A model generated the notes under the pieces. It was not told the origin of the DNA. It was given only the letters and a program-made list of their open reading frames with translations, and ran no database searches. A program made the translations under genes and the position numbers. This document shows positions 1 through 64,000 of a stretch of DNA of 64,000 nucleotides, one piece after another. Where the stretch lies: contig CACWZA010000004.1 of the NCBI GenBank assembly GCA_902765215.1, forward strand, positions 1 to 64,000, written 5' to 3'. This DNA is from an uncultured bacterium. Its GTDB lineage: Bacteria; Cyanobacteriota; Vampirovibrionia; Gastranaerophilales; Gastranaerophilaceae. How positions within the stretch are numbered: the stretch's first letter is position 1; each line of letters begins with the position of its first letter.

Positions 1-20
1 TTAAGAATACCTTGCCGCAT
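1..20 (-). CDS. 5' end of a gene leaving the window
   Basis: Only the first six codons are visible on the minus strand (Met-Arg-Gln-Gly-Ile-Leu), beginning at ATG 20-18. The start is supported by an AAGGAG ribosome binding site nine bases upstream (35-30) and a consensus promoter at 81-53. The product cannot be named from six residues. Confidence 0.6.
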
Positions 21-52
21 ATTTATTAACTCCTTGTATAATACTGAATCTA

Positions 53-81
53 ATTATATTCCTTAACCCTTTATTTGTCAA
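53..81 (-). promoter_or_regulatory. Consensus sigma-70 promoter
   Basis: On the minus strand TTGACA (81-76) is followed by a 17-bp spacer and TATAAT (58-53), a perfect consensus for the housekeeping sigma factor. It drives the partial gene at the left edge. A palindrome overlaps the -35 box, so the promoter is probably repressible. Confidence 0.8.
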
Positions 82-90
82 GCTGACAAA
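74..90. promoter_or_regulatory. Palindromic operator over the -35 box
   Basis: TTTGTCA-AGC-TGACAAA has seven-base arms and covers the -35 element of the left-edge promoter. Its TTGTCA/TGACAA half-sites are shared with the palindrome at 417-436 inside the mobile element. The binding protein is not known. Confidence 0.5.
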
Positions 91-164
91 CTAAAGCAGT
101 TAGTAGGGTGCGATGTTTCGCACCAAATTAAATAATTTTTTGAACTTGGGAAAACAAAAATAGC

Positions 165-190
165 AAAAAAGAGGTCTTAATGACCTCTTT
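165..190 (-). terminator. Displaced tRNA-Val terminator
   Basis: Nine-base stem AAAGAGGTC/GACCTCTTT with a five-base loop, followed on the minus strand by a T tail. It lies just past the truncated tRNA 3' end at 196-241. It is therefore probably the original terminator of the tRNA-Val gene, now separated from it by the insertion. Confidence 0.75.
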
Positions 191-195
191 CTTTA

Positions 196-241
196 ATGGT
201 GGGCGTTAGAAGACTCGAACTTCTGACCCTCTCCTTGTAAG
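196..241. repeat. attL: tRNA-Val 3'-end copy
   Basis: These 46 bp are identical to 14766-14811 and correspond to the tRNA-Val(UAC) 3' half, including the encoded CCA. Beyond 241 the sequence no longer continues the tRNA, so this copy is a remnant left at the outer junction. Confidence 0.92.
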
Positions 242-371
242 AACTTGGTTCATAGTTTTTTATACATTTGACACAATTTATAAATCTGTAAAAACCATTG
301 CTAACAGTGGTATCTGCACACTTTGTTGTGCTTTACACTCCTTCTAGATTTTATGCAATTTATAAAAAACT

Positions 372-390
372 GTGAGCAAAATGTGAGCAA
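372..390 (+). repeat. Left arm-type integrase site candidate
   Basis: The 19-bp string gtgagcaaaatgtgagcaa occurs here and again at 14698-14716, once near each end of the element. It contains two tandem GTGAGCAA units. Repeated short sites near both att ends are typical of arm-type binding sites of tyrosine integrases; that assignment is inference. Confidence 0.65.
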
Positions 391-416
391 TTTTATAATT
401 TTAAATTCAATGTACT

Positions 417-436
417 TTGTCAGACAAATCTGACAA
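417..436. promoter_or_regulatory. Palindromic operator of the left operon
   Basis: TTGTCAGA-N4-TCTGACAA is a perfect inverted repeat with eight-base arms, 50 bp upstream of the first gene of the left operon. It probably binds an element-encoded repressor, either the ribbon-helix-helix protein at 900-1106 or an XRE protein. Confidence 0.6.
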
Positions 437-486
437 CCGATTAAATTATAGAACAGATATTAAAAGATACAAAATAGTGGAGAAAA

Positions 487-897
487 ATGATGAATAGCAT
501 TATTGAAAAAATTAAATATAAAGGGATTACGTTTAATCTTCCATCGTGTACAGGACGGTTACTTGCACATTATGGATGGGAATCCCGTATAGTTGAAACA
601 AACAAATTTGTAGTAGATACGCTTGAGAGCTTTATCAAAGAAAACTGTAGGAATATTAAACCCAAAGACATAAGAGAAGTATATCCTTGTATACACATAT
701 CTTTTAATGTTCTTATACCTAGATTACTTTACTGGAAAATGTTATGGGTGTCATTCAAAGCTAAAGTATCACTACACGGGATATTGAATGAGGCATTGGG
801 GTATTCACTTCCATACCTCATGGACATAGAACAATTTCAAGAAGATTCTATGTTGGAACAAGTAGTAGAAGTAAACAGAGATGATTATAAGGAGTAA
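487..897 (+). CDS. Hypothetical protein of the left operon
   Basis: A 136-residue protein of unknown function, the first gene of an operon that continues through 3733. GGAG six bases upstream supports the start; a second ATG follows immediately at 490. I see no clear domain, signal peptide or membrane segment. The middle (IHISFNVLIPRLLYWKMLWVSF) is aromatic and hydrophobic, the C-terminus acidic. The next gene begins two bases after its stop, so the two are co-translated. The position before a ribbon-helix-helix protein and a possible replication protein suggests a role in element maintenance, which is only an inference. Confidence 0.7.
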   Translation: MMNSIIEKIKYKGITFNLPSCTGRLLAHYGWESRIVETNKFVVDTLESFIKENCRNIKPKDIREVYPCIHISFNVLIPRLLYWKMLWVSFKAKVSLHGILNEALGYSLPYLMDIEQFQEDSMLEQVVEVNRDDYKE

Positions 898-899
898 GT

Positions 900-1106
900 A
901 TGACAGAGAGAATTACTATACGGTTAAATGAAGAGTTACAACAACTCTTCTCGCAGATAAAAAACAAGGGGATATATAACCTCAGTGCGTTAGTACGGCA
1001 GGCATTGATGGATAAACTAAGCATTTTATTGTGCATAGATAATAGTTCCCAACATGGTTACTTAGAGAAAGAAGAAGGAGGAAACAATGAACATACTAAC
1101 ATTTGA
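900..1106 (+). CDS. Ribbon-helix-helix DNA-binding protein
   Basis: A 68-residue protein whose first 40 residues fit the CopG/Arc ribbon-helix-helix pattern. A short beta strand (RITIRLNEELQ) is followed by two helices (LFSQIKNKG, LSALVRQALMDKL). Such proteins dimerise and bind palindromic operators, often controlling plasmid copy number or their own operon. AAGGAG lies ahead of the ATG. The 3' end overlaps the next gene by 20 bases, coupling their translation. The palindrome at 417-436 is a plausible target. The family call is good; the regulatory role is inferred from context. Confidence 0.75.
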   Translation: MTERITIRLNEELQQLFSQIKNKGIYNLSALVRQALMDKLSILLCIDNSSQHGYLEKEEGGNNEHTNI

Positions 1107-2532
1107 GAACAGTAAGACACTAATAAATAGTGTTACTGTTGGAAAGAGTTATATGAAGAAGATTATTGATTCCTATGTAGTGAATAACAACGAAGATATC
1201 TATAGAGAGTTAGATAATATGATTTTAACAATAGGTAGTAGAGAGAATGTTGATTATTTTTACCTACATGATGATATAAGAAAGTTATTTAATAATGAAG
1301 ATACCTTCAAGGAATTATCTGAGGTCTTAAACAGACACCTTGTATTGTATGATGACTTTGGGTACTGTTTTATGTATCACGCAAAACACGTAATAAAAGA
1401 ATTTGATGAGCGTACTAACGGCATACTCAAGCCTAAGAGTGTTATACATAACTATTTCAAGTTACAACCCAAACAACCAGAGACTTATTATAATATTTCA
1501 GATACAAATACTAAGTACAACTCTATAATGTCAAAAATGTACCTAGAAAAGTATAATAGCTATGTTGATGAAACTGATAACGGAGCTGGTGCATGGACGT
1601 TCCAGTTAAGTGCCACATATCTGATAATTATTGATAAACTATATAGACTTTTACAAGCTCATATAACGGATGTTCAGAAATTCTTTTTTGACTGTGTAAC
1701 AATGCTAAATCCGATTATATCAGGATTTACATATAAAACAGAGATTACTTCGAATATGTATGCTCTAGAGATTATCCATGAACTAATGCAACTGACTTCT
1801 ACTGGAAGTTTTCTGACTATAAAGAAAAATAAAGATAAGTCCGAAGTAGAGTTTATTTTTACTACAGAAAAAGGTACTTTTTCAAATTACGAAAAAAATT
1901 ACAACTGTCCTATGTATAGACAAGACAAATATGGTAAAAGGCTAGTATCAGTACGCATTTCAGGTAGCGAAAAAAGGTTACTGTTGAAGGTTGATATTGT
2001 TGGACTACAAAGTATTCAAGACATAACAGAACAGGCATGTAACCCTTCCTTATTTTCTCTAAACACCGATGAAAACTACATAGAGGTGATGTCTTATAAG
2101 ATTCTGGCTATTATTCTTTCACATACAAAAGAGTTCCAAAATGACTTAGCACAGTGTAATAAAAAGGCTCGGAAATTGGTTGATTCGGGTAAGATTACAG
2201 GTCTTGGTAGTAAGACTTCACTTAAAGGGTGTGTTGCTGAAGACCTTCTTAGGCAGACTGTTTTTATGAGTTTAGAACATGAAAGGCTATTAAGACCTTT
2301 AATGTGCCTGAAAGAACAAATACCTTTAGAGAGAGGAGCTGTTAATTATTATAGATATGTGATATGTGGAGTTAATATGGCTGATTCAGAAATATCTCAA
2401 ATATTAAAGCCATTAGGGAGTAAGCAACAGGCTACAATAAGAAAAATGATAAATACTGTTAAACATTTTAATTATCAAGGTACTCCAGCATTACACTACT
2501 TATATCGTGAACTAACATATAGGATTTATTGA
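1087..2532 (+). CDS. Large hypothetical protein of the left operon
   Basis: A 481-residue protein I cannot assign. A strong AAGGAGG site precedes the ATG, which lies inside the end of the previous gene. The chain is soluble, mixed alpha/beta and rich in Asn, Tyr and Lys. The last 60 residues (DSEISQILKPLGSKQQATIRKMINTV) could form a helix-turn-helix, but the match is weak. The next gene starts one base after the stop. Placement directly before a possible replication initiator suggests a partner in replication or mobilisation; this is not shown by any motif. Confidence 0.75.
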   Translation: MNILTFENSKTLINSVTVGKSYMKKIIDSYVVNNNEDIYRELDNMILTIGSRENVDYFYLHDDIRKLFNNEDTFKELSEVLNRHLVLYDDFGYCFMYHAKHVIKEFDERTNGILKPKSVIHNYFKLQPKQPETYYNISDTNTKYNSIMSKMYLEKYNSYVDETDNGAGAWTFQLSATYLIIIDKLYRLLQAHITDVQKFFFDCVTMLNPIISGFTYKTEITSNMYALEIIHELMQLTSTGSFLTIKKNKDKSEVEFIFTTEKGTFSNYEKNYNCPMYRQDKYGKRLVSVRISGSEKRLLLKVDIVGLQSIQDITEQACNPSLFSLNTDENYIEVMSYKILAIILSHTKEFQNDLAQCNKKARKLVDSGKITGLGSKTSLKGCVAEDLLRQTVFMSLEHERLLRPLMCLKEQIPLERGAVNYYRYVICGVNMADSEISQILKPLGSKQQATIRKMINTVKHFNYQGTPALHYLYRELTYRIY

Positions 2533-2533
2533 A

Positions 2534-3733
2534 ATGCTTGGGGATACTATTTTAGACAAATTAAGACTTATATATGATAAAAGTTATGTCTTACAAGAAG
2601 ACAGAGAGGCTACAAGTACTTGCTTAAAGGAGTTGTTTCCTTCGGCACAGACGTTTAGTAAGGCTGGCTATGTTTTTAATACCTTCAACCCAGCAAAGTT
2701 AGTTGATATAGAACGTCAAAATGATAACGGACATAACTTACAAATTGTATCTGAGAAAAGATTAGCTAAGGCATTACGGAAAGTATTCCCAGAAAAAATG
2801 AGGGATGTGGTTAGTCCTTCAATTATTCATATAGCAGAAGACTACATACTCAAAAACCCTATTGAAGATTATATGGGTATGCTCTCAAATATAGATAACC
2901 CTTATATTACAGGGGTAACGGTTGAAGCTAATGTATCAGTAAGTTTGTACTTACATTTTACTCAGAGTATAGAATCAGAAGAAACCCCACATTTCAGAAT
3001 AAAATTTTATGACAAAGGTGCAGAGTATTGCAAAAGACACGACAACCCGATTTGTAAGTTATATGAACCTCTTACAAATAAAGAAATGGAATTACTGGGA
3101 GATTCTTATAACCATGAAACTCATAGTATAGATATGAGTACTGTAAATATGCTGAGAATTGAAGTAGAACTGGTGCAGAAAGACAAACTGACTCCAGTGA
3201 TTAAACGCCTTGAAAATGCAGAAGATAAACTTTCACTCCCCATAATGCTTGAGGCATTGGATAAAGGTACTTTTTATAGTGTATTGAGAGAAGTTTTCAG
3301 AGAAAAGCTACGCAAATATGTGTTCACGGCAAAAGATACACTAGACAAAATTGCTGATGAAAATAAGATTTCTACTATGGGTAAATATGCTTGCAAACTA
3401 CAACTCGAGGATAGCAATAGCAAGTATTTTACTGCTTTAATGAATGAATTAGGTTACAAAGATAGTGTAACTACAATGAACAGGCTAGTTCGTAAAATTG
3501 TACCTGATTCAGAACTATATGCAGAGTTATATGGTGCAATATTTTCTGATGAAGATATGGATATTACGGAAGAACCAACGGAGGAGTTAGTTGCAACAAC
3601 TCCTGACAGTACTGACGTTGATTCGACTGAATACTGTATCACGATAGATACTATTGCAAGTCATGACCTATATATCTCTGACTTAAAGGACTTCATGCTG
3701 ATATATGAAGTACCTATACTGGACGATAGTTGA
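2534..3733 (+). CDS. Possible rolling-circle replication initiator
   Basis: A 399-residue protein, last gene of the left operon. Two segments resemble the gene II/X (phage X) and Rep_trans families of rolling-circle initiators: a strand with FYDKGAEY (around residues 157-164) and a strand with LRIEVELVQKDKL (around 211-223). In those families Y-x-K and R-x-E motifs lie in the nicking domain. I do not see a clear HUH motif, so the call is tentative. The C-terminal 60 residues are acidic and low in complexity. Three hairpins lie immediately downstream, as expected near an origin. It could also be a mobilisation protein. Confidence 0.4.
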   Translation: MLGDTILDKLRLIYDKSYVLQEDREATSTCLKELFPSAQTFSKAGYVFNTFNPAKLVDIERQNDNGHNLQIVSEKRLAKALRKVFPEKMRDVVSPSIIHIAEDYILKNPIEDYMGMLSNIDNPYITGVTVEANVSVSLYLHFTQSIESEETPHFRIKFYDKGAEYCKRHDNPICKLYEPLTNKEMELLGDSYNHETHSIDMSTVNMLRIEVELVQKDKLTPVIKRLENAEDKLSLPIMLEALDKGTFYSVLREVFREKLRKYVFTAKDTLDKIADENKISTMGKYACKLQLEDSNSKYFTALMNELGYKDSVTTMNRLVRKIVPDSELYAELYGAIFSDEDMDITEEPTEELVATTPDSTDVDSTEYCITIDTIASHDLYISDLKDFMLIYEVPILDDS

Positions 3734-3794
3734 TAAAATGATTTCTTTAACCCTCACTGTGATAAGTAATGGGGTATTGTAATTTTCAAATATT

Positions 3795-3882
3795 GTGGGT
3801 CTTATAGAAAAGACTCACGAATTTAGGATGTCTTGTACCTACTTGAAATAAAAGTAGTCTAGCTGAGCCTCTGAGCAGGCTC
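3795..3882. other. Cluster of three hairpins, possible origin
   Basis: Three inverted repeats lie in 88 bp. GTGGGTCTT/AAGACTCAC (3795-3818) has a nine-pair stem. CTACTT/AAGTAG (3839-3857) and GAGCCT/AGGCTC (3865-3882) follow. The last may end transcription of the left operon. Three successive stems after a possible Rep gene also fit a double- or single-strand origin, which I cannot separate from terminators by eye. Confidence 0.4.
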
Positions 3883-3894
3883 TAATTAGATGTT

Positions 3895-4257
3895 TTATTT
3901 ATTAACTTCAAGTGCTTTTTGTGTTGTTTTTAATGCATCCAGATAACACCTTAATTCTTCATCATCTTTTGCTGAGTTTAATATATGAAGTGCTTTTGCC
4001 ATTAAAGGATTATTGTTAATGCTGATTTGTTCTAGATTAAGTCCAACTTCTTCTACTGATACTCCCAGTGCATTAAGTAATTTATTCAGTGTTACATATG
4101 TAGGAAAGTATTTACCATTTTCAACTCTGCTCAGATGTTTTTCGTCTATATCAGCCTTTTCTGCTAATGCTTGTTGAGTATAACCTTTAGCTTTTCTAAG
4201 TTCTCTTAGTTTGTTGCCGAATGTGTTGTTTATTCCATTTGATTTCTTGCTGTTCAT
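3895..4257 (-). CDS. XRE-family transcriptional regulator
   Basis: A 120-residue regulator with an N-terminal XRE/Cro-CI helix-turn-helix at about residues 12-66. Recognisable parts are FGNKLRELRKAKGYTQQALA, then DEKHLSRVENGKYFPTYVTLNKLLNALG. The C-terminal 50 residues are helical and probably mediate dimerisation. The reading frame stays open further upstream to 4509, but I choose the ATG at 4257. It has an AGGTAGGTG site just before it, and the upstream translation looks like non-coding antisense to the neighbouring gene. It is divergent from the exported protein gene to its right and may regulate it or the element. Confidence 0.85.
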   Translation of the reverse strand: MNSKKSNGINNTFGNKLRELRKAKGYTQQALAEKADIDEKHLSRVENGKYFPTYVTLNKLLNALGVSVEEVGLNLEQISINNNPLMAKALHILNSAKDDEELRCYLDALKTTQKALEVNK

Positions 4258-4390
4258 CACACCTACCTCTATTCTATTTTGATGGATTTTTATGAACAGC
4301 AACACGATAAGTACGGCAATATTATGTGTTAATATATTTGCCGTATTTATCACATCATGGTACATTTTGTGTAGAGGTAAACCAGATATA

Positions 4391-4870
4391 ATGAAAAAAA
4401 CGGTACTTATACTATTAGCATTATTGCTTGTTTCATTGGTGGCAACAGCAACACCTTTTGAATATGAAACTTGCAATTTGGGATATAAACATGTACACCA
4501 CAAGCACAATGAGGAAAGTTACCAACAGGCATGGAGCAAAGCACATAATGGTGTTATGGAATATGAAAATAGTGATTTGACTAGGGTGGACTGCCTTACA
4601 AAAACTCACGCAGTAGAATTTGACTTTGCAAACAAGTGGCACGAAAGTATTGGACAAGCTCTTCACTATGGACTAATGACTGGAAAAAAGCCTATGGTAG
4701 TCTTAATATTAGATAACCCCGAAAAACAGATGGTGTACTATAACAGAGTTAAAAGATTAGGTAAAAAGTACAAGTTTGATGTGGAATATGTTACAGACGA
4801 TATTCTTGAACTTGATAAAAAGGGAAGATGTCAAAACCCGAAATGTAAATGTCATAGATTATCTAAGTAA
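4391..4870 (+). CDS. Exported PD-(D/E)XK-like nuclease candidate
   Basis: From the ATG at 4391 the product is 159 residues with a classic signal peptide (MKKTVLILLALLLVSLVATATP). The mature part has RVDCLTKTHAVEFDFANKWHES followed by GQALHYGL and a VVLIL strand. The order Asp, Glu-x-Asp, Lys and then a Gln-rich helix fits the PD-(D/E)XK nuclease fold seen in many phage and plasmid hypothetical proteins. Near the mature N-terminus is a His cluster (HVHHKH). A C-terminal C-x4-C-x-C cluster may bind metal. An earlier ATG at 4292 would add a second hydrophobic segment and is the alternative start. Nuclease activity is inferred. Confidence 0.6.
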   Translation: MKKTVLILLALLLVSLVATATPFEYETCNLGYKHVHHKHNEESYQQAWSKAHNGVMEYENSDLTRVDCLTKTHAVEFDFANKWHESIGQALHYGLMTGKKPMVVLILDNPEKQMVYYNRVKRLGKKYKFDVEYVTDDILELDKKGRCQNPKCKCHRLSK

Positions 4871-4976
4871 TATTTAATGCGTCCGATTCTGGCATAGGGT
4901 TATTATAAGATAAACTTAATGAAATGGTAACTTTGTTATTTTTCAAATATAATAACTATTATAAGTGAGGTGTTAT

Positions 4977-5837
4977 ATGGCTAATTTAGTAAAAATGGAG
5001 AAAGTATCATTAAAGAATAATCCTACTATTAAAGAGGATTTAATTCAGAATTTTATTTTTAATGACCCAAGTGTATTAGGATTAGGAGAATTAACTCCTA
5101 TACAGAGAGAAAAGATTCAGCCAGCTGGTGGAAGATTAGATATTTTACTGGCAGATGATAACGGAACAAGATATGAAGTCGAAGTTCAACTTGGTGCCAC
5201 AGACCCTAGTCATATAATAAGAACTATTGAATACTGGGATACAGAGAAGAAAAGATATCCTCAGTATGACCATTGTGCAGTAATCGTAGCAGAAGAAATT
5301 ACTGGTAGATTTATGAATGTAATTTCTTTATTTAATGGTGCTATACCTTTAATTGCTCTCCAAGTATCTGCTTATAAAATGGGTGAAGATGTTTCATTAG
5401 CATTTACTAAAGTCATAGATAGAGTAACTTTAGGTACTGATGAAGAAGAACAATATGAAGTTACTGATAGAAACTATTGGGAAAACAAGAGTACTTCTAA
5501 AATAATGAAACAGGTTGATGAAATATTTAACTGTGTAAAAGAGTATGCTGAAGGATATGAATTAAAATACAACAAATTTTATATCGGATTAACTAAAGAC
5601 GGTATTGCTAATAATTTTGTACTGTTTAAGCCAAAGAAAAATTATTTGTACTTTGTTTTCAAAACAAGTGAAAACCAAGAAAAATTTCAGTTATTAGATA
5701 ATGCTGGATTAGAGTATTCATACACTCCTAGATGGAAAGAGCTTGCAGTTAAAATATCTGATTTTGATGAATACAAAAAGCATAAGGAATTATTAGATGG
5801 TCTTGCAAAGGCTTCAATGGATGATTTTAAGATATAA
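4977..5837 (+). CDS. PD-(D/E)XK-like protein heading the RM operon
   Basis: A 286-residue protein belonging to a widespread uncharacterised family. The N-terminal half has GRLDILLADDNGTRYEVEVQLG (about residues 50-71), an Asp then Glu-x-Glu pattern like the core of PD-(D/E)XK nucleases. It continues with the family-typical IIRTIEYWD and GRFMNVISLFNG. The C-terminal 100 residues resemble the DUF5655-type domain (YIGLTKDG, FVFKTSENQEKF, VKISDFDEY). The ATG at 4977 with GTGAGGTG ahead is preferred over a GTG at 4965. It ends 11 bases before mod, so it probably belongs to the type III operon. A nuclease or DNA-binding role is inference. Confidence 0.7.
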   Translation: MANLVKMEKVSLKNNPTIKEDLIQNFIFNDPSVLGLGELTPIQREKIQPAGGRLDILLADDNGTRYEVEVQLGATDPSHIIRTIEYWDTEKKRYPQYDHCAVIVAEEITGRFMNVISLFNGAIPLIALQVSAYKMGEDVSLAFTKVIDRVTLGTDEEEQYEVTDRNYWENKSTSKIMKQVDEIFNCVKEYAEGYELKYNKFYIGLTKDGIANNFVLFKPKKNYLYFVFKTSENQEKFQLLDNAGLEYSYTPRWKELAVKISDFDEYKKHKELLDGLAKASMDDFKI

Positions 5838-5848
5838 GGAGTTGAATA

Positions 5849-7537
5849 GTGCCGATACTGGAATGGTTGAATAAGGGTGAAGCGACAAAGGTTACAAAGA
5901 AATTACCATACAGAATACTAAAGGCTAATTCTGAGTTATCCTATGGTGAACAGTCAGAGAATATGATTATTAAAGGTGATAACCTTGAGGCATTACAAGC
6001 CTTGTTACCATACTACAAAGGGCAAGCTAAGTGTATTTATATAGACCCTCCTTATAATACTGGTAATGCTTTTGAATATTATGATGATAATTTGGCTCAT
6101 TCCACATGGCTATCGTTAATATATCCTAGATTAGAATTATTAAGGGAACTATTAGCTGAAAATGGTGTTCTTTTTGTTCAAATTGATGATGATGAAATGG
6201 CTTATATGAAAGTTTTACTAGATGAAATTATGGGTAGAAATAACTTTGTTAATCAAGTTAGTGTCAAGATGAAGCAGATGGCAGGTGCAAGTGGGGGTGG
6301 AGAAGATAAACGCTTGAAGAAAAACTTAGAGTACATATTAGTCTATGCAAAGAATTATGAAACATTGCCATTATTCAATCCTGTGTATGAATATACAGAG
6401 ATGTATGATGTTGTTCAAACTTATAAGAATACTGGAAAGACATGGCATTATACATCAGTTCTAGTTGATGAAGGAAAAAAAGAATATGTCGCTTCCACTA
6501 AAGATGGCAATGGTGATGAAATAAAGATATATAAGAGACTTTCACCTGTTATTAAATCCATTAACCAAATAATGAAAGATGAAAATATTACTGAAAAAGA
6601 GGTATATTACAAATATCATAATAGGATATTTGAAGCAAAAGACGCTCAAACCTCTATTAGAACAAGAGTTTATGAAGCCAAACATCAATACGGTATTAAA
6701 GAAGATTTAATTTCGATAGAGTATGTACCTAAGAGTGGTAAAAACAAGGGGGTTATTTCAGAACAATTTTACAAAGGGGATAAGTGTAGACTTTTTGCAT
6801 GGCTGAGCTCTATAGGAACTACTATAGATGGCGTTCTATACAAGAAAGACTTACAAGGTACTTACTGGGATTTTACACAGCACCTAAATAATTTAACAAA
6901 AGAGGGACAGGTTAGATTTCCAAATGGAAAGAAACCAGAAGCATTAGTTGAAAGAATACTATCACTTGCAACAAATGAAGGTGATTTAGTGCTTGATTCC
7001 TTCTTAGGCTCAGGAACAACTTGTGCTGTCGCTCAGAAAATGGGTAGAAGGTACATAGGTATTGAGATGGGAGAGCACGCAATAACTCATTGTGTACCTA
7101 GAATGAAAGCCGTTATTGATGGTGAACAAGGTGGAATATCTAAGGCAGTTCATTGGAAGGGTGGTGGTGGTTACACCTTCTATGACTTAGGTGAAACAAT
7201 ATTTGATGAGGACGGTAGTATCAACAAAGAAGTTGATTTTAGAACCTTAGCAAGCCATATATGGTTTACTGAGACTAAGACATCACTAACTGATTATGAA
7301 AAGTCTCCATTGCTGGGAATACATAACGGAGTAGCATACTACCTATTATTCAATGGGATATTAGGAGACAAGAAACCTGATGGTGGCAATGTATTGACCC
7401 AAAAAGTCTTTGATACTTTGCCTCAATATAATGGTAAAAAAGTTATATATGGTGAGGCTACAAGAATGAATACAGAAAAGCTAAAAGCTAACAATATTGT
7501 ATTCAAGCAGACTCCGTATGATGTGAAAGCAAGGTAG
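5849..7537 (+). CDS. mod: Type III DNA methyltransferase (Mod)
   Basis: This 562-residue protein is the modification and specificity subunit of a type III restriction-modification system, methylating adenine N6 in its target site. Catalytic motif IV (DPPYNTG) sits at residues 66-72. The AdoMet-binding motif I (DSFLGSGTT) follows near residue 385, the beta-class order typical of Mod. The region between them carries target recognition. The start is a GTG preceded by AAGGAG. The gene lies between the PD-(D/E)XK-like gene and a one-TM protein gene, all on the same strand with gaps under 12 bases. Length and motifs are complete, so it should be active. Confidence 0.95.
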   Translation: MPILEWLNKGEATKVTKKLPYRILKANSELSYGEQSENMIIKGDNLEALQALLPYYKGQAKCIYIDPPYNTGNAFEYYDDNLAHSTWLSLIYPRLELLRELLAENGVLFVQIDDDEMAYMKVLLDEIMGRNNFVNQVSVKMKQMAGASGGGEDKRLKKNLEYILVYAKNYETLPLFNPVYEYTEMYDVVQTYKNTGKTWHYTSVLVDEGKKEYVASTKDGNGDEIKIYKRLSPVIKSINQIMKDENITEKEVYYKYHNRIFEAKDAQTSIRTRVYEAKHQYGIKEDLISIEYVPKSGKNKGVISEQFYKGDKCRLFAWLSSIGTTIDGVLYKKDLQGTYWDFTQHLNNLTKEGQVRFPNGKKPEALVERILSLATNEGDLVLDSFLGSGTTCAVAQKMGRRYIGIEMGEHAITHCVPRMKAVIDGEQGGISKAVHWKGGGGYTFYDLGETIFDEDGSINKEVDFRTLASHIWFTETKTSLTDYEKSPLLGIHNGVAYYLLFNGILGDKKPDGGNVLTQKVFDTLPQYNGKKVIYGEATRMNTEKLKANNIVFKQTPYDVKAR

Positions 7538-7540
7538 GAT

Positions 7541-7924
7541 ATGACACCACAAGAAAAGATAGAAATAATTGAAAAAATAGTATTACCAGTTATTTTCTTT
7601 GCAGGTGGAATAATTGGAAGTGTCATAGGTTACTTTGCTGGAATACACAAAGAAAGAGCTAATATTAAGTGGCAAGAACAAAGAGAAGCATTGAAAAAAC
7701 TAGATAAATATCTCTCAAAATTATTGCTTATCATAAAACAAAAAACATTCTTAACTAAGGATGATGTAAAAGAAACTTCTACATTGCTTGAGGATTCGTT
7801 AATGCTTGTCCCTAGAAAACTGAGAGATGAGTTTAAGTATTTTTTACCACAAGTCCCATCAAGTAATGAACCAGCTAAGTTAATATATAATTTCAGAACT
7901 AAAATAGCAAAGGAACTGGAGTAA
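7541..7924 (+). CDS. One-TM protein between mod and res
   Basis: A 127-residue protein with one N-terminal membrane helix (about residues 14-34, VIFFAGGIIGSVIGYFAG) rich in Gly-x3-Gly spacing. It is followed by a charged, probably coiled, cytosolic tail. It starts three bases after mod, and its stop overlaps the res start (TAATG), so it is translationally coupled to both subunits. Type III systems normally have mod and res adjacent, so this gene is an unusual insertion into the operon. It might anchor or modulate the complex at the membrane; nothing in the sequence proves that. Confidence 0.8.
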   Translation: MTPQEKIEIIEKIVLPVIFFAGGIIGSVIGYFAGIHKERANIKWQEQREALKKLDKYLSKLLLIIKQKTFLTKDDVKETSTLLEDSLMLVPRKLRDEFKYFLPQVPSSNEPAKLIYNFRTKIAKELE

Positions 7925-10512
7925 TGTTTGAACTAAAAGAATATCAGAAAAAGACATTAGATACACTTAGGGCTTACTTAGAACAAGTAAGATACAAAGG
8001 TGCAGAAGGTGCATATCATGAAGTTAAAGAAGGCTCTGCTTATAATAAAATTAAAGGATTAGAAAATGTACCTTATATATGTTTAAGACTCCCTACTGGT
8101 GGAGGGAAAACATATCTTGCTTCAAACACAATACCTTTAGTTGCTCACACATACCTTGAAACCGAAACTCCTATGGTGTTGTGGTTTTGTCCTACAAATA
8201 CTATTAAAACACAGACTATAGATACTTTGATGAATCCTAGACATCCTAACAGAGAAGTGCTTGAAAAGGCTTTTGGTGGTAACATCCTTGTCTATGATAT
8301 TGAAGATTATGCTAATGTTAGAGCTCAGGATATAGAAGGTAAGTGTTGTGTGTTTGTTTCAACATTCCAGACCTTCAAAATTACTGATACCAATGCAAGA
8401 AGGATTTATGCACATAATGAAAACTTAGAACCCCACTTCAGGAAGATTTCTAACTTGCAGAATATTGAAAGTTTGGAACGCATTGAAGAGGGTGAAGATA
8501 AGGGAAAAGTTAAGTATTCCTTTGCTAACTTATTGAATATTCACAGACCTATTATTATAGCTGATGAGGCTCATAATAATTCAACAAAGTTAGCTTATGA
8601 AATGCTACAAAGAGTTAATCCGTCTTGTATAATTGAATATACTGCAACACCAGCAAGCAATTCAAACATACTTCATCATGTATGTGCTATGGAACTTAAA
8701 GTAGAAGAAATGATTAAGTTACCTATTATTCTAACAGTTCACCAAACTTGGGAACAGTCATTAAGTGCCAGCGTACTAGCAAGAAATGGATTAGCTGAAA
8801 TAGCAGAAAAAGACAGTAGCTATATCAGACCTATTTTATTGATTCAAGCAGAAAGCAAAGATAAAACTGTTACAGTAGATGTAATTAAGAAGTATCTTGT
8901 TGAACAAGAGAATATTGATGAAAACAAAATAGCTATTGCTACAGGAGACCAGAGAGAATTAGATGGCATTGATTTGTTTGACCCTAAATATCCTATTGAA
9001 TATGTAATAACGGTTGAGGCATTGAAAGAGGGATGGGATTGCTCTTTTGCTTATGTATTCTGCTCAGTAGCTCAGAGACATTCAACAAAAGATATTGAAC
9101 AGTTATTAGGAAGAGTCTTGAGAATGCCTTATGCTAAAACTCGTGAGCAAGAAGAATTGAACAAAGCCTATGCTTTCGTATCTAATACAACATGGCAAGA
9201 AGGTGTTGCTCAACTCAAAGACAGACTTGTTGAAATGGGATTTGAAGAGACTGAAATTCCTGACACCATTCAAGGTAGGTTACCTATTTTGTTAGGTGGA
9301 AATGAAGACAAAAAACCTCTTACTTTTAATGTCTCTAACTTTGATTTGAATGTATTTACACCCGAGGAACAGACTAAACTTGAAGTTAAAGAAACAGCAA
9401 TAGATAAAGTCGTTTCAGTAAAAGAAGGTGTTGAAATTACTCCAGAACTCACTGAGAAGATAATACAAGCAACTCCTAAAGAAGAAAGGAAATCTGTAGA
9501 AATAACTCTTAAAGTGCAACTAAGAAACCAAATTGTGTATAACAGAAGATATCCATCAGAAGACCGTAAACCATTCAGAGTTCCACAATTACAATTATTT
9601 GTTGATGATGACTGGACAAAAGATTATGATGAATACTTTATTGACCCAAGTGGTAAATGGTTACTTAACTGTCCAGCAAAACTTTCAGAAGGTGAATTTA
9701 GGATTAGAAGTACTGGTGCTTCAATATCAATAGATATTAAAGGAAACCATATTGAAGATAGATATATTCAAGAAACAATTGCTCTAAACTTTGGAGAAAC
9801 TCAAACTGACTGGACTTATCCTAAGCTGGCAATATGGGTTACTCAGCAGATTCCAAACAGTTCAATAGCTCAACAAATACAAGTACAATTTATTAGACAA
9901 CTTATAGAAAACTTATGTATTGACAGAGGTATAGCATTTAATGATTTGCTTAGAACAAAGTTCATTCTGAAAGACGCTATTAGAGATAAGATAGCTGAGT
10001 ATAAATATGAGGCAGAACAAGATGGAATGCAAAGAGTTTTGTTCAAAGCTCCTACAGACAGAGTTAAAACTGATTTTAATTACAGCATAGATTTTACTGG
10101 TAAAAAATATGACCCTCCGACTCCATATAGAGGAACAGAATTTAATAAACATTATTTTGCTCAAGTGGGAGATATGAATAAAGAAGAAGTTGAATGTGCA
10201 AGAATCATAGATAACCTTCCAGAAGTAGAGTACTGGGTTAGAAATATTGAAAGACATTCATACTCTTTCTTCTTACCTATGGCTAATGCGAATTTTTACC
10301 CTGATTTTGTAGCATTACTAAAAGATGGTAGAGTCTTTGCTATTGAGTACAAAGGTAAGCATTTAGTTACTAATGATGATTCAAAGAATAAAAATACAAT
10401 AGGACAACTCTGGGAGAAAACCAGTAATGGTAAATGTTTATTCTTGATGGCAACAGAAAAAGACGAAAAAGGTCTAACACTTTCTGAACAAATAAACAGT
10501 AAAGTAAGATAG
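7924..10512 (+). CDS. res: Type III restriction enzyme (Res)
   Basis: This 862-residue subunit is the ATP-dependent translocase and nuclease of the type III system. It acts with Mod when two head-to-head unmodified sites are met. Superfamily 2 motifs are all present. Walker A is LPTGGGKT (residues 56-63), the DEAD-box motif is IADEAHN (near 213) and motif III is YTATPAS (near 239). Motif VI is QLLGRVLRMP (near 395). The C-terminal nuclease has NFYPDF followed by AIEYKGK (about 790-812), the PD-(D/E)XK signature. The ATG overlaps the previous stop by one base. The gene is full length with no frameshift. Confidence 0.95.
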   Translation: MFELKEYQKKTLDTLRAYLEQVRYKGAEGAYHEVKEGSAYNKIKGLENVPYICLRLPTGGGKTYLASNTIPLVAHTYLETETPMVLWFCPTNTIKTQTIDTLMNPRHPNREVLEKAFGGNILVYDIEDYANVRAQDIEGKCCVFVSTFQTFKITDTNARRIYAHNENLEPHFRKISNLQNIESLERIEEGEDKGKVKYSFANLLNIHRPIIIADEAHNNSTKLAYEMLQRVNPSCIIEYTATPASNSNILHHVCAMELKVEEMIKLPIILTVHQTWEQSLSASVLARNGLAEIAEKDSSYIRPILLIQAESKDKTVTVDVIKKYLVEQENIDENKIAIATGDQRELDGIDLFDPKYPIEYVITVEALKEGWDCSFAYVFCSVAQRHSTKDIEQLLGRVLRMPYAKTREQEELNKAYAFVSNTTWQEGVAQLKDRLVEMGFEETEIPDTIQGRLPILLGGNEDKKPLTFNVSNFDLNVFTPEEQTKLEVKETAIDKVVSVKEGVEITPELTEKIIQATPKEERKSVEITLKVQLRNQIVYNRRYPSEDRKPFRVPQLQLFVDDDWTKDYDEYFIDPSGKWLLNCPAKLSEGEFRIRSTGASISIDIKGNHIEDRYIQETIALNFGETQTDWTYPKLAIWVTQQIPNSSIAQQIQVQFIRQLIENLCIDRGIAFNDLLRTKFILKDAIRDKIAEYKYEAEQDGMQRVLFKAPTDRVKTDFNYSIDFTGKKYDPPTPYRGTEFNKHYFAQVGDMNKEEVECARIIDNLPEVEYWVRNIERHSYSFFLPMANANFYPDFVALLKDGRVFAIEYKGKHLVTNDDSKNKNTIGQLWEKTSNGKCLFLMATEKDEKGLTLSEQINSKVR

Positions 10513-10595
10513 ATAATCCCCAAAAACTTAATTTTCTGCAGACGAAGTCAGTGAGATAGGGGAGGAGGTCAAAGATTTGTTTTGTTTTTAAGAAA

Positions 10596-10621
10596 AACCA
10601 AGCCATAAAAAAGGCTTGGTT
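10596..10621. terminator. Hairpin terminator after res
   Basis: AACCAAGCC/GGCTTGGTT, a nine-pair stem with an eight-base loop, stands between the convergent res and resolvase genes. T tracts are short on both sides, so it may serve both directions weakly. Confidence 0.6.
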
Positions 10622-10656
10622 ATAATACAAAATAGTGGTCATTTTATAAATAAACT

Positions 10657-11259
10657 TTATTTAATTTCTGGGAGTTTTTTGATGTAATTATACAGATTAC
10701 CTACAGATGTATTATACTGTTTAGCTATCATGGTTTTAGGAACACCATACGAGAGCATTTTAAGGATGTCGTCTTTGTGAACATCAAGCCTAGACTTACC
10801 CTTGCCTTTAGGACGACCTAATCTAACTCCCTGTGCTTGTCGTGCGTGTAATGCCTCACGGGTTCTGAGGCTTATCAAGTCTCGTTCTATTTGTGCAACA
10901 AGTGCAAATATTGTACTGGTAACGGTGCTAGATATAGAATCATCATTGTTACAGAAATTTTCTTTTAGGGAATACAAGACTATTCCTTTGTCTTTTGTCA
11001 TCTTGATTACTTCTAATATTTGGGTTATTGACCGAGCTATACGAGACAACTCAGGTACTATAAGAATATCTCCTGATATCATAGAATCAAGCAATGTTCC
11101 GAGCTTGCGTTCTTTATAACTTATTCGACCAGAGCAATGCTCTTCAGTAAATTCCACATTGCCTAATTTCTTTGTATTCGCAAATTGTAGGATATCAATT
11201 TTGTTCTTCTCGGTATCTTGGTCTAATGTACTTACCCTCAGAAATGCATGTGTAGTCAT
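10657..11259 (-). CDS. Serine recombinase (resolvase/invertase family)
   Basis: A 200-residue small serine recombinase. The catalytic serine is in FLRVST near the N-terminus, followed by SGDILIVPELSRIARS (with the conserved Arg residues) and the E-helix region containing AQIERDLISLRTREA. A C-terminal helix-turn-helix (DDILKMLSYGVPKTMIAKQYNTSVGNLYNYI) binds the recombination site. The ATG at 11259 has GAGG eight bases upstream and is preferred over 11277. It could resolve dimers of an excised circular form or invert a segment. No clear invertible segment is seen beside it. Confidence 0.9.
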   Translation of the reverse strand: MTTHAFLRVSTLDQDTEKNKIDILQFANTKKLGNVEFTEEHCSGRISYKERKLGTLLDSMISGDILIVPELSRIARSITQILEVIKMTKDKGIVLYSLKENFCNNDDSISSTVTSTIFALVAQIERDLISLRTREALHARQAQGVRLGRPKGKGKSRLDVHKDDILKMLSYGVPKTMIAKQYNTSVGNLYNYIKKLPEIK

Positions 11260-11383
11260 AAAATTGCCTCTTTTCAATGAAAACCTATTATCTTAACTTT
11301 TATTGTATGTATCTATATAAAGAAATACAGCCGTTATTATTGTAGGGAATTATGCAATAAATATGGTCGTTTTCTTTGTATGC

Positions 11384-11782
11384 CTAACCCTCATATATTT
11401 TTCTATACTCTGCTATTGTTTTAGGTGTGAAATAAAAATCTAGGTTAAGCAGTGGGATAGACTCAAATATATAGCTAAGGTCGATATACCCAGCCTCAAA
11501 ATAACCTAGTCCAAGACTGGTATATCCAAAGTGTTCCTGATTTTCTCTGTCGATTTCAGTTACATAAATATCAACATTACCCCAGAAATAATGAAGTACA
11601 GGTTTTACTTCTTCACCTTTTCCGTCTGTTTCATATAGTGCTGGAGCGTTTTCTATTACTTTACTGATATTGTTAGCAACTTCTTGGAAATAAGAGCTTT
11701 CTTCACCTTCTAAGCCTTCAATAAAATAGATAGCCTGACTCCTAGGCATATACTTTAATATTGTTTCTATACTTTGACTCAT
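11384..11782 (-). CDS. DUF2958-like protein
   Basis: A 132-residue acidic protein. The central part (PVLHYFWGNVDIYVTEIDRENQEHFGYTSLG followed by GYIDLSYI) resembles DUF2958 proteins. These are small proteins often found on plasmids and integrative elements, with the pattern aromatic-strand, Glu-x-Asp, Phe-Gly-Tyr, then Gly-Tyr-Ile. Their function is unknown. It precedes nothing obvious on the same strand except the resolvase 120 bases downstream, and probably forms a unit with the small coiled-coil gene at 11818. The family call is from memory of the pattern. Confidence 0.6.
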   Translation of the reverse strand: MSQSIETILKYMPRSQAIYFIEGLEGEESSYFQEVANNISKVIENAPALYETDGKGEEVKPVLHYFWGNVDIYVTEIDRENQEHFGYTSLGLGYFEAGYIDLSYIFESIPLLNLDFYFTPKTIAEYRKIYEG

Positions 11783-11817
11783 AGCTGACCTCCTTCGAGG
11801 AGTGCAGGGGATAACCC

Positions 11818-12111
11818 CTACACTACCTCGAATTTTAAGTAACTTGAAACTTTTAGCAATGATTTGTACAAGTCTGCATACTTTGTTTTCAGAGTCTTAG
11901 TATCAACATTATTACGAGTGATTTCATGTAATTTGAAGGTAAAAGCTCCTGCTTTTAGTTCCAACACATTAGCTTGGTTCATAATGTCTTTAACTTCTGC
12001 GATTTTTTCTTCTTTGAGTTCTTTGAGTTCTGCGATTTTTGATTCCAAAGATTTAATAATTTGTGCGTTTTCTTCTAAATTAACGCTTGTAGTAATAACT
12101 GTAGCTGACAT
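11818..12111 (-). CDS. Small phage-type coiled-coil protein
   Basis: A 97-residue protein starting at ATG 12111, with a strong AAGGAGA site; the upstream frame to 12156 is not needed. A long N-terminal coiled coil (IIKSLESKIAELKELKEEKIAEVKDIM) is followed by a strand-rich end (FTFKLHEITRNNVDTKTLKTKYADLY). The shape and the D-T-K-x-L-K pattern recall small proteins common in phage recombination regions. Their exact role is unclear. It lies divergent from the gene at 12268 across three operators and is probably repressed by whatever binds them. Confidence 0.65.
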   Translation of the reverse strand: MSATVITTSVNLEENAQIIKSLESKIAELKELKEEKIAEVKDIMNQANVLELKAGAFTFKLHEITRNNVDTKTLKTKYADLYKSLLKVSSYLKFEVV

Positions 12112-12160
12112 AATAATTTCTCCTTTCGTTTGCTTTATATCTGACCACAATTTCATGTTA

Positions 12161-12235
12161 CAACATTGAAGTTGGAATTACAACATGTAAGTTGGAATAT
12201 TTTACAATTCTTAATACTTTCCAACATGAAAGTTG
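12161..12235. promoter_or_regulatory. Three operators CAACATNNAAGTTG
   Basis: Three 14-bp imperfect palindromes of the form CAACATNNAAGTTG begin at 12161, 12181 and 12222. They lie between divergent genes starting at 12111 (minus) and 12268 (plus). The first two are 20 bp apart, about two helical turns, so a dimeric repressor could bind them on one face of the DNA. The cognate regulator is not identified. Confidence 0.75.
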
Positions 12236-12267
12236 TAAAATTCTAAACGATAAGATATTATATAGGT

Positions 12268-12678
12268 ATGGCGAAAGATATTGAAAACTTATCAAAATAC
12301 GAAAAAAGACTGAACAAAGAAATAACTAACCTGATGAGCATTGAAAAAATAAAATTCCCAGCAGTGTTACCAGCGTTAGTTAATGACCTGCCGTCTGATA
12401 ATGATGAATATTTAAAGATATTAAAAAAACAACACATGAAATACAGACGGTCGTCATTTAGTATGGAAGAGATATCCAGCATACTAAACAGATTTAACTG
12501 GGAGATTATATATACATGTAACGATAAGCCTATTGAATTGAGTGATTATGTCGTAAAAATAAACGGAGTTAGTCCACGCATACGATTCACTGACTTCATG
12601 ATTATATGTGAACTGTTTTGCATAAATATGAAGTGGCAAAAAAAGAGCGATAGAACCCCTCAAAGTGATTCTGTCTAA
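12268..12678 (+). CDS. Hypothetical protein beside the operators
   Basis: A 136-residue protein of unknown function. The N-terminal 60 residues are strongly helical and charged. The middle has FSMEEISSILNRFNWEIIY, which could be a small helix-turn-helix. No signal peptide is present. It starts 33 bp from the last CAACATNNAAGTTG operator and is likely controlled by it. The gene is convergent with the XRE repressor to its right. It may be an orphan regulator, but the sequence alone does not decide it. Confidence 0.65.
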   Translation: MAKDIENLSKYEKRLNKEITNLMSIEKIKFPAVLPALVNDLPSDNDEYLKILKKQHMKYRRSSFSMEEISSILNRFNWEIIYTCNDKPIELSDYVVKINGVSPRIRFTDFMIICELFCINMKWQKKSDRTPQSDSV

Positions 12679-12731
12679 ACTGTTCTAAAACAGGCTCGGA
12701 AAATTTCATGATTTTTCAAAACTTGCATGTC

Positions 12732-13163
12732 CTAGTCATCAATTGGAGGCGCTGGGAATAACCCCATTTTTTTATAAGAGCTACTGCATTGAGTTTGAAT
12801 AATAGCGTCTAGTTGTGCCATAAAATATGGAATGTGTTCTTTTTTTAAGCCGTAGCGCAATAATACTTGTTGAACATCCTCACTAGTACAGTTATTTTTT
12901 ATATGTGCTTTTTCAATGCTCCCCTGAATTAGACTTGTAAATATATCCTCTGGCAATTCCAATGCCAGAGCAATTTTAATAAAATTAGTAAGAGAAGGAA
13001 CACGACCACGATTAGTCATTAGGTCTGAAATAACACCTTTACTAACGCCTGATTTTTTAACGATGTCATCTACAGTCATGTGCAAGTGCTCTTTTCTTTC
13101 TCTTATTATTGAAGCAATGGCAATGAGCATTGAATCGACATTTATTTCTTTTGGATTATTCAT
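12732..13163 (-). CDS. XRE repressor of the integrase operon
   Basis: A 143-residue protein with a helix-turn-helix of the XRE/CI type at about residues 25-70 (MTVDDIVKKSGVSKGVISDLM then VPSLTNFIKIALALELP). The C-terminal half is helical and lacks the Ser-Lys protease pair of SOS-cleaved CI repressors. It is divergent from the excisionase-integrase operon. The shared intergenic region holds repeated TTGTCCGCA-type sites that overlap the promoter, so it most likely represses excision and its own synthesis. That regulatory assignment is inference from position. Confidence 0.85.
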   Translation of the reverse strand: MNNPKEINVDSMLIAIASIIRERKEHLHMTVDDIVKKSGVSKGVISDLMTNRGRVPSLTNFIKIALALELPEDIFTSLIQGSIEKAHIKNNCTSEDVQQVLLRYGLKKEHIPYFMAQLDAIIQTQCSSSYKKMGLFPAPPIDD

Positions 13164-13187
13164 ACATATATTATATCACAACTTTTC

Positions 13188-13288
13188 TTGTCCGCAATAT
13201 ATGTAAATATCTTTTAATGTTTAGTCGCAATAGTTGACAAACTATTTTGAATGGTTTATTATCTCTTTATAGTCGCAAATGCGGACAA
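13188..13288. promoter_or_regulatory. Operators of the lysogeny-type switch
   Basis: AGTCGCAAtaGTTGACAA (13223-13240) and AGTCGCAAatGCGGACAA (13271-13288) are two 18-bp related direct repeats. TTGTCCGCA (13188-13196) is an inverted half-site. They flank and overlap the excisionase promoter, as expected for a repressor encoded by the adjacent XRE gene. Confidence 0.7.
13234..13262 (+). promoter_or_regulatory. Promoter of the xis-int operon
   Basis: TTGACA (13234-13239), a 17-bp spacer and TATTAT (13257-13262) form a near-consensus promoter. The -35 box lies inside one operator repeat and the other repeat lies just downstream of the -10. Repressor binding would therefore block it. Confidence 0.8.
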
Positions 13289-13313
13289 AAAAGTAAATAA
13301 AAGGAGGGAAAAT

Positions 13314-13613
13314 ATGTCAGTTCAAAAAATTGATGAAATGGCTTATAAACAGAATACATTGTCTGATAGTGAGCCACTGGACAATATGTCTATTACAGAA
13401 GAAGAACCTCAAGACCTTTTGTCGTTCAAACAACTGTGCACTAAACATGGTTACAACTATGACTACCTTTATAAGTATTCGATTCTTAAAGGACAGATAC
13501 CTGTATATGATAGAGGCACATGGAAATTGAGCGAAAGCGAAGTTCTTGAGTTCAGTAGAAAAGTTAAAGAAAAGAAACTCAGCAAAATTAGAAGTATTAA
13601 AGGAGGTGAATGA
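13314..13613 (+). CDS. Excisionase-like DNA-binding protein
   Basis: A 99-residue protein beginning at ATG 13314 behind AGGAGGG. Its C-terminal 55 residues (LSFKQLCTKHGYNYDYLYKYSILKG, then VYDRGTWKLSESEVLEF) fit the MerR-like winged helix of excisionases and HTH_17 proteins. The first 40 residues are acidic and probably disordered. The stop overlaps the region before the integrase start, so the two are co-expressed. Its likely role is to direct the integrase towards excision. The fold is fairly clear; the excisionase role comes from its neighbour. Confidence 0.8.
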   Translation: MSVQKIDEMAYKQNTLSDSEPLDNMSITEEEPQDLLSFKQLCTKHGYNYDYLYKYSILKGQIPVYDRGTWKLSESEVLEFSRKVKEKKLSKIRSIKGGE

Positions 13614-13615
13614 TA

Positions 13616-14701
13616 ATGGCTGGGATAAGTAAAGTTAAAATAAAGCGTGCAAGTGGTAAAGTTGATACAAAGTATCGAATTACTTATCGTGATACAAGTG
13701 GGCAACATACCTCTAAGCTATATGATACAAAAGAGGCTGCCAAAAAAGATTTATATAAGTATGATAAGGTAAACTCATACTCCCTCAACATAACTATTGG
13801 GCAAATGTGCAATGCATATATGGACTCTGTAAAAGAAAGACATTCATATACCACCATAAAAGATACTGAGGCGTATATGGATAAACACATAAGTAAACTC
13901 TTTGGTGTTAAATATGAAAAATTTAGCTCAATTGAGTTAGAAAGATTTATCAACAATATAGCAAAAGAACATACTCCAAATGTTGCAAATCAGGCATTGA
14001 AAAAGATTAAAGCAGTAGCTAGTTATAGTTATAAAAATGGGCTAATCAGAGAAAATAAATTTAAAGTTGTTTCAAATATTCCTGTGGAAAACAAACCTCA
14101 TTATTCATTGGAGGAAAATGAGATAATTGAGGTACTAAATAATTGCAAAGACTTGTACCCCAAATATTATGCTCTGATATACACAGGGATTGCAACTGGA
14201 ACAAGAATCGGAGAATTAAGTGCCTTAACAATTGATGATGTTCATTTTGAGGAGGGCAATAATTATATTCATATTGACAAACAATACTCAAAAGATATAC
14301 TACTGCCACACACAAAGACAAAAGACATTAGAGATGTCGCAATATTTGATGATTTATCAGATGTGTTACGAATGCACATTGAAAACTTACCAACAGGTTC
14401 AAAACTTTTGTTCCCTAATAATGCTGGCAATTATCAGAATCTTTCTAATTTAAGGAACAGAGTGTGGTATCCACTATTGGTTCATTCAGGGATTACCAAA
14501 AGAGTGAGGATACACGATTTGCGTAGTTCCTATATAAATTTGACTCTTTCAAGTAAGTTGAGTATTAAATTTGTTCAAGCACAAGTAGGACATAAAAAGT
14601 CTCAAACAACACTAGATATATATGCTAGAAACAATGGAGATATGAAAAAAATAGCAATGGAGGTACTAAATGAAAAATTTTCTCAAAGAAATAAGGAGTG
14701 A
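13616..14701 (+). CDS. int: Tyrosine integrase of the element
   Basis: This 361-residue tyrosine recombinase inserts the element into tRNA-Val. An N-terminal arm-binding domain (about residues 1-60) is followed by a SAM-like core-binding domain (to about 165). The catalytic domain has GTRIGELSALT (first Arg), HDLRSSYI (His-x-x-Arg), QVGHKKSQTTLDIYA (His and the Tyr nucleophile). I place the start at ATG 13616, eight bases after GGAGGTG; ATG 13610 is too close to that site. The stop lies within the arm-type repeat at 14698-14716, 64 bp from attR. Confidence 0.95.
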   Translation: MAGISKVKIKRASGKVDTKYRITYRDTSGQHTSKLYDTKEAAKKDLYKYDKVNSYSLNITIGQMCNAYMDSVKERHSYTTIKDTEAYMDKHISKLFGVKYEKFSSIELERFINNIAKEHTPNVANQALKKIKAVASYSYKNGLIRENKFKVVSNIPVENKPHYSLEENEIIEVLNNCKDLYPKYYALIYTGIATGTRIGELSALTIDDVHFEEGNNYIHIDKQYSKDILLPHTKTKDIRDVAIFDDLSDVLRMHIENLPTGSKLLFPNNAGNYQNLSNLRNRVWYPLLVHSGITKRVRIHDLRSSYINLTLSSKLSIKFVQAQVGHKKSQTTLDIYARNNGDMKKIAMEVLNEKFSQRNKE

Positions 14702-14726
14702 GCAAAATGTGAGCAAAATTGCTCAC
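14698..14726 (+). repeat. Right arm-type integrase site candidate
   Basis: The copy of gtgagcaaaatgtgagcaa at 14698-14716 is followed by the inverted unit ttgctcac (14719-14726). It overlaps the last codons of int. Together with 372-390 it forms a pair of sites near both ends, as expected for integrase arm binding. Confidence 0.65.
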
Positions 14727-14731
14727 ATAAT

Positions 14732-14762
14732 AAAAAAACAAGAGTCTAAAACTCTTGTTTTT
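14732..14762. terminator. Bidirectional terminator between int and tRNA-Val
   Basis: A 12-pair stem (AAAAACAAGAGT side and its complement) with a five-base loop has A and T tracts on both sides. It can stop int transcription rightward and tRNA-Val transcription leftward. The element thus brings a replacement for the tRNA terminator it displaced to 165-190. Confidence 0.8.
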
Positions 14763-14765
14763 ATT

Positions 14766-14811
14766 ATGGTGGGCGTTAGAAGACTCGAACTTCTGACCCT
14801 CTCCTTGTAAG
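14766..14811. repeat. attR: tRNA-Val 3'-end copy
   Basis: Identical over 46 bp to 196-241. Here the sequence continues into the tRNA 5' half, so this junction preserves the complete gene. Confidence 0.92.
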
Positions 14812-14842
14812 GGAGACGCTCTACCAACTGAGCTAAACGCCC
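14767..14842 (-). tRNA. tRNA-Val(UAC)
   Basis: A 76-nt cloverleaf on the minus strand with GGGCGTT/AACGCCC acceptor, GCTC/GAGC D-stem, TCTCC/GGAGA anticodon stem and loop CTTACAA giving anticodon UAC. The TTCGAGT loop and an encoded CCA are present. It is the integration target of the element; its 3' half is contributed by attR. Confidence 0.95.
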
Positions 14843-14877
14843 TTGCATTTATCGTTTAACCTGAGATATATTTACCC

Positions 14878-14893
14878 CTGAGCTAAACGCCCT
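14878..14893 (-). pseudogene. Duplicate tRNA-Val 5' fragment
   Basis: The 16 bp ctgagctaaacgccct repeat the 5' end of tRNA-Val (14828-14843) 50 bp upstream of it on the tRNA strand. This is too short to be a gene and looks like a remnant of an earlier tandem copy or recombination at this locus. Confidence 0.6.
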
Positions 14894-14949
14894 AATACTT
14901 CGGCAAGAAAATGATATTATAAACAAAAACTTATGTCAACCAATTTATT

Positions 14950-15612
14950 TTATATGCTCATTGTTCTTGATTTAAAAGTTTCAAAAGTGCGTGCAGGCGG
15001 GAATGTCTGAACAGGCTTTTTAGGTGTAGCAGGTTTTTCTGTTACAGGCTGTTGCTGTTGAAGGTTATTCATATTTGCAAGATTGCGTGCTTTGTATTTG
15101 TTTTGTCTGTGTGCAGCAATGCTGTTTCTTACTATCGGTGTGATGATGTTGCTTGATATTACACCACCGATTGTTGCTGCAGTTACATTTGCGAAAGACT
15201 TGAATGCCTTGAAGGTGCCCATCAAACCTTCTTTTTCAAAATCTCTTGCCTGTGATACATCAAAACCAAAGCTTCCTCTGTTTTGAATGATTCCTTTTCT
15301 GTTCATATAATCTACAATAGATTTAGGAGCAAGTTTTGCACTCTTAACCATTTGGGTTGATAACCAGGTCAGTGATTTTGTGATACCGAAGTATAAGCCT
15401 ATGTTTGTAAGTGCGTCAAATACTTCCTGGTTAATCATGTATTTCTTTTGCTCGTGTGTATAGTTTTTGTTGGTTGCAATACCGTATACCTGAGCAGCAG
15501 AAGATGCCATCCATCCGGCTACTGTTGTGAAGATGATGATGTCGTCCATCTTGTTAATTGACATACCTGCCAATTTTGATAGTGATTGTTTGTATCCTGC
15601 CATTAAACTCAT
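14950..15612 (-). CDS. Lineage-specific membrane protein B
   Basis: A 220-residue protein with several moderately hydrophobic helices (around DIIIFTTVAGWMASSAAQVYG, ALTNIGLYFGITKSLTW and ANVTAATIGGVISSNIITPIV). It ends in a Pro- and Gln-rich tail. The ATG at 15612 overlaps the stop of the upstream gene (ATGA) and has GGAGGG ahead, so the two are translationally coupled. No known domain is recognised. It is probably a paired partner of the upstream protein in the membrane, a prediction from gene order only. Confidence 0.75.
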   Translation of the reverse strand: MSLMAGYKQSLSKLAGMSINKMDDIIIFTTVAGWMASSAAQVYGIATNKNYTHEQKKYMINQEVFDALTNIGLYFGITKSLTWLSTQMVKSAKLAPKSIVDYMNRKGIIQNRGSFGFDVSQARDFEKEGLMGTFKAFKSFANVTAATIGGVISSNIITPIVRNSIAAHRQNKYKARNLANMNNLQQQQPVTEKPATPKKPVQTFPPARTFETFKSRTMSI

Positions 15613-16316
15613 CTGCCGGCCCTCCATGTATTACGGTCAGCAAAGTCGTCAAAGAATACCTTGCGGAATTTTTCTTTAACATCGTATGGCTCACGCACTT
15701 TCACATCATTTGCACTCTCTGTGTCCACACCATTAGCTGGCGGAACATTTTGCGGTTGGTTCGGGTTAGATTTACCAATCAGCTTTAATAAGGACTTAGA
15801 TATTATATTTGTTAAAGGAACATCTAACATAACGTTTGTAAACAACATAATACCCATACCGATAAGGGTTGCTAACAAACTGTTGTAGTTCTTTATCCAG
15901 TCAGCATGATGAGCATTAAGGTGTTGTACAATAATGTCAGGCGGCATTAGAAGTTTGCGCCATGTCGGAGCGTTAGGGTTAACTTTCGTCATTGCCCTGA
16001 CTCCGTAATAACAAGCAGAACGCACCATACAACCGACGGTTGTACCTGCAAGTATCTTACCTATTGTTCTGCAGGTAGAAACTTCTGCCGTATCTCTGTC
16101 AACTTTAGGGTTATAATAGTCGATTAATGGTTGGGTTAGGATAGCGGTCGCACCCATTATGGCACGGCCAACGTCAGGTCTGCTCAGCACTCTTCCTATA
16201 TTACATACAGCTCTTTCATTATTTACGGTTATGTTAGGGAGCAAGTCAAATATTCTGTGCCTTAGATCCGGCACAGCAAAACGATTTGTAAAATTTGACA
16301 CACTACGAATATTCAT
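15609..16316 (-). CDS. Lineage-specific membrane protein A
   Basis: A 235-residue protein of unknown function. It begins with MNIRSV, one of several proteins here with an M-x-I-x-x-(hydrophobic) start. Hydrophobic stretches are RAIMGATAILTQPLI, ILAGTTVGCMVRSACYYGV and LLATLIGMGIMLFTNVMLDV. The C-terminal 60 residues are polar. It is the first gene of a two-gene unit with the next protein (ATGA overlap). The shared arrangement of membrane segments suggests the two proteins may be distant relatives. No enzymatic motif is visible. Confidence 0.75.
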   Translation of the reverse strand: MNIRSVSNFTNRFAVPDLRHRIFDLLPNITVNNERAVCNIGRVLSRPDVGRAIMGATAILTQPLIDYYNPKVDRDTAEVSTCRTIGKILAGTTVGCMVRSACYYGVRAMTKVNPNAPTWRKLLMPPDIIVQHLNAHHADWIKNYNSLLATLIGMGIMLFTNVMLDVPLTNIISKSLLKLIGKSNPNQPQNVPPANGVDTESANDVKVREPYDVKEKFRKVFFDDFADRNTWRAGR

Positions 16317-16449
16317 ATATTATCTAACCCTAATATATATAACGCTGCATCAATTTTAGATTTGCTATATTGTTACAATATTTTACAAGAAAACACGATA
16401 ACCATGCATGTTTCCATGCATTAATCCCCTCTTTTTACACACTCAAAAA

Positions 16450-17118
16450 TTATAAATAATTCTTCAAAATAGATTTTACATAGTTTTGAGTTTCTTTATA
16501 AGGCGGTACACCGTCGTACTTGCTGACTGCGTTAGGGCCTGCATTGTATGCTGCAAGTGCTAAAATTGTGTTCCCGTGGAATCTGTCAAGCATAGATTTG
16601 AGGTACTTAACCCCGCCTTCAATATTTTGTTGTGGGTCCATAGCATCCTTTACCCCGAGCCCTTTTGCAGTCGACGGCATCAACTGCATAAGCCCCAATG
16701 CCCCAACCTTAGATTTAGCGTTCGGGTTGAACCCTGATTCCTGTTGTACAAGTGCCTTAACCAGTTTTGAATCTACTCCGTATTTAGCCGAAGTGTCCTC
16801 AATCATAGACATAATTTGATCTCTTGTAGGTCTTTTTGAGATGTTCACATTCGGGTTTGTGTATAACTGTGCATCAACACTCGTAATGCCGCGGTTCTTT
16901 AACAAACTGCCAAATTGTGCTTTTGCAGTCGATTGAAGTACTTTATCAAAAGACTGAATACTGTTTTTGTCAGGAAGTTGACCGTTAAGCTTGTTAATCG
17001 CTTCCATATCAGCTTTTGCAGGAACACCATTGATATAGTTGTTCATCTGCTGATATCGTTTAACTGTATTTGCCTGCCCGCCTGAGTTAAGCAAGCTCTG
17101 TATCATTTCTGAAAACAT
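16450..17118 (-). CDS. Lytic transglycosylase (SLT domain)
   Basis: A 222-residue protein with a C-terminal SLT (Slt/MltC type) domain at about residues 100-222. The catalytic Glu is in VQQESGFNPNA. Downstream are the family motifs GLMQLMPSTA, NIEGGVKYL and LALAAYNAGP. These enzymes cleave the glycan strand of peptidoglycan with formation of an anhydro product. No clear signal peptide is present in the N-terminal 100 residues, which are Gln/Asn-rich. Export, if any, is by another route. It might serve cell-wall remodelling or assembly of an envelope machine; the gene stands alone. Confidence 0.9.
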   Translation of the reverse strand: MFSEMIQSLLNSGGQANTVKRYQQMNNYINGVPAKADMEAINKLNGQLPDKNSIQSFDKVLQSTAKAQFGSLLKNRGITSVDAQLYTNPNVNISKRPTRDQIMSMIEDTSAKYGVDSKLVKALVQQESGFNPNAKSKVGALGLMQLMPSTAKGLGVKDAMDPQQNIEGGVKYLKSMLDRFHGNTILALAAYNAGPNAVSKYDGVPPYKETQNYVKSILKNYL

Positions 17119-17227
17119 TTATTGATTCACCTTCCTCAATTAGTTAAAACGACCTTTGTACTACACGCTTTAATAAATAGGACAGAATATCCTCTATTTG
17201 TATTACTTATTTTTTTAAGGAAGTCAA

Positions 17228-17549
17228 GGGGTAAATATAAAATTGTGACCTATCTGCGAGTGAGGGGGAAAATAATATTTTATTTATATTAATTCCCCCC
17301 TACCGCAGTGGGGATTAAGGGGGGGGGGTTATTTTACTATAATTACTCCCCTCCCGCTTTTGTATATTTCGTAAACTTAATAACAACAGATCCCTCCCCG
17401 AGTTGGACTCTGCCGAGCAAACGATTAAGTATCGTTTGTGAGAGGTGGTTGGGGTGGGGAGTGACTTAAATGTACATTTGCCCCTCACCCGAATATCTAA
17501 TAATTTGCAGGCAAATCATAAGATATTCGACCTCTCCCGCGGAGAGGTT
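17228..17549. repeat. Intergenic palindromic repeat region
   Basis: This gene-free stretch holds a GGGGTAAAT nonamer (17228), a run of ten G (17319-17328) and a hairpin CAAACGAT/ATCGTTTG (17418-17438). It also holds a 71-bp repeat (17479-17549) that recurs inverted at 26085-26155 with one mismatch. The repeat contains its own palindromes: GAATATCT...AGATATTC and CCTCTCC/GGAGAGG. It looks like a REP- or MITE-type element; no protein is encoded. Confidence 0.75.
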
Positions 17550-17572
17550 ACTGTTCATAGCAAGCAGACAAC

Positions 17573-17608
17573 AAAAAACAGGGCTGTTCGGATGAACAAC
17601 CCTGTTTT
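17573..17608 (-). terminator. HU gene terminator
   Basis: On the minus strand, AACAGGG-(mismatch)-TGTTC pairs across a GGAT-type loop, with a six-T tail. It lies 20 bases past the HU stop codon. Confidence 0.85.
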
Positions 17609-17627
17609 AAAAAACTCTTAAAACGAA

Positions 17628-17900
17628 TTACTTAACTAATTCTTTGAATTTTTTACCAGCTGAGAATGCAGGAACTGTCTTAGCAGCAATCTTCAATACA
17701 GCACCTGTTTGAGGATTTCTACCGGTTCTAGCTGCTCTCTTACGAGCTTCAAAAGTACCGAAGCCTACTAAAGTAACTTTTTTGCCTTTTGAAACTGTTT
17801 TTTCAATTGTTTCTAATGTAGCTGATAAAATATCAGAAGCTGCTTTTTGAGAAACACCAGCTTTTTTAGCAATTTCTTTTACTAATTCGTCTTTGTTCAT
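17628..17900 (-). CDS. hup: DNA-binding protein HU
   Basis: A 90-residue histone-like protein of normal length. It contains the HU/IHF signature (GFGTFEARKRAARTGRNPQTG, with the DNA-intercalating Pro in RNPQTG) and the N-terminal helical dimerisation part (MNKDELVKEIAKKAGVS). It bends and compacts chromosomal DNA as a homodimer and may also assist integration of the element upstream. It is a single-gene unit with its own promoter (17964-17991) and terminator. Confidence 0.97.
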   Translation of the reverse strand: MNKDELVKEIAKKAGVSQKAASDILSATLETIEKTVSKGKKVTLVGFGTFEARKRAARTGRNPQTGAVLKIAAKTVPAFSAGKKFKELVK

Positions 17901-17963
17901 AATAATCTCCTTTTCTACTTTACAGTAGTGTTAGCAATAAACACTAAACTCTCTACATTTTTC

Positions 17964-17991
17964 ATTATACACATTATTCTTTTATTTGCAA
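17964..17991 (-). promoter_or_regulatory. HU promoter
   Basis: TTGCAA (17991-17986), a 16-bp spacer and TATAAT (17969-17964) on the minus strand, 63 bp upstream of the HU start. Confidence 0.65.
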
Positions 17992-18074
17992 GTAGTTATG
18001 GGCAAAAATCTTTACATTTATAGGGCATGCAGGCATGTCGAAAAAATAAAAGTGCCGTATAGCAAGGGTTTGCA

Positions 18075-18950
18075 CTACTTGTAGTATATTGGATTTAGTC
18101 TTACAAATTGTATATTATTGTAAAAATGTGCCAGTATTTGGTATGCAGAGTTGCCCATTTCAGCCAAATTTTTAGCGCCATGCTGTGTCATGCCAACCCC
18201 ATGCCCGGCCTTTGGCTGATTGTCGTCATAAGACGGAACGGATTTGAGATACGGAATATCGTTCCCGAAAGAGTCGAGTGCCGATACTGTTTTCCCGCCT
18301 GCGCATGATGAGTACATAGCAGATATAGGTTTTTTATCATAGAGCATGATTATCCCGCGTGTTTCGTTGATTGCGGTATTTGTGGCTTCAGTTTCCGCCT
18401 TTATTCCCTCATATACCTGATCCATTACAGTATCTGCAAGGTCAAACCCTTCTTTTGAGTGTTTACCCATATTTGCAACAGCGTATGTTCTTGCGGCTAT
18501 TGTCTGGGCCTTCAGTGCTTCTTTCTTCCACGATGACGGCATTTCTGCCGGAACAACCCCCTGAAGGTAGTTTTCCAGACACACATCGTTTATAATAGTA
18601 AGAGTTTTTTCTTTATTCATTATTCTCAAAATGCCTCTGTACCAGTTGTCTTTAGCGTATACGCAGGCATTTGGGTCGATTGGCTTTATAACTGCATCGT
18701 TTGTGTATACGGTGCATTGTCCCCAATTTGAGCGGACAACCATTTTGTCATCATCAAGCGGTGTTATCTCATACATCAGCATTTTGCGGATAACGCAGAC
18801 CTGTTTGTTTGTCTTGACATCTATCATTTGTGCTTCATCAGAAACGGATACCAAAACCTTTGCCTGATCCTGCAACAACCCTATCTTTATGGCATACGAC
18901 GGTGTTGCAAAAAATAATACCAATCCTAAAAATAAAATAAATCTTTTCAT
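18075..18950 (-). CDS. SpoIID/LytB-domain protein
   Basis: A 291-residue exported protein with signal peptide MKRFILFLGLVLFFATPSYA. The SpoIID domain spans about residues 120-280. Its typical blocks are NYLQGVVPAEMPSSWKKEALKAQ, AARTYA, MYSSCAGGKT and GHGVGMTQHGA. In Bacillus SpoIID is a lytic transglycosylase that cuts stem-peptide-free glycan. In non-spore-formers the family is thought to act on septal or peripheral peptidoglycan. The gene is a single unit upstream of HU on the same strand. No sporulation genes are near it, so a cell-wall role in growth is the simplest reading. Confidence 0.9.
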   Translation of the reverse strand: MKRFILFLGLVLFFATPSYAIKIGLLQDQAKVLVSVSDEAQMIDVKTNKQVCVIRKMLMYEITPLDDDKMVVRSNWGQCTVYTNDAVIKPIDPNACVYAKDNWYRGILRIMNKEKTLTIINDVCLENYLQGVVPAEMPSSWKKEALKAQTIAARTYAVANMGKHSKEGFDLADTVMDQVYEGIKAETEATNTAINETRGIIMLYDKKPISAMYSSCAGGKTVSALDSFGNDIPYLKSVPSYDDNQPKAGHGVGMTQHGAKNLAEMGNSAYQILAHFYNNIQFVRLNPIYYK

Positions 18951-19066
18951 AATACATCTATTTTAGCGGACATAATGCGCGATTACATTCATTAAATGAT
19001 GTATTTATTAATAATTGAAAACTTTTATGGTTAAAAAATTTTTTTGATGATAAAATGAAATAGTCA

Positions 19067-19139
19067 GGGCGATTAGCTCAGTTGGTAGAGTACTTGAACG
19101 ACATTCAAGGTGTCACTGGTTCGAGCCCAGTATCGCCCA
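19067..19139 (+). tRNA. tRNA-Val(GAC) with C33
   Basis: A 73-nt cloverleaf: acceptor GGGCGAT/ATCGCCC, D-stem GCTC/GAGT, anticodon stem CTTGA/TCAAG, loop ACGACAT, T-arm ACTGG-TTCGAGC-CCAGT. The anticodon is GAC (Val). Position 33, almost always U, reads C. CCA is not encoded. A terminator follows at 19145. Confidence 0.85.
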
Positions 19140-19144
19140 AAGAG

Positions 19145-19169
19145 GAGAGGATAATACCCTCTCTTTTTT
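19145..19169 (+). terminator. tRNA-Val(GAC) terminator
   Basis: GAGAGG/CCTCTC stem with a seven-base loop and six T, starting six bases past the tRNA. Confidence 0.85.
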
Positions 19170-19208
19170 GATGGAGTGAATTGTATTTACCCCTTTACCA
19201 CTTTACCC

Positions 19209-20267
19209 CTATTGTAATGCTTTTGCATCTTCTATCTTCATTGCAAAGTAAGGTTTTGATTTTTCCTGTAAGAAAATTACATACCTCTTATCAAAATAGA
19301 AGTAGCGCGGTTCTTCTCTGAAGGTTGGGCAACAGGTACAACCGACCATTATCCCTGCTTCTGATTTCAGTTTTACTCCTGTTTCGTCCATTTTAAACTG
19401 GACTGTTTCTATTGCTTTAGAGATTATAAAATCAGAGTTTTTTATCGGTTTGTTGCACAACTCTGTGAACTCGCATTCTTTTTTAAAATCGATTATCGGG
19501 GCTTTAAACTCGTCCAGTTTCCCAAAGGTTCTTATGCCCATAAACTTGTCCGATTTACGCATCATATCGTCATAGAGCAGGTTAAGTGTTTTCTCATCGT
19601 CTGTTCTGTAGAGGTAAACATCATCACCTTGTTTTGAACGCAGGGCGATTGCATAATCATCCGGGCCGTTATAAAACAGCACTCTGACTGTATAGCGAAG
19701 TGCACTTGATGATTTTTTGTTTATCCCGAAATACTTAACCATCCCTTTGCTTCCGCTAAATTCCGCATCATCAAGTTTATCAAACGGTTTTATGTATTCA
19801 AAATCTTTTTTGAGCATAGCATACAGGATATATTTCCCTTTTGCGGGTGTCCAGTTGAACATTCCGAGTATATCGCTGGTTTCGTTAAATTTTTCTTTTA
19901 TTGCTTTTTCTATCTCTTTTTTTATTTCAGGTGAGGCAAGCGCAGCTTTTTTATAGTAGGAGCTGTCTAACAAATCGTCTGTTGTGAACTCTCTTTTGTT
20001 GAGCAGGTCAGCCATAGGTGATTTTTGAGCAAATTCAACGGGGTGTTTAACAACCTCATCGATTAAGTCGTTCCAGACAAGCTGGAAGGTGCCCACCCAG
20101 ACGGTGTTTTTCGCTTCTGATGGGGAATCTATTGTCGGAATAATCTCAAACGGAATAGTTTTTACAACGGCCGTCTTTTTCTTATTGTTTTTAAAATGGC
20201 AGGCACTCACGGATAACCCCGTTAATATAAGCCCTAAACACACGAATAACACTAAAAACTTCTTCAT
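19209..20267 (-). CDS. Lipoprotein with serpin-like features
   Basis: A 352-residue protein with a lipoprotein signal (hydrophobic segment ending VSAC, Cys about residue 23), so it should be lipid-anchored. After the anchor, NTVWVGTFQLVWNDLIDEV and the C-terminal part resemble serpins. That C-terminal part has a MDETGVK strand, a variable Cys-rich loop (GCTCCPTF), and YFYFDKRYVIFL. In a serpin this order would place the loop as the reactive-centre region. The resemblance is only at pattern level. Other possibilities are an unrelated lineage lipoprotein. The gene is monocistronic on the minus strand. Confidence 0.5.
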   Translation of the reverse strand: MKKFLVLFVCLGLILTGLSVSACHFKNNKKKTAVVKTIPFEIIPTIDSPSEAKNTVWVGTFQLVWNDLIDEVVKHPVEFAQKSPMADLLNKREFTTDDLLDSSYYKKAALASPEIKKEIEKAIKEKFNETSDILGMFNWTPAKGKYILYAMLKKDFEYIKPFDKLDDAEFSGSKGMVKYFGINKKSSSALRYTVRVLFYNGPDDYAIALRSKQGDDVYLYRTDDEKTLNLLYDDMMRKSDKFMGIRTFGKLDEFKAPIIDFKKECEFTELCNKPIKNSDFIISKAIETVQFKMDETGVKLKSEAGIMVGCTCCPTFREEPRYFYFDKRYVIFLQEKSKPYFAMKIEDAKALQ

Positions 20268-20357
20268 ATCTTGCCCCCTTTTTTGAATATTAACATTATA
20301 GAATATTTATTGAAAAAGAGGTAGTATGTAATAAGAATTTTTACGGATTTTATTTAA

Positions 20358-22706
20358 TTAAGCGAGTGTCGGCTCTCTGTTGATTAAATCTAATGATGCC
20401 TGAATTGTGTCTGAGAGGTTGGAGTAATATTTCTTTTCGCTTTCTTTCTTTGCGATTTCCATACCTGTTTTGGCGATTTCGTCCATTTGTTTCAGAAGAT
20501 CGGTTGTCATCATTATTTCACGGAAAAGTGTTCCTTCGTCGCGGATGGATTTCTTCATATCGCCTGAATACAACTCTTTCCAGTTATTTGTTGAATCATC
20601 CGATTTGTTGTTCAAATCTGCCCACGCATAGACATGTTTTATTGCGTTTTTATTCTGTTTCAGTTCACGGCCTTGTCTTTCGTAAATATCCATATTGTAT
20701 TCAAATGCCTTTGAATCGAAGTCGTAGACTAAATCTGCTACCATATCGTCGTCTAAATCAAACATTTCAGGTTTATCAGGTAAATCTGATTTTGGCACGC
20801 TTTCAAGGTTTGCCAGTCCTGCAACATAACCTGCCAGCTGAACAGGGCTTAACCCAAAGAGTTCACCGCTTGCAATACTTTCTATAACAGGTATTTGTTC
20901 ATAACCGTTCAGTTGGGTAAGTAAGTATCCTTTTGTTGTCAGGTTGTTTTCTTTATCAATATAGCCGTAATCTTTCAGAAGTCTTTCTTTTGCAACAAAT
21001 TCGTTAGCCATATCTCTTGCGGTGCGTGCTTTAATATCAGGGTTTTCATCATAGGCATATAGTGAGCGTTTGAAGATGCTTTCCAGTTTACCTCTGCTTT
21101 TATCACGATAAGCATCGTTAGCCGTCGCTACAAATGAATAATCAATATTGAAATGACTGTTTATATCGCAGGACGGTGTTTTGATGAGTTGTTCAAACTT
21201 TGCTTTTTGGCTCTTGTTTGTCGCCATTACATAACAATAGCCTGTTGTATCAATCCCTCTGCGGCCTGCTCTGCCTGCCATTTGGTGAAATTCGTTAGGA
21301 TTGATGTATCGTTTATGGTCATCACCGTCAGGAGTTTCTGTTGGTTTTCTGAGGTTACAAATGACCGTTGAACGAGCAGGCATGTTTATCCCTGCTGACA
21401 GAGTTTCTGTTGAGATAACAACTTTTACCAGTTTCTTTTGGAAAAGTTCTTCAATTAATTCTTTTTGTTCAGGTAACATTCCGGCATTGTGGATTGCATA
21501 ACCTTTTTTCAGAGCTTCGTAATTCAGAGATTCGCCTAAATATTTACCCTGTTCTTTGTAGCTTCTTATTGTTCTTTCGATTTGTTTTGTTTCTTTATCG
21601 GTTGTGAGTTTATCGCCGTAGTCTGATAAATGGCGCATAACGGCTTTACCTTCTTTTTTACTGAAGATAAAGAAGATAGCAGGGAGTTTATCCTCTTTGT
21701 TGAGCTTATCTACCATATAGTTATAACTGTGTTTCGCAGGTTGGGCAGAATCAGAGAGTTCTAACTGTCGTGCCATTTTTCTTGCTCTTGCGCGTTCTGC
21801 TTTACTTCCTCCGCCTTTTCCGCCGCCTTTTGAACGGTGTCCGTCAACCATTTCGACATGAAATTCCAACGGAACATGCCTGTTTGACGGCGGTACATTC
21901 ACTAATACGGTGTGTACCCCTTTGTCGTTTGCTCTGTATCCTTGTTGCGGTGTAATTTTTTCAATGTATTTATCACCCTTAACCGAACCCATCCAGTCTG
22001 CTATTTTTTCAGGGTTTGCCATTGTACCTGAGAGGGAAAGTACCTGAACTTTCGGATCGGTAAACATTATTGCCTGTTCCCAAACCCCGCCTCTATCGGT
22101 GTCGCCGAGGTAGTGGAGTTCGTCAAAAACGACTGTTTTTAAGTCATCAAGCAGAGGATTTTTTTCTTTCATGTTGTCTTTTACAACCATGTTTCTGTAT
22201 ACTTCGGTTGTCATAATCAGGATAGGTGCATCTTTGTTGATTTTCTTGTCACCCGTGATTAGTCCGACATTAGAATCGCCGTATATTTTTCTGAACTCTC
22301 TAACTTTGTCGTTACTCAACGCTTTTAGCGGAGTTGTATAGAATGTCTTTTTGCCTTCGTCTAAATTCTTGTTTATTATGTAATGGGCAATTGCTGTTTT
22401 CCCTGTTCCTGTCGGTGCAGTAACGATTACATCGTTGCCTTTGTACAGGTTCTCTGCTGCCGCTTTTTGATAAATATCTGCCTGAAACGGTTCGCCTGTT
22501 TTTTTATCGACAGGAAGATTAAAATAGTTATCTCTCAGTGTTTGATAATAGCCGCTGCTTTTAAACGACACAAGTGAACGGTTTGCATAATTCAGGCTGT
22601 TTAAATTGTTCAGATTGATAGCATCCGAAACTCCCGAATTTTTTGTTCTGTCGTTATGCTTGTAGTTGTTGGTTACAGTGATTTGCGAAAGACGGTCTAT
22701 TTTCAT
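20358..22706 (-). CDS. Ski2-like superfamily 2 RNA helicase
   Basis: A 782-residue helicase of the Ski2/Mtr4 type. Motif I APTGTGKT is at residues 97-104, motif II DELH at 195-198, motif III reads SGT instead of the usual SAT. Motifs V and VI are STETLSAGINMPAR and HQMAGRAGRRG. A basic Gly/Lys linker (KGGGKGGGSKAERARARK) near residue 300 interrupts the two RecA lobes. Related cyanobacterial and plant proteins process or degrade structured RNA. The first 50 residues are unrelated to helicases and start with MKIDRL. No nuclease gene is adjacent, so its partner is unknown. Confidence 0.9.
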   Translation of the reverse strand: MKIDRLSQITVTNNYKHNDRTKNSGVSDAINLNNLNSLNYANRSLVSFKSSGYYQTLRDNYFNLPVDKKTGEPFQADIYQKAAAENLYKGNDVIVTAPTGTGKTAIAHYIINKNLDEGKKTFYTTPLKALSNDKVREFRKIYGDSNVGLITGDKKINKDAPILIMTTEVYRNMVVKDNMKEKNPLLDDLKTVVFDELHYLGDTDRGGVWEQAIMFTDPKVQVLSLSGTMANPEKIADWMGSVKGDKYIEKITPQQGYRANDKGVHTVLVNVPPSNRHVPLEFHVEMVDGHRSKGGGKGGGSKAERARARKMARQLELSDSAQPAKHSYNYMVDKLNKEDKLPAIFFIFSKKEGKAVMRHLSDYGDKLTTDKETKQIERTIRSYKEQGKYLGESLNYEALKKGYAIHNAGMLPEQKELIEELFQKKLVKVVISTETLSAGINMPARSTVICNLRKPTETPDGDDHKRYINPNEFHQMAGRAGRRGIDTTGYCYVMATNKSQKAKFEQLIKTPSCDINSHFNIDYSFVATANDAYRDKSRGKLESIFKRSLYAYDENPDIKARTARDMANEFVAKERLLKDYGYIDKENNLTTKGYLLTQLNGYEQIPVIESIASGELFGLSPVQLAGYVAGLANLESVPKSDLPDKPEMFDLDDDMVADLVYDFDSKAFEYNMDIYERQGRELKQNKNAIKHVYAWADLNNKSDDSTNNWKELYSGDMKKSIRDEGTLFREIMMTTDLLKQMDEIAKTGMEIAKKESEKKYYSNLSDTIQASLDLINREPTLA

Positions 22707-22796
22707 GGATATATCCTTAAAAAACTATGCTATATATACGTTTCTTAAGGATATTTTTTGTTATTTTTATTTGAATTTTTTACATAGATTTACAAA

Positions 22797-24389
22797 TTAG
22801 TACATCTTGTCAGGGCGTGGTCTGTCTGTTCTGTGAAAATTAAAAGTCCCCTGTGAATAGTCGGTATTATACAGGTTTTCGGCGATAATTCTGCGTGATT
22901 CCGTGGTTGATATTCCGTCAGCCGCTTTTACTCCTTTTGATCTCATTTTGTTTTTACTGCTCAGGCTGCCCCATTCATCAAGCATTTGTATCATTCTCGG
23001 GATATCGTTGTAAGTTATATAACTGAACAGGTCTTTTTCCAAATACAATCTGCCGTCACCGTCTAAATCAAATAATTCCAGCCCCGGTTTGATTTTTCCG
23101 TCACTATCAACCAAATCGTGATATGTAACTATCGGACGGTCAGGTGAAAACAAGTTCTTTATCTCGTCAGTTATGAGTTCTTTCCCGTTTTCGTCTTTAA
23201 GGGTTGCGTTTGATAATGCTTTTTGAATACCCATTGCATAAATTTCTTTTTTGTTTGACGGCTCTTTAAAATAACCGCCAATGTCCGCATATTGGGCGTT
23301 ATAGATATATTTATCTTTATCCTTTTGTGCATATCTTCCTGAATATTCGTCAAAACGGTTAACCATAAATACGGCCTTTGCAATATCCAGTTTTGTAATA
23401 TCAGGGTTTGATTTTTCAATCAGTTCGTACTGTTCTGACACAAATTTCGGGAAATCACGACTGAAATCAGCATACCTGTTATCCCCTCTTTTATAGGCAT
23501 AATATCGGCTTTCCATAAAATGGGTCTGAACTTCCTGTGTTATAGCTTCTTCTTTTATATCTTTGTTTTCATCAAGTACGCTGTGGGTTAATTCGTGCAG
23601 TAATACGGCTTTAAAATAATTGGCATTTGAAAAGTTGTTCATTGCCAGAGAGTTCCCTTCAATCGATCCGCCCGTCATAAACCCGTTATTTAAGGTTAAA
23701 TCTGTCAGGGTTGCCAATCTTGATGCGTATAAATCACGCATACCTTCCGGGAAGTCCTTCAATTCGTCCATCAGTTCGTTTGATAAAACTGCAAAACGAT
23801 GTATGGCTTTTCTGTTCTCGGAAGTCGTTCTGTCATCATATTTATTGTCAAATTTGTCCAGTCTGTAGACATCGGACACAAAATTCTCAAGCGATAAGGT
23901 TTTGTTATCGGTTTTTAACAGCGCACCACCCGATACAAAATAGCTCGTTTCGTAATCGTCAAGTTTGCCGTCCTGATTTAAATCAAATAACTCATATCCT
24001 TTTTTAACATTGTTGTTTTCATCAACCAAATCATTAAGGTTTATCTCAGGTCTGTCAACAGAAAACAACTCTCTTATTTCAGGAGTAATATAATCAACCC
24101 CTGTTTCAGAATTTTTCAGCGACATTTTGGGAATTTTATCAAGCCAGTATTTCAGCATCCCCTCATCGTATGTCTTTTTATCCTGTGTACTTTGGGTTAC
24201 TGTTTGCGCAGGTTGGGTATCATTCTGAGGCTGTGGTGATATTACCAAATCATCACTGCAACTGTTACCGCCTGCTGACGGAAACATATCATATTTTTTT
24301 ACTTCTTTCGCACACCCATCATTCGGCGTCTGATAATCCGTAACTGTACGATAGTCTACTTCGGAAAACTGTATTTTCTTATCTGTCAT
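22797..24389 (-). CDS. EF-hand metalloprotease-like protein
   Basis: A 530-residue protein with a zinc-binding HELTH motif at about 264-268 and a downstream Glu-rich helix (EEAITQEVQTHFMES). A pair of similar segments flanks it. Near 105-150 is ITPEIRELFSVDRP...FDLNQDGKLDDYE, a canonical EF-hand loop. Near 405-445 is ITDEIKNLFSPDRP...FDLDGDGRLYLEK, where position 12 is Lys, so calcium binding is probably weak. No signal peptide is seen. The N-terminal 90 residues are polar and Gln/Thr-rich. It may be a calcium-modulated peptidase; activity is untested and the family unnamed to me. Confidence 0.7.
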   Translation of the reverse strand: MTDKKIQFSEVDYRTVTDYQTPNDGCAKEVKKYDMFPSAGGNSCSDDLVISPQPQNDTQPAQTVTQSTQDKKTYDEGMLKYWLDKIPKMSLKNSETGVDYITPEIRELFSVDRPEINLNDLVDENNNVKKGYELFDLNQDGKLDDYETSYFVSGGALLKTDNKTLSLENFVSDVYRLDKFDNKYDDRTTSENRKAIHRFAVLSNELMDELKDFPEGMRDLYASRLATLTDLTLNNGFMTGGSIEGNSLAMNNFSNANYFKAVLLHELTHSVLDENKDIKEEAITQEVQTHFMESRYYAYKRGDNRYADFSRDFPKFVSEQYELIEKSNPDITKLDIAKAVFMVNRFDEYSGRYAQKDKDKYIYNAQYADIGGYFKEPSNKKEIYAMGIQKALSNATLKDENGKELITDEIKNLFSPDRPIVTYHDLVDSDGKIKPGLELFDLDGDGRLYLEKDLFSYITYNDIPRMIQMLDEWGSLSSKNKMRSKGVKAADGISTTESRRIIAENLYNTDYSQGTFNFHRTDRPRPDKMY

Positions 24390-24454
24390 ATATTTTTATT
24401 TCTAAACTAATCTAATTATATAATACCCGATTTTAGCAGATTTTTAACAATAAA

Positions 24455-24483
24455 AAAAGCAGTATTTTTGTAATACTGCTTTT
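24455..24483 (-). terminator. gatA terminator
   Basis: A 12-pair stem AAAAGCAGTATT/AATACTGCTTTT with a five-base loop and a minus-strand T tail, 20 bases past the gatA stop. Confidence 0.9.
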
Positions 24484-24503
24484 CTGATTATAAACTTATA
24501 CCT

Positions 24504-25985
24504 TTACACTCCGCAAAGAGCAACATCTTTGGCAATTTGTTTATAGAAATCATTTTCCTGTTCAAATTTGTAGCCAAAGTTAAACAGTTCTGATTCTTTA
24601 AGTTGCGGAGTCATAATTTGTAACCCGATTGGCATACCGTCAGAATCAAAACCTGCAGGAACGCTCATTGCAGGGATACCGACAAGGTTAGCACAAATTG
24701 TTGCAATATCTGTTAAGTACATTGCTAAAGGATCAGCTGTTCTTGCACCCAATTCAAATGCTGTGTTAGGGCAGGTCGGTGAAATAAGTGCATCAACCTT
24801 TTGGAATACTGCGTTAAATTCGTCAGCAACCAATCTTCTCATTTGTTGTGCTTTCTTGTAGTATGCGTCATAATAACCTGAACTTAATGCGTAGGTACCG
24901 AGCATTATTCTTCTCTTAACCTCATCGCCGAAACCTTCTGCTCTTGATTTGCAGTAAAGGTCGATTAAGTTTTCAGGGTTAGCAGTCCTGTGACCGTATC
25001 TTACACCGTCAAATCTTGCAAGGTTAGAACTGCATTCAGCAGTAGCAAGAATGTAATAAATACCGATAGAATATTTAAGTTTCGGTAATGATACTTCAAC
25101 AACTTCTGCGCCGAGAGATTTGTATACTTCAACAGCGTGTTCAACTGCTTTTCTTACATCTTCTGATACGGCATCAGTCATCAAATCAGAGATAACCCCG
25201 ATTTTCTTACCTTTGATGTCGTCGTTTAAGTGTCCTGCAAAGTGTTCAACAGGGATATCCAAAGATGTTGAATCGTGAGGATCGTGACCTGATATAACTT
25301 CAAGCAGGAGTGCTGAATCTTCAACAGTTCTTGAGAAAGGTCCAATCTGGTCAAGTGAAGATGCAAACGCAATCAGACCATATCTTGATACTCTGCCGTA
25401 GGTTGGTTTCATACCGACAACACCGCAGAAACTTGCAGGAAGTCTGATACTTCCGCCTGTGTCAGAGCCGAGTGCTAATGTTGCTTCACAAGATGCAACA
25501 CTTGCTGCAGATCCGCCTGAAGAACCGCCAGGAACTTTGTTTAAATCCCAAGGGTTATGAACCTTTTTGAAAGCAGAGTTTTCGTTTGAAGAACCCATTG
25601 CAAATTCGTCAAGGTTTGCTTTCCCAACGATAGGGATACAGTTGTCTAACAATTTTTGTGTAACCGTTGCATTGTACGGAGAAACAAAGTTTTCCAGTAT
25701 CTTGCTTGATGCGGTTGTTCTTGAACCGATAAGGTTCATATTATCTTTCAGTGCAAGCGGTACACCGGCTAAGAGCGGTAATTTTTCACCGTTTGCTACC
25801 ATATTATCAACTTTTTTTGCTGTTTCAAGTGCAATTTCGCCTGTTGTTGAGTTGAAAGCACCTAATTTGTCATCGACATCTTTAATTCTGTCCAATGCAG
25901 CCTGTGTAAGCTCTGTTGCGGTAATATCTTTGTTTGCAATCATTCTGCTTTGTTCAGCCGCACTCTTTTGTAAAATTTCTTTCAT
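24504..25985 (-). CDS. gatA: Asp/Glu-tRNA amidotransferase subunit A
   Basis: A 493-residue GatA. It hydrolyses glutamine and supplies ammonia for converting Glu-tRNA(Gln), or Asp-tRNA(Asn), into the correct amide form with GatB and GatC. The amidase signature has the catalytic triad: Lys in PLALKDNMN, Ser in PGGSSGGSAASV and Ser in GSDTGGSIRLPASF. Length is normal. gatB and gatC are not adjacent, so the complex is encoded at separate loci. The gene is monocistronic with its own terminator. Confidence 0.96.
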   Translation of the reverse strand: MKEILQKSAAEQSRMIANKDITATELTQAALDRIKDVDDKLGAFNSTTGEIALETAKKVDNMVANGEKLPLLAGVPLALKDNMNLIGSRTTASSKILENFVSPYNATVTQKLLDNCIPIVGKANLDEFAMGSSNENSAFKKVHNPWDLNKVPGGSSGGSAASVASCEATLALGSDTGGSIRLPASFCGVVGMKPTYGRVSRYGLIAFASSLDQIGPFSRTVEDSALLLEVISGHDPHDSTSLDIPVEHFAGHLNDDIKGKKIGVISDLMTDAVSEDVRKAVEHAVEVYKSLGAEVVEVSLPKLKYSIGIYYILATAECSSNLARFDGVRYGHRTANPENLIDLYCKSRAEGFGDEVKRRIMLGTYALSSGYYDAYYKKAQQMRRLVADEFNAVFQKVDALISPTCPNTAFELGARTADPLAMYLTDIATICANLVGIPAMSVPAGFDSDGMPIGLQIMTPQLKESELFNFGYKFEQENDFYKQIAKDVALCGV

Positions 25986-26065
25986 TTATATTTCCCTCTT
26001 TGTCTATGTAATTTGATTATATCAAAAACAGCGGTAAATACAAAAAATAAGTAAATAATTGTTTA

Positions 26066-26172
26066 GGGGTAAATGAAAAACCCTAACCTCTCCGCGGGAG
26101 AGGTCGAATATCTTATGATTTGCTTGCAAATTATTAGATATTCGGGTGAGGGGCATTTTATATATTTACCCC
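26066..26172. repeat. 107-bp repeat element with GGGGTAAAT ends
   Basis: The unit begins with GGGGTAAAT and ends with its inverse ATTTACCCC. Inside lie 71 bp (26085-26155) that match 17549-17479 inverted with one mismatch. The internal palindromes and the terminal inverted repeats resemble a small non-autonomous element (MITE). No target-site duplication is obvious. Confidence 0.7.
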
Positions 26173-26279
26173 TGTCTTGAAAATTTCCCTTTAGCGAATA
26201 AAATAGAAAAGGATAAACACTAGGGAATATTGAAACAACTAAATTATAAATTCCTTAATTTGAAATGTAAGGTAAAGTC

Positions 26280-28073
26280 ATGAATAAAGAAAATATCAGA
26301 AATATAGCAATTATTGCTCACGTTGACCATGGTAAAACTACGCTTGTTGACTGTATGCTCAAACAAAGCGGAGTATTCAGAGATAATCAACAGGTACAGG
26401 AAAGAGTATTAGACAGTAACGATTTGGAAAAAGAAAGAGGAATAACGATTCTTTCTAAAAACATTTCCATCAATTATAAAGGGGTAAAAATCAATGTTGT
26501 AGACACCCCGGGCCACGCAGATTTCGGCGGTGAAGTTGAGCGTGTATTGGGTATGGTTGACGGTGCATTGTTAATCGTTGATGCGGCAGAAGGCCCAATG
26601 CCTCAGACAAGATTTGTATTATCTAAGGCGTTGGAATTAGGTTTAAGAATCATTGTTGTTATAAACAAAATCGATAAACCTGCTGCAGATGTTGATATGA
26701 CTTTGGATAAAGTATTTGATTTATTCACGGAATTAACTGACAGAGAAGATTTAATCGACTTCCCGTATATCTATGCAAGCAGTCTTAACGGTTATGCAAT
26801 CAATGAGATTGATGATGAACCTAAAGACATAACTCCGCTTTTGGATTGTATCTTAGAAAATATATCAGCACCTACGGGTGATGACAGTTTACCTTTACAG
26901 TTTCAGGCAACAACACTCGATTACAACGAGTATGTCGGCAGAATCGTTACGGGCAGAATTATAAACGGTACAATTAAATCTCAGCAACAGGTTTCTCTCT
27001 GTAAGGCTGACGGCTCAATTGAAAGAGGCAAGATTGCAAAATTGTACGAGTTCAAAGATTTGGGGCGTGAAGAATGTGATGAAGCTGAATCAGGTGATAT
27101 AGTAGGTATCGCAGGTTTTCCTGACATTCAGATTGGTGAAACCATTTGCGAAATAGGAAATGAAAATCCGCTTCCTTTAATCAAGGTTGATGAACCGACA
27201 CTTCAAATGAACTTTTCTGTTAACGACAGCCCGTTTGCGGGAACAGAAGGTAAATTCGTAACAAGTCGTCAGTTAAGAAAACGACTTTATAACGAGTTAG
27301 AAAAGAATGTAAGTTTAAGGGTTGAAGATACTGACAGTACAGACTGTTTTAAGGTTAGCGGTCGTGGTGAGCTTCACCTTGGTATCTTAATCGAAACTAT
27401 GCGCCGTGAGGGTTATGAGTTTCAGGTATCAAAACCTGAAGTTATATATAAAACTGTTGACGGGGTTCAGTATGAACCGTTTGAAAATCTTATTATCGAT
27501 ACTCCTGAAGAAACTGCAGGTACTTGTATCGACAGACTTTCAGGCAGAAAGGCAACAATGCTTGAAATGCAGAACGACAATGGCAGAACAAAGATGAAAT
27601 TCTCTATTCCGGCACGGGGTTTAATAGGGTTCAGAACTGAGTTTATCAGAATTACCCGTGGTGAAGGTATTATGTACCATACCTTTGATGAGTATAAAGA
27701 GATGGTTGGTGATATTCCTAAACAGCGTTCAGGTTCTATCCTTGCTCACGAAACAGGGGAAGCAGTACCTTATGCACTCGCTCAATACGAGGACAGAGGG
27801 GTGTTCTTTATCACTCCGCATACTAAAGTATACAGAGGTATGATAATCGGGGAAGGTAACAAGGCACAGGATATTGCTGTAAATATCTGTAAGACCAAAA
27901 AATTAACCAATATGAGAAGTTCTACCGCTGATGTTATGGTTACTTTGCAGGCTCATAAAGAGCTCTCGCTCGAAGACTGTATGGAATACATCGGTGATGA
28001 TGAACTTTTGGAAGTTACTCCTGAAAATATCAGAATGAGAAAAGTTAACCTCGTTAAGTTTGGAAGTATTTAA
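26280..28073 (+). CDS. typA: Ribosome-associated GTPase TypA/BipA
   Basis: A 597-residue translational GTPase. G1 is AHVDHGKTT (residues 14-22), G3 is DTPGHADF, G4 is NKIDKP. The EF-G-like domains and the BipA-specific C-terminus follow ([31 protein letters not shown]). It binds the ribosome and is needed for efficient 50S assembly or growth under stress. Length and order are standard. It is 25 bp ahead of ligA on the same strand and may be co-transcribed. Confidence 0.97.
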
Positions 28074-28077
28074 TTAA

Positions 28078-30075
<1,998 letters not shown>

Positions 30076-30137
30076 GGTTGTTTCATCATATAATCAAAAG
30101 GTTTTACATATCCGTATAATTAGGTAAGGATTTTATA

Positions 30138-30563
30138 ATGAAGAATAAATTAAATGTAATTCAAATCAACGGTATACAGGGGATAATATTTCTAATCGGA
30201 GCTATTATATGTTTGATAGCAGGTTTTGTAGCTTTCCCCGGCATGGTTTTTAAGATGGGCTGGAACTTTTTGGCTCATGCAACCGATGTTGTGCCGACAA
30301 TAGGAATGCTTCAGGGTACTCTGCTTTGGGGGATTGTTGTTGTAAGTTATTTTGCGTTTAAGAAAAAAGGGTTCTTCATTGAGTTTAAATCAGGGAACGA
30401 TCTTTCAAGAGAAGAAATGGATGCCGTTATGCACCGTATCAGAACTGAAAGACAGGCTGATTTGATTGCTAAGTCGATTATGAAGGCAAGAGAGCTTGAA
30501 CTGGAAGCAAAAAAAGAACTCGATTCCTTCGAAAAAGAAAACACTGAAATCAAAAACAATTAA
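30138..30563 (+). CDS. Small two-TM protein with coiled tail
   Basis: A 141-residue protein with two membrane helices (about 14-34 IIFLIGAIICLIAGFVAFPGM and 62-76 LLWGIVVVSYFAF) and a charged, helical C-terminal tail (residues 95-141). That tail is rich in Glu, Lys and Arg. The topology suggests a cytosolic coiled coil. The family is unknown to me. It follows ligA on the same strand and ends just before the tRNA promoter. Confidence 0.7.
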   Translation: MKNKLNVIQINGIQGIIFLIGAIICLIAGFVAFPGMVFKMGWNFLAHATDVVPTIGMLQGTLLWGIVVVSYFAFKKKGFFIEFKSGNDLSREEMDAVMHRIRTERQADLIAKSIMKARELELEAKKELDSFEKENTEIKNN

Positions 30564-30572
30564 AAAATTGTC

Positions 30573-30601
30573 TTGACAATAAAGTGTGTTCTTAATAATA
30601 T
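30573..30601 (+). promoter_or_regulatory. Promoter of the tRNA cluster
   Basis: TTGACA (30573-30578), a 17-bp spacer and TAATAT (30596-30601) lie just upstream of the first tRNA at 30611. The short leader is typical of tRNA transcription units. Confidence 0.8.
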
Positions 30602-30610
30602 ATTATTGTT

Positions 30611-30682
30611 GCCGGTATAGCTCAACGGTAGAGCAACGGTTTTGTAAACCGTAGGTTGTAGGTTCGATTCCTATTACCGGCT
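30611..30682 (+). tRNA. tRNA-Thr(UGU)
   Basis: A 72-nt cloverleaf with acceptor GCCGGTA/TACCGGC, D-stem GCTC/GAGC, anticodon stem ACGGT/ACCGT and loop TTTGTAA, giving anticodon UGU. CCA is not encoded. It heads a three-tRNA cluster. Confidence 0.95.
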
Positions 30683-30717
30683 TTTTTACATGTAACTCAG
30701 TTTTATGTGTAATCTCC

Positions 30718-30789
30718 GCCCTTGTGGCTCAGGGGCAGAGCACTCCCTTGGTAAGGGAGAGGTCACGAGTTCAAATCTCGTCAAGGGCA
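30718..30789 (+). tRNA. tRNA-Thr(GGU)
   Basis: A 72-nt cloverleaf with acceptor GCCCTTG/CAAGGGC, anticodon stem CTCCC/GGGAG and loop TTGGTAA, giving anticodon GGU. CCA is not encoded. Second gene of the cluster. Confidence 0.95.
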
Positions 30790-30811
30790 AATTTTTTTGA
30801 TAACCAAATAT

Positions 30812-30897
30812 GGGTAGATGGCCGAGTGGCTAAAGGCGACAGACTGTAAATCTGTTCCCGCGAGGGTACGGTGGTTCGAATCCACCTCTGCCCACCA
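30812..30897 (+). tRNA. tRNA-Tyr(GUA)
   Basis: An 86-nt class II tRNA with acceptor GGGTAGA/TCTGCCC, a long variable arm (TCCCGCGAGGGTAC), anticodon loop CTGTAAA (anticodon GUA) and an encoded CCA. Its last 12 bases reappear three times downstream in the 31112-31612 array. Confidence 0.95.
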
Positions 30898-30903
30898 TTT
30901 TAG

Positions 30904-30938
30904 TAAAAAGAGAATACCTTTATGGTATTCTCTTTTTA
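30904..30938 (+). terminator. tRNA cluster terminator
   Basis: A 15-pair stem (AAAAAGAGAATACC side) with a TTTAT loop and a five-T tract, seven bases past tRNA-Tyr. Confidence 0.9.
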
Positions 30939-31111
30939 CTTTAAATATGTTTGGTGGATGAGAACCAACCAAACGGAGTTTGGTCTGGTTCGAGCGGATT
31001 TGCGTACGTATTGAGCGAAGCTAAATTCGGATAGCGAACAGATGACGTTGACAGGTACAAAGTACCGAAAACGGCACTCTGTGAGCGTGGAGCAAATTCA
31101 AGACAATCCAC

Positions 31112-31612
31112 CTCTGCCCAATTTTAAAAGACTTTCGAGAAATCGGGGGTCTTTTTTGTTATCCTTTCAAAATTGGGCAGAGAGTCTTCGATCCACACGC
31201 AAAGTATCACGCAGGTGATTAACGAAAAAGTGTATATTTTCTTTGCGGTGGTTCTTCCTCCATTTGCTTATTCTGTCTGCTTTTCTGTTACGCAGAACTG
31301 TGACGCAAAACGTGACATTTAGTCACCTTTTGCTGAACGCAAACGGAGTCCTTACCTCTGCCCACCATTTTAAAAGACTTTCGAGAAATCGGGGGTCTTT
31401 TTTGTTATCCTTTCAAAATTGGGCAGAGAGTCTCCGAATCACAACAAAAATCAGAGATTTTTGCGGTGGTTTTTCCTCCATTTGCTTATTCTGTCTACTT
31501 TTCTGTTATGCAGAACTGTGACGCAAACGGAGTCCTTACCTCTGCCCACCATTTCAAAAGACTTTCGAGAAATCGGGAGTCTTTTTTGTTATCCTTTTAA
31601 AATTGGGCAGAG
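31112..31612 (+). repeat. Three tandem copies of tRNA-Tyr end plus terminator
   Basis: Each copy starts with the tRNA-Tyr 3' end (CTCTGCCCA, with CCA in copies 2 and 3) at 31112, 31356 and 31540. Next comes a hairpin with a GAAA tetraloop and T run (31126-31157, 31372-31403, 31556-31587). The inverse AAAATTGGGCAGAG closes it (31169, 31415, 31599). The spacers share about 65 bp (tgcggtggtt...gacgcaaa). The stretch from 30940 to 31111 has no gene I can support. Confidence 0.8.
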
Positions 31613-31638
31613 AGTCTTTGCCCAACAAAATACAAAAA

Positions 31639-33264
31639 TTATTTCTTTTTGGTTAAGTGTGCCTTGCGGTAGTTATCCGTTATCTGTCCTAACTGGTTCA
31701 GTACGATACCTGATACAAACCCGAGTGCTAACGATTTTCCGCCGGATACAAGTTTTGTCGCAGAAATTAGCGATGTTGCCATAGCACCGACAATAGGGAT
31801 TCCTGATTTTAAAAGAACAGATGTTCTTTCGTTCTTTTCTTTTGCCTTATTAAGACCATAGGTAATCATTCCGCAGGACATCAAAATTGTTAAAATATCC
31901 GTCGGGGCGCAGCCGAGTTCTAAATCTCTTGCCTTGTCAAAGAACTCTCCGATTTCAAGGTTTACTGAATTGTCAAATGAACTTACTGCGTTTTGTGCAG
32001 ATTTCAAAGCACCTGATTTTGCAAGTTCAAACGGCGATATAGAGTGATAAATGTCTAACATATCCTGAAGTTCACCTGTTCCGTCTTCTTTCAGAATATT
32101 TCTAAGTAGTCTTATGTTGACATTTTTATCATTAACCTGAGTTCTTGCAATATTTTCATTTGTACTTGTCTTTATTGTGTGTTGTTCAAGTTTGTCTATT
32201 TCTTTAAAAAATGCTTCTTTACTTTTGTCTAGTGCTGAAGGATCGTTTGCAAACCATTCAATCCTTTTCATAATCTCAACACCTTTTTTATCATCAGGCA
32301 TAATAATGCTGCTGAGGTTTTTGACATAGCCGGAAATAAAATTCATTCTTTCTTTGTCTGTATAGGAAAGCATGTTTCTTGCAAATGCAACATTTTCAGC
32401 CAAATCTGTTTTGTTTCCTTTGACTTGTTCTGAAGCAATAAATGTCTGCCACATTTGTTTTCGTTTGAATTTGTTATCCTTAGACCAGAAACCCTTAAAT
32501 GATTCGTTCCAGAAGTTTGAATACAGTTTAGAGGTTGCATTTTTAATGTACTTATATCGCTCTTGCTGGGTGTTTTCATTAATAAAGGCATCAACTACCA
32601 TTTTTACGCTCTCTCTGTAACTTTTTGCTTTTTTTACAAGCTCGGCCTTTGTTAATTGTTTACCCTTGAATTCAACCGTTTCAGACGGGTTATTCTTTAA
32701 GATATAATTGTCTAATTTATCAAAATTTTCGTACATATCATTAAATCTTTTTTGTGTTTTTTTGTAAGATTTTTTGACAGTATTTATTGATAATTTTTCG
32801 AAAATATTGGATATACCGCTGTGAATTTTCTTAGTCGGTGTAGATTTGTACATAAGCTTCATGAACAGGATATCTTTTAGCGAGGTTACATTGTTCACAC
32901 TCTCTGTTTTTTGGATAAAAGAGTTAATCTTTCGGATTGCATATTCGTAAAACGGGAGTTTTTTATTTTGTTCGGATAAAATATCTTTGTCCAGTTTCTT
33001 TTCAAATACTCCCTTAAGTCTTTCCAGTCCGTTTTTAGCGTTTTTGTGTCCGCCTAATGAGAAGAATAAAAGCAGTAACCCGCCGGCTATGGATGACATA
33101 GCTACCTTGTCGCTCGTGTTTTTAGTCGGGGTGTTCTCTTTATTTTTCAAATCGGAAATCAACCTCAAATTCTTCTGAATGTTCCTTGTTGCGGGGAACT
33201 GATTAAAGGTACTTTTGCTTTTATCGTACTTTTGCTGGGTGTAATTTGTTATGTATTCTGTCAT
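31639..33264 (-). CDS. Large lineage-specific membrane-associated protein
   Basis: A 541-residue protein of unknown function. The N-terminal 60 residues are polar, followed by a membrane helix at about 56-72 (SSIAGGLLLLFFSLGGH). The long middle is helical and Lys-rich, probably coiled coil. Three hydrophobic segments lie near the C-terminus (ILTILMSCGMITYGL, IPIVGAMATSLISA, ALGFVSGIVLNQLG). No enzyme motif is visible. It stands alone between the tRNA-Tyr array and the VanX-like gene. Its architecture suggests a membrane-anchored scaffold, which is only an impression. Confidence 0.75.
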   Translation of the reverse strand: MTEYITNYTQQKYDKSKSTFNQFPATRNIQKNLRLISDLKNKENTPTKNTSDKVAMSSIAGGLLLLFFSLGGHKNAKNGLERLKGVFEKKLDKDILSEQNKKLPFYEYAIRKINSFIQKTESVNNVTSLKDILFMKLMYKSTPTKKIHSGISNIFEKLSINTVKKSYKKTQKRFNDMYENFDKLDNYILKNNPSETVEFKGKQLTKAELVKKAKSYRESVKMVVDAFINENTQQERYKYIKNATSKLYSNFWNESFKGFWSKDNKFKRKQMWQTFIASEQVKGNKTDLAENVAFARNMLSYTDKERMNFISGYVKNLSSIIMPDDKKGVEIMKRIEWFANDPSALDKSKEAFFKEIDKLEQHTIKTSTNENIARTQVNDKNVNIRLLRNILKEDGTGELQDMLDIYHSISPFELAKSGALKSAQNAVSSFDNSVNLEIGEFFDKARDLELGCAPTDILTILMSCGMITYGLNKAKEKNERTSVLLKSGIPIVGAMATSLISATKLVSGGKSLALGFVSGIVLNQLGQITDNYRKAHLTKKK

Positions 33265-33395
33265 GACTTTTTAAGTAGTTGATATCCGTATTAGATATAA
33301 AACTGCTCATAAAAATTTTTACCGCTTTATTAAGTATTTTTAAGATGAATTTTTCTTAAAAATACACAAAAATTTTCAGCAAAGAAATAATGAAT

Positions 33396-34073
33396 TTATT
33401 CAACATCAAAGTCAAAATATGTATCGGGATAAGGTTCATTTTTAAGGGTAAAGTGCCACCATTCTGAGTCCAAACCTTTAAATCCTGCTTTTATCATTGC
33501 ATTTCTTAAAATTTTGCGGTTCTTTTTTTGTTCGCGGGTCAGTTTCTTGTAGTCAGGATGTGAAATTTCGCTGAATAAATCGAAGGTTCCGCCCATATCA
33601 ACAAATGAACCGTCAGTTTTTATAAGGGTTAAGTCAACGGTTGATCCTCTTGTGTGAGAAGACTTTGCTTCAATATAGTGACCTTTCAGCAAATCAGATT
33701 TCTTTAAATCAGGATAAAAACTCTTGTCTCCGTCATCATTAGGATTATTTATCCAGACAACGAAGTTGTCTACTGCCTTTTGTGGTCTGTATGTATCCCA
33801 GATGAGCAGTCTGTAACCCTGTTTTCTTAAGTCAGCTGCTGCGCTGCAGAGTGCTTTTAAAGATTCTTTTGTCATATATGCTATCGGTGCCTTGTAGCCA
33901 TTTATTCTGTTTCCTGTGAAGTTGTTTGATGAATAATAGCGGATATCATAAGCCGCATCATCTATGACCGTGTATACAGGTGCAAAATCACTTTTGTCGT
34001 AAGATATCTGTGATGCGATTGTTGTCTGTATAAACCCTATCAGGATTAAAGTTATTAGTAAAAGTTTTTTCAT
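33396..34073 (-). CDS. D-Ala-D-Ala dipeptidase (VanX-like)
   Basis: A 225-residue exported member of peptidase family M15D, with a signal peptide (MKKLLLITLILIGFIQTTIAS). Zinc ligands and catalytic residues fall in SSHTRGSTVDLTL (His and Asp) and SEWWHF (Glu and His). The Arg of WDTYRPQKA also fits. Family members hydrolyse free D-Ala-D-Ala. Here the exported location and lack of vanH/vanA neighbours point to recycling of wall dipeptide as nutrient, as in DdpX, rather than glycopeptide resistance. The ATG at 34073 follows GGAGAG. Confidence 0.9.
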   Translation of the reverse strand: MKKLLLITLILIGFIQTTIASQISYDKSDFAPVYTVIDDAAYDIRYYSSNNFTGNRINGYKAPIAYMTKESLKALCSAAADLRKQGYRLLIWDTYRPQKAVDNFVVWINNPNDDGDKSFYPDLKKSDLLKGHYIEAKSSHTRGSTVDLTLIKTDGSFVDMGGTFDLFSEISHPDYKKLTREQKKNRKILRNAMIKAGFKGLDSEWWHFTLKNEPYPDTYFDFDVE

Positions 34074-34224
34074 ACTGCTCTCCATAAAGTTCTTAAATAA
34101 TCTGAAAATATTATAGCATATGTAAACAAATATGAATGATTTTTTGTTTCGGTGTTAAAAAAGTCGTAAATTAGTGAACTAATATTATAGATAAAATGTG
34201 TGTTTTTAGTCTAAGGTATTAATT

Positions 34225-34641
34225 ATGTCTATAAATTGCATTACCCCAAATTCTTCTTTTTCATATTGTCCTGCGGTATCGGGTATCGATTCGGAGGAAA
34301 AAGAAATTATTAAGCGTTTGTTGGCGTACGGCTACACACCGACAGGGGATAAAGCAACAGACAAAGCGCATTTAAGAAAAATTGAGTTAGAGAAAGCAAA
34401 ACAGGATAATTATGTATCCGACAAGTATTTGACGGTTTCTACTGCAGAGTGTCGTCGTATACAGGAAAGAAAAAAAGAAAAACTCAAAATCAATAACCCT
34501 GAGAAAAAGCCTGATATACAGGAAAAAAGACAGGGCGCAAAGATTTTGGGTGATCAGATTTTCCTTGCAATAAAAATGAAGCAGGACAAAATGCACCCTG
34601 AAAAAGAGGATAAAAGCTACAGACTTAAGAAGGTTTCTTAG
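34225..34641 (+). CDS. Hypothetical charged protein
   Basis: A 138-residue protein with no recognised domain. It starts with MSINCITPNSSFSYCPAVSG, matching the M-x-I-x-x-(hydrophobic) start seen in other lineage proteins here. The rest is Lys- and Glu-rich and probably helical (LRKIELEKAKQDNY, QERKKEKLKINNPEKKP). No membrane segment. It is convergent with the zinc-ribbon gene and only 16 bp from it. Function cannot be stated. Confidence 0.65.
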   Translation: MSINCITPNSSFSYCPAVSGIDSEEKEIIKRLLAYGYTPTGDKATDKAHLRKIELEKAKQDNYVSDKYLTVSTAECRRIQERKKEKLKINNPEKKPDIQEKRQGAKILGDQIFLAIKMKQDKMHPEKEDKSYRLKKVS

Positions 34642-34657
34642 TTTTTTTAATCGCTGA

Positions 34658-35056
34658 TTATATAACCGTTGTCGTGTAGTTCTTATTTGTTTTGTGTTTA
34701 TTAAGGACAAAATCCTTTATTGTTTGGAAATAGTCTTTGTTGTCGTTTGTCGCAATATGTTCTCCGCATTCATCGCAATAGAATTTTATAACATGACTTC
34801 CCGACAGAACTGATGCTCCGCAAAAATAAGGGATAAGTGCTTCTTCTTTACCGCAAACGGGACATTTGATTTTAGGTAAATTATTGTTTTTTATTTCAAA
34901 GTTACCCAAATGTAAGAATTTTGCTTTTAGTATTCCGTTATTGTACGCACCCTCACAGTCAAAGATTGTAGGGAAAAGTTCTCCGATATTGTAGCACTCT
35001 CTTTCCGGTACGGTCATTTTAAGTAATTCTGCCTTTGTTTTTGTTAATAAATTCAT
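34658..35056 (-). CDS. Zinc-ribbon protein under a SAM-I riboswitch
   Basis: A 132-residue protein with two cysteine pairs, CPVCGKE and CDECGEH, spaced about 32 residues apart, forming a likely zinc ribbon in the middle third. The N-terminal part (MNLLTKTKAELLKMTVPERE...) and the C-terminal helix have no recognised match. GAGG precedes the ATG. The 115-nt SAM-I-type aptamer at 35155-35269 ends about 100 nt upstream on the same strand, so expression probably answers to S-adenosylmethionine. Nothing in the protein itself resembles methionine or SAM metabolism, so its link to that pathway is unknown. Confidence 0.75.
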   Translation of the reverse strand: MNLLTKTKAELLKMTVPERECYNIGELFPTIFDCEGAYNNGILKAKFLHLGNFEIKNNNLPKIKCPVCGKEEALIPYFCGASVLSGSHVIKFYCDECGEHIATNDNKDYFQTIKDFVLNKHKTNKNYTTTVI

Positions 35057-35154
35057 TTTCTGCCTCGCTTTCTTTGTTCAATACCAAAAGCGTGTGCGAA
35101 AAATTTTTTACGGCAAAATTTTATTACCATAGTTTGACGGGATATTATCTCAAA

Positions 35155-35269
35155 TTTAATACTACCCATCGTCGGTTTGTTACCGTCAGGCATTAGCACC
35201 GTTAAGCAATAGCTTTGGTTGCTGTGTAGTCACAGGGCCTGTCCCTCGTACACTCTTTATGGTATTAAA
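35155..35269 (-). promoter_or_regulatory. SAM-I riboswitch (S-box)
   Basis: On the minus strand the conserved blocks occur in order. P1 is TTTAATAC closing with GTATTAAA at the far end. Next come GAGGGACAGGCCC, then GCAACC, then GGTGCTAATGCCTG. These are the core of the SAM-I aptamer: the kink-turn strand, the P2 to pseudoknot region and the J3/4 block. SAM-I RNAs usually control methionine or SAM genes and shut them off at high SAM. No clear terminator is seen before the downstream start, so control may be at translation. Confidence 0.85.
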
Positions 35270-35492
35270 TATTAAATTAGTAATGTGCTCTTTATAAGCT
35301 ACACTTTTTTTCGGGAGTTGTCAACCTTTTTACATGCTGAGTAATTAGAATGTATTATAAACATTTGTAAAAATCCTCTTTACATAGTATGTTTGTTTTT
35401 CTATTCATGGTACACTATAAATTAAGATATGTTTAATGCATATTTGGTTAGTGAGCTGTTAATTATATATTAGCGTGCAAAATGGAGAAATT

Positions 35493-36614
35493 ATGAAGTA
35501 TATCAACTACAAAAAGAACGAACTTGAACGAATCAATATAGAATTATTTAAGATATCATTACCTGATTTGAAGAATGTAAATAAGACAGAAGTTATATCT
35601 GACTGGCTTATGGAAACCATTGATGGTGGGATAAAAGATAACTTGTTTGCTGCAGGTCAACTGCTCCCTACAAAGGCAGAACTTGCCTACGCACTCGGGG
35701 TTAGTCTGGGAACTATTCAAAATGTTTTGAGAATACTGGAAGATAAAGATTATATTTTCTCAAAACAGTGTATCGGTTCAATTATAAAAGACAGAACAGA
35801 TTCTGAATCAAATATAAGAAAAAGAACATCTAAAAAAGATATAGCAGAAGAACGAATCAAAGCATATATCAAAAACAATAATATGGTTAATGGTGATAAA
35901 TTGCCTGTATCTCGTCAGTTGGGCAGAGAGATAGATATGGCGCTTAATACAGTCAGAAACGCAATTGTTTCTCTGATTTCTGACGGCATACTTGAATATA
36001 ACTCTAAAAAAGAATTGATAATTAAAAACAGCGATTTTACAATTGATACTGATGCCGATGAAACAACTCTTGTTTCTAAGGTGAAAGATGATTTGAAGAA
36101 ATATATTTGTGAAAACTTTAAAATCGGGGATAAGTTATCTTCTCACGAAGAATTGTCAAAGTTATTCAATGTGAGCATGAAAACTATCCACAATGCTGTT
36201 CAGATACTTGTTAAGGAAAATATGTTACTTCCTCGCCGCGGTGCGTATGGAACAACGGTTATCAATACCTCATTAAATTCCGCATTCGAGCCGAGAAGGG
36301 AAATGTCTATCTTTGCTCCTGCAAAAGAAACAGCCTTCTATCATTACCAAAAGATTCAAAACAAAATTAAAAATATTATAACTGATGATTATGATATCGG
36401 TTCAAAACTGCCTTCTATTTCAGCATTCTCACAAATGTTGGATGTTAGCCCTAACATTATAAGAAAGGCATTAAACAACCTTGCTAAAGACGGTATTTTG
36501 AGATTTACAAGAGGCAGATATGGCGGAACTTATGTAATAGACCTGCCTGAGCCGACTGAACAGGCGTTCAGATGGCTTGCCGTTAACCCTCAGTACAGTA
36601 AGGTTAAAGTTTAA
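35493..36614 (+). CDS. Regulator with four GntR-type winged helices
   Basis: A 373-residue protein made of four successive GntR-type winged-helix domains at about residues 33-98, 116-178, 193-257 and 285-350. Each repeats the pattern G-x-x-L-(P/S)-x(4)-L...V...T-x-x-x-A-(hydrophobic)-x-x-L...D/E-x-(I/M)-L. Examples are GQLLPT, GDKLPV, GDKLSS and GSKLPS. Ordinary GntR regulators have one such domain plus an effector domain; no effector domain is present here. It is probably a DNA-binding protein that touches several sites at once. The ATG at 35493 follows GGAG and is preferred over 35475. Confidence 0.85.
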   Translation: MKYINYKKNELERINIELFKISLPDLKNVNKTEVISDWLMETIDGGIKDNLFAAGQLLPTKAELAYALGVSLGTIQNVLRILEDKDYIFSKQCIGSIIKDRTDSESNIRKRTSKKDIAEERIKAYIKNNNMVNGDKLPVSRQLGREIDMALNTVRNAIVSLISDGILEYNSKKELIIKNSDFTIDTDADETTLVSKVKDDLKKYICENFKIGDKLSSHEELSKLFNVSMKTIHNAVQILVKENMLLPRRGAYGTTVINTSLNSAFEPRREMSIFAPAKETAFYHYQKIQNKIKNIITDDYDIGSKLPSISAFSQMLDVSPNIIRKALNNLAKDGILRFTRGRYGGTYVIDLPEPTEQAFRWLAVNPQYSKVKV

Positions 36615-36751
36615 TATTTGAGCATAGTTTTTATATTATCTTCCGCTTGTATATTTTTTCGTAATATACCGTTTCATTTGCTTGTAAATTGTCTTTCGGT
36701 GGTATAGAATAATTATACGGATAATTACGTGTTTATAAGGAAAGGTTTATT

Positions 36752-37216
36752 ATGAAAACTATAGAGGGTTTACTGACTACACAAGGCGAAAGATTTTGTA
36801 TTATTTTAGCAAGATTTAATGATTTTATCGGGGGCAAATTATTAGAAGGTGCAATCGATGAACTTCAAAGACATGGTGTCGATAACGAAGATATCGATAT
36901 AGTAAGAGTTCCTGGGGCATTTGAAATTCCTGTTGTTGCTAAAAAATGTGCAAAATCAGGTAACTACGCCGCTATTATTACCTTAGGTGCGGTTATTAAA
37001 GGGTCAACCTCTCATTATGATTATGTTTGTGCCGAAGTCAGCAAAGGTGTTGCTTCTGTTTCTCTTGAAACTGAAGTTCCTGTTATCTTTGGAGTTTTGA
37101 CAACTGATAATATTGAACAGGCAATAGAAAGAGCAGGCACAAAAGCAGGTAATAAAGGCGCAGATGCCGCTAAATCTGCTATCGAAATGGCTAACCTGAT
37201 GAAGTCGTTAGGTTAA
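36752..37216 (+). CDS. ribH: 6,7-dimethyl-8-ribityllumazine synthase
   Basis: A 154-residue lumazine synthase. It condenses 5-amino-6-ribitylamino-uracil with 3,4-dihydroxy-2-butanone 4-phosphate in the penultimate step of riboflavin synthesis. Family motifs are [22 protein letters not shown] and [14 protein letters not shown], the last with the catalytic His. AAGGAAAG precedes the ATG. No other rib genes are near. It is 52 bp ahead of murQ on the same strand, so it may share a transcript although the functions differ. Confidence 0.97.
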
Positions 37217-37268
37217 GAGGGATACAGGGAAACTTAAAGTTTTAGTTATCTGCAATCAGGAGGTTTTT

Positions 37269-38159
37269 ATGTCTGAAATAATTACAGAATATCGTAATGA
37301 AAATACAAAAGATATAGACTTGCTGCCGACTATCGATATTGTTCATAAGATGAATGAAGAAGATAAGATTGTTGCAAAGGCTATTGAGTATGAGTCTGAA
37401 AATATTGCAAAAGCGATAGATGTCATATCTAAACAGTTTTTGGCAGGCGGACATCTTATCTATTTCGGTGCGGGTACATCAGGCAGACTCGGTATTCTTG
37501 ATGCTTCAGAATGTCCTCCGACCTTTAGCGTTGAACCTGATATGGTGCAGGGGGTTATTGCAGGCGGTTATGATGCAATGAGATTTGCCGTTGAAGGGGC
37601 AGAAGATAATTATGATGCGGGGTATGAAGATGCTCATATTCTTACGGAAAAAGATGTTGCAGTAGTAATTTCTGCAAGCGGAAACCCTAAATATTTGCTC
37701 GGGGTTTTGGCTTATGCTGATGAAATTGGCTGCAAAACAATAGGTTTGACTTGTAATTCAGAGGGTAAAATCGTTGATGAGGTTGGAACTCTCATCTGCG
37801 TAGAAGTAGGGCCTGAGGTTATTGCAGGTTCAAGCAGACTGAAAGCGGGTACTGCTCAAAAAATGGTTCTGAATATGCTTTCAACAGGTTCAATGATTAA
37901 GATAGGTAAGACTTATGAAAACTTTATGATTGATTTGAAGGCAACAAACGAAAAATTAAAAGACAGAGCGATAAGAATTGTTTCTGAGATTGCAGGGGTT
38001 AGTATTGCGAAATCCTTTGAGATGTTACAGCATAGTGACTGGAAAATTAAACCTGCAATCGTATCAATAGTTAAAAACATTAGTATAGAAGATGCTAATG
38101 CGGAATTAAAGAGATACCACGGGGTATTGAGGAGAGTTTTAGGAGAGGCAACAGTATGA
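37269..38159 (+). CDS. murQ: N-acetylmuramic acid 6-phosphate etherase
   Basis: A 296-residue MurQ. It cleaves the ether bond of MurNAc-6-phosphate to GlcNAc-6-phosphate and D-lactate during recycling of peptidoglycan sugars. The SIS domain shows FGAGTSGRLGILDASECPPTF, with the catalytic Glu/Cys region, and VVISASGNPKYL. AGGAGG is ahead of the ATG. The stop overlaps the start of gpsA (ATGA). No PTS permease (murP) is adjacent. The transporter or kinase feeding it must be elsewhere. Confidence 0.96.
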   Translation: MSEIITEYRNENTKDIDLLPTIDIVHKMNEEDKIVAKAIEYESENIAKAIDVISKQFLAGGHLIYFGAGTSGRLGILDASECPPTFSVEPDMVQGVIAGGYDAMRFAVEGAEDNYDAGYEDAHILTEKDVAVVISASGNPKYLLGVLAYADEIGCKTIGLTCNSEGKIVDEVGTLICVEVGPEVIAGSSRLKAGTAQKMVLNMLSTGSMIKIGKTYENFMIDLKATNEKLKDRAIRIVSEIAGVSIAKSFEMLQHSDWKIKPAIVSIVKNISIEDANAELKRYHGVLRRVLGEATV

Positions 38160-39154
38160 AGTTAACAGTATTGGGACCGGGATGTTGGGGGTTAACGCTT
38201 GCGTGGTTGTTAACCGATAATTTTGATGAAGTATGTGTTTGGGGCAGAACTTCGGATTTAAGTGAAGATTTGATTAAAAACAAACACTGTTCAAAACCGT
38301 TAGAGGTTCAGTTAAAAGATAAAGTTGAGATTACGGATAATATGTCTGAGGCAATAAAAGGTGCTGATATTATCTTATCTGTTGTTGCAACAGGCGGGGT
38401 AAGACCAGTCTGCGAACAGTTAAAGTCGGCAGGTATAAAAGATGACCAGATTATAGTAAATGCTTCTAAGGGTATTGAATTGGGAACTTTGAAAAGAATG
38501 TCAGAGGTAATAAGAGATGTGTTACCTAATCAAAAACTGGCTATATTATCCGGCCCGACTCTTGCAAAAGAGGTTTTGATGGGAAAACCTACTGCGGCAT
38601 CGGTTGCCTGTGAGGATGAAGAAACTGCAAAATTCGTACAGCAGGCATTAAATGTAGCAGGCAGATTCAGACTGTATACTAACCCTGATGTTATCGGGGT
38701 TGAACTCGGCGGAAGCTTAAAGAATGTTATTGCTATCGCATCAGGATTTGCTCATGCTATGGACTTGGGCGATAACTGTATGGGTACTTTGCTTGCCCGT
38801 GGTATGGCTGAGATTGTGAGAGTCAGTGTTAAACTCGGCGCTAACCCGTCTACACTTTACGGACTTTCCGGCATGGGCGATTTAATTGCAACCTGTTCAA
38901 GCCCGATGTCACGAAACTATACCGTAGGTTCAATGCTCGGTAAAGGTAAAAAGATTGACGATATTCTGGCTGAATTGGGCTCTGTTGCAGAAGGGGTTAA
39001 AACTTCTAAGGCAGTGTGCGATTTGGCGAAAAAGCTGGGCGAGGAAGTTCCTGTTTCTTCTGCTATTTATGAGGCTGTTTATACGGATATCACCCCTGAA
39101 CAGGTGTTGTCTAAGCTGATGAACAGAAAGTTAAAGAGTGAGGACAGATACTAG
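38156..39154 (+). CDS. gpsA: Glycerol-3-phosphate dehydrogenase [NAD(P)+]
   Basis: A 332-residue enzyme that reduces dihydroxyacetone phosphate to sn-glycerol 3-phosphate for phospholipid synthesis. The Rossmann motif near the N-terminus is GPGCWGLTLA. LSGPTLAKEV and the catalytic Lys region (LGGSLKNVIAIASG) follow, with the helical C-domain LLARGMAEIVR. The start overlaps the murQ stop by four bases, so translation is coupled. Length is standard. Confidence 0.95.
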   Translation: MKLTVLGPGCWGLTLAWLLTDNFDEVCVWGRTSDLSEDLIKNKHCSKPLEVQLKDKVEITDNMSEAIKGADIILSVVATGGVRPVCEQLKSAGIKDDQIIVNASKGIELGTLKRMSEVIRDVLPNQKLAILSGPTLAKEVLMGKPTAASVACEDEETAKFVQQALNVAGRFRLYTNPDVIGVELGGSLKNVIAIASGFAHAMDLGDNCMGTLLARGMAEIVRVSVKLGANPSTLYGLSGMGDLIATCSSPMSRNYTVGSMLGKGKKIDDILAELGSVAEGVKTSKAVCDLAKKLGEEVPVSSAIYEAVYTDITPEQVLSKLMNRKLKSEDRY

Positions 39155-39197
39155 GGATAAATATTTGGGGTATAATATTACTCAAGAGGGCTAAATA

Positions 39198-40130
39198 TTG
39201 AAGTACGCAGTATATTATTTAAAGAATAGTTTTAATCCGCTGAATGTTCCTGACCATATAAAGTTAGAGCACGGTCAGATGATTTTGGCGCGTACTGAAA
39301 AGGGCGAAGAAGCACTTAAGGTTGTTCTCGTAAATGAAGAAATCTCTAAAATATGGGAAAATGCAAAGAATAAGCCTCAGCCGTTTGACTTTATCAGAGT
39401 GATGTCACAACGCGATTTGCAGACTTTAGAAGATATTAAAAAAGAGGAAGTTGAGTCGTTCTTTAAGTGTAAAGCACTTGTAGAGAAACACAAACTCGCA
39501 ATGAATTTGACTCAATGCCGTCTGACTTTTGATAAGCGAAAAATAACATTTTATTATACAGCGCCCGAAAGAGTCGATTTCAGAGAGTTATTAAAAGATT
39601 TAACCCAGACCTTTAAACGGGTAAGAATTGATTTGCGTCATATCGGGGTTCGTGATGAAACCTCTATAATGGAAGGCGCAGGGCCTTGCGGTCAGCCATT
39701 CTGTTGCAATACCTTTAAGCGGAAATTTGAACCGATTAATGTAAAACTTGCAAGAGATCAAGGTATGCCGATATCACCGACTAAAATATCAGGTACCTGC
39801 GGCAGACTGTTATGCTGTCTGACTTATGAGTATTCGAATTATATCAATGCGGCAAAGGGTATGCCTCCTGTTGGTTCTTCCGTTATGACTCCTGACGGAT
39901 TGGGCAGAGTGTTCTATATTAATATAATGAAAGGTACGGTTTCTGTTAAGTTAGAAGACGGCAAATCTCATGAATACACCAAGTCTGATGTTGATATGGT
40001 TGATGCTGATGTTAATGTTGAAATTGATTTATCTAACAATATCAATAATTACGCACAGGATGAAAAAGTCGATGCTAAACAGCTGAAACAACTTGAAGAT
40101 GACAGAAACTCATCAACAGGTAATGTCTAG
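39198..40130 (+). CDS. PSP1 (RicT/YaaT-like) regulatory protein
   Basis: A 310-residue protein with the PSP1 C-terminal domain. It carries the cysteine-rich stretch GPCGQPFCCN followed by CGRLLCCLTYE, which in RicT binds an iron-sulfur cluster as part of the RicAFT complex. That complex acts with RNase Y in mRNA maturation. ricA and ricF are not seen nearby, so whether the complex exists here is unknown. It starts at TTG with AAGAGGG ahead and follows gpsA by 43 bp. The C-terminal 50 residues are Asp/Asn-rich and probably disordered. Confidence 0.85.
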   Translation: MKYAVYYLKNSFNPLNVPDHIKLEHGQMILARTEKGEEALKVVLVNEEISKIWENAKNKPQPFDFIRVMSQRDLQTLEDIKKEEVESFFKCKALVEKHKLAMNLTQCRLTFDKRKITFYYTAPERVDFRELLKDLTQTFKRVRIDLRHIGVRDETSIMEGAGPCGQPFCCNTFKRKFEPINVKLARDQGMPISPTKISGTCGRLLCCLTYEYSNYINAAKGMPPVGSSVMTPDGLGRVFYINIMKGTVSVKLEDGKSHEYTKSDVDMVDADVNVEIDLSNNINNYAQDEKVDAKQLKQLEDDRNSSTGNV

Positions 40131-40156
40131 TGGGGGGGTAAATAATAGATTTAAAT

Positions 40157-40187
40157 AAAAAAACGAGTGATTACACTCGTTTTTTTT
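40157..40187 (+). terminator. Terminator of the ribH-PSP1 unit
   Basis: A 13-pair stem AAAAAACGAGTG/CACTCGTTTTTT with an ATTA loop and eight T. The A tract on the other side would also stop the small gene at 40192 from the opposite direction. Confidence 0.9.
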
Positions 40188-40191
40188 ATGA

Positions 40192-40485
40192 TTAAAATCT
40201 TGATTTTGGTTTATTCGGATCCACATGCGTACTCCAGTCAACCTGCAGGTTGTGGAAGAACTTTGATAACTTTTCGCCCACAGATAACGGTGCAGGTGTG
40301 TAGCTCGGTTCACCCGTGCGTTTTACAGCGGCATCCATATTTAAACCAAAGTGATCAATTATGCTTTGTGGTAAAAGCGGTTCTACAGTTTTTACTGTTT
40401 TCACCGTTTGTGTTGTTTTGCTCTGAAAAGCAGGTTTTCTGCTTGTAGTGACGATTTCGCCTCTTTGTATGTTGTTGATTCTCAT
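40192..40485 (-). CDS. Small hypothetical protein
   Basis: A 97-residue protein without a recognised domain. It begins MRINNIQRGEIVTTSRKPAFQSK, combining the M-x-I-x-x-(hydrophobic) start with a following P-A-F-Q-x-K element like other lineage proteins in the window. The middle is Pro- and Thr-rich, the C-terminal third helical (VGEKLSKFFHNLQVDW). It lies between the PSP1 terminator and asd on the opposite strand. Function unknown. Confidence 0.6.
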   Translation of the reverse strand: MRINNIQRGEIVTTSRKPAFQSKTTQTVKTVKTVEPLLPQSIIDHFGLNMDAAVKRTGEPSYTPAPLSVGEKLSKFFHNLQVDWSTHVDPNKPKSRF

Positions 40486-40527
40486 TGTTTTCCCTTTTGC
40501 TGTATACTCTAAAAACTCTAAATAAGA

Positions 40528-41553
40528 TTATTTGCTACCAAACAATCCCATTTCTATAACTTTTTTACAAATTCTTACAGTATTTAATGCTGCACCTATT
40601 CTCAAATTGTCAGCAACACACCATAATGAAATACCGTTATCAAATGCGATATTCTTTCTTATTCTGCCTACATATACAGGGTCTTTGCCGTCTGCATCTC
40701 TTGTTGTAGGGTACTCATAGTTATCGATATCATCAATAACAGTTACTCCGAAGCTATCTTTTAATATGCTTCTTACTTCTTCAGGAGTAATCTTATTTTC
40801 AAACTCTATATCAACCGCTTCTGAGTGCCCTCTGTAAACAGGTACTCTTACTGCAGTACATGAAATAGGAGTGTTTTCATCAAGGTGAAGAATTTTCTTC
40901 GTTTCGTTTGTAACCTTCATTTCTTCTTTTGTATAACCGTTTTCGGTAAACACATCAATTTGAGGGATAACATTGAAGGCAATAGGTTTCTTAAAGGCCT
41001 CGTTTGTAAAATCTTTCCCTGCCATGTGTGCTTCTGTGTTAGCGGTAAGTTCGTTCATTGCTTTCAGACCTGCTCCGCTTACTGCCTGATAGGTTGAAAC
41101 AATAAGTCTTTTTATTTTTGCTTTTTCGTGCAGCGGTTTAAGTACTAACATAAGTTGAGATGTTGAGCAGTTAGGGTTAGCAATAATACCCTTATGGTTT
41201 CTTAAGTCGTCATCATTAACCCCTGCAATAACCAAAGGTACATCTTTTTCCATACGGAAAGCGCTTGAGTTATCAATTATAACCCCGCCTCTTTTTACAA
41301 TTTCAGGCGCGAAGTGTTTACTTGTTCCGCCGCCTGCTGATGCCATAACAATATCCACACCGTCAAAACTTTCAGGGGTTGCTTCTTCTACTGTGTATTC
41401 TTTACCCTGAAACTGAAGTTTTGTTCCTGCGCTTTTTGCGCTTGATAAGAATTTTATTGATTCAAATTCTACCCCAAGTTCTGTTGTAATGCTTGTAATT
41501 TCTCTGCCGACAACTCCTGTTGCGCCCAATATTGCTATGTTTGGTTTTCTCAT
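40528..41553 (-). CDS. asd: Aspartate-semialdehyde dehydrogenase
   Basis: A 341-residue Asd that reduces aspartyl-4-phosphate to aspartate semialdehyde, the branch point towards lysine, diaminopimelate, methionine and threonine. NAD(P) binding is GATGVVGREI; the catalytic Cys lies in IIANPNCSTSQL, and the substrate-binding His/Arg region includes VPVYRGHSE. It is the downstream gene of a pair with dapB, 20 bp apart, so the two enzymes feeding peptidoglycan diaminopimelate are co-expressed. Confidence 0.97.
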   Translation of the reverse strand: MRKPNIAILGATGVVGREITSITTELGVEFESIKFLSSAKSAGTKLQFQGKEYTVEEATPESFDGVDIVMASAGGGTSKHFAPEIVKRGGVIIDNSSAFRMEKDVPLVIAGVNDDDLRNHKGIIANPNCSTSQLMLVLKPLHEKAKIKRLIVSTYQAVSGAGLKAMNELTANTEAHMAGKDFTNEAFKKPIAFNVIPQIDVFTENGYTKEEMKVTNETKKILHLDENTPISCTAVRVPVYRGHSEAVDIEFENKITPEEVRSILKDSFGVTVIDDIDNYEYPTTRDADGKDPVYVGRIRKNIAFDNGISLWCVADNLRIGAALNTVRICKKVIEMGLFGSK

Positions 41554-41573
41554 TTTTAGTTTCCTTTATTTTC

Positions 41574-42320
41574 TTATAAAATGTTGTCTAATCCGTATAC
41601 AAATCCGCCTTTATCGTATACATATCTGATTGCCAGAAGTACCCCCGGCATGTAACAATCTCTTGTTGTTGAATCGTGTCTGATTCTTAAAGTTTGTCCT
41701 GTTGCACCAAAGATAACCTCTTGTGATGCCATAAATCCGGGCATTCTCACTGAGTGAATATGTATGTTGTTATATGATGTTCCGCCTCTTGCCCCTTCAA
41801 TTGTTTCGATTTCGGTGCAGTTACCTTTTGCAAAATTTTCGTTGCTTTCTGCCATCATCTTTGCAGTTCTGATTGCTGTTCCTGACGGAGCATCTTTCTT
41901 TTGGTTATGGTGTAACTCAATAATTTCTGCATTGTTGAAATATTTTGCTGCTGATTTTGCAAACATCATCATAAGTACTGCACCTGTTGAAAAGTTTGGA
42001 GCAATAAAACAAGCAGTTTTATTCTTTTTTGAAAGTTCTTCTAATTCCTGAATTTGCTCATCTTTCATACCTGTTGTACCGATAACCATGTTGATTTTGT
42101 TATTCAGGCAGTATTTTGCGTTTTCATAGATTGATTTCGGTTGTGTAAAATCAACTAAAATATCAATTTCTCTTTCTTCGTGTGCTTTTTCAATAGAATT
42201 AAATTCTCCGCACATAATGTCTATTCTTGCGGTCAATTCCATATCTTCTGCTGATTTAACCGCACTGACAACTTCTCTCCCCATTTTTCCGTTTGCACCG
42301 CAAACTGCAACTTTTATCAT
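41574..42320 (-). CDS. dapB: 4-hydroxy-tetrahydrodipicolinate reductase
   Basis: A 248-residue DapB catalysing the second committed step of lysine/diaminopimelate synthesis. The nucleotide motif is CGANGKMGREV. GTTGM and the substrate signature ELHHNQKKDAPSGTA are conserved. The coding strand is shared with asd directly downstream. dapA is not in the window. Length is standard. Confidence 0.96.
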   Translation of the reverse strand: MIKVAVCGANGKMGREVVSAVKSAEDMELTARIDIMCGEFNSIEKAHEEREIDILVDFTQPKSIYENAKYCLNNKINMVIGTTGMKDEQIQELEELSKKNKTACFIAPNFSTGAVLMMMFAKSAAKYFNNAEIIELHHNQKKDAPSGTAIRTAKMMAESNENFAKGNCTEIETIEGARGGTSYNNIHIHSVRMPGFMASQEVIFGATGQTLRIRHDSTTRDCYMPGVLLAIRYVYDKGGFVYGLDNIL

Positions 42321-42448
42321 TTTATATCCTCTAATCTTTCTTCTTATAAATTATCGCTGTTACGACTAAAATATCACACAGCAACAATATTAGTATCTCA
42401 TAATCCGACTAAAATTTAAACAAGCATGCAAAATAATTTACATATTTA

Positions 42449-42790
42449 TTAAGATTTTTTGTTGTTAAACTTAGCAGTATCAGCCCAGTTTTTAACCTCT
42501 CCGCTCTTTTCTAATTTTTTTGCCTGATGGTAAGCATAAGCCCCCATACCTAAACCGATAAGTCCGTTGAGAATTATTGATGTTTTGAGGTTTCCTTTTG
42601 CTTTGAACAATGCTTTGTAACCCTGATCAAAAGCGAACCCTATCCCTGCCCAGCAGATACCGTTCAAAGTCCCTACAAGTGCAGGTGAGTATTTGAAAGG
42701 ATAATCTTTCTTCAGAGGTTGTTTTTGTTCTGCCTGAACACCTGCTTTCATCGGTATTCTTTGACTATAAGTGATGGGAGATATTTTCAT
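42449..42790 (-). CDS. Small hypothetical membrane protein
   Basis: A 113-residue protein starting MKISPITYSQRIPMKAGV, again the M-x-I-x-x-(hydrophobic) start. Two moderately hydrophobic helices (about residues 36-57 ALVGTLNGICWAGIGFAFDQG and 70-88 SIILNGLIGLGMGAYAYHQ) form a probable hairpin in the membrane. The C-terminus is Lys-rich. No named family. It is separate from dapB-asd (about 120 bp upstream on the same strand). Confidence 0.7.
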   Translation of the reverse strand: MKISPITYSQRIPMKAGVQAEQKQPLKKDYPFKYSPALVGTLNGICWAGIGFAFDQGYKALFKAKGNLKTSIILNGLIGLGMGAYAYHQAKKLEKSGEVKNWADTAKFNNKKS

Positions 42791-42950
42791 ATGGAATAAT
42801 TCCTTAAGCTTCTACGCTTCTTATAAAACACCTAAATATTTATTTTTGCCACTTTGTGTACTTTTTTTTACAAAAATTATGTAATTAATCTTAAACATTG
42901 CTTAGGTGATTAGTTATTAAAAATTTAAAATTTATGCTATTCTATATAGT

Positions 42951-44810
42951 ATGAAGCGAGCTTTGAGAATAATATTAACTGTCACGATAATTCTTTTGGT
43001 TTTGGGGATATGTATCAGAAAGGATAATCCTGATAATGACTTAACAATAGACAGTTCTATGGTTAAGCCAAATCCTGATGCTGTTATGTTAGATATGAAT
43101 TACCCTGTGCCAAAGACAAAGACTATTGACGGGGTAGATTATATGGAATCTCAACTGCCTGTTGGTAAGTTCGGCGGTGAATTTGTGACATCAACCATAG
43201 GAGAAGGCCCTAAAACCTTTAACCCGTTCACTTCTACCGATGCAACATCATCTGCTATGTCGGATGTTATGTATGACGGACTGTTTACAACAAACCCTAT
43301 GACGGGCGAGGTTGCGCCAAAACTTGCAAAATCGGTTGAGATAAAAGGAAACAGATATATTATTCATTTAAGAAAAGGGATAAAATGGTCAGATGGGGTT
43401 CCGATTACCGCCGATGATGTTATGTTCACATGGAAGGATATTATCTTTGCAGGATTGGGAAACACCTCTGTCCGTGATAGTATGCTTATTGACGGTGAAT
43501 TACCGAAGATTAGAAAAATTGATAACTATACGATTGAATTTGTTATTAAGAAACAGTTTGCGCCGTTTTTGAGAATGTTATCTGCTCCAATAGCACCAAA
43601 ACATTATTTTTCCGCAAAAAAGGATTGGCAGAAGAATTTTGACAGATTTCTTGCAACAAACACTGACCCAAAAACCATTGTAACAAGCGGTGCTTACAGA
43701 CTGAAAGAATATATTCCTGCGCAAAGGGTAGTCTTTGTTAAGAACCCTAACTATTACTATATAAATAAAGACGGGCAAAAACTCCCGTATATCGATAAGC
43801 TTATTTATTTAATCGTAGGGGATATTAATAACCAGATACTGAAATTTGAGGCAAACGAGCTTGATGACATTTCGCTTAAAGGAAGTGATGTCGCAAGATA
43901 TAAGGCAAAAGAAGCAAAATCAAACTATGTTATTTATAACCTCGGTGCGGATAACGGCACTATGTTTATTGCTATAAACCTTAATAACAGAAAGAATAAG
44001 GAAACGGGCAAATATTATGTTAACCCTGTGAAACAAAGATGGTTTCAGGATGTTAATTTCAGAAAAGCCATTGATTATGCAATTGACAGAAAAAGTATGG
44101 TTCAGAATATTGCAAACGGAATGGCAACCCCTCTTTATACGGCGGAAAGTCCTAACGGGATATTTTATAACGAGAACATAAAAGGTCACGACAGAGATTT
44201 GAATATTGCAAAATCTTATCTTGCAAAAAGCGGTTTTGTGCTTAAAAAAGGGAAACTCTACGATAAATACGGTAATCGTGTTGAGATAGATTTATCCACA
44301 AACGCAGGCAATACTGAAAGAGAAGCGCTTGGGGTTATGGTAAAACAAGACCTTGCTGATATCGGTATTCAGGTTAATTTTAAGCCGATAGAGTTTAATT
44401 CGCTTGTTAATAAAATAACAAACTCTTTTGATTGGGATACTATCATATTGGGGCTTACGGGTTCACCTGTTGAACCTCATAACGGTAAAAATGTCTGGAA
44501 TTCAAACGGGCCGCTTCATTTGTTTAATCAAAAATCACCAAATGATATGAAGAATAATAATATTTATCCTTGGGAAAAACGCATTGATGAAATTTTTGAA
44601 AAGGCTGCTTTATGCCTGAATTTTGGGGACAGAAAAAAATATTATTATGAATATCAGCAGATTGTCTACGATCAGGCTCCGATAATATATTTATATTCTC
44701 CGATAAGAATATATGCAATCAGGCGGAAGATTAAAAATCTTTATCCGTCAACATTATCAGGTTTGACATATAATCTGGAAGAACTGTATGTTGAGGAGGG
44801 TAAAAAGTAA
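42951..44810 (+). CDS. oppA: Oligopeptide ABC transporter binding protein
   Basis: A 619-residue family 5 solute-binding protein. An N-terminal membrane segment (RIILTVTIILLVLGICI) acts as signal or anchor; the Cys lacks a good lipobox. The SBP_bac_5 domain shows PKTFNPFTSTDATSSAMSD and IHLRKGIKWSDGVPITADDV, plus the C-terminal block YYEYQQIVYDQAPIIYLY. It captures peptides for the permeases encoded next. The stop overlaps the oppB start (TAATG). Peptide length preference cannot be judged from sequence. Confidence 0.92.
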   Translation: MKRALRIILTVTIILLVLGICIRKDNPDNDLTIDSSMVKPNPDAVMLDMNYPVPKTKTIDGVDYMESQLPVGKFGGEFVTSTIGEGPKTFNPFTSTDATSSAMSDVMYDGLFTTNPMTGEVAPKLAKSVEIKGNRYIIHLRKGIKWSDGVPITADDVMFTWKDIIFAGLGNTSVRDSMLIDGELPKIRKIDNYTIEFVIKKQFAPFLRMLSAPIAPKHYFSAKKDWQKNFDRFLATNTDPKTIVTSGAYRLKEYIPAQRVVFVKNPNYYYINKDGQKLPYIDKLIYLIVGDINNQILKFEANELDDISLKGSDVARYKAKEAKSNYVIYNLGADNGTMFIAINLNNRKNKETGKYYVNPVKQRWFQDVNFRKAIDYAIDRKSMVQNIANGMATPLYTAESPNGIFYNENIKGHDRDLNIAKSYLAKSGFVLKKGKLYDKYGNRVEIDLSTNAGNTEREALGVMVKQDLADIGIQVNFKPIEFNSLVNKITNSFDWDTIILGLTGSPVEPHNGKNVWNSNGPLHLFNQKSPNDMKNNNIYPWEKRIDEIFEKAALCLNFGDRKKYYYEYQQIVYDQAPIIYLYSPIRIYAIRRKIKNLYPSTLSGLTYNLEELYVEEGKK

Positions 44811-45775
44811 TGAAGATGTGGAAATTCATACTAAAACGAATCATCCAGACTATACCGCTTTTGGTTATAGTATCGTTAATAAGCTTCTTTATTATACGAT
44901 TATCGCCTGTTGATCCTTTGGCAGAGTTAAGACTTAACCCGTCTATTTCACAGGAAACCCTCCAAAAAGAAAAAGCAAGGCTTGGTCTTGATAAACCAAT
45001 AATTGTTCAGTACGGTTTATGGGCAAAATCTTTTGTTCAGGGCGATTTAGGTGTTACATCGAGCGGGGAAAAAGTTTCCGTAAAACTTGCGGAACGAATT
45101 CCTAATACCCTTGTTCTGACTTTGATTGTCATATTTATGACATGGATGGTCGGGATACCATTGGGTATTCTTGGTGCAATATATAATAAGAGTAAACTGG
45201 ACAGGATACTCACCATATTGTCGAGTGTCGGAATGGCGATACCTTCCTTCTTCTTTGCGATATTGCTTTTGATATTTGCAGTAAAATCGGGTTTGTTCCC
45301 TGTTGGCGGGTTAACAAGTTACGATTTCAGCGATATGTATTTTGGCGGCAAAATTATTGATATTTCAAAACATTTGGTTTTACCTGTAACGGTATTATTC
45401 ACATTATCTTTAGCAGGTTTGCAAAGACAGATGAGGGCAAATATGCTCGATGTTCTTGACAGCGACTATATAAAGTTCGCCCGTGCTAAAGGTTTGAGTG
45501 AAACTAAAATAATATTTAAGCACGCACTTCGTAACGCAATAAATCCTATGATTACCTTGTTGGGGTTTGAGTTTGCGGGGTTGTTGAGTGGTGCGGCGCT
45601 GACTGAATATGTGTTCCAGTACCCGGGTTTGGGCAGGTTGATACTGGAAGCCGTTATGAAGTCAGATATTAACCTTGTTATGGCATCGTTGATGATTGGT
45701 TCAATTATGCTTGTGGCAGGGAATTTACTTGCGGATATTTTATTGATTATAACTGACCCTAGGGTAAGGAGTTAG
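44810..45775 (+). CDS. oppB: Oligopeptide ABC permease (OppB-like)
   Basis: A 321-residue inner-membrane permease with six helices. The N-terminal helix is ITIQT-like (IIQTIPLLVIVSLISFFI), and the permease loop EAA motif is in FARAKGLSETKIIFKHALRNAINP. It pairs with the next gene product to form the channel. The start overlaps the stop of the binding protein gene by one base. Confidence 0.95.
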   Translation: MKMWKFILKRIIQTIPLLVIVSLISFFIIRLSPVDPLAELRLNPSISQETLQKEKARLGLDKPIIVQYGLWAKSFVQGDLGVTSSGEKVSVKLAERIPNTLVLTLIVIFMTWMVGIPLGILGAIYNKSKLDRILTILSSVGMAIPSFFFAILLLIFAVKSGLFPVGGLTSYDFSDMYFGGKIIDISKHLVLPVTVLFTLSLAGLQRQMRANMLDVLDSDYIKFARAKGLSETKIIFKHALRNAINPMITLLGFEFAGLLSGAALTEYVFQYPGLGRLILEAVMKSDINLVMASLMIGSIMLVAGNLLADILLIITDPRVRS

Positions 45776-45779
45776 AGAA

Positions 45780-46835
45780 TTGTTTAAGGAAATTTTAAAA
45801 GATAAATTTGCAGGAAAGGCACTTATTATATTAATAATAATGTATCTTTGTATTGCCTGTGCAAACTTTATTGCTCCTTATTCAAAGGATTTCTCTGACA
45901 GAAATCAGGCTTATGCTCCTCCGTCACCTGTTTATACACTCACAGAGGACGGTAAGTTGTCTTTACCTTATACATATAATTATATAAGGGTGTTTGAGCC
46001 GAAACTTTATCAGAATGTTTATCAGTTAGACAGGAGCCAAAAACATTATTTAAAACTGTTTGTCAAAGGCGAGCAGTACAAAATACTCGGACTTGTTCCG
46101 TGTTCTGTCCACCTGTTCGGAACGGATGACGGCGGACGGTTCTATCTCTTGGGAACTGATATAAACGGTCGTGATGTCTTTTCAAGACTGTTATTTGGCG
46201 GACGAATATCTTTAACAATAGGGTTCCTTGCTTTATTTATACTGTTCCCTATTGGACTTTTATATGGCGGAATATCGGGTTATTTCGGCGGCTGGGTTGA
46301 TATAATTATGATGAGGTTTGCGGAAGCGGTTATGGCTATTCCGAGTTTTTACTTGCTGATTATTCTTGCTTCGATTTTGCCTGCAAATATGACGAGTATT
46401 CAGCGGTTTACCTTGATTGTCGTAATACTTGCTCTTATCGGCTGGGCGGGGTTTGCCCGTGTCGTCAGGGGTATGGTTTTATCTATTAAAAACGAAGAAT
46501 TCGTTCAGGCAGTGGAAACTATAGGGGCTTCAAAAATGAGGGTTATTATCCGTCATATCCTTCCTCAGACAACGAGTTATGTTATTATTGCAATGACCTT
46601 GAGCGTACCGTCTTATATATTATCAGAATCAGGGCTCAGCTTTTTAGGTCTTGGTATTCAGCAGCCTGATGCGAGCTGGGGTAATATGTTAAAAGAGGCG
46701 CAGGAATATATTAATATATTATACAGACCTTGGCTCTTAACTCCGGGGGCACTGATATTTATCGCAGTATTATGTTTTAATCTGGTTGGTGATACGGTTC
46801 GCGATATTCTTGATCCTAAAGGTAAGATGAGATAA
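45780..46835 (+). CDS. oppC: Oligopeptide ABC permease (OppC-like)
   Basis: A 351-residue permease. It starts at TTG with AAGGAG ahead. After an N-terminal helix it has an extra periplasmic segment of about 90 residues. The conserved block GTDINGRDVFSRLLFGGRISLTIG and the EAA loop VQAVETIGASKMRVIIRHILPQ follow. It pairs with the OppB-like protein. The ATPase genes (oppD/oppF) are absent here, since the operon ends at the chromate-transporter genes on the opposite strand; they must be elsewhere or shared. Confidence 0.95.
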   Translation: MFKEILKDKFAGKALIILIIMYLCIACANFIAPYSKDFSDRNQAYAPPSPVYTLTEDGKLSLPYTYNYIRVFEPKLYQNVYQLDRSQKHYLKLFVKGEQYKILGLVPCSVHLFGTDDGGRFYLLGTDINGRDVFSRLLFGGRISLTIGFLALFILFPIGLLYGGISGYFGGWVDIIMMRFAEAVMAIPSFYLLIILASILPANMTSIQRFTLIVVILALIGWAGFARVVRGMVLSIKNEEFVQAVETIGASKMRVIIRHILPQTTSYVIIAMTLSVPSYILSESGLSFLGLGIQQPDASWGNMLKEAQEYINILYRPWLLTPGALIFIAVLCFNLVGDTVRDILDPKGKMR

Positions 46836-47393
46836 TTAAAATATCAGTCCTGTTTTTACAAGTATTATCCCAATTACAGATGTGAATGATATGTACCATA
46901 GCGGGTCTTTTGGTTTTAACAGGCTTACTGTAAGGAGTACCGTAAACAAGATTCCCCCTATTAGTATATTTTGGTTTGTCAGAATGTTTTGATGAAACAG
47001 TTTTATGGCAACATATGTCAGAAGTGCGCAACTTGTCGGTTTTAGTGCCCAGAGTGCTGACTGAACATAGAAATTGTCACTAAACTCTTTTAGCAGTTTT
47101 GATACGGCAATTCCTAATATAAGGGCAGGCAGTATTTCTGATGTTGTTGCAATGAGTGCTGTCAAAACTCCACCTGCTTTCATCCCCGCATAAGTTGCGA
47201 CATTTATTCCCACAGGGCCCGGGGTTATAGTGGCAACTGCAATCATTTGGGTAAGTTCCTGCGGGGTGTACCAGCTGTAGTTTTGGCTGATATCATAAAG
47301 GAACGGCAATGTTCCATAGCCCCCTCCAAACGAGAACAGACCTATCTGAAAGAATTCTTTTACTATGTGAGTAAGTGTCCAAAAGGTTAGCAT
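46836..47393 (-). CDS. Chromate transporter half, subunit 2
   Basis: A 185-residue member of the CHR family, one half of a split ChrA. The signature GLFSFGGGYGTLPFLYDI and TITPGPVGINVATYAG are conserved, with six or so membrane helices. Split ChrA pairs probably act as a heterodimer to export chromate or related anions; family members vary in substrate. The ATG overlaps the end of the upstream half by seven bases. The gene runs convergent with oppC. Confidence 0.85.
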   Translation of the reverse strand: MLTFWTLTHIVKEFFQIGLFSFGGGYGTLPFLYDISQNYSWYTPQELTQMIAVATITPGPVGINVATYAGMKAGGVLTALIATTSEILPALILGIAVSKLLKEFSDNFYVQSALWALKPTSCALLTYVAIKLFHQNILTNQNILIGGILFTVLLTVSLLKPKDPLWYISFTSVIGIILVKTGLIF

Positions 47394-47941
47394 TTGCCCT
47401 TACTCCTTTCTGTGAGCTTCCATAGGATTCCTGTCAGGATAGAACTTATAATAATATATGCAGGTGAGATGTTTGTAGCCAGCATAATTCCAAGTGCGAT
47501 AAAAAACAGAATTAAACTGCCTTTATCTTTGATTGCTTTTCCCCACATTTCGCGGATTGCAGATATTATGAGTATAACAACGGCGATTTCTATCCCCCAA
47601 AAAGCACCTTCAACATATCGGTTAGATGTGTAGTTTGCTATGATTGATGCAAGCATTACAATCGCCCAGAAGGCAAAGAAGGTTATTCCGCAGACACCTG
47701 CAATTGCTCCTCGTTTCCCTCTAAGTTTGTAACCAACTATAATTGATATATTAATTGCAATCAGTCCGGGGAGTGACTGGCTTACTGCGTAATAATCTGC
47801 AAGTTCTTCGTCTGTAATCCATTTGCGTTTTTCGACAAGTTCGGTTTGCAGGATAGGAAGTATAATATATCCTCCGCCAAGCAGTATAAGTCCCGAATAA
47901 AGGAACGCTAGAAATATATCAGATATCGATATTTTTTTCAT
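47387..47941 (-). CDS. Chromate transporter half, subunit 1
   Basis: A 184-residue CHR-family protein with GGGYIILPILQTELVEKRKWI and SLPGLIAINISIIVGYKLRGKRGA. It is the first gene of the split pair. I use ATG 47941; a GTG at 47986 would extend it by 15 residues and has no clear ribosome binding site in place. A highly structured leader (48002-48115, minus strand) lies just upstream and may regulate it. Confidence 0.8.
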   Translation of the reverse strand: MKKISISDIFLAFLYSGLILLGGGYIILPILQTELVEKRKWITDEELADYYAVSQSLPGLIAINISIIVGYKLRGKRGAIAGVCGITFFAFWAIVMLASIIANYTSNRYVEGAFWGIEIAVVILIISAIREMWGKAIKDKGSLILFFIALGIMLATNISPAYIIISSILTGILWKLTERSKGKC

Positions 47942-48001
47942 ATCTATATTATGGCATAAAGTTGGGATAAAAATAAAACTCCTCACGAATGCGATTTTGT
48001 T

Positions 48002-48115
48002 ACCTGCTGAAACTCAACAGGTGGGTGATCGCCTTGGTGCATCCGTTTCCCACTGGCAATTACTTTGTAATTGGTGGGTCTACTTCAAACGACCGCTGAG
48101 TCGGATCTCCCGTTT
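48002..48115 (-). ncRNA. Structured leader RNA of unknown class
   Basis: Read on the minus strand, three stems form. AAACG/CGTTT encloses a small hairpin (48115-48087). CCCAC-CAATTAC/GTAATTG-CCA-GTGGG lies at 48078-48049. ACCTGTTGA/TCAGCAGGT closes at 48022-48002, with a G-U pair that would be a C-A mismatch on the plus strand. The minus strand is therefore the likely RNA. It lies just before the chromate-transporter pair. It fits no riboswitch I can name; 6S RNA is another possibility. Confidence 0.45.
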
Positions 48116-48209
48116 ATTAAAAATGTAGGAACAAAATTAACATCCGTGTGGAGTAATGACATTATTGCATATTTTTCTGATATTGGCAAGACCATGTGTG
48201 TACATGAAG

Positions 48210-48230
48210 AACCCTTATTTTATAGGGGTT
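48210..48230. terminator. Hairpin in the 47942-48366 gap
   Basis: AACCCTTAT/ATAGGGGTT, nine pairs with one G-T, loop TTT, followed by a short T run. The remainder of the 47942-48366 gap, apart from the leader RNA, shows no gene I can support. Confidence 0.45.
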
Positions 48231-48366
48231 TTGGGGTTGCTTGTAACGAATTGTAAACATGTTGGAAAGATTATTAAAGTTTTGAATGAACCTGCCGTCA
48301 TGCATGGGGTAATGGAAATTTAATACAGATTAGGGATATCTGTATATAGGAAAGATAGGAGTTACT

Positions 48367-49407
48367 ATGGGTTTAGCATCATCACAAGCGAGACTTCTGA
48401 ATTTAACCGCAAGAATGCACCAGATTGAATACGGTGCTGCGCGATTAGAGGCAATGAAGCTCCAAATGGCAAATGAATCCAAACAAGTTTACAACGAGTA
48501 TTTGGATGCATTAGAAAAGACAAAGATTCAGGTGAAATCTTTGAACACAGACGGTTCAGTTACTTATGTTGATATCATCAACTACGAAGAGGGCTTCCTC
48601 GGAGCAGGTTATGCAATCAACTTTAACGGAACAGTATATGACAATTCACCGGCATATACATTGAAGAATAACAAATCAATTTATGTATCAAAAACCCCGA
48701 TTGTGGTTGAAGCAGAGGATTTGGGATCTGACTATGTACCGGCACCTGCAACAGACGGCGATGATTCAGGTGACGACACAACAGGTACAACAGGTACAAC
48801 AGGTACAACCGAGCCTCCGGTTTATGTAAAACCGAAATATCCAAATGCACAATATCCAAGCTTTAAACCTGAAAAACCGGGTAATTATTATCAATCATTA
48901 TCTTCTGATGCATATTTCTTAGAAGATGAAGTAGATATTCCTGCAGCACCTGCAGCAGGCGAAGAAGCTGAAGAAGTTGAAGAAATTGTATTAGACTTTG
49001 CAAGATTATGCAAAGATGCATTCGGTGCAGAAAAACCTCCTGTTGGTAAGGATGTTGAAACAGTTATTACTAACTTGATTAACTCAGGTATGGTAACTAT
49101 TGTCCAGGGTGACAAGTTAATCGGTGGCGGCTGGACATTCAGACACGAAGTAGACATTGATTACGCTGATTTCGAATCAAGTGTAGCAACAAATACAGGT
49201 CTTCAGGAAGTTACTGATGAAATCTTCTTGAAAAAAGCAGAAGCTAAGTATGAAGCAGATATGAAACGTATTGATATGAAAGACAGAAAATACGACCATG
49301 ACTTAGCAGCACTTGAAGCAGAAAGAAATGCTATCAAGCAAGAAATGGAAACCTTGAAGACTGTATCTAAAGACAACGTTGAAAGAACATTCAAGTTGTT
49401 CTCATAG
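48367..49407 (+). CDS. Lineage-specific coiled-coil protein
   Basis: A 346-residue protein that starts GLASSQARLLNLTARMHQIEY. The N-terminal helix (to about residue 60) and the C-terminal helix (about 285-346, AEAKYEADMKRIDMKDRKYDHDLAALEAER) frame a middle with a short TTGTTGTT repeat and two Pro-rich linkers. No signal peptide and no enzyme motif. The layout resembles filament or scaffold proteins, but I do not recognise the family. AGGAG precedes the ATG and the gene is monocistronic. Confidence 0.75.
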   Translation: MGLASSQARLLNLTARMHQIEYGAARLEAMKLQMANESKQVYNEYLDALEKTKIQVKSLNTDGSVTYVDIINYEEGFLGAGYAINFNGTVYDNSPAYTLKNNKSIYVSKTPIVVEAEDLGSDYVPAPATDGDDSGDDTTGTTGTTGTTEPPVYVKPKYPNAQYPSFKPEKPGNYYQSLSSDAYFLEDEVDIPAAPAAGEEAEEVEEIVLDFARLCKDAFGAEKPPVGKDVETVITNLINSGMVTIVQGDKLIGGGWTFRHEVDIDYADFESSVATNTGLQEVTDEIFLKKAEAKYEADMKRIDMKDRKYDHDLAALEAERNAIKQEMETLKTVSKDNVERTFKLFS

Positions 49408-49657
49408 GACTGGGTATATAACGGTTCCAATTTAAAAGTAAAGTTAAGTAAGTTAAAACAAATTCAAAAAATACAATTACCAAAAACGACGAAAGTCAAA
49501 ACTCGGAAGAGGGGGGCTTATGCTCCCCTGCCCCGAGAAAAAAAGAAAGGACAAATTTGGATAAAATCGGGTTTAAGTTATAACCTGATATCCGCAAAAC
49601 AAATTTCCTATAAATTTCCTAAATTTCCTATAATTCCTTTTCTTATTCCTAATAAGT

Positions 49658-49687
49658 GCCACCTGTTAAAGCAAGTGGCTTTTTTTT
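49658..49687 (+). terminator. Terminator before the MFS gene
   Basis: GCCAC/GTGGC stem with a 12-base loop and a T run (49681-49687). It lies in the 49408-49756 gap, which also holds AT-rich near-repeats of AATTTCCTA (about 49601-49640) and no gene. Confidence 0.6.
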
Positions 49688-49711
49688 GGGGTAAATGTAT
49701 TTATTTACCCC
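49688..49711. repeat. Solo GGGGTAAAT palindrome
   Basis: GGGGTAAAT and its inverse ATTTACCCC are separated by six bases, directly after the T run of the terminator. The same nonamer ends the 26066-26172 element, so this may be a minimal or deleted copy. Confidence 0.55.
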
Positions 49712-49756
49712 TAATCAATAATTTATCCGTGATATAATTCTATAAAGAGGAAATTT

Positions 49757-51346
49757 ATGAGTGAAGAAACTTTGGAAATAAAAGAAAACTGGAAACCAAA
49801 AGGTAATCCTTGGCTGATTTCAGCCCCTTTAATGCTTGCAATGTTTATGTTTGTACTTGATGAAACAATTTCAAATGTTGCGCTGCCTTTTATGGCGGGG
49901 ACTTTTTCAGTTGCTCATAATGAATCAACATGGGTACTGACAAGTTACCTGATTGCGAGTGGTCTGATTATTCCGTCTGTTGATTTTTTGTGTAAGAGAT
50001 TCGGGCGAATAAATTATTATATGTTCAGTCTTGCTTTGTTTACCCTGTCATCTGTATTGTGCGGGTTATCTCAAACCTTGCCTCAAATAATTATAGCAAG
50101 GTTTTTGCAGGGTATTGGCGGCGGTGCGTTGCTTCCGTTATCTCAGTCAATAATGCTTGAGAGTTTTCCTAAGGAAGAACGCGGCAGAGCGATGGCATTG
50201 TTTGGTTTTGGTATAGTTATGGGACCAATATTGGGCCCTGTTGTCGGCGGGTGGATTACCGATAACTGGTCGTGGCCGTTTATTTATTTTGTAAACCTGC
50301 CGTTTGGTTTGTTTGCATTGTTTATATCAAAACTGTTTTTGGAAGAATCTCCTTATGGAAGAAAAATTGAGGGTATTAAACTTGATTCGTGGGGTTTCAC
50401 TTTCCTGGTGTTCTGGATAGTAACCTTACAGGTCGTACTGGATAAAGGTAATGATGCCGATTGGTTTGGTTCTGCATGGATATGCTGGATGACTGCGGTT
50501 TCTGTTATATCGTGTATTGCATTTTTTATATCTCAGATAAAGAATAAAAATAATCCGCTCGTAGATTTATCAATAATGAGGGATAAAAACTTCTTATTCG
50601 GTACGATAATTCAGGTCGTATTGATGGCAGTTCTGCTTGCATCGGCAGCGATATTACCGTCAATGCTCCAGCGACTAATGGGATATACATCGTTCCTGAG
50701 CGGTTTATCAATGATGCCTCGTGGTGCGGGGTGTATGACGGGGATTATAGCATCTGCACTGCTTGCAAATAAGCTAAGCGAACGTACAATGGTTATGGTC
50801 GGGCTCTTTATTATCGGGTGCGGCGGTCTGTTATTCGGACAGTTGAATCTGCAAATTGCCCTTGTTGATATTGCACTTCCAAATTACCTGTTTGGGGTTG
50901 GACTGACCTTTGCGATGGTTCCGATTATTAACCTTTCAATGATAACCCTGACTAATGCACAATTGACAAATGCAGCAGGGGTACAAAATATGCTTAAGAA
51001 CATTGGCGGTGCCGTCGGTACTTCACTTGTTACTACTTTAATATCAAGATTCTCTCAAAAGCACCAGTTTATGATGGTGGGATATCTGCGAGATACAAAT
51101 CAGGCGTTTGTAGACAGGGTTAGTGCTTACGCTCACAGTCTGCAGCCTGTGACAGTTGATCCTGCTTCAGCAAACTATATGGCACAGGGTTTGTTATACA
51201 AACAATTACAGTTGCAATCGGCTCTGTGGGCATATATTGATACCTTCAGAATTTTTGCTGTTGCATCATTTATAATAATACCATTATTGCTTTTAATGAA
51301 ATCAGTTCGCTCACTCAAAAAAGACGGTCTTATAGAAGACGGCTAG
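49757..51346 (+). CDS. MFS drug efflux transporter (DHA2 type)
   Basis: A 529-residue, 14-helix major facilitator of the EmrB/QacA (DHA2) group. The first helix region LDETISNVALPFMAGTF and LQGIGGGALLPLSQS are typical (motif C-like GPILGPVVGGW follows). These transporters export hydrophobic drugs or lipids with proton antiport. No EmrA or TolC partner is adjacent, so it may act alone in the inner membrane. The substrate is not predictable from sequence. Confidence 0.92.
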   Translation: MSEETLEIKENWKPKGNPWLISAPLMLAMFMFVLDETISNVALPFMAGTFSVAHNESTWVLTSYLIASGLIIPSVDFLCKRFGRINYYMFSLALFTLSSVLCGLSQTLPQIIIARFLQGIGGGALLPLSQSIMLESFPKEERGRAMALFGFGIVMGPILGPVVGGWITDNWSWPFIYFVNLPFGLFALFISKLFLEESPYGRKIEGIKLDSWGFTFLVFWIVTLQVVLDKGNDADWFGSAWICWMTAVSVISCIAFFISQIKNKNNPLVDLSIMRDKNFLFGTIIQVVLMAVLLASAAILPSMLQRLMGYTSFLSGLSMMPRGAGCMTGIIASALLANKLSERTMVMVGLFIIGCGGLLFGQLNLQIALVDIALPNYLFGVGLTFAMVPIINLSMITLTNAQLTNAAGVQNMLKNIGGAVGTSLVTTLISRFSQKHQFMMVGYLRDTNQAFVDRVSAYAHSLQPVTVDPASANYMAQGLLYKQLQLQSALWAYIDTFRIFAVASFIIIPLLLLMKSVRSLKKDGLIEDG

Positions 51347-51355
51347 AGGTGAGTT

Positions 51356-52018
51356 TTAGGCATTTGTATCTACATTTTTACCGACTACGGTTTCTGCTAT
51401 TGCAAGATTTTGTTCTGCCTGCAGTTCAAGTTTTGATGCATCTGCAAATTGTCTGCCGTAGAAAGATACATCGAATTGTGCGCCGTTGTTATCAAGTCTG
51501 CTTTTACTGTATTCGTGCTGAGCTACATCAAGAAGGTCCTGTTTTTCAGTAAATGCAGGCATAAGTTTTGTCAGTTTGAAGGAAGCATTTGTAAGTTTTG
51601 TCATGAAGTCACTTCTTACGTTATCGCCTGCAGTGCTTGCTGCTTTATTAGCAATTTCGTTTGCTTCATCTTCTGTTTTGCCTTCTCTTAATGCCTGAGC
51701 TCTTGCCTCTTTTCTTGCATTATCCTGTGCAACTCTTATGGCAAAATTCATTTCTTTTATTAAATCTTCTTGTTTTGTTTCAAGTCCGACTTTGTTATTG
51801 AAAAATACTCCAAAGGTATTTTTTGCAGTCAGGAGGTTACTCCAGTTTGTCTGCATATTTTTCCATGTTGTATTCCAAACGGTTTTAGCCCCTTCCCATT
51901 TTCCTTTGGCAAGCAGGGTTTCTGCACCTCTTTGTTCAACCATTTTTTTCCAATCATCAAGATTGGTTTGTTGAGTTGATGGTGTTGATGATATACCTTT
52001 TGTTCCGTCGGCTACCAT
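51356..52018 (-). CDS. Hypothetical helical protein
   Basis: A 220-residue soluble helical protein with no recognised domain. Ala-, Lys- and Gln-rich helices span the length (TLLAKGKWEGAKTVWNTTWKNMQ, AIRVAQDNARKEARAQALREGKTEDEANEIANKAA). No signal peptide. The stop lies ten bases from the end of the MFS gene on the other strand. It may be a lineage-specific cell-structure protein; the sequence gives no further clue. Confidence 0.7.
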   Translation of the reverse strand: MVADGTKGISSTPSTQQTNLDDWKKMVEQRGAETLLAKGKWEGAKTVWNTTWKNMQTNWSNLLTAKNTFGVFFNNKVGLETKQEDLIKEMNFAIRVAQDNARKEARAQALREGKTEDEANEIANKAASTAGDNVRSDFMTKLTNASFKLTKLMPAFTEKQDLLDVAQHEYSKSRLDNNGAQFDVSFYGRQFADASKLELQAEQNLAIAETVVGKNVDTNA

Positions 52019-52196
52019 AGTAAAATCCTTTTCCTAATATCCTTTGTATATATAAAGGATATAATTGCTGAAAAATTGCCTTTTGTGTAAAGTTATGTAA
52101 CAAAAATTGCAAAAAATAATTTATAAAGGCAAAATTTAAAAGTAGGTAGTGTTTATATAAATGTGTGTAATTAAATTTATTTTTTTGGAGGTTCGT

Positions 52197-52628
52197 ATGA
52201 TAAACAATGTTTCTTTCGGTCAAAAAATGGGTATTTATGACAGACCAAATGTAGATGCTCCTCAGGCATATCAAAGACCACAGGCAGCACCTCAACAACC
52301 TGAAGTTGCTCCTAAGAAAAAACATACCGCAGCAAAAGTTATAGGCGGTTTGGCAGTAGTGGCTGCAGTAGTTGCAGGCTTGGCTTACGGTGCAAAAAAA
52401 GGTAAATTTGATCCTGCTTTCGTTGCTGATTTAACAAAATCATTCAAAGACAGCAAATATGTTTCTTGGGCAAAACCTTATGCTAAATCAGTATTAAACG
52501 GAATGAAGGTTGCAGGCGATTATATTAACCAAGGTATTGCTTGGGCAGGTGACAAATGCAAACCTGTAATTGATTATTTTTCAAAGAATAAAAATGTTGC
52601 TGAAGAAATTGTAGAAGAAGCAGTTTAA
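52197..52628 (+). CDS. Hypothetical protein with one TM segment
   Basis: A 143-residue protein starting at ATG 52197 behind GGAGG. It begins MINNVSFGQKMG, then has a Pro/Gln-rich stretch (PQAYQRPQAAPQQPEVAPKKK). A hydrophobic glycine/alanine segment follows (VIGGLAVVAAVVAGLAYGAKKG, about residues 46-66), and the end is acidic. The single membrane helix suggests an anchored cytosolic or periplasmic tail. Function unknown. A terminator follows at 52674. Confidence 0.7.
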   Translation: MINNVSFGQKMGIYDRPNVDAPQAYQRPQAAPQQPEVAPKKKHTAAKVIGGLAVVAAVVAGLAYGAKKGKFDPAFVADLTKSFKDSKYVSWAKPYAKSVLNGMKVAGDYINQGIAWAGDKCKPVIDYFSKNKNVAEEIVEEAV

Positions 52629-52673
52629 CAATCAACACAATATTTAATTTAGTAAAAATACGAACCAGTTTAT

Positions 52674-52701
52674 AAAGACGGCATGTGTGTGCCGTCTTTT
52701 T
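52674..52701 (+). terminator. Terminator after the 52197 gene
   Basis: A ten-pair stem AAAGACGGCA/TGCCGTCTTT, six-base loop, and a T tail. Confidence 0.9.
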
Positions 52702-52739
52702 ATATGTTTATGTTAGAATAAATTAAGAGAGGTTATCAC

Positions 52740-54116
52740 ATGTCAATTATTATAATGTTACTTTTATTGAGTTTGCTAATTATTGTCCACGAGCTTGGGC
52801 ACTTGGCGGCGGCTTTGTCTTTTGGGATAAAAGTAGATAAGTTTGGTTTTGGGCTGCCTCTCGGACCGACTCTTTATAAGCGGGAAATCGGCGGTATTAC
52901 GATTATGGTTCACGCACTGCTTTTAGGCGGTTATGTTTCTTTTGCGGAGGATGATGCGGACTGTGATTTGCCTGAAGATTCCCCTGAAAGATTTTTAAAT
53001 AAACCAATATGGCAGAGATTGATAGTGGTTTCAGCAGGGGTTATTGCAAATGTTATATGCGCCTTTTTCCTTGTGCTGTTTTGTGCTCTTGTATGGAATT
53101 ATCTTCCATCCGGAAGTTATGATATAAATATTACTCAAATTGTTGCTCCAAAAGAGGCATCTGTTTGGAAATCAGGACTTCAGGTTGGTGACAGAATAGT
53201 ATCTGTTAACGGTACAAAAATTAAGAATACGGCGGCTTTACTTTCAACAGTTCAGTTAAGTAAGGCATACGATTCACTTGTTAATCCTGAAACAGTTAAA
53301 ACAAATCTGGCACGACTGAAGAAACTTAATCCGGGGCTTACAAAAGACGAGGTTATTCCGCCGGGGGTTGTAATAAGACTTCCTGAATTTATGTCTGAAA
53401 AACCTATTGTTCTTGAAAAAAATGTTGCACTTGGGGTAAAGCCGTATAAGGATAACCAGTATAAAATAAATTCAAATATTATAAGACTCAGAGATGAGAT
53501 TGGTGATATGCAGATTGCAAGATATTACGCATCAACAGGTCATTATACTTTGAGTGATTTGGCAGAGGCGATTTCTGATAATGTCAGACCGTTGAATTTT
53601 GTAGTTGACCGTAACGGAAAATATTTGAAATTAAAGCCGATATACCCGTCAAAATCAGGTGCTATCGGGGTTCAGTTAGAATCTAAAGAAAAACTGAAAA
53701 AGACGGAGTCTTTCATTGGTGCAGTAAGAAGCAGTTTCAGATACTTATCAGAAAATACATATCTGATGTTAGTCGGGTTGAAACAGGTGTTCACAGGGGA
53801 AGTTCCTATAGGTGATTTGCACGGTATTGTCGCTATTACAAAGGTTGGCGGTGATATCATAACCAATAACGGTATTTTTTACGGGTTGTTGTTATCGGCA
53901 ATAATATCTATGGATTTGGCGATTGTGAATTTCTTACCTATTCCGGCGCTTGACGGCGGACATGTTTTATTCCTCATTATTGAGAAAATCAGAGGCAGAC
54001 GTGTGTCAGATAAGGTTGTTGAAAGAATTGCGAATATCAGCTTCCTCCTTCTGATTGCGCTTATGGTATTTGTTATATTTAACGATATTTATGCCTTAAT
54101 TACCCAAAAATTGTAG
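52740..54116 (+). CDS. rseP: Site-2 protease RseP
   Basis: A 458-residue membrane-embedded metalloprotease. Zinc-binding HELGH is in the first helix (IIVHELGHLAAALSFGI). A periplasmic PDZ domain is in the middle (GLQVGDRIVSVNGTKI, about 138-153). The conserved NFLPIPALDGGHVLF near residues 400-414 holds the third zinc ligand. It cleaves transmembrane segments of anti-sigma factors and signal-peptide remnants. An insertion of about 100 residues in the PDZ region (EKPIVLEKN...) makes it longer than E. coli RseP, which may alter substrate entry. Confidence 0.95.
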   Translation: MSIIIMLLLLSLLIIVHELGHLAAALSFGIKVDKFGFGLPLGPTLYKREIGGITIMVHALLLGGYVSFAEDDADCDLPEDSPERFLNKPIWQRLIVVSAGVIANVICAFFLVLFCALVWNYLPSGSYDINITQIVAPKEASVWKSGLQVGDRIVSVNGTKIKNTAALLSTVQLSKAYDSLVNPETVKTNLARLKKLNPGLTKDEVIPPGVVIRLPEFMSEKPIVLEKNVALGVKPYKDNQYKINSNIIRLRDEIGDMQIARYYASTGHYTLSDLAEAISDNVRPLNFVVDRNGKYLKLKPIYPSKSGAIGVQLESKEKLKKTESFIGAVRSSFRYLSENTYLMLVGLKQVFTGEVPIGDLHGIVAITKVGGDIITNNGIFYGLLLSAIISMDLAIVNFLPIPALDGGHVLFLIIEKIRGRRVSDKVVERIANISFLLLIALMVFVIFNDIYALITQKL

Positions 54117-54176
54117 TGTGGGGTAAATACCAAAAGGGTGAATTTATTGTTACCCTATACAATAATTTACAAACAC

Positions 54177-54205
54177 TCGACAAATGGGTATGTTTGATAT
54201 AGTAT
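54177..54205 (+). promoter_or_regulatory. rplI promoter
   Basis: TCGACA (54177-54182), a 17-bp spacer and TAGTAT (54200-54205), about 40 bp upstream of the rplI start. Confidence 0.6.
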
Positions 54206-54246
54206 AGTTTACGCAGAAGATATAAATAGCAAAAGGAGAATATAAA

Positions 54247-54768
54247 ATGCAAGTTATATTAAAGAAAGATGTACAAAACCTTGGTGAAACAGGTGATGTT
54301 ATCACTGTAAAAGACGGTTATGCAAGAAACTTCTTAGTACCTAAGAATTTGGCTGAAGTTGCTACTGAAGGTGCTTTGAAGAACAGAGAAAAGAACCTTG
54401 CAAGAATCAGAGTTAAACAAGAAAAATTACACCAGGAAGCTTTGGCTAAGGCAGAACAAATCGAAAAAATCGGTAAATTGGAATTATCTGCTAAAGCAGG
54501 TGAAAGCGGTAAATTATTCGGTACAATTACAACTAAGAAGCTTTGCGAAGAAATCAAAGATAAGTTTGATATCGAAATCGATAAGAAAACAGTTTCTTTA
54601 AATCACCCTATCAACAGAATTGGTGATTATGTAATGTTAATCAAGTTAACTTCTAAGGTTAAAACTGAATTGAATGTTACTGTTACTGCTTCTGAAGTTG
54701 TTAAAGAATCTATCGAAGAAGAAGTTGAAGAAACTGCAGCAGCAACTGAAGTTGAAGCTGAAGCATAG
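54247..54768 (+). CDS. rplI: Ribosomal protein bL9
   Basis: A 173-residue bL9 with the N-terminal signature VILKKDVQNLGETGDVITVKDGYARNFLVPK, a long connecting helix and the C-terminal domain (SGKLFGTITTKKLCEEI). It adds about 25 acidic residues at the end compared with the usual bL9 (EEEVEETAAATEVEAEA). It is usually beside rpsF/rpsR, but here it is alone with its own promoter and terminator. Confidence 0.96.
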   Translation: MQVILKKDVQNLGETGDVITVKDGYARNFLVPKNLAEVATEGALKNREKNLARIRVKQEKLHQEALAKAEQIEKIGKLELSAKAGESGKLFGTITTKKLCEEIKDKFDIEIDKKTVSLNHPINRIGDYVMLIKLTSKVKTELNVTVTASEVVKESIEEEVEETAAATEVEAEA

Positions 54769-54786
54769 TAAACAAAGATTAGAAAT

Positions 54787-54822
54787 AAAAAAGGACTTGA
54801 TTTTATCAAGTCCTTTTTTTTT
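54787..54822. terminator. rplI terminator
   Basis: A 14-pair stem AAAAAAGGACTTGA/TCAAGTCCTTTTTT with a TTTTA loop. T tracts on both sides let it serve the convergent gene at 54824 also. Confidence 0.9.
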
Positions 54823-54823
54823 A

Positions 54824-55720
54824 TTATTTCAAATTAGATTCAACACCCGATCTGTCTCTTGAATTGACATTTTCTTCAAACTGTTTGAAGGTGTCTGTTC
54901 CGACAAGTTGTTCCAGTTGTGATCGTTTGTCTATATAGTTACTTTTCGCTTTTCTCTGCATATCTACTGCTTCTCGGTAAAATGCATCAGTAATGATTAT
55001 GACTTCTTTTGAGGCGTTTTGTACTCCATGGAAGCCGTGATATCTGCTTTTTGCGATTTCTGAGCGCATATTGTAGATTTCTCTTGCAGTCATATAGTCA
55101 TAATAAAGCTCAACTACTTTTTGCTGTAATTCGTCTATCTTTCTAACGAGGATAATCATATCCGCATCACCTACTTTTGTGTATTTGTAGTTGAGTGCTT
55201 TTGTATCCTGAGAAAGTATCCCGAGGGTATTTCCCCCAATCAAAGAGGTTGCATATAAAAGCGGGTTACCGCTTCCTGCCCCAATAAGGGTAGACATATT
55301 AGCGATAGTTGTTAACACTTTTTTTACTGCTGAGTGGTTTGGTTTGTCCTCATCGGGGTTTGCCAGTTTGTAGAGTGCAAACTTAATTGTGTCACTTTTT
55401 GTTGCAGCGCCCTGCCATAAGAGGGATACATCAGCCAGTATTTCATCATAATCTATTTGAAGTGACTGGGATATTTCTTTTGAAATGCGTTTTATACTTA
55501 AATCTGCATAGGTCAGATTTGCTTCATCAATACTGTTTTCTGTGTGCAGAGCATTTGTACGGACAACATTCGGGTCAATATCCATCTTGTTTTCAACTTC
55601 GTCTGTTGTTCCGAGTCTGTAAGCAGGTTCTTTTACCGTCGTCAGCTCCTCGTAGGTGAGCGCCATAGACGGCATCGCAAATATTAAGGATATAATTGTT
55701 AATGTGAGCAGTTTCTTCAT
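54824..55720 (-). CDS. Paired exported coiled-coil protein 2
   Basis: A 298-residue protein with a signal peptide (MKKLLTLTIISLIFAMPSMA) and long helical segments. It shares its layout with the upstream protein. Both have a (DI/DV)-x-(LWxG) core (DVSLLWQGAATKSDTIKFALYKLANPDED here; DIEILWKGTIENNKVIEFALKKLATPESQ there), then a Gly-rich segment, then a (V)VELYYDYMTAREIY-type helix. The start overlaps the upstream stop (ATGA). They are probably ancient duplicates acting together in the periplasm or envelope. No known family is recognised. Confidence 0.8.
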   Translation of the reverse strand: MKKLLTLTIISLIFAMPSMALTYEELTTVKEPAYRLGTTDEVENKMDIDPNVVRTNALHTENSIDEANLTYADLSIKRISKEISQSLQIDYDEILADVSLLWQGAATKSDTIKFALYKLANPDEDKPNHSAVKKVLTTIANMSTLIGAGSGNPLLYATSLIGGNTLGILSQDTKALNYKYTKVGDADMIILVRKIDELQQKVVELYYDYMTAREIYNMRSEIAKSRYHGFHGVQNASKEVIIITDAFYREAVDMQRKAKSNYIDKRSQLEQLVGTDTFKQFEENVNSRDRSGVESNLK

Positions 55721-56562
55721 TTTAATTTATCCTTATTAAAAAGTGCTGAGTCAAAGTCATACCTGTACAGAGTCAGTTTATCAACCGCCGCTTTCCCTGC
55801 AAGTCTTTGGAGTTCTGCGTGGTATTTTTTCGCATTTTGGACTTCTTCATATTCCTGTACAATCATATTGTCATAGAGTGATGAAGATATTGTCAAATCA
55901 AGCACATCCCCTTTTTTCTGTGCTTTATCGTAGTTCTTTGCATATAATAAAATTCGTTCTCTTGTTTCTTTAATCATAATTAAAGAGTTTTTGTAGTTAT
56001 AATAGGTTGATATGATTGTATCCTGCAGATTTTCAATAAGTCCTGCAAGTTCAATCAGTTCCGTATCCGTAAGCGGTACTTCTGTCGGCATATTTTTTCT
56101 GTTAAGAAGGGATTGGGCAAGTCTGCCTGCTGAATATGATGCCGTCTGAATAGCGTAATTCCCTCCGACAAGACTCGGAACAAGTGATGCCCCCGCAATT
56201 ACGGCAGACAAGGTTTTTGCCATAAGTGAAGAATGTATTCTTCTCTGGCTTTCAGGGGTTGCAAGTTTTTTCAGGGCAAATTCTATTACCTTGTTGTTTT
56301 CGATAGTTCCCTTCCAAAGTATTTCTATATCTGCAAGGTCTTTTTCTTTTTGCAGTTTTATAAGTTCTTCCATCATCTGTTTGTCGTTGATAAGAAGTGA
56401 ACCCGAAATGTTTGTTTTCTTTGGGGTTGTTTTGTAGGTTTCTTTTTCGACTCCGTCGAGTTGTACTTCCTGTGCGGCATAAGCGCAGTTTAATGTGTCA
56501 GTAAAGGTATTCACCCCTGCACTAAGTAATAAAGCTGCTGCAATAATCCCCAATCTTTTCAT
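55717..56562 (-). CDS. Paired exported coiled-coil protein 1
   Basis: A 281-residue protein with a signal peptide (MKRLGIIAAALLLSAGVNTFTDTLNCAYA) and a helical body with DIEILWKGTIENNKVIEFALKKLA, the core shared with the downstream protein. After that, LIENLQDTIISTYYNYKNSLIMIKETRERILLY is a long helix resembling outer-membrane or coiled-coil factors, but TolC signatures are absent. The ATG at 56562 gives a normal signal peptide; the upstream frame to 56619 does not. The gene is first of the two-gene unit (ATGA overlap). Confidence 0.8.
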   Translation of the reverse strand: MKRLGIIAAALLLSAGVNTFTDTLNCAYAAQEVQLDGVEKETYKTTPKKTNISGSLLINDKQMMEELIKLQKEKDLADIEILWKGTIENNKVIEFALKKLATPESQRRIHSSLMAKTLSAVIAGASLVPSLVGGNYAIQTASYSAGRLAQSLLNRKNMPTEVPLTDTELIELAGLIENLQDTIISTYYNYKNSLIMIKETRERILLYAKNYDKAQKKGDVLDLTISSSLYDNMIVQEYEEVQNAKKYHAELQRLAGKAAVDKLTLYRYDFDSALFNKDKLK

Positions 56563-56672
56563 AATATATTTATACCACATACAGAAAGATAAATCTAATG
56601 GACTATTAATATCAACCATTTGTAGGTTATTAATCCATGCCTTGTCATGTAGAATGAAATTGGTGGAGAGAG

Positions 56673-57455
56673 ATGGATAAAAATAACAGATTTAATTACG
56701 TTTCTGCAATAGCACATGAGTCGAAAGTCAGCAATATTGTCAGTATGACAAAAGAGGACTTTACTCAGTATGCTTTGCGTGCGGACAGATTGCGTAATTC
56801 AGGACAGTATAAAGAATCTGTTTCGTGTTACTTACAGTCTATTATGCTCCAGAGAGACAACTATCGTGCATACTTAGGGCTTGGTCAGTCTTATAAATTT
56901 TTGAATGATTACGACAAGGCTATTAAGAATTTGGAAAAATCTGCAGAAATAAATCCTAATGACTACCAGATATATTATGAAATGGGTATTTGTTATTTAT
57001 TAAAATCTATGCCTGAAAAATCTATAAAGTGTTTTCAAAAGTCAGTAATGCTTGACAGAACACAGTTAGATGTTCAACTCCAGTTGGCATTGGCTCATGA
57101 GCTGGTTGATGAAAAAGAAATGGCAATGCTCATTTATAACAAAATTATAGAGGAACATCCCGAGTACCTCAAGGCATCAAGCCACAAAGCGGCATTGTTA
57201 ATATGCGAAGGGAAATATTTAGAGGCGAGTAAAATATTCTTTGATATTTTGAAACGAAACCCTGATTTTCACCGTGCATATTTCGGGATAGCAGTATGTT
57301 TTGACAACATGAAAAAATACAATGACGCAAAACGCTACTATACAAAATTCTTAAAAATTAAACCAAACTCATCTCACGCAGATTATGTTAAAAACAGACT
57401 GAATATGCTGAAAAGCACAAATTCGTCAAAACCTGCCTATATGGAATTGGTCTAG
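56673..57455 (+). CDS. TPR protein
   Basis: A 260-residue cytosolic protein with about six tetratricopeptide repeats. Examples are LRNSGQYKESVSCYLQSIML, LNDYDKAIKNLEKSAEINP, KYLEASKIFFDILKRNP and KKYNDAKRYYTKFLKIKP. TPRs bind partner proteins; the partner is unknown. GGAGAG precedes the start. Its last codons overlap the end of the convergent Xer gene by four bases. Confidence 0.85.
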   Translation: MDKNNRFNYVSAIAHESKVSNIVSMTKEDFTQYALRADRLRNSGQYKESVSCYLQSIMLQRDNYRAYLGLGQSYKFLNDYDKAIKNLEKSAEINPNDYQIYYEMGICYLLKSMPEKSIKCFQKSVMLDRTQLDVQLQLALAHELVDEKEMAMLIYNKIIEEHPEYLKASSHKAALLICEGKYLEASKIFFDILKRNPDFHRAYFGIAVCFDNMKKYNDAKRYYTKFLKIKPNSSHADYVKNRLNMLKSTNSSKPAYMELV

Positions 57456-58387
57456 TCTGTTTCAATATCTTCCTGAATTGCGTGAGGGTGTGCCTTTATG
57501 TACTCTTGTTTTAAATGTTGTGATGAAACGTGTGTGTATATTTGAGTGTTTGAAATGCTTGCGTGTCCGAGAAGCTCCTGAACAACACGTAAATCAGCGC
57601 CGTTTTCTATCATTCTGGTTGCAAAACTGTGTCTGAAAACATGCGGAGTGACATGTTTTGGTAAATCTATTTTGTCTACAACATCGTTGATTGCGTTCCG
57701 TATGCTCTTATCCTGAAGTCTGAATCCGGTTTTATTTACAAATACAGGTGATTTTTCCGTCAGCTGTTGAGGGTTGTCCTTCATTATAAGCGGGCGGGCA
57801 GTATCTATATATTGGGTTAAATACTTCTTTGCCCGTTCTGATATTAAAACAATTCTTTCCTTTGCGCCTTTTCCGAATACGGTTATTTCGTTTTCATCAA
57901 GGTTAAGGTCTTCAAAGTTGAGCCCGCTCAACTCTGAAACACGCATTCCTGTTGCCCACAGAAGCTCCAGTATTGCTTTGTTTCTAAGCCCTGAAGGGGT
58001 ATTTATATCTACATTATCTAGCAGTGTCATCATTTCGTCATCTGTCAAAAACTTTGGCAGCGATTTGGGTTTTTTAGGTGCTGTCAGGTTTTCGGCAGGG
58101 TTTGCTGAAATATATTGAGTTTTGTGCAGATATTTAAAAAATGTTCTGAGTGCTGCTATTTTTCTCGCAATAGTTGTTTTTTTATAGTTAAACTTTTGTA
58201 TAAAATGTAAATATTCTCTCAATTTGTTAAAATTAACTTTTTCGGGAGCGAGGTAATTACACCAGATAAAAAAACTTAAAACATCTGACTGATATGCCTT
58301 TACTGTATGCTCTGAGAAGTTTTTCTCGACACTCAGGTATGCTTTGAAGCTTTTTATATGTCCACCAAAAGTTGTATTTATTGGCAT
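57452..58387 (-). CDS. xerC: Xer-type tyrosine recombinase
   Basis: A 311-residue recombinase of the XerC/XerD family. It has the core-binding domain (FKAYLSVEKNFSEHTVKAYQSDV). The catalytic residues are the Arg in LLWATGMRVSELSG, the His and Arg in HVFRHSFATRMIENG, the His in LLGHASISNTQIYTH, and the Tyr nucleophile in IYTH. It probably resolves chromosome dimers at dif, acting with another Xer protein. I cannot tell XerC from XerD by eye. The gene is monocistronic; the end overlaps the TPR gene convergently. Confidence 0.9.
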   Translation of the reverse strand: MPINTTFGGHIKSFKAYLSVEKNFSEHTVKAYQSDVLSFFIWCNYLAPEKVNFNKLREYLHFIQKFNYKKTTIARKIAALRTFFKYLHKTQYISANPAENLTAPKKPKSLPKFLTDDEMMTLLDNVDINTPSGLRNKAILELLWATGMRVSELSGLNFEDLNLDENEITVFGKGAKERIVLISERAKKYLTQYIDTARPLIMKDNPQQLTEKSPVFVNKTGFRLQDKSIRNAINDVVDKIDLPKHVTPHVFRHSFATRMIENGADLRVVQELLGHASISNTQIYTHVSSQHLKQEYIKAHPHAIQEDIETD

Positions 58388-58471
58388 TTTAATTTGGCTC
58401 CCAGTTGTTTTTTCTTATTACATATTATACAATAAATATAGAGTATTCTAGGATTAGTATTGAGGTATTTT

Positions 58472-60415
58472 ATGAAAAAGAAAACAGTAGTTGGAGCTTT
58501 GGTACTGTCGCTTGCGATGAGCAGTACATTTACCTATTCTGCAACCATAGATTTGCAAAAAAACATTGCCCAAATTAACAGTTCTATTGAAAAGGCTAAT
58601 TACAGAGGGGCTGATGATGTTATTTATAAGACATTGCAGGAATACAAAGATAACCATGAAGTACAGGCTTTGGCAGCCGTATCATGGGCATTACAATCAA
58701 AACTTGAATTAGCACAGGATCAAATCGACAAGCTCAAAAATATTATACCTAAGAACTCTAATCTGCACTTCGCTCAAGGTGTTGTTTTCTATAAAAGAAT
58801 TACATCCTCAAATATGGAATTTCGCACAAAAACCGAGTCTTTGTTTGACATAGCGCACAGAGAATTTAAATATGCAATTCAATTAGATCCTAATAATTAT
58901 AAGGCTTATAATGCTTTGGGTGTTGTTGAATTGAGAAAAGGTAATATTGAAGAAGCAAGAGCTAATATTGAAAAATCTTTAAAATTGTGTCCGGATTATG
59001 CGATTGCTGTTGATAATTTAGGTACAGTATATTTAGCAGAAGAAAACCCTGAAAAGGCTGAACATTGCTTTAAGAAAGCAATCGAAATGAACCCTAATTC
59101 ATCTTCCGCATATTATCACATGGCTCAGTTAGAGTGTGAAAGAGGTAATTACGCTAGATGTCTGATTTATTTGGATAAGTGCCTTGCATGGAAAGGGTAT
59201 TCAAGTTATGCATACAACCTCAAAGGTGATGCTTTAAGATTACAGGGTAACGAAGCAGCTGCTATAGGTGCTTATAAAAAGGCAATAGAAATTTCCCCTG
59301 AAAATCTTGCTCCGTATGCTAATTTGGCAGCTATTTATGAAAGCAGAAAAGATTTTGAATTGGCACTTGATGCTTATAAAACGATTTTATCAATTAACCC
59401 TGATTCAGAACAAACTCTGTTAAAAGTTGCAGATATGTATCTCGAAACAGGTAAATATAATGATGCAATTTCTCATTATTACAAGTTGAACAATAACTTA
59501 AGAACAGAAGGTGTAAAAGGTTTGGCATCAGCATATTATGGTTTGGCTATGGATGCTGCAAACAAATCAAGTTTTTCATCTGATGTTAAATTGTTAGAGG
59601 CATACAAGTTCCTCGATAAAGCAATACAGGCTAATCCTGGTGACTTGGAGTTGTACCTTGCAAAAGCAAAGATTTCATCACTGATTAATCATCCTGGTGA
59701 ATCAATGGAAAGTCTGAATGTTGTTCTTTCAAGACCTGTTTATACAATTGATGATTTGCTTGTAAAAGGTGATGCTTATTCCGCTTTAGGTGATTATATC
59801 TCTGCTGCAAAGCAATATAATGCTGCTATCTCTAATGCAAGATCTTTAAATCAAAAATTATATTTAGGCGAAATATTTACATTTAACAAACAGTTTGACG
59901 AAGCACAGACAGTTTTATCAGATTTACTTCGTTATGATAGTGCAAATGTTATTGCTCAAAATAATCTGGCTTATATTAACAAATCAAGAGAATATGCTAA
60001 TGCTCAGGTTAAGAGTGCAAGATATTTCAGAATAAGAAACAGCATGTTCTTTGAAAGAGAATATTTAAACAAAGCCTTAAAGGCTGACCCATATAATCTT
60101 GATGCAAATATTCTGATGGGTCGTTTGAATCAAAGACAGAAGAAATATGCACAGGCATATAACTGTTACTCTATTGTAGTGGCTAAGGCAAAAGATTCTA
60201 AGACCTTAAACACATATACAAAGAGATTAAATAAAATGAAAGCAAAGTTAGAAAAGTCTAATCCAACTGCAGTTAAACAAACTGTACAAACCACAAAATC
60301 TAACTATAATAATTCAGTAAAGAATGTAAATACTACCAAAAAAAATACGGCTAAGTCTAAAAACAAACCGTATAGCGGTTCAACAGTAAACTATTCTCCA
60401 AAAGAAGTTCGCTAG
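58472..60415 (+). CDS. Exported TPR protein
   Basis: A 647-residue protein starting at ATG 58472 with GAGG ahead and a signal peptide (MKKKTVVGALVLSLAMSSTFTYSA). About ten tetratricopeptide repeats follow (clear examples NYKAYNALGVVELRKGNIEEARANIEKSLKLCPD, NPEKAEHCFKKAIEMNP and DFELALDAYKTILSINPD). A Lys/Asn/Thr-rich tail ends the chain. An exported TPR scaffold could organise envelope or surface machinery. The partner cannot be read from the sequence. The divergent Xer gene is 85 bp upstream. Confidence 0.85.
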   Translation: MKKKTVVGALVLSLAMSSTFTYSATIDLQKNIAQINSSIEKANYRGADDVIYKTLQEYKDNHEVQALAAVSWALQSKLELAQDQIDKLKNIIPKNSNLHFAQGVVFYKRITSSNMEFRTKTESLFDIAHREFKYAIQLDPNNYKAYNALGVVELRKGNIEEARANIEKSLKLCPDYAIAVDNLGTVYLAEENPEKAEHCFKKAIEMNPNSSSAYYHMAQLECERGNYARCLIYLDKCLAWKGYSSYAYNLKGDALRLQGNEAAAIGAYKKAIEISPENLAPYANLAAIYESRKDFELALDAYKTILSINPDSEQTLLKVADMYLETGKYNDAISHYYKLNNNLRTEGVKGLASAYYGLAMDAANKSSFSSDVKLLEAYKFLDKAIQANPGDLELYLAKAKISSLINHPGESMESLNVVLSRPVYTIDDLLVKGDAYSALGDYISAAKQYNAAISNARSLNQKLYLGEIFTFNKQFDEAQTVLSDLLRYDSANVIAQNNLAYINKSREYANAQVKSARYFRIRNSMFFEREYLNKALKADPYNLDANILMGRLNQRQKKYAQAYNCYSIVVAKAKDSKTLNTYTKRLNKMKAKLEKSNPTAVKQTVQTTKSNYNNSVKNVNTTKKNTAKSKNKPYSGSTVNYSPKEVR

Positions 60416-60462
60416 AGCCTTAACGGTAGCAAATTTCATGCTTTACGTGTGTTAGGACAAGT

Positions 60463-60744
60463 ATGAACATATTTCAGACATTCGAATTGTTTTTGAAAAA
60501 ACCGATTAGCATTTTGAAGCACGGTTTAGTAAGCATTGTTCACCTTAAGGCAGAGAATATGTTCGCAAAGTCAGCTATAAATGCGGAGTTATTAGAGAAT
60601 AAGGCTCAGATTACCGTTATTAACAATGAAAAGGTTTATAACCTTTTGAAGATGGTTACATATAGGGCTGAAAAGAAACGCAAACAGATTGAGGCTAAAA
60701 AAGAGCCGTTAAAGACTGAAACTTTAATTGAGGTTAACGATTAG
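60463..60744 (+). CDS. Small helical protein before engB
   Basis: A 93-residue protein of unknown function. The N-terminal half (FELFLKKPISILKHGLVSIVHLK) has an amphipathic or weakly membrane-like helix; the rest is polar with a Lys-rich stretch (RAEKKRKQIEAKKE). It ends 33 bases before the engB start and likely shares its transcript. No family is recognised. Confidence 0.6.
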   Translation: MNIFQTFELFLKKPISILKHGLVSIVHLKAENMFAKSAINAELLENKAQITVINNEKVYNLLKMVTYRAEKKRKQIEAKKEPLKTETLIEVND

Positions 60745-60777
60745 TCTTTGTTTTTTCTGTTTGATAAGAGGTATAGT

Positions 60778-61368
60778 ATGAAACATTTGAACGGAACATT
60801 TTTGATTAGTGCTGAGAAATTATCTCAATGCCCTGATTATGTTTTGCCGGAGTTTCCTCTCCTTGGGCGCTCAAATGTCGGCAAGTCGTCTTTCATAAAT
60901 GCACTTGCTAATAATAAAAAACTTGCAAAGACATCAAACACTCCGGGGAAAACAAGACTTATCAATTTCTTTAATTTCTCTGATAAGTTTACGATTGCAG
61001 ATTTACCGGGGTACGGATATGCAAAAATATCTAAAGAAGTTCAGAACAGATGGCAAAAGCATCTTGAAGAATACCTGTTGAACAGGGCTCAGATTTGTTC
61101 CCTGATTCAGCTTGTTGATGCAAGGCATGACCTTCAGAAAAATGATGCTCAAATGAGAGAGTGGGTAAATGCTCATAAACTTCCGATTATTACTATTGCA
61201 ACAAAAATTGATTATGTTCCGAAAAACAAGGTTTTGAATGTTATATCTAAATTTGAAAAAGCTTTCGGTGGTATTGTTTTACCGTTTAGTGCCGTTGATT
61301 TCAGGTATAACGAGAAAATATTTGAGGAATTGGGTGATATAATCGCTTCCAAAACTCAGGAAGGATAA
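60778..61368 (+). CDS. engB: Ribosome biogenesis GTPase EngB/YsxC
   Basis: A 196-residue GTPase needed for late 50S assembly and cell division. G1 is GRSNVGKSSFINAL, the switch I strand follows with TPGKTRLINFF, G3 is DLPGYGYA, and G4 is ATKIDYV. ATG 60778 has AAGAGG seven bases upstream and gives the standard N-terminus; an earlier in-frame start at 60748 does not. Length is normal and no motif is missing. Confidence 0.96.
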   Translation: MKHLNGTFLISAEKLSQCPDYVLPEFPLLGRSNVGKSSFINALANNKKLAKTSNTPGKTRLINFFNFSDKFTIADLPGYGYAKISKEVQNRWQKHLEEYLLNRAQICSLIQLVDARHDLQKNDAQMREWVNAHKLPIITIATKIDYVPKNKVLNVISKFEKAFGGIVLPFSAVDFRYNEKIFEELGDIIASKTQEG

Positions 61369-61373
61369 ATAAT

Positions 61374-61401
61374 AAAGGGGCTGACATTGTCAGCCCCTTT
61401 T
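61374..61401. terminator. engB terminator
   Basis: GGGGCTGAC/GTCAGCCCC with an ATT loop, flanked by A and T runs, six bases past the engB stop. Confidence 0.9.
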
Positions 61402-61426
61402 ATATATCTTTTTTACAGGTTACAGA

Positions 61427-61816
61427 TTAAAACCCGTTTCTTATTATTGAAGCAATCTTGTTCAGTAATTTTTTTGCATCTTTATTTCTTGTCCACGCAA
61501 TCGGTTGACCGTCTTTTACATAACCCACAATTGTTTCACCGTTTTTGCTCGGGATACTTACAGTATATGGATTTCTCGGAGTTCCAATTGCAGTAACGCT
61601 TTCAAAAGTTTTTTTATTGTTATAAATATACGCAGAACCGTTATTTGCTTTGGTTACGGTTATGATTGGGGTAGTTCCCTTTCTTTTTGCGAAGTCCTCT
61701 CCGCTCGGAAGTTCAACCAATCTTTTTTCGACATCCTGAAGATTTTCTCCCACTCGTCTTTGGGTATAAAGTAATTGTCGGCCTTTTAAATTAAACATTC
61801 TTGATTTTTCTATCAT
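61427..61816 (-). CDS. Hypothetical protein
   Basis: A 129-residue protein without a named domain. The N-terminal 45 residues are charged (QRRVGENLQDVEKRLVELPSG). The middle is strand-rich (ITVTKANNGSAYIYNN, TVSIPSKNGETIVGYV), suggesting a small beta domain. No signal peptide. It lies between engB and folC on the opposite strand to engB. Confidence 0.65.
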   Translation of the reverse strand: MIEKSRMFNLKGRQLLYTQRRVGENLQDVEKRLVELPSGEDFAKRKGTTPIITVTKANNGSAYIYNNKKTFESVTAIGTPRNPYTVSIPSKNGETIVGYVKDGQPIAWTRNKDAKKLLNKIASIIRNGF

Positions 61817-61887
61817 TACTATACCTTTCGTGCACTAATAGTATAAAACACGGAAAAAATATATTTTGCTAACAGAATAAAAAATTT

Positions 61888-63069
61888 TTAAAAAACTAAA
61901 GATTTGTCTATCAGTTCATTTATCATATAAAATGAGCCGCAGACAACTGTTAGTATATCTTTATCAAGAATTGAGTCAAGATTTTTTAGTTCTTTTACTT
62001 TAATTGTTTCAGGGCATGCTGATTTTATGGTTTCATAACTGCACGCATTAGGGTTATTAAAGGGGTAAATGTACAGCGTTTCTATATAATTATCCTCTGT
62101 AATATATTCAATTATTTTTTTGTAGTCTTTTGTGTTCAGGCAGCCGAAAACGTACTGTTTCTTTTCTCTCGGGAAATATCTGTCTAAATTTTCCCTTAGT
62201 GCCTGAAAACAGTTCGGGTTGTGTGCTCCGTCAATAATTAAATTTTTATCTTTTATATATTGAAATCTGCACGGGTTTTTGACCTTTTTTAACCCGTTAA
62301 TGATTGTTTCTTCCGATATGTTGTCAAAAAGGTAATTTATTGCTGTAAGAACAAGTGCCAGATTATCTTTTTGATGTTCTCCTTTCAGAGTTAATGCTTC
62401 CGTATATTTTTGCGAAACATTTGATGCAGTCAGTATAAAAAGTGCGTTTACTTCGTCAGCTTTATCTTTAATAGCTTCGTATCCTTCGCTTGTGATAACA
62501 AGTGAGTCGGGTTTTATTATTCCCGCCTTTTCAAAGGCTATTTTATCTTTTGTATCCCCGAGTCTGTCTGTGTGGTCTAAGTCAATATGGGTAATGATTG
62601 AACACAGGTTCTTTTTGAGTATATTAGTTGCATCAAATCTTCCGCCTAAACCTGTTTCTATGACTGCAATATCAACCTTGTTATCGGCAAAGTATTTATA
62701 CATTATTGCCGTTAAAATTTCAAATTCCGTCGGGTCTATATTGTTCTTTTGGGAAATCGTAACTATGTTTTCATAATATTTGCTGAAATCCTCTTTTGAG
62801 ATTTCTGTCTGATTGATTTTAATTCTTTCTGTATATTCAAAAATATGCGGACTTGTATAAAGCCCTGTTTTGTAACCGGCTTCTTTTAAGACAGCATCAA
62901 GCATCGTGCAAACAGAGCCTTTACCGTTTGTGCCTGCGACCTGAATACATTTTAAGTTATCCTGCGGGTTTCCGAGCAGGTCTAAAATTTGGGATATTCT
63001 TTCCAGTCCGAGATTTATATGGAATTTCCCGACTGATGTTATATCTTTTACAGTTTCCGTGTAATTCAT
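61888..63069 (-). CDS. folC: Folylpolyglutamate/dihydrofolate synthase
   Basis: A 393-residue Mur-ligase-family enzyme that forms dihydrofolate and adds glutamate residues to folate. The ATP site is VAGTNGKGSVCTMLD; the conserved TSPH, VIETGLGGRFDATN and IDLDHTDRLGDT blocks follow. Length is normal. A TTG at 63081 would add four residues; I use the ATG at 63069, noting a weak ribosome binding site. It follows the histidine kinase gene by a few bases and may share its transcript. Confidence 0.93.
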   Translation of the reverse strand: MNYTETVKDITSVGKFHINLGLERISQILDLLGNPQDNLKCIQVAGTNGKGSVCTMLDAVLKEAGYKTGLYTSPHIFEYTERIKINQTEISKEDFSKYYENIVTISQKNNIDPTEFEILTAIMYKYFADNKVDIAVIETGLGGRFDATNILKKNLCSIITHIDLDHTDRLGDTKDKIAFEKAGIIKPDSLVITSEGYEAIKDKADEVNALFILTASNVSQKYTEALTLKGEHQKDNLALVLTAINYLFDNISEETIINGLKKVKNPCRFQYIKDKNLIIDGAHNPNCFQALRENLDRYFPREKKQYVFGCLNTKDYKKIIEYITEDNYIETLYIYPFNNPNACSYETIKSACPETIKVKELKNLDSILDKDILTVVCGSFYMINELIDKSLVF

Positions 63070-63086
63070 TTTGTTTCTCAATATAG

Positions 63087-64000
63087 TTAGACTAAATTTG
63101 CATCTTCCATATTTTCAAGTTCTGCAAGTTTTTCAGCAGTAGGAAGTTTAAACCCGAAGGTTGAACCTTCGCCGAGTTTTGACTGAACGAATACTTCGCC
63201 CTTGTGGTGCTTTTCTACAGTTATTTTAACAAGATGAAGCCCCAAACCTGTCCCTTTTACTGTATGAGCGCTGTTTTCTACTCTGAAGAATCTGTCAAAC
63301 ACTTTCTTTTGGTTTTCTTCCGAGATACCTGTTCCCTGATCAGTTACTGCCAAAACAATATAGTCGCTAAATTTTTCCGCCCTGACTTTTACGATTGTGT
63401 TTTCGTCAGAATATTTGATAGCATTTGTAATCAGGTTCATAAGTGCTCTTACTATACTTTCGTAGTTAATAGGTATCTCAGGTAGATTAGGCTCAATCAT
63501 CACGACAAACTGGAGGTGTTTTTCCTCTGCAAGAATTTTTGCTCTTGAAACACATTCCTGAACAACTTCCGTAACATCTCTCATTTCTTTTTCAAGTTTT
63601 ACCGTGTTTGCCTCATATCTTGAGAAGTCGAGTATATCGTTAACCATATCGTTAAGTCGGATAATTTCTTTGTTCATAATGCCCAAAAATTCTTTCTGAG
63701 TATTATAATCAAACTCGTCACCCATATTAGCAAGGGTGTCGCTGTATGTTCTCAAAACAGTTACAGGGGTGCGTAATTCGTGCGATACATTTGATACGAA
63801 CTGAGAACGCAGTCTGTCCATTTCAACTTCTTTTGTTACATCAATGAGGACAATGATATAACCGACATATTCTCCGCTTTGGAGGAACATAGGCGAAATA
63901 ACCGCTTTTAAGATTTTTTCTGATACATCAATATTAAACTCTAACGGTTTATCACTCATTTCAACTATTGGGGTATTTTTAAATTCGTCAATTTTTTCTT
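63087..64000 (-). CDS. PAS-type histidine kinase, cut by the window
   Basis: The C-terminal part of a sensor kinase. Reading frame is open through the window edge at 64000 without a stop, so the true start lies outside. A PAS fold is followed by HisKA with the phospho-acceptor in FVSNVSHELRTPVTVLR. The ATPase domain shows N-box LMNLITNAIKYS, G1 DQGTGISEE, and the ATP-lid GTGLGLHLVKI. It resembles PhoR/NblS-type kinases. folC lies downstream. The response regulator is probably upstream, outside the window. Confidence 0.9.
   Translation of the reverse strand, partial: EKIDEFKNTPIVEMSDKPLEFNIDVSEKILKAVISPMFLQSGEYVGYIIVLIDVTKEVEMDRLRSQFVSNVSHELRTPVTVLRTYSDTLANMGDEFDYNTQKEFLGIMNKEIIRLNDMVNDILDFSRYEANTVKLEKEMRDVTEVVQECVSRAKILAEEKHLQFVVMIEPNLPEIPINYESIVRALMNLITNAIKYSDENTIVKVRAEKFSDYIVLAVTDQGTGISEENQKKVFDRFFRVENSAHTVKGTGLGLHLVKITVEKHHKGEVFVQSKLGEGSTFGFKLPTAEKLAELENMEDANLV

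Follow-up and report, generated by a model that had tools for sequence, protein, structure and literature searches.

The tRNA-Tyr array and its parts

The window analysed here, a stretch of 64,000 nucleotides (contig CACWZA010000004.1, assembly GCA_902765215.1) from an uncultured member of the Gastranaerophilaceae, contains a tRNA-Tyr(gta) gene followed by an array of copies of its own 3' end. Three tandem copies had been noticed in a preliminary description of the sequence, and they are real. They form 97-nt repeats at 31091-31187, 31337-31433, and 31521-31617, which gives the reported periods of 246 and 184. Each tail copy is followed by GACTTTCGA-GAAA-TCGGGGGTC with a T-run and then by CTTTYAAAATTGGGCAGAG, and an inverted GGGCAGAG closes each copy, the arms at 31112-31130 on one side and at 31164-31182, 31410-31428, and 31594-31612 on the other forming inverted repeats. 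In copy 1, the portion taken from the tRNA is AATCCACCTCTGCCCA, which runs from A58 to the discriminator base; in copies 2 and 3 it is ACCTCTGCCCA plus CCA. The start of the array had been placed too far downstream, as a first unit (30898-31104), itself a repeat found elsewhere in the genome, was overlooked. This unit 1 is bounded by a 16-nt direct repeat (30879-30894 and 31105-31120). The array consists of the following parts:

30812..30897, + strand: tRNA-Tyr(gta), the anchor gene (ARAGORN and Rfam)
30879-30894, + strand: A58-A73 segment of the anchor tRNA, copied in each unit
30902..30940, + strand: terminator hairpin immediately downstream of tRNA-Tyr, forming the left end of unit 1 (17-bp perfect inverted repeat)
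30953..30966, + strand: unit 1, antisense T-arm copy GGTGGATGAGAACC, the reverse complement of the T-arm with TC changed to GA (from sequence)
30968..30984, + strand: unit 1, apical hairpin ACCAAACGGAGTTTGGT between the antisense and sense T-arm (from sequence)
30986..30993, + strand: unit 1, 5' half of the sense T-arm, TGGTTCGA, split by module A (from sequence)
30994..31104, + strand: module A of unit 1, a 110-nt palindromic repeat with a three-way junction (covariance model, 117 bits; covariation)
31105..31120, + strand: first tRNA-Tyr 3'-end copy, AATCCACCTCTGCCCA (from sequence), the partner of 30879-30894
31126..31157, + strand: unit 2, terminator-like hairpin with GAAA loop and T-run (from sequence)
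31164..31182, + strand: unit 2, inverted tRNA 3'-end copy, ending TTGGGCAGAG (inverted repeat, 95% complementary)
31242..31353, + strand: module B in unit 2, GTGGTTC and then CTCCATTTGC to CGCAAACGGAGTCCTT (repeat D2; dispersed relatives)
31354..31364, + strand: second tRNA-Tyr 3'-end copy, ACCTCTGCCCA(CCA) (repeat comparison)
31410..31428, + strand: unit 3, inverted tRNA 3'-end copy (inverted repeat)
31460..31537, + strand: unit 3, shorter copy of module B (96% identity to the first module B over 68 nt)
31538..31548, + strand: third tRNA-Tyr 3'-end copy (repeat comparison)
31594..31612, + strand: last inverted tRNA 3'-end copy, end of the array (inverted repeat)

None of the tRNA-Tyr units in the window contains cargo genes. 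A SAM riboswitch (S box), scoring above the Rfam gathering score, lies further along the window (35163-35265, - strand).

Organization of the units

Read in the forward direction, a typical unit comprises the tRNA tail, the terminator hairpin, an antisense T-arm (GGTGGAT-GA-GAACC, with the central TC replaced by GA), a small hairpin, GGTTCGA (the 5' half of the sense T-arm), a palindromic module, and the tRNA sequence from A58 to the 3' end. Each cassette is flanked on either side by a direct copy of the 3' part of a single tRNA, which leaves the tRNA intact. A terminator-like hairpin forms its start, most cassettes contain an antisense copy of the T-arm of that tRNA, and one of several palindromic modules is set in the T-loop or T-arm of the sense copy. 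The antisense arm is a closer match to the tRNA of its own unit than to the other tRNAs (p ~0.0005) in a permutation test that is based on the longest exact matches and is noisy for single tRNAs. Individual units vary, and some are without a clear antisense arm. Judged by eye, modules B to F follow a similar plan, some of them being reversed and having a shorter restored tail.

The tRNA-Tyr locus in related genomes

Unit 1 is present in two species of the same genus and absent from a third, exactly across the 16-nt direct repeat. It spans 226-230 bp in this genome and in that of a congeneric relative (G001), bounded by AATCCACCTCTGCCCA, i.e. tRNA positions A58 to A73. In a second congeneric genome (G005), the tRNA-Tyr tail leads directly into the second hairpin without unit 1, with AATCCACCTCTGCCCA as the boundary. 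Based on DNA identity to this genome in the ligA region, G005 (80.5%) is the closer relative compared to G001 (76%), whereas the unit 1 sequences of this genome and G001 share 90% identity. As a 16-nt repeat allows precise loss via slippage or homologous recombination, the empty site in G005 is no proof of site-specific excision.

The number of tRNA-Tyr tail copies is three here and three and four in the relatives, and the array of G005 includes a 2.1-kb unit with a PPDK_N-like gene. Among the sampled loci of other genera, only two genomes (G018 and G022) have a tail copy at tRNA-Tyr. Thus, the same copies are not fixed in relatives: unit 1 is present or absent, the copy number varies, and most other genera have no array. 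Neighboring units are 95-99% identical within an array or genome and 75-86% between genomes, indicating that tandem duplication and homogenization add to insertion. The proposal that the copies are the scar of repeated integration or excision at tRNA-Tyr therefore holds in large part, in view of the presence/absence of unit 1 and the variable copy number, with the qualification that some of the copies stem from tandem duplication.

Tail copies at other tRNA genes

Tail copies are not restricted to tRNA-Tyr but occur genome-wide. A copy of the own 3' end on the same strand and within 1.4 kb downstream was found for 18 of the 38 tRNA genes in this genome and for 11 of 32 in G001. A 20-nt tail with up to four mismatches turned up neither in shuffled downstream sequences nor on the opposite strand, which rules out chance. 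The first tail copies mostly lie ~110-235 nt downstream of the tRNA gene. With unit 1 as the query, eleven matches were obtained in its own genome, and 19 of 58 relatives gave matches as well; those that were read out sit in arrays at other tRNA genes, where the units end with the tail of the local tRNA. The same modules recur at different tRNAs, in each case combined with the tail of the tRNA concerned.

Units have been gained, lost, or exchanged among species of one genus. With the proviso that several of the G001 stretches are cut by contig ends, tRNA-Ile and tRNA-Val have units only in G001, while Met, Asp, Gly(gcc), Gly(tcc), Phe, and Arg(acg) have them only in this genome; His and Leu(gag) bear different modules in the two genomes, and Tyr, Pro(tgg), Gly(ccc), and Thr(cgt) share a unit type. 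The array at tRNA-Leu(gag) comprises eight tails over 26 kb (contig C33 of this genome, 18.5-44.7 kb; L138/L139). Its units are either gene-free and ~190-260 bp long or range from 1.3 to 18 kb and carry cargo, namely a two-partner secretion pair, a mannosyltransferase-like protein, and a lipase-like protein. The pair is adhesin-like and consists of an ORF of at least 3140 aa and a ShlB/FhaC-type transporter, both inside one tail-bounded unit.

These observations bear on the possibility that local tandem duplication alone produced the arrays, i.e. that one ancient insertion or slippage event doubled the tRNA-Tyr tail and terminator and unequal crossing-over did the rest, with no mobile element involved. 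The high similarity of neighboring units within a genome, the near-identical tandem units in G005 and G001, and the tail copies at Pro and Ser(tga), which repeat the terminator as well, are all in line with such a process, and tandem duplication is likely the cause of tRNA-Tyr copies 2 and 3. As a full explanation it is weakened because modules are shared, with different tails, among many unlinked tRNA genes. Furthermore, modules are found in other genera within unrelated palindromes (see below), and units differ between orthologous tRNAs. Overall, we regard duplication alone as an unlikely origin of the arrays.

Module A is a structured insertion element

Module A folds into a three-way junction of 110 nt. 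In an alignment of 18 copies, 97.2% of the cells pair, and 14 of the 26 base pairs have two-sided changes. None of 500 shuffles reached the observed covariation on any of five measures. Related sequences can outperform shuffles without any structure; controls with a slid structure retain this relatedness and also fail, their paired fraction dropping to 10-47%. The preliminary description had alternatively suggested that tRNA ends make up a small family of repeated RNAs. This holds only in part: module A is a conserved, strongly covarying structured repeat, but it does not consist of tRNA ends.

Using a covariance model, module A was detected in 95 of 146 genomes of the family and in 29 of 41 genera. 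The copy number per genome ranges from 1 to at least 26 and is 11 in the genome studied here. In a sample of the phylum, all 65 matching genomes belonged to the same family, to which module A thus appears to be confined. Contigs with the module A pattern were labelled as uncultured bacterium (RUG MAGs), Melainabacteria, cyanobacterium, and, in one case, a Pontimonas MAG.

The examined copies in the own genome all lie within tRNA-tail arrays. In two other genomes (G021 and G034), many copies are located at the center of unrelated palindromes, and empty palindromes occur in the same genomes as filled ones (CCTGAACTT^GTTTCAGG and the type GTGGGAGA^GGGT, with ^ marking the site). Compared with the empty palindromes, the filled ones have GCGG...AAGAC inserted with zero target duplication, give or take one base. 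On its own, module A is a structured, non-coding insertion element that inserts into hairpin loops and does not duplicate its target. One host palindrome in G021, TGTCATCCTGAACTTGTTTCAGGATCTTA, is an abundant dispersed repeat that is found both with and without module A (L204-L214).

Searches of module A and the units against Rfam at gathering and relaxed thresholds gave no family at threshold. The nearest bacterial family on the units is GA-cis, with 27.9 bits compared to a gathering score of 34.7; two sub-threshold matches to it, of ~27.8 bits, lie on the tRNA-Thr units (L121, 465-527 and 793-850). A match to whalefall-1 (34.4 vs. 37 bits, E 1.7e-5) was seen upstream of tRNA-His in the own genome (L124, 129-200, - strand). 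Identity with a known Rfam RNA family was rejected, GA-cis, whalefall-1, and all others remaining below threshold. A viral origin of module A was likewise dismissed, as the pattern was found in no IMG/VR contig. The short module B pattern matched ten viral contigs, with a clear array only in one of them (3300001528_001039; L196, 1-720), where two tRNA-Thr genes and a tRNA-Tyr gene precede a module B unit. Another module is nested within this unit and phage-type replication genes follow; the phage-like part of this contig may be a chimeric assembly.

The conserved structure could also mean that the units are functional RNAs, in which case read-through or processed transcripts would form a structure of tail and antisense T-arm that regulates the tRNA or its terminator. 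The strong covariation would fit such a role, as would the RNA-type hairpin with G.U pairs and a GAAA loop, the tandem GA/GA motifs, and the antisense match to the own tRNA. However, a terminator-like hairpin directly follows most tail copies, half of the tRNA genes and most relatives lack units, and no Rfam family reaches threshold. From the sequence features at hand, we consider a regulatory function of the units highly doubtful.

Candidate enzymes for mobilization

A Phage_integrase scan of the genome identified four genes, XerC, XerD, and two island integrases, and thereby no integron integrase. No enzyme was linked to the cassettes, and no Phage_integrase gene was located within the examined arrays. 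Two of the four genes can be placed in the window:

57452-58387: XerC (Phage_integrase scan)
13610-14701, + strand: integrase of the tRNA-Val(tac) island, adjoining the tRNA 3' end

The latter belongs to an apparently intact island of 14.6 kb in tRNA-Val(tac) (197-14814), the only intact island in the window, which also encodes a pair of modification-methylase-like and helicase/restriction-like proteins and a resolvase; the 3' half of the tRNA recurs in it as a long direct repeat at ~197-241. Its integrase was discarded as the mover of the cassettes, since its att repeat is ~45 nt long and not the A58-A73 segment. HUH/Y1 transposases are absent from the module A-rich genomes G021, G032, and G034 and present in G000 and G001, and IS110 DEDD transposases were found in none of five module-bearing genomes. 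Neither tracks module A, and both were excluded as movers because they are missing where module A reaches its highest abundance outside tRNA arrays.

The recombinase inventory also bears on an integron-like system, in which the modules would be folded attC-like sites, the tRNA 3' end an attI-like anchor, and a tyrosine recombinase (XerC/D or one since lost) would shuffle the cassettes. The units share with such a system that they end in an imperfect palindrome beside a short direct repeat, that the structure of module A is conserved via compensatory changes, and that empty and gene-bearing cassettes are mixed. Yet this genome has neither an integron integrase nor a further tyrosine recombinase, single copies of module A are also found in ordinary palindromes that have no cassettes next to them, the palindromes are found in both orientations, and the tail is tRNA-specific. 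An integron-like mechanism is therefore improbable.

Proposed origin of the arrays

The best reading of the arrays, which we consider probable, is that small mobile cassettes, most of them non-coding, inserted one after another at tRNA 3' ends and were then duplicated in tandem. Insertion may act at the T-arm palindrome, either as a hairpin or cruciform or via a recombinase that reads the near-invariant GGTTCRANYCC, and the tRNA 3' end would be duplicated or restored in the process. Units could then multiply and homogenize via recombination between the ~70-nt repeats of tail plus terminator, while longer units would capture cargo genes. The mobilizing enzyme presumably works in trans or has been lost.

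More tentatively, module A and its fellows may represent a new class of structured mobile elements that target hairpin loops of nucleic acids by structure, both the tRNA T-loop and other palindromes, and build cassettes that copy the local tRNA tail. We put this forward as a possibility, with more doubt than confidence. If true, one element family would be able to colonize many tRNA genes of a genome without harm to them.

Comparison with known systems

The bacterial palindromic repeats REP, ERIC, and the Rickettsia palindromic elements, as well as MITEs, are short, structured, dispersed, and non-coding, and their copy number varies between close species. Module A shares all these properties, including its variable copy number, but, as far as a comparison by description allows, differs in that it enters hairpin loops, including the T-loop of tRNA-tail copies, without target duplication. 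Literature searches for tRNA repeats in the Gastranaerophilales and for palindromic tRNA insertions found nothing pertinent. Being absent from Rfam and previously uncatalogued, module A adds an easily searchable structured repeat.

Integrons form arrays of small cassettes that terminate in an imperfect palindrome and may or may not carry cargo; their integrase can be missing, and a CALIN needs no integron integrase. The units resemble them as arrays of small palindrome-ended cassettes in which cargo is optional. In contrast to integrons and CALINs, there is no IntI here, the repeats consist of tRNA tails and differ from one anchoring tRNA to the next, and the palindromes also occur alone elsewhere. 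The attC architecture is defined by R and L boxes and a GTTRRRY core; compared by eye only, the T-loop in the units reads GTTCRA.

Genes for tRNAs are classic landing sites of genomic islands, usually with one site per integrase. The presence of common short modules at many tRNA genes, each with its own tail, is not explained by the usual att-core model. Additive flexible genomic islands at tRNA genes, marked by a repeated part of the tRNA, have been described for Ca. Actinomarinales (PMC7771536), and in fGI-2 of Ca. Methylopumilus the direct repeats correspond to the last 20 nt of tRNA-Lys, with islands of 330 bp to 42 kb (PMC10872708). Like these, the units found here lie between direct repeats of the anchoring tRNA's 3' part and leave this tRNA intact, they are present or absent between close relatives, and some contain cargo genes (the Leu(gag) array and the tRNA-Tyr array of G005). 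The arrays thus have the defining features of tRNA-anchored additive genomic islands. They differ from them in affecting about half of all tRNA genes, in the small size (90-250 bp) and lack of genes of most units, and in the antisense T-arm and shared palindromic modules that the units contain. As described in PMC10872708, tycheposons are tRNA-anchored cargo elements of 4-200 kb with a tyrosine recombinase. Measured against that description, the units are similar in being tRNA-anchored elements with cargo and differ in having no tyrosine recombinase of their own in the examined arrays. The tycheposon host Prochlorococcus is a cyanobacterium and as such a distant relative of the lineage studied here. 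Taken as a whole, the arrays look like tRNA-anchored genomic islands in miniature that are unusually densely distributed, and insight into how they move would bear on both the origin of tRNA islands and the spread of palindromic repeats.

Follow-up and report, generated by a model that had tools for sequence, protein, structure and literature searches.

The window analysed here is a stretch of 64,000 nucleotides from an uncultured bacterium of the family Gastranaerophilaceae, in which a SAM-I riboswitch aptamer lies on the minus strand ahead of a small zinc-ribbon gene (Table 1). When the whole window was scanned with cmscan, the RF00162 match running from 35265 to 35163 scored 61.9 bits against a gathering threshold of 44.4 (E 5.9e-12) and covered positions 1-108 of the model, which is thereby complete. 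The alignment retains the conserved blocks AAGAG, GAGGGAC, GGCCCU, UGA, GCAACC and GGUGCUAAU, the four-way junction P1-P4 and the conserved core are present, and the mispaired positions fall mostly at the outer end of P1 and in P3 and P4. The zinc-ribbon ORF starts 107 nt 3' of the aptamer on the same strand. A sequence-only reading of this DNA had proposed both elements, a SAM-I riboswitch with its conserved blocks on the minus strand and a 132-aa zinc-ribbon protein as the next gene on that strand, and both were recovered. By its sequence the aptamer is a member of the known class RF00162 and would be expected to bind SAM. This class classically controls genes of sulfur, methionine or methyl metabolism, a context that is usual rather than required for membership; here, and at all 22 loci described below, the ORF found downstream is that of the zinc-ribbon protein.

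Table 1. Features of the zinc-ribbon locus, with positions in the window.
Feature	Position	Strand	Basis
SAM-I riboswitch aptamer (RF00162)	35163..35265	-	cmscan, 61.9 bits, complete model; recovered in whole-genome search
Aptamer 5' strand (P1 5', J1/2, P2 5', P3 5'), predicted to pair with leader sequence immediately 5' of the Shine-Dalgarno site	35243..35267	-	duplex energy compared with shuffles
Anti-Shine-Dalgarno element, the predicted switch strand, with complementarity to both the Shine-Dalgarno region and the 5' strand of the aptamer	35078..35102	-	shuffle tests
Predicted Shine-Dalgarno site CGAGGC, 5 nt before ATG	35062..35067	-	folding
132-aa zinc-ribbon protein	34658..35056	-	ORF; alignment of 20 homologues; match to MqsA zinc-domain profile
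Module (aptamer, leader and gene), approximate extent	34642..35340	-	absent in G006; ends approximate
Flank: 138-aa ORF	34225..34641	+	homologue 61% identical beside the empty site in G006; no Pfam match
Flank: protein with four GntR-type DNA-binding matches	35475..36614	+	conserved in genus

The host genome (2.15 Mb in 47 contigs) contains one further SAM-I match and no others, a sub-threshold copy of 27.9 bits (L002, C21:13667-13766). This copy is degraded, with its 5' half intact and its 3' half beyond recognition, and no same-strand ORF of at least 60 aa begins within 420 nt downstream of it. The metK gene of the host is located on contig C3 and is not preceded by SAM-I.

The cysteines of the zinc ribbon are Cys65, Cys68, Cys94 and Cys97 (CPVC...CDEC), and an alignment of 20 homologues displays a conserved core around IPY..G.S.LSG.H.I.F. 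In one member, L081, the C-terminal third differs and the second cysteine pair is lost; another member is cut by a contig end. The best PDB match of the family profile in hmmsearch was the N-terminal zinc domain of MqsA (3ga8, E 5.8e-4), and hhalign gave a probability of 94 against an approximate MqsA sequence. The Pfam match of the single protein to the MqsA zinc domain was below the cut-off (14.3 vs 30 bits). Of the 27 Pfam matches of the protein, the 25 listed include no helix-turn-helix family, and because no such domain was matched we do not call it MqsA. The structural model (pLDDT 84) contains one C-terminal helix, at residues 107-121. Searched against the PDB with Foldseek, it returned no match at E<=0.001; the best VIA-align match, the zinc ribbon of NrdR (Z 3.6 over 45 residues, rmsd 2.2), scored too low to provide a family name, and MqsA was missing from the list of VIA-align matches. 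Neither a SAM-binding fold nor a metabolic enzyme fold was recognised by Pfam or the structure searches, and PADLOC gave no match for the protein.

Linkage between riboswitch and gene was followed in the 383 genomes of the host's family and in a wider sample of 84,980 species. Within the family, the zinc-ribbon protein occurs in 19 genomes; 20 of its loci are strong (E <= 2.2e-24), and one further match is weak. In the same genomes RF00162 yielded 48 matches, 45 of them over the cut-off, spread over 42 genomes. Each of the 20 strong loci has a same-strand SAM-I directly upstream. The scan of the wider sample returned 21 homologues, 19 being loci already in the family set; the two extra ones (L124 and L138) also have SAM-I upstream, which brings the total to 22 of 22 distinct strong homologues. 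This count leaves out the weak match (G385:C83:10848, 29% identity, E 2.2e-5), where no SAM-I was listed. The MAGs from which the named homologues come are labelled Candidatus Gastranaerophilales, Melainabacteria, cyanobacteria or uncultured bacterium, and no homologue was found in viral contigs (two scans), phage records or plasmids. Whether homologues are likewise preceded by SAM riboswitches had been left by the sequence-only reading as a check on the pairing; with SAM-I ahead of every strong one, the observation is stronger than first stated, and the pairing of switch and gene is real, exceeding what chance would give.

Aptamer and zinc-ribbon gene occupy the same place in the genome G005 as in the window. 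In G006, the homologue of the flanking 138-aa ORF adjoins the promoter region of the GntR-type gene, with neither aptamer nor zinc-ribbon gene between them. We see here an insertion of about 0.7 kb in the window relative to G006, with approximate ends and a single empty site, for which loss in G006 is possible; no target duplication was recognised at the module ends in this comparison. The module is patchy, being found in 19 of the 383 family genomes, and its surroundings vary between loci; we infer mobility rather than repeated loss. A DUF2130 gene follows downstream in 7 of the 22 zinc-ribbon loci, either overlapping the end of the zinc-ribbon gene or lying up to about 145 nt beyond it. Pfam matched 169 families in 140 proteins of the neighbourhoods, and the 25 most frequent include none of methionine metabolism; matches to a defence library were few and generic (WYL, UvrD) among the 25 of 130 families listed. 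The GntR-type neighbour of the window carries its four winged-helix matches in one chain of 379 aa, and the 25 Pfam matches listed, out of 40, include no ligand-binding domain; its matches in three relatives contain in-frame stops.

The 48 SAM-I matches of the family were sorted by eye according to the gene that they precede, with Pfam run on examples. They stand before the zinc-ribbon gene (20), a gene for a small protein starting MEQQ (10), an IS1595-type transposase gene (PF12762; 9, one weak), a gene resembling that of N-formylglutamate amidohydrolase (PF05013; 3, with 1 more outside the family) and a gene for a small putative DNA-binding protein without Pfam match (3). The three matches left over, of which two are weak, are single cases. 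Not one of the 48 in the 383 family genomes was seen to precede metK, whereas outside the family metK, recognised by eye, lies behind SAM-I at 7 of 10 loci. In view of this difference, SAM-I seems to have been lost from metK in the family of the window genome and retained on accessory genes. The sequence-only reading had held that a different, recognised methionine gene behind the riboswitch in relatives, with the zinc-ribbon gene missing, would count against its proposal. SAM-I does precede such a gene at the metK loci of the sister families, but these are other loci, and it does not extend to the family itself, where the zinc-ribbon link is without exception among strong homologues.

Over the first 49 aptamer nucleotides, the similarity between the zinc-ribbon and MEQQ classes (0.864) is about the same as that within the zinc-ribbon class (0.857), and the MEQQ and amidohydrolase classes reach 0.924, which suggests that leaders with different cargo share a common ancestry. 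Linkage of the transposase to SAM-I is only partial when compared to the zinc-ribbon (22 of 22) and MEQQ (10 of 10) families: of 41 transposase homologues listed, in 39 of the 383 genomes, 9 have SAM-I (8 over the cut-off and 1 weak), and none was found at the 12 that were scanned among the remainder. At L104:8928-10121 (minus strand), L094, L099 and others, both a SAM-I leader and a terminator precede the IS1595-type transposase gene. Terminal inverted repeats were sought around the nine SAM-I-controlled transposase genes; none was convincing in eight cases, and the ninth was too short for testing. The loci with a SAM-I leader ahead of an amidohydrolase-like gene are L025, L026, L032 and L014 (PF05013 was tested on one), and one locus of this group comes from another family of the order. 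At L009:1684-2127 (plus strand), also in another family, a SAM-I aptamer of 62.9 bits precedes a 147-aa protein without Pfam match.

The MEQQ family is present in 10 of the 383 genomes, and SAM-I was found at all 10 of its loci (e.g. L033:814-1419, minus strand, and nine homologues). Its sole PDB profile match up to E 10 was the phage SAM lyase Svi3-3, a weak one (E 1.1). The structural model, with a pLDDT of 90, has its best matches among SAM lyases and SAM-AMP lyases, including a Foldseek E of 2.3e-5 against 6zm9 (Z 10.7, rmsd 3.4 over 100 residues), and the lyases reached Z scores of 10.7, 9.7 and 9.5, compared to 9.0 and below for PII and CutA proteins. The predicted fold is a GlnB-like alpha-beta fold, as in Svi3-3. 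Glu69 is catalytic in Svi3-3 according to PMC7877911; in one low-scoring profile alignment the corresponding column holds Met or Leu in the MEQQ family, on which account the MEQQ protein may bind SAM without cleaving it. Among the MEQQ loci looked at, two have a Mu-type transposase or a phage integrase in their vicinity. At locus L088, in G144, the two genes after the SAM-lyase-fold gene resemble DNA methyltransferases by eye. The MEQQ family and the transposases point to mobile elements sensing SAM, and they are the ground for our guess of a mobile-element role for the zinc-ribbon module.

The expression platform was examined by duplex energies, shuffle tests and folding. In the window, the best duplex between the aptamer 5' strand and the leader has an energy of -20.9 kcal/mol, compared to -8.2 +/- 2.1 kcal/mol for 300 dinucleotide shuffles. 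The joint shuffle test of this leader gave p 0.000 of 300, and the pairing of the element with the Shine-Dalgarno (SD) region alone gave p 0.13. The SD hexamer is predicted to be unpaired at 0.71 in the full leader, versus 0.22 with the downstream part folded without the aptamer. A shift of accessibility in the same direction, often slight, was obtained for 30 of 33 leaders; for the SAM-lyase-fold and amidohydrolase classes, little or no change is predicted.

Most leaders contain, between terminator and start codon, about 20 nt that are complementary to P1 to P3 on the 5' strand of the aptamer. Of 46 leaders, 30 showed this complementarity at p<=0.01 and 38 at p<=0.05, counts that are not independent since the leaders share descent. 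In the same test the transposase and DNA-binding leaders were treated in a fixed interval without a fixed start, and the leader G254c, whose start had been misplaced, stayed below significance and passes at the corrected start. For the 20 zinc-ribbon leaders, the complement of the aptamer 5' strand reached p<=0.05 singly in 19, the joint test p<=0.01 in 19 and the element:SD pairing alone p<=0.05 in 12; at least 4 nt are common to both pairings in all 20, and one leader, G359, fails both shuffle tests. The joint test was passed by 7 of 10 MEQQ leaders and 1 of 4 amidohydrolase leaders. The complement was found at p<=0.05 in none of seven sister metK leaders, of which L007 has a significant SD pairing, and it was not seen in any of three leaders of the DNA-binding class. 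The paired columns exhibit two-sided changes (at aptamer nt 4, for example, C-G 16, T-A 15 and T-G 12), in counts that rest on a duplex search which in itself favours pairs.

Many relatives carry in addition a terminator whose 5' arm repeats the 5' strand of P1, and the 3' strand of P1 can pair with either. Such predicted competition for the 3' strand of P1 corresponds to the common layout of OFF switches. Terminators were clear in 28 of 50 leaders with a strict script, which overlooks hairpins visible by eye in several zinc-ribbon leaders; no terminator was found in the window leader.

From these foldings, we infer that the window leader controls translation and does so in the OFF direction. 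At high SAM, the aptamer would fold and keep its own 5' strand, and the freed element at 35078-35102 would pair with the SD region and block translation. At low SAM, the aptamer 5' strand would pair with this element and the ribosome site would be exposed. In many relatives, competition between the terminator 5' arm and the 3' strand of P1 would provide a second, transcriptional arm, the window copy apparently having the translational arm alone. It is to be noted that the ligand-free fold of the leader (-62.2 kcal/mol, nearest-neighbour energies) is about 16 kcal/mol better than that of aptamer and downstream part taken apart (-46.2 kcal/mol). With such a gap an equilibrium switch would stay ON; the switch would thus be kinetic, decided during transcription, or else the model is wrong. 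The arrangement suggests a two-strand expression platform that is a variant of the known one.

We consider it probable that SAM-I is an OFF switch for the zinc-ribbon gene and that aptamer, leader and gene form an accessory module in this family of Gastranaerophilales; it appears that an accessory gene has adopted a switch known from the control of methionine metabolism. The sequence-only reading had suggested that the gene might belong, as yet unrecognised, to sulfur or methyl metabolism, as would befit the classical targets of SAM-I and a linkage of 22 of 22. However, its occurrence in 19 of 383 family genomes indicates that the gene is dispensable, methionine families are absent among the 25 commonest neighbour families, neither a SAM-binding nor a metabolic enzyme fold was recognised, and other SAM-I copies of the family precede transposase and phage-like, SAM-lyase-fold proteins rather than met genes. 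The metabolic proposal, methionine metabolism included, is not supported, and we regard it as rather improbable. It is equally improbable that the switch acts on transcription alone, with the anti-SD element as a by-product of common descent: clear terminators do occur in many relatives (28 of 50 leaders by the strict script), but the window leader has no terminator and is yet among those with the strongest complementarity between aptamer and element, and the sister metK leaders are devoid of the element. Least probable would be a chance-carried orphan aptamer without any regulation of the zinc-ribbon gene. Apparently functional aptamers situated away from related genes, and possibly orphaned, are mentioned in PMC2258182, and the second SAM-I copy of the host genome is degraded; against this stand the linkage at 22 of 22 loci and the complementarity of the aptamer to the sequence ahead of the ribosome site, which is kept in leaders with two-sided changes.

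The module might also take part in the conflict of mobile elements with their host, being switched on when SAM is depleted, for instance by phage enzymes that degrade it. This would fit the MEQQ family with its SAM-lyase fold (10 of 10 under SAM-I) and its two loci near a Mu-type transposase or phage integrase, the partial control of the transposase family by SAM-I and the DUF2130 partner in 7 of 22 loci. It remains unlikely, though less so than the alternatives above, as PADLOC has no match for the zinc-ribbon protein, defence-type matches among the neighbours are few and generic (WYL and UvrD, in the 25 families listed), the MEQQ lyase-fold proteins are without the catalytic Glu, and the viral, phage and plasmid collections hold no zinc-ribbon homologue. 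A bolder version, in which SAM-I would have changed in these gut bacteria from a nutrient sensor to a SAM-depletion alarm in mobile-element conflict and the zinc-ribbon (with DUF2130), transposase and SAM-lyase-fold genes would be induced together through closely similar leaders, many of them two-strand, is speculative and less likely still. Within the preferred reading of an accessory module under an OFF switch, we tentatively suggest, as possible though doubtful, that the protein is a binding or regulatory factor acting through its MqsA-like zinc ribbon at low SAM, sometimes with DUF2130, in a mobile-element or defence function and not in methionine synthesis.

Riboswitches serve as markers of ligand metabolism and for the annotation of unknown genes. 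Here, a textbook metabolic riboswitch is seemingly off metK and acquired by several unrelated accessory families within one bacterial family, and annotation based on the ligand would consequently mislead. The linkage also gives a first handle on the zinc-ribbon family and its DUF2130 context. In the literature as represented by titles and abstract openings, with subscription papers largely outside, SAM-I before a transposase, zinc-ribbon or SAM-lyase gene is unreported; the case is predicted to represent a new type of target for a known aptamer class, together with a variant of the platform.

Among known systems, the zinc-ribbon protein shares with MqsA (YgiT) the CxxC...CxxC zinc ribbon, and differs from it by the lack of a matched helix-turn-helix and by an extra conserved N-terminal half. 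The MEQQ family, as distinct from the window gene, resembles the phage SAM lyase Svi3-3 and SAM-AMP lyases in predicted fold, but differs from Svi3-3 at the catalytic Glu69 column. The riboswitch itself is like other SAM-I (S-box, RF00162) elements in its complete aptamer with conserved core and, in many relatives, in the OFF-type logic of P1, antiterminator and terminator; it differs in its accessory zinc-ribbon target and in that the 5' strand of P1 and P2, in addition to the 3' strand of P1, is a predicted switch strand, acting on translation. In the dual transcription and translation attenuation platforms described by Barrick and Breaker (2007, PMC2258182), the ribosome site is located within the 3' side of the terminator. 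As in that description, action of one aptamer on both levels is predicted for many of the relatives studied here, whereas their terminator and ribosome-site hairpin are separate, each competing for a different strand of P1.
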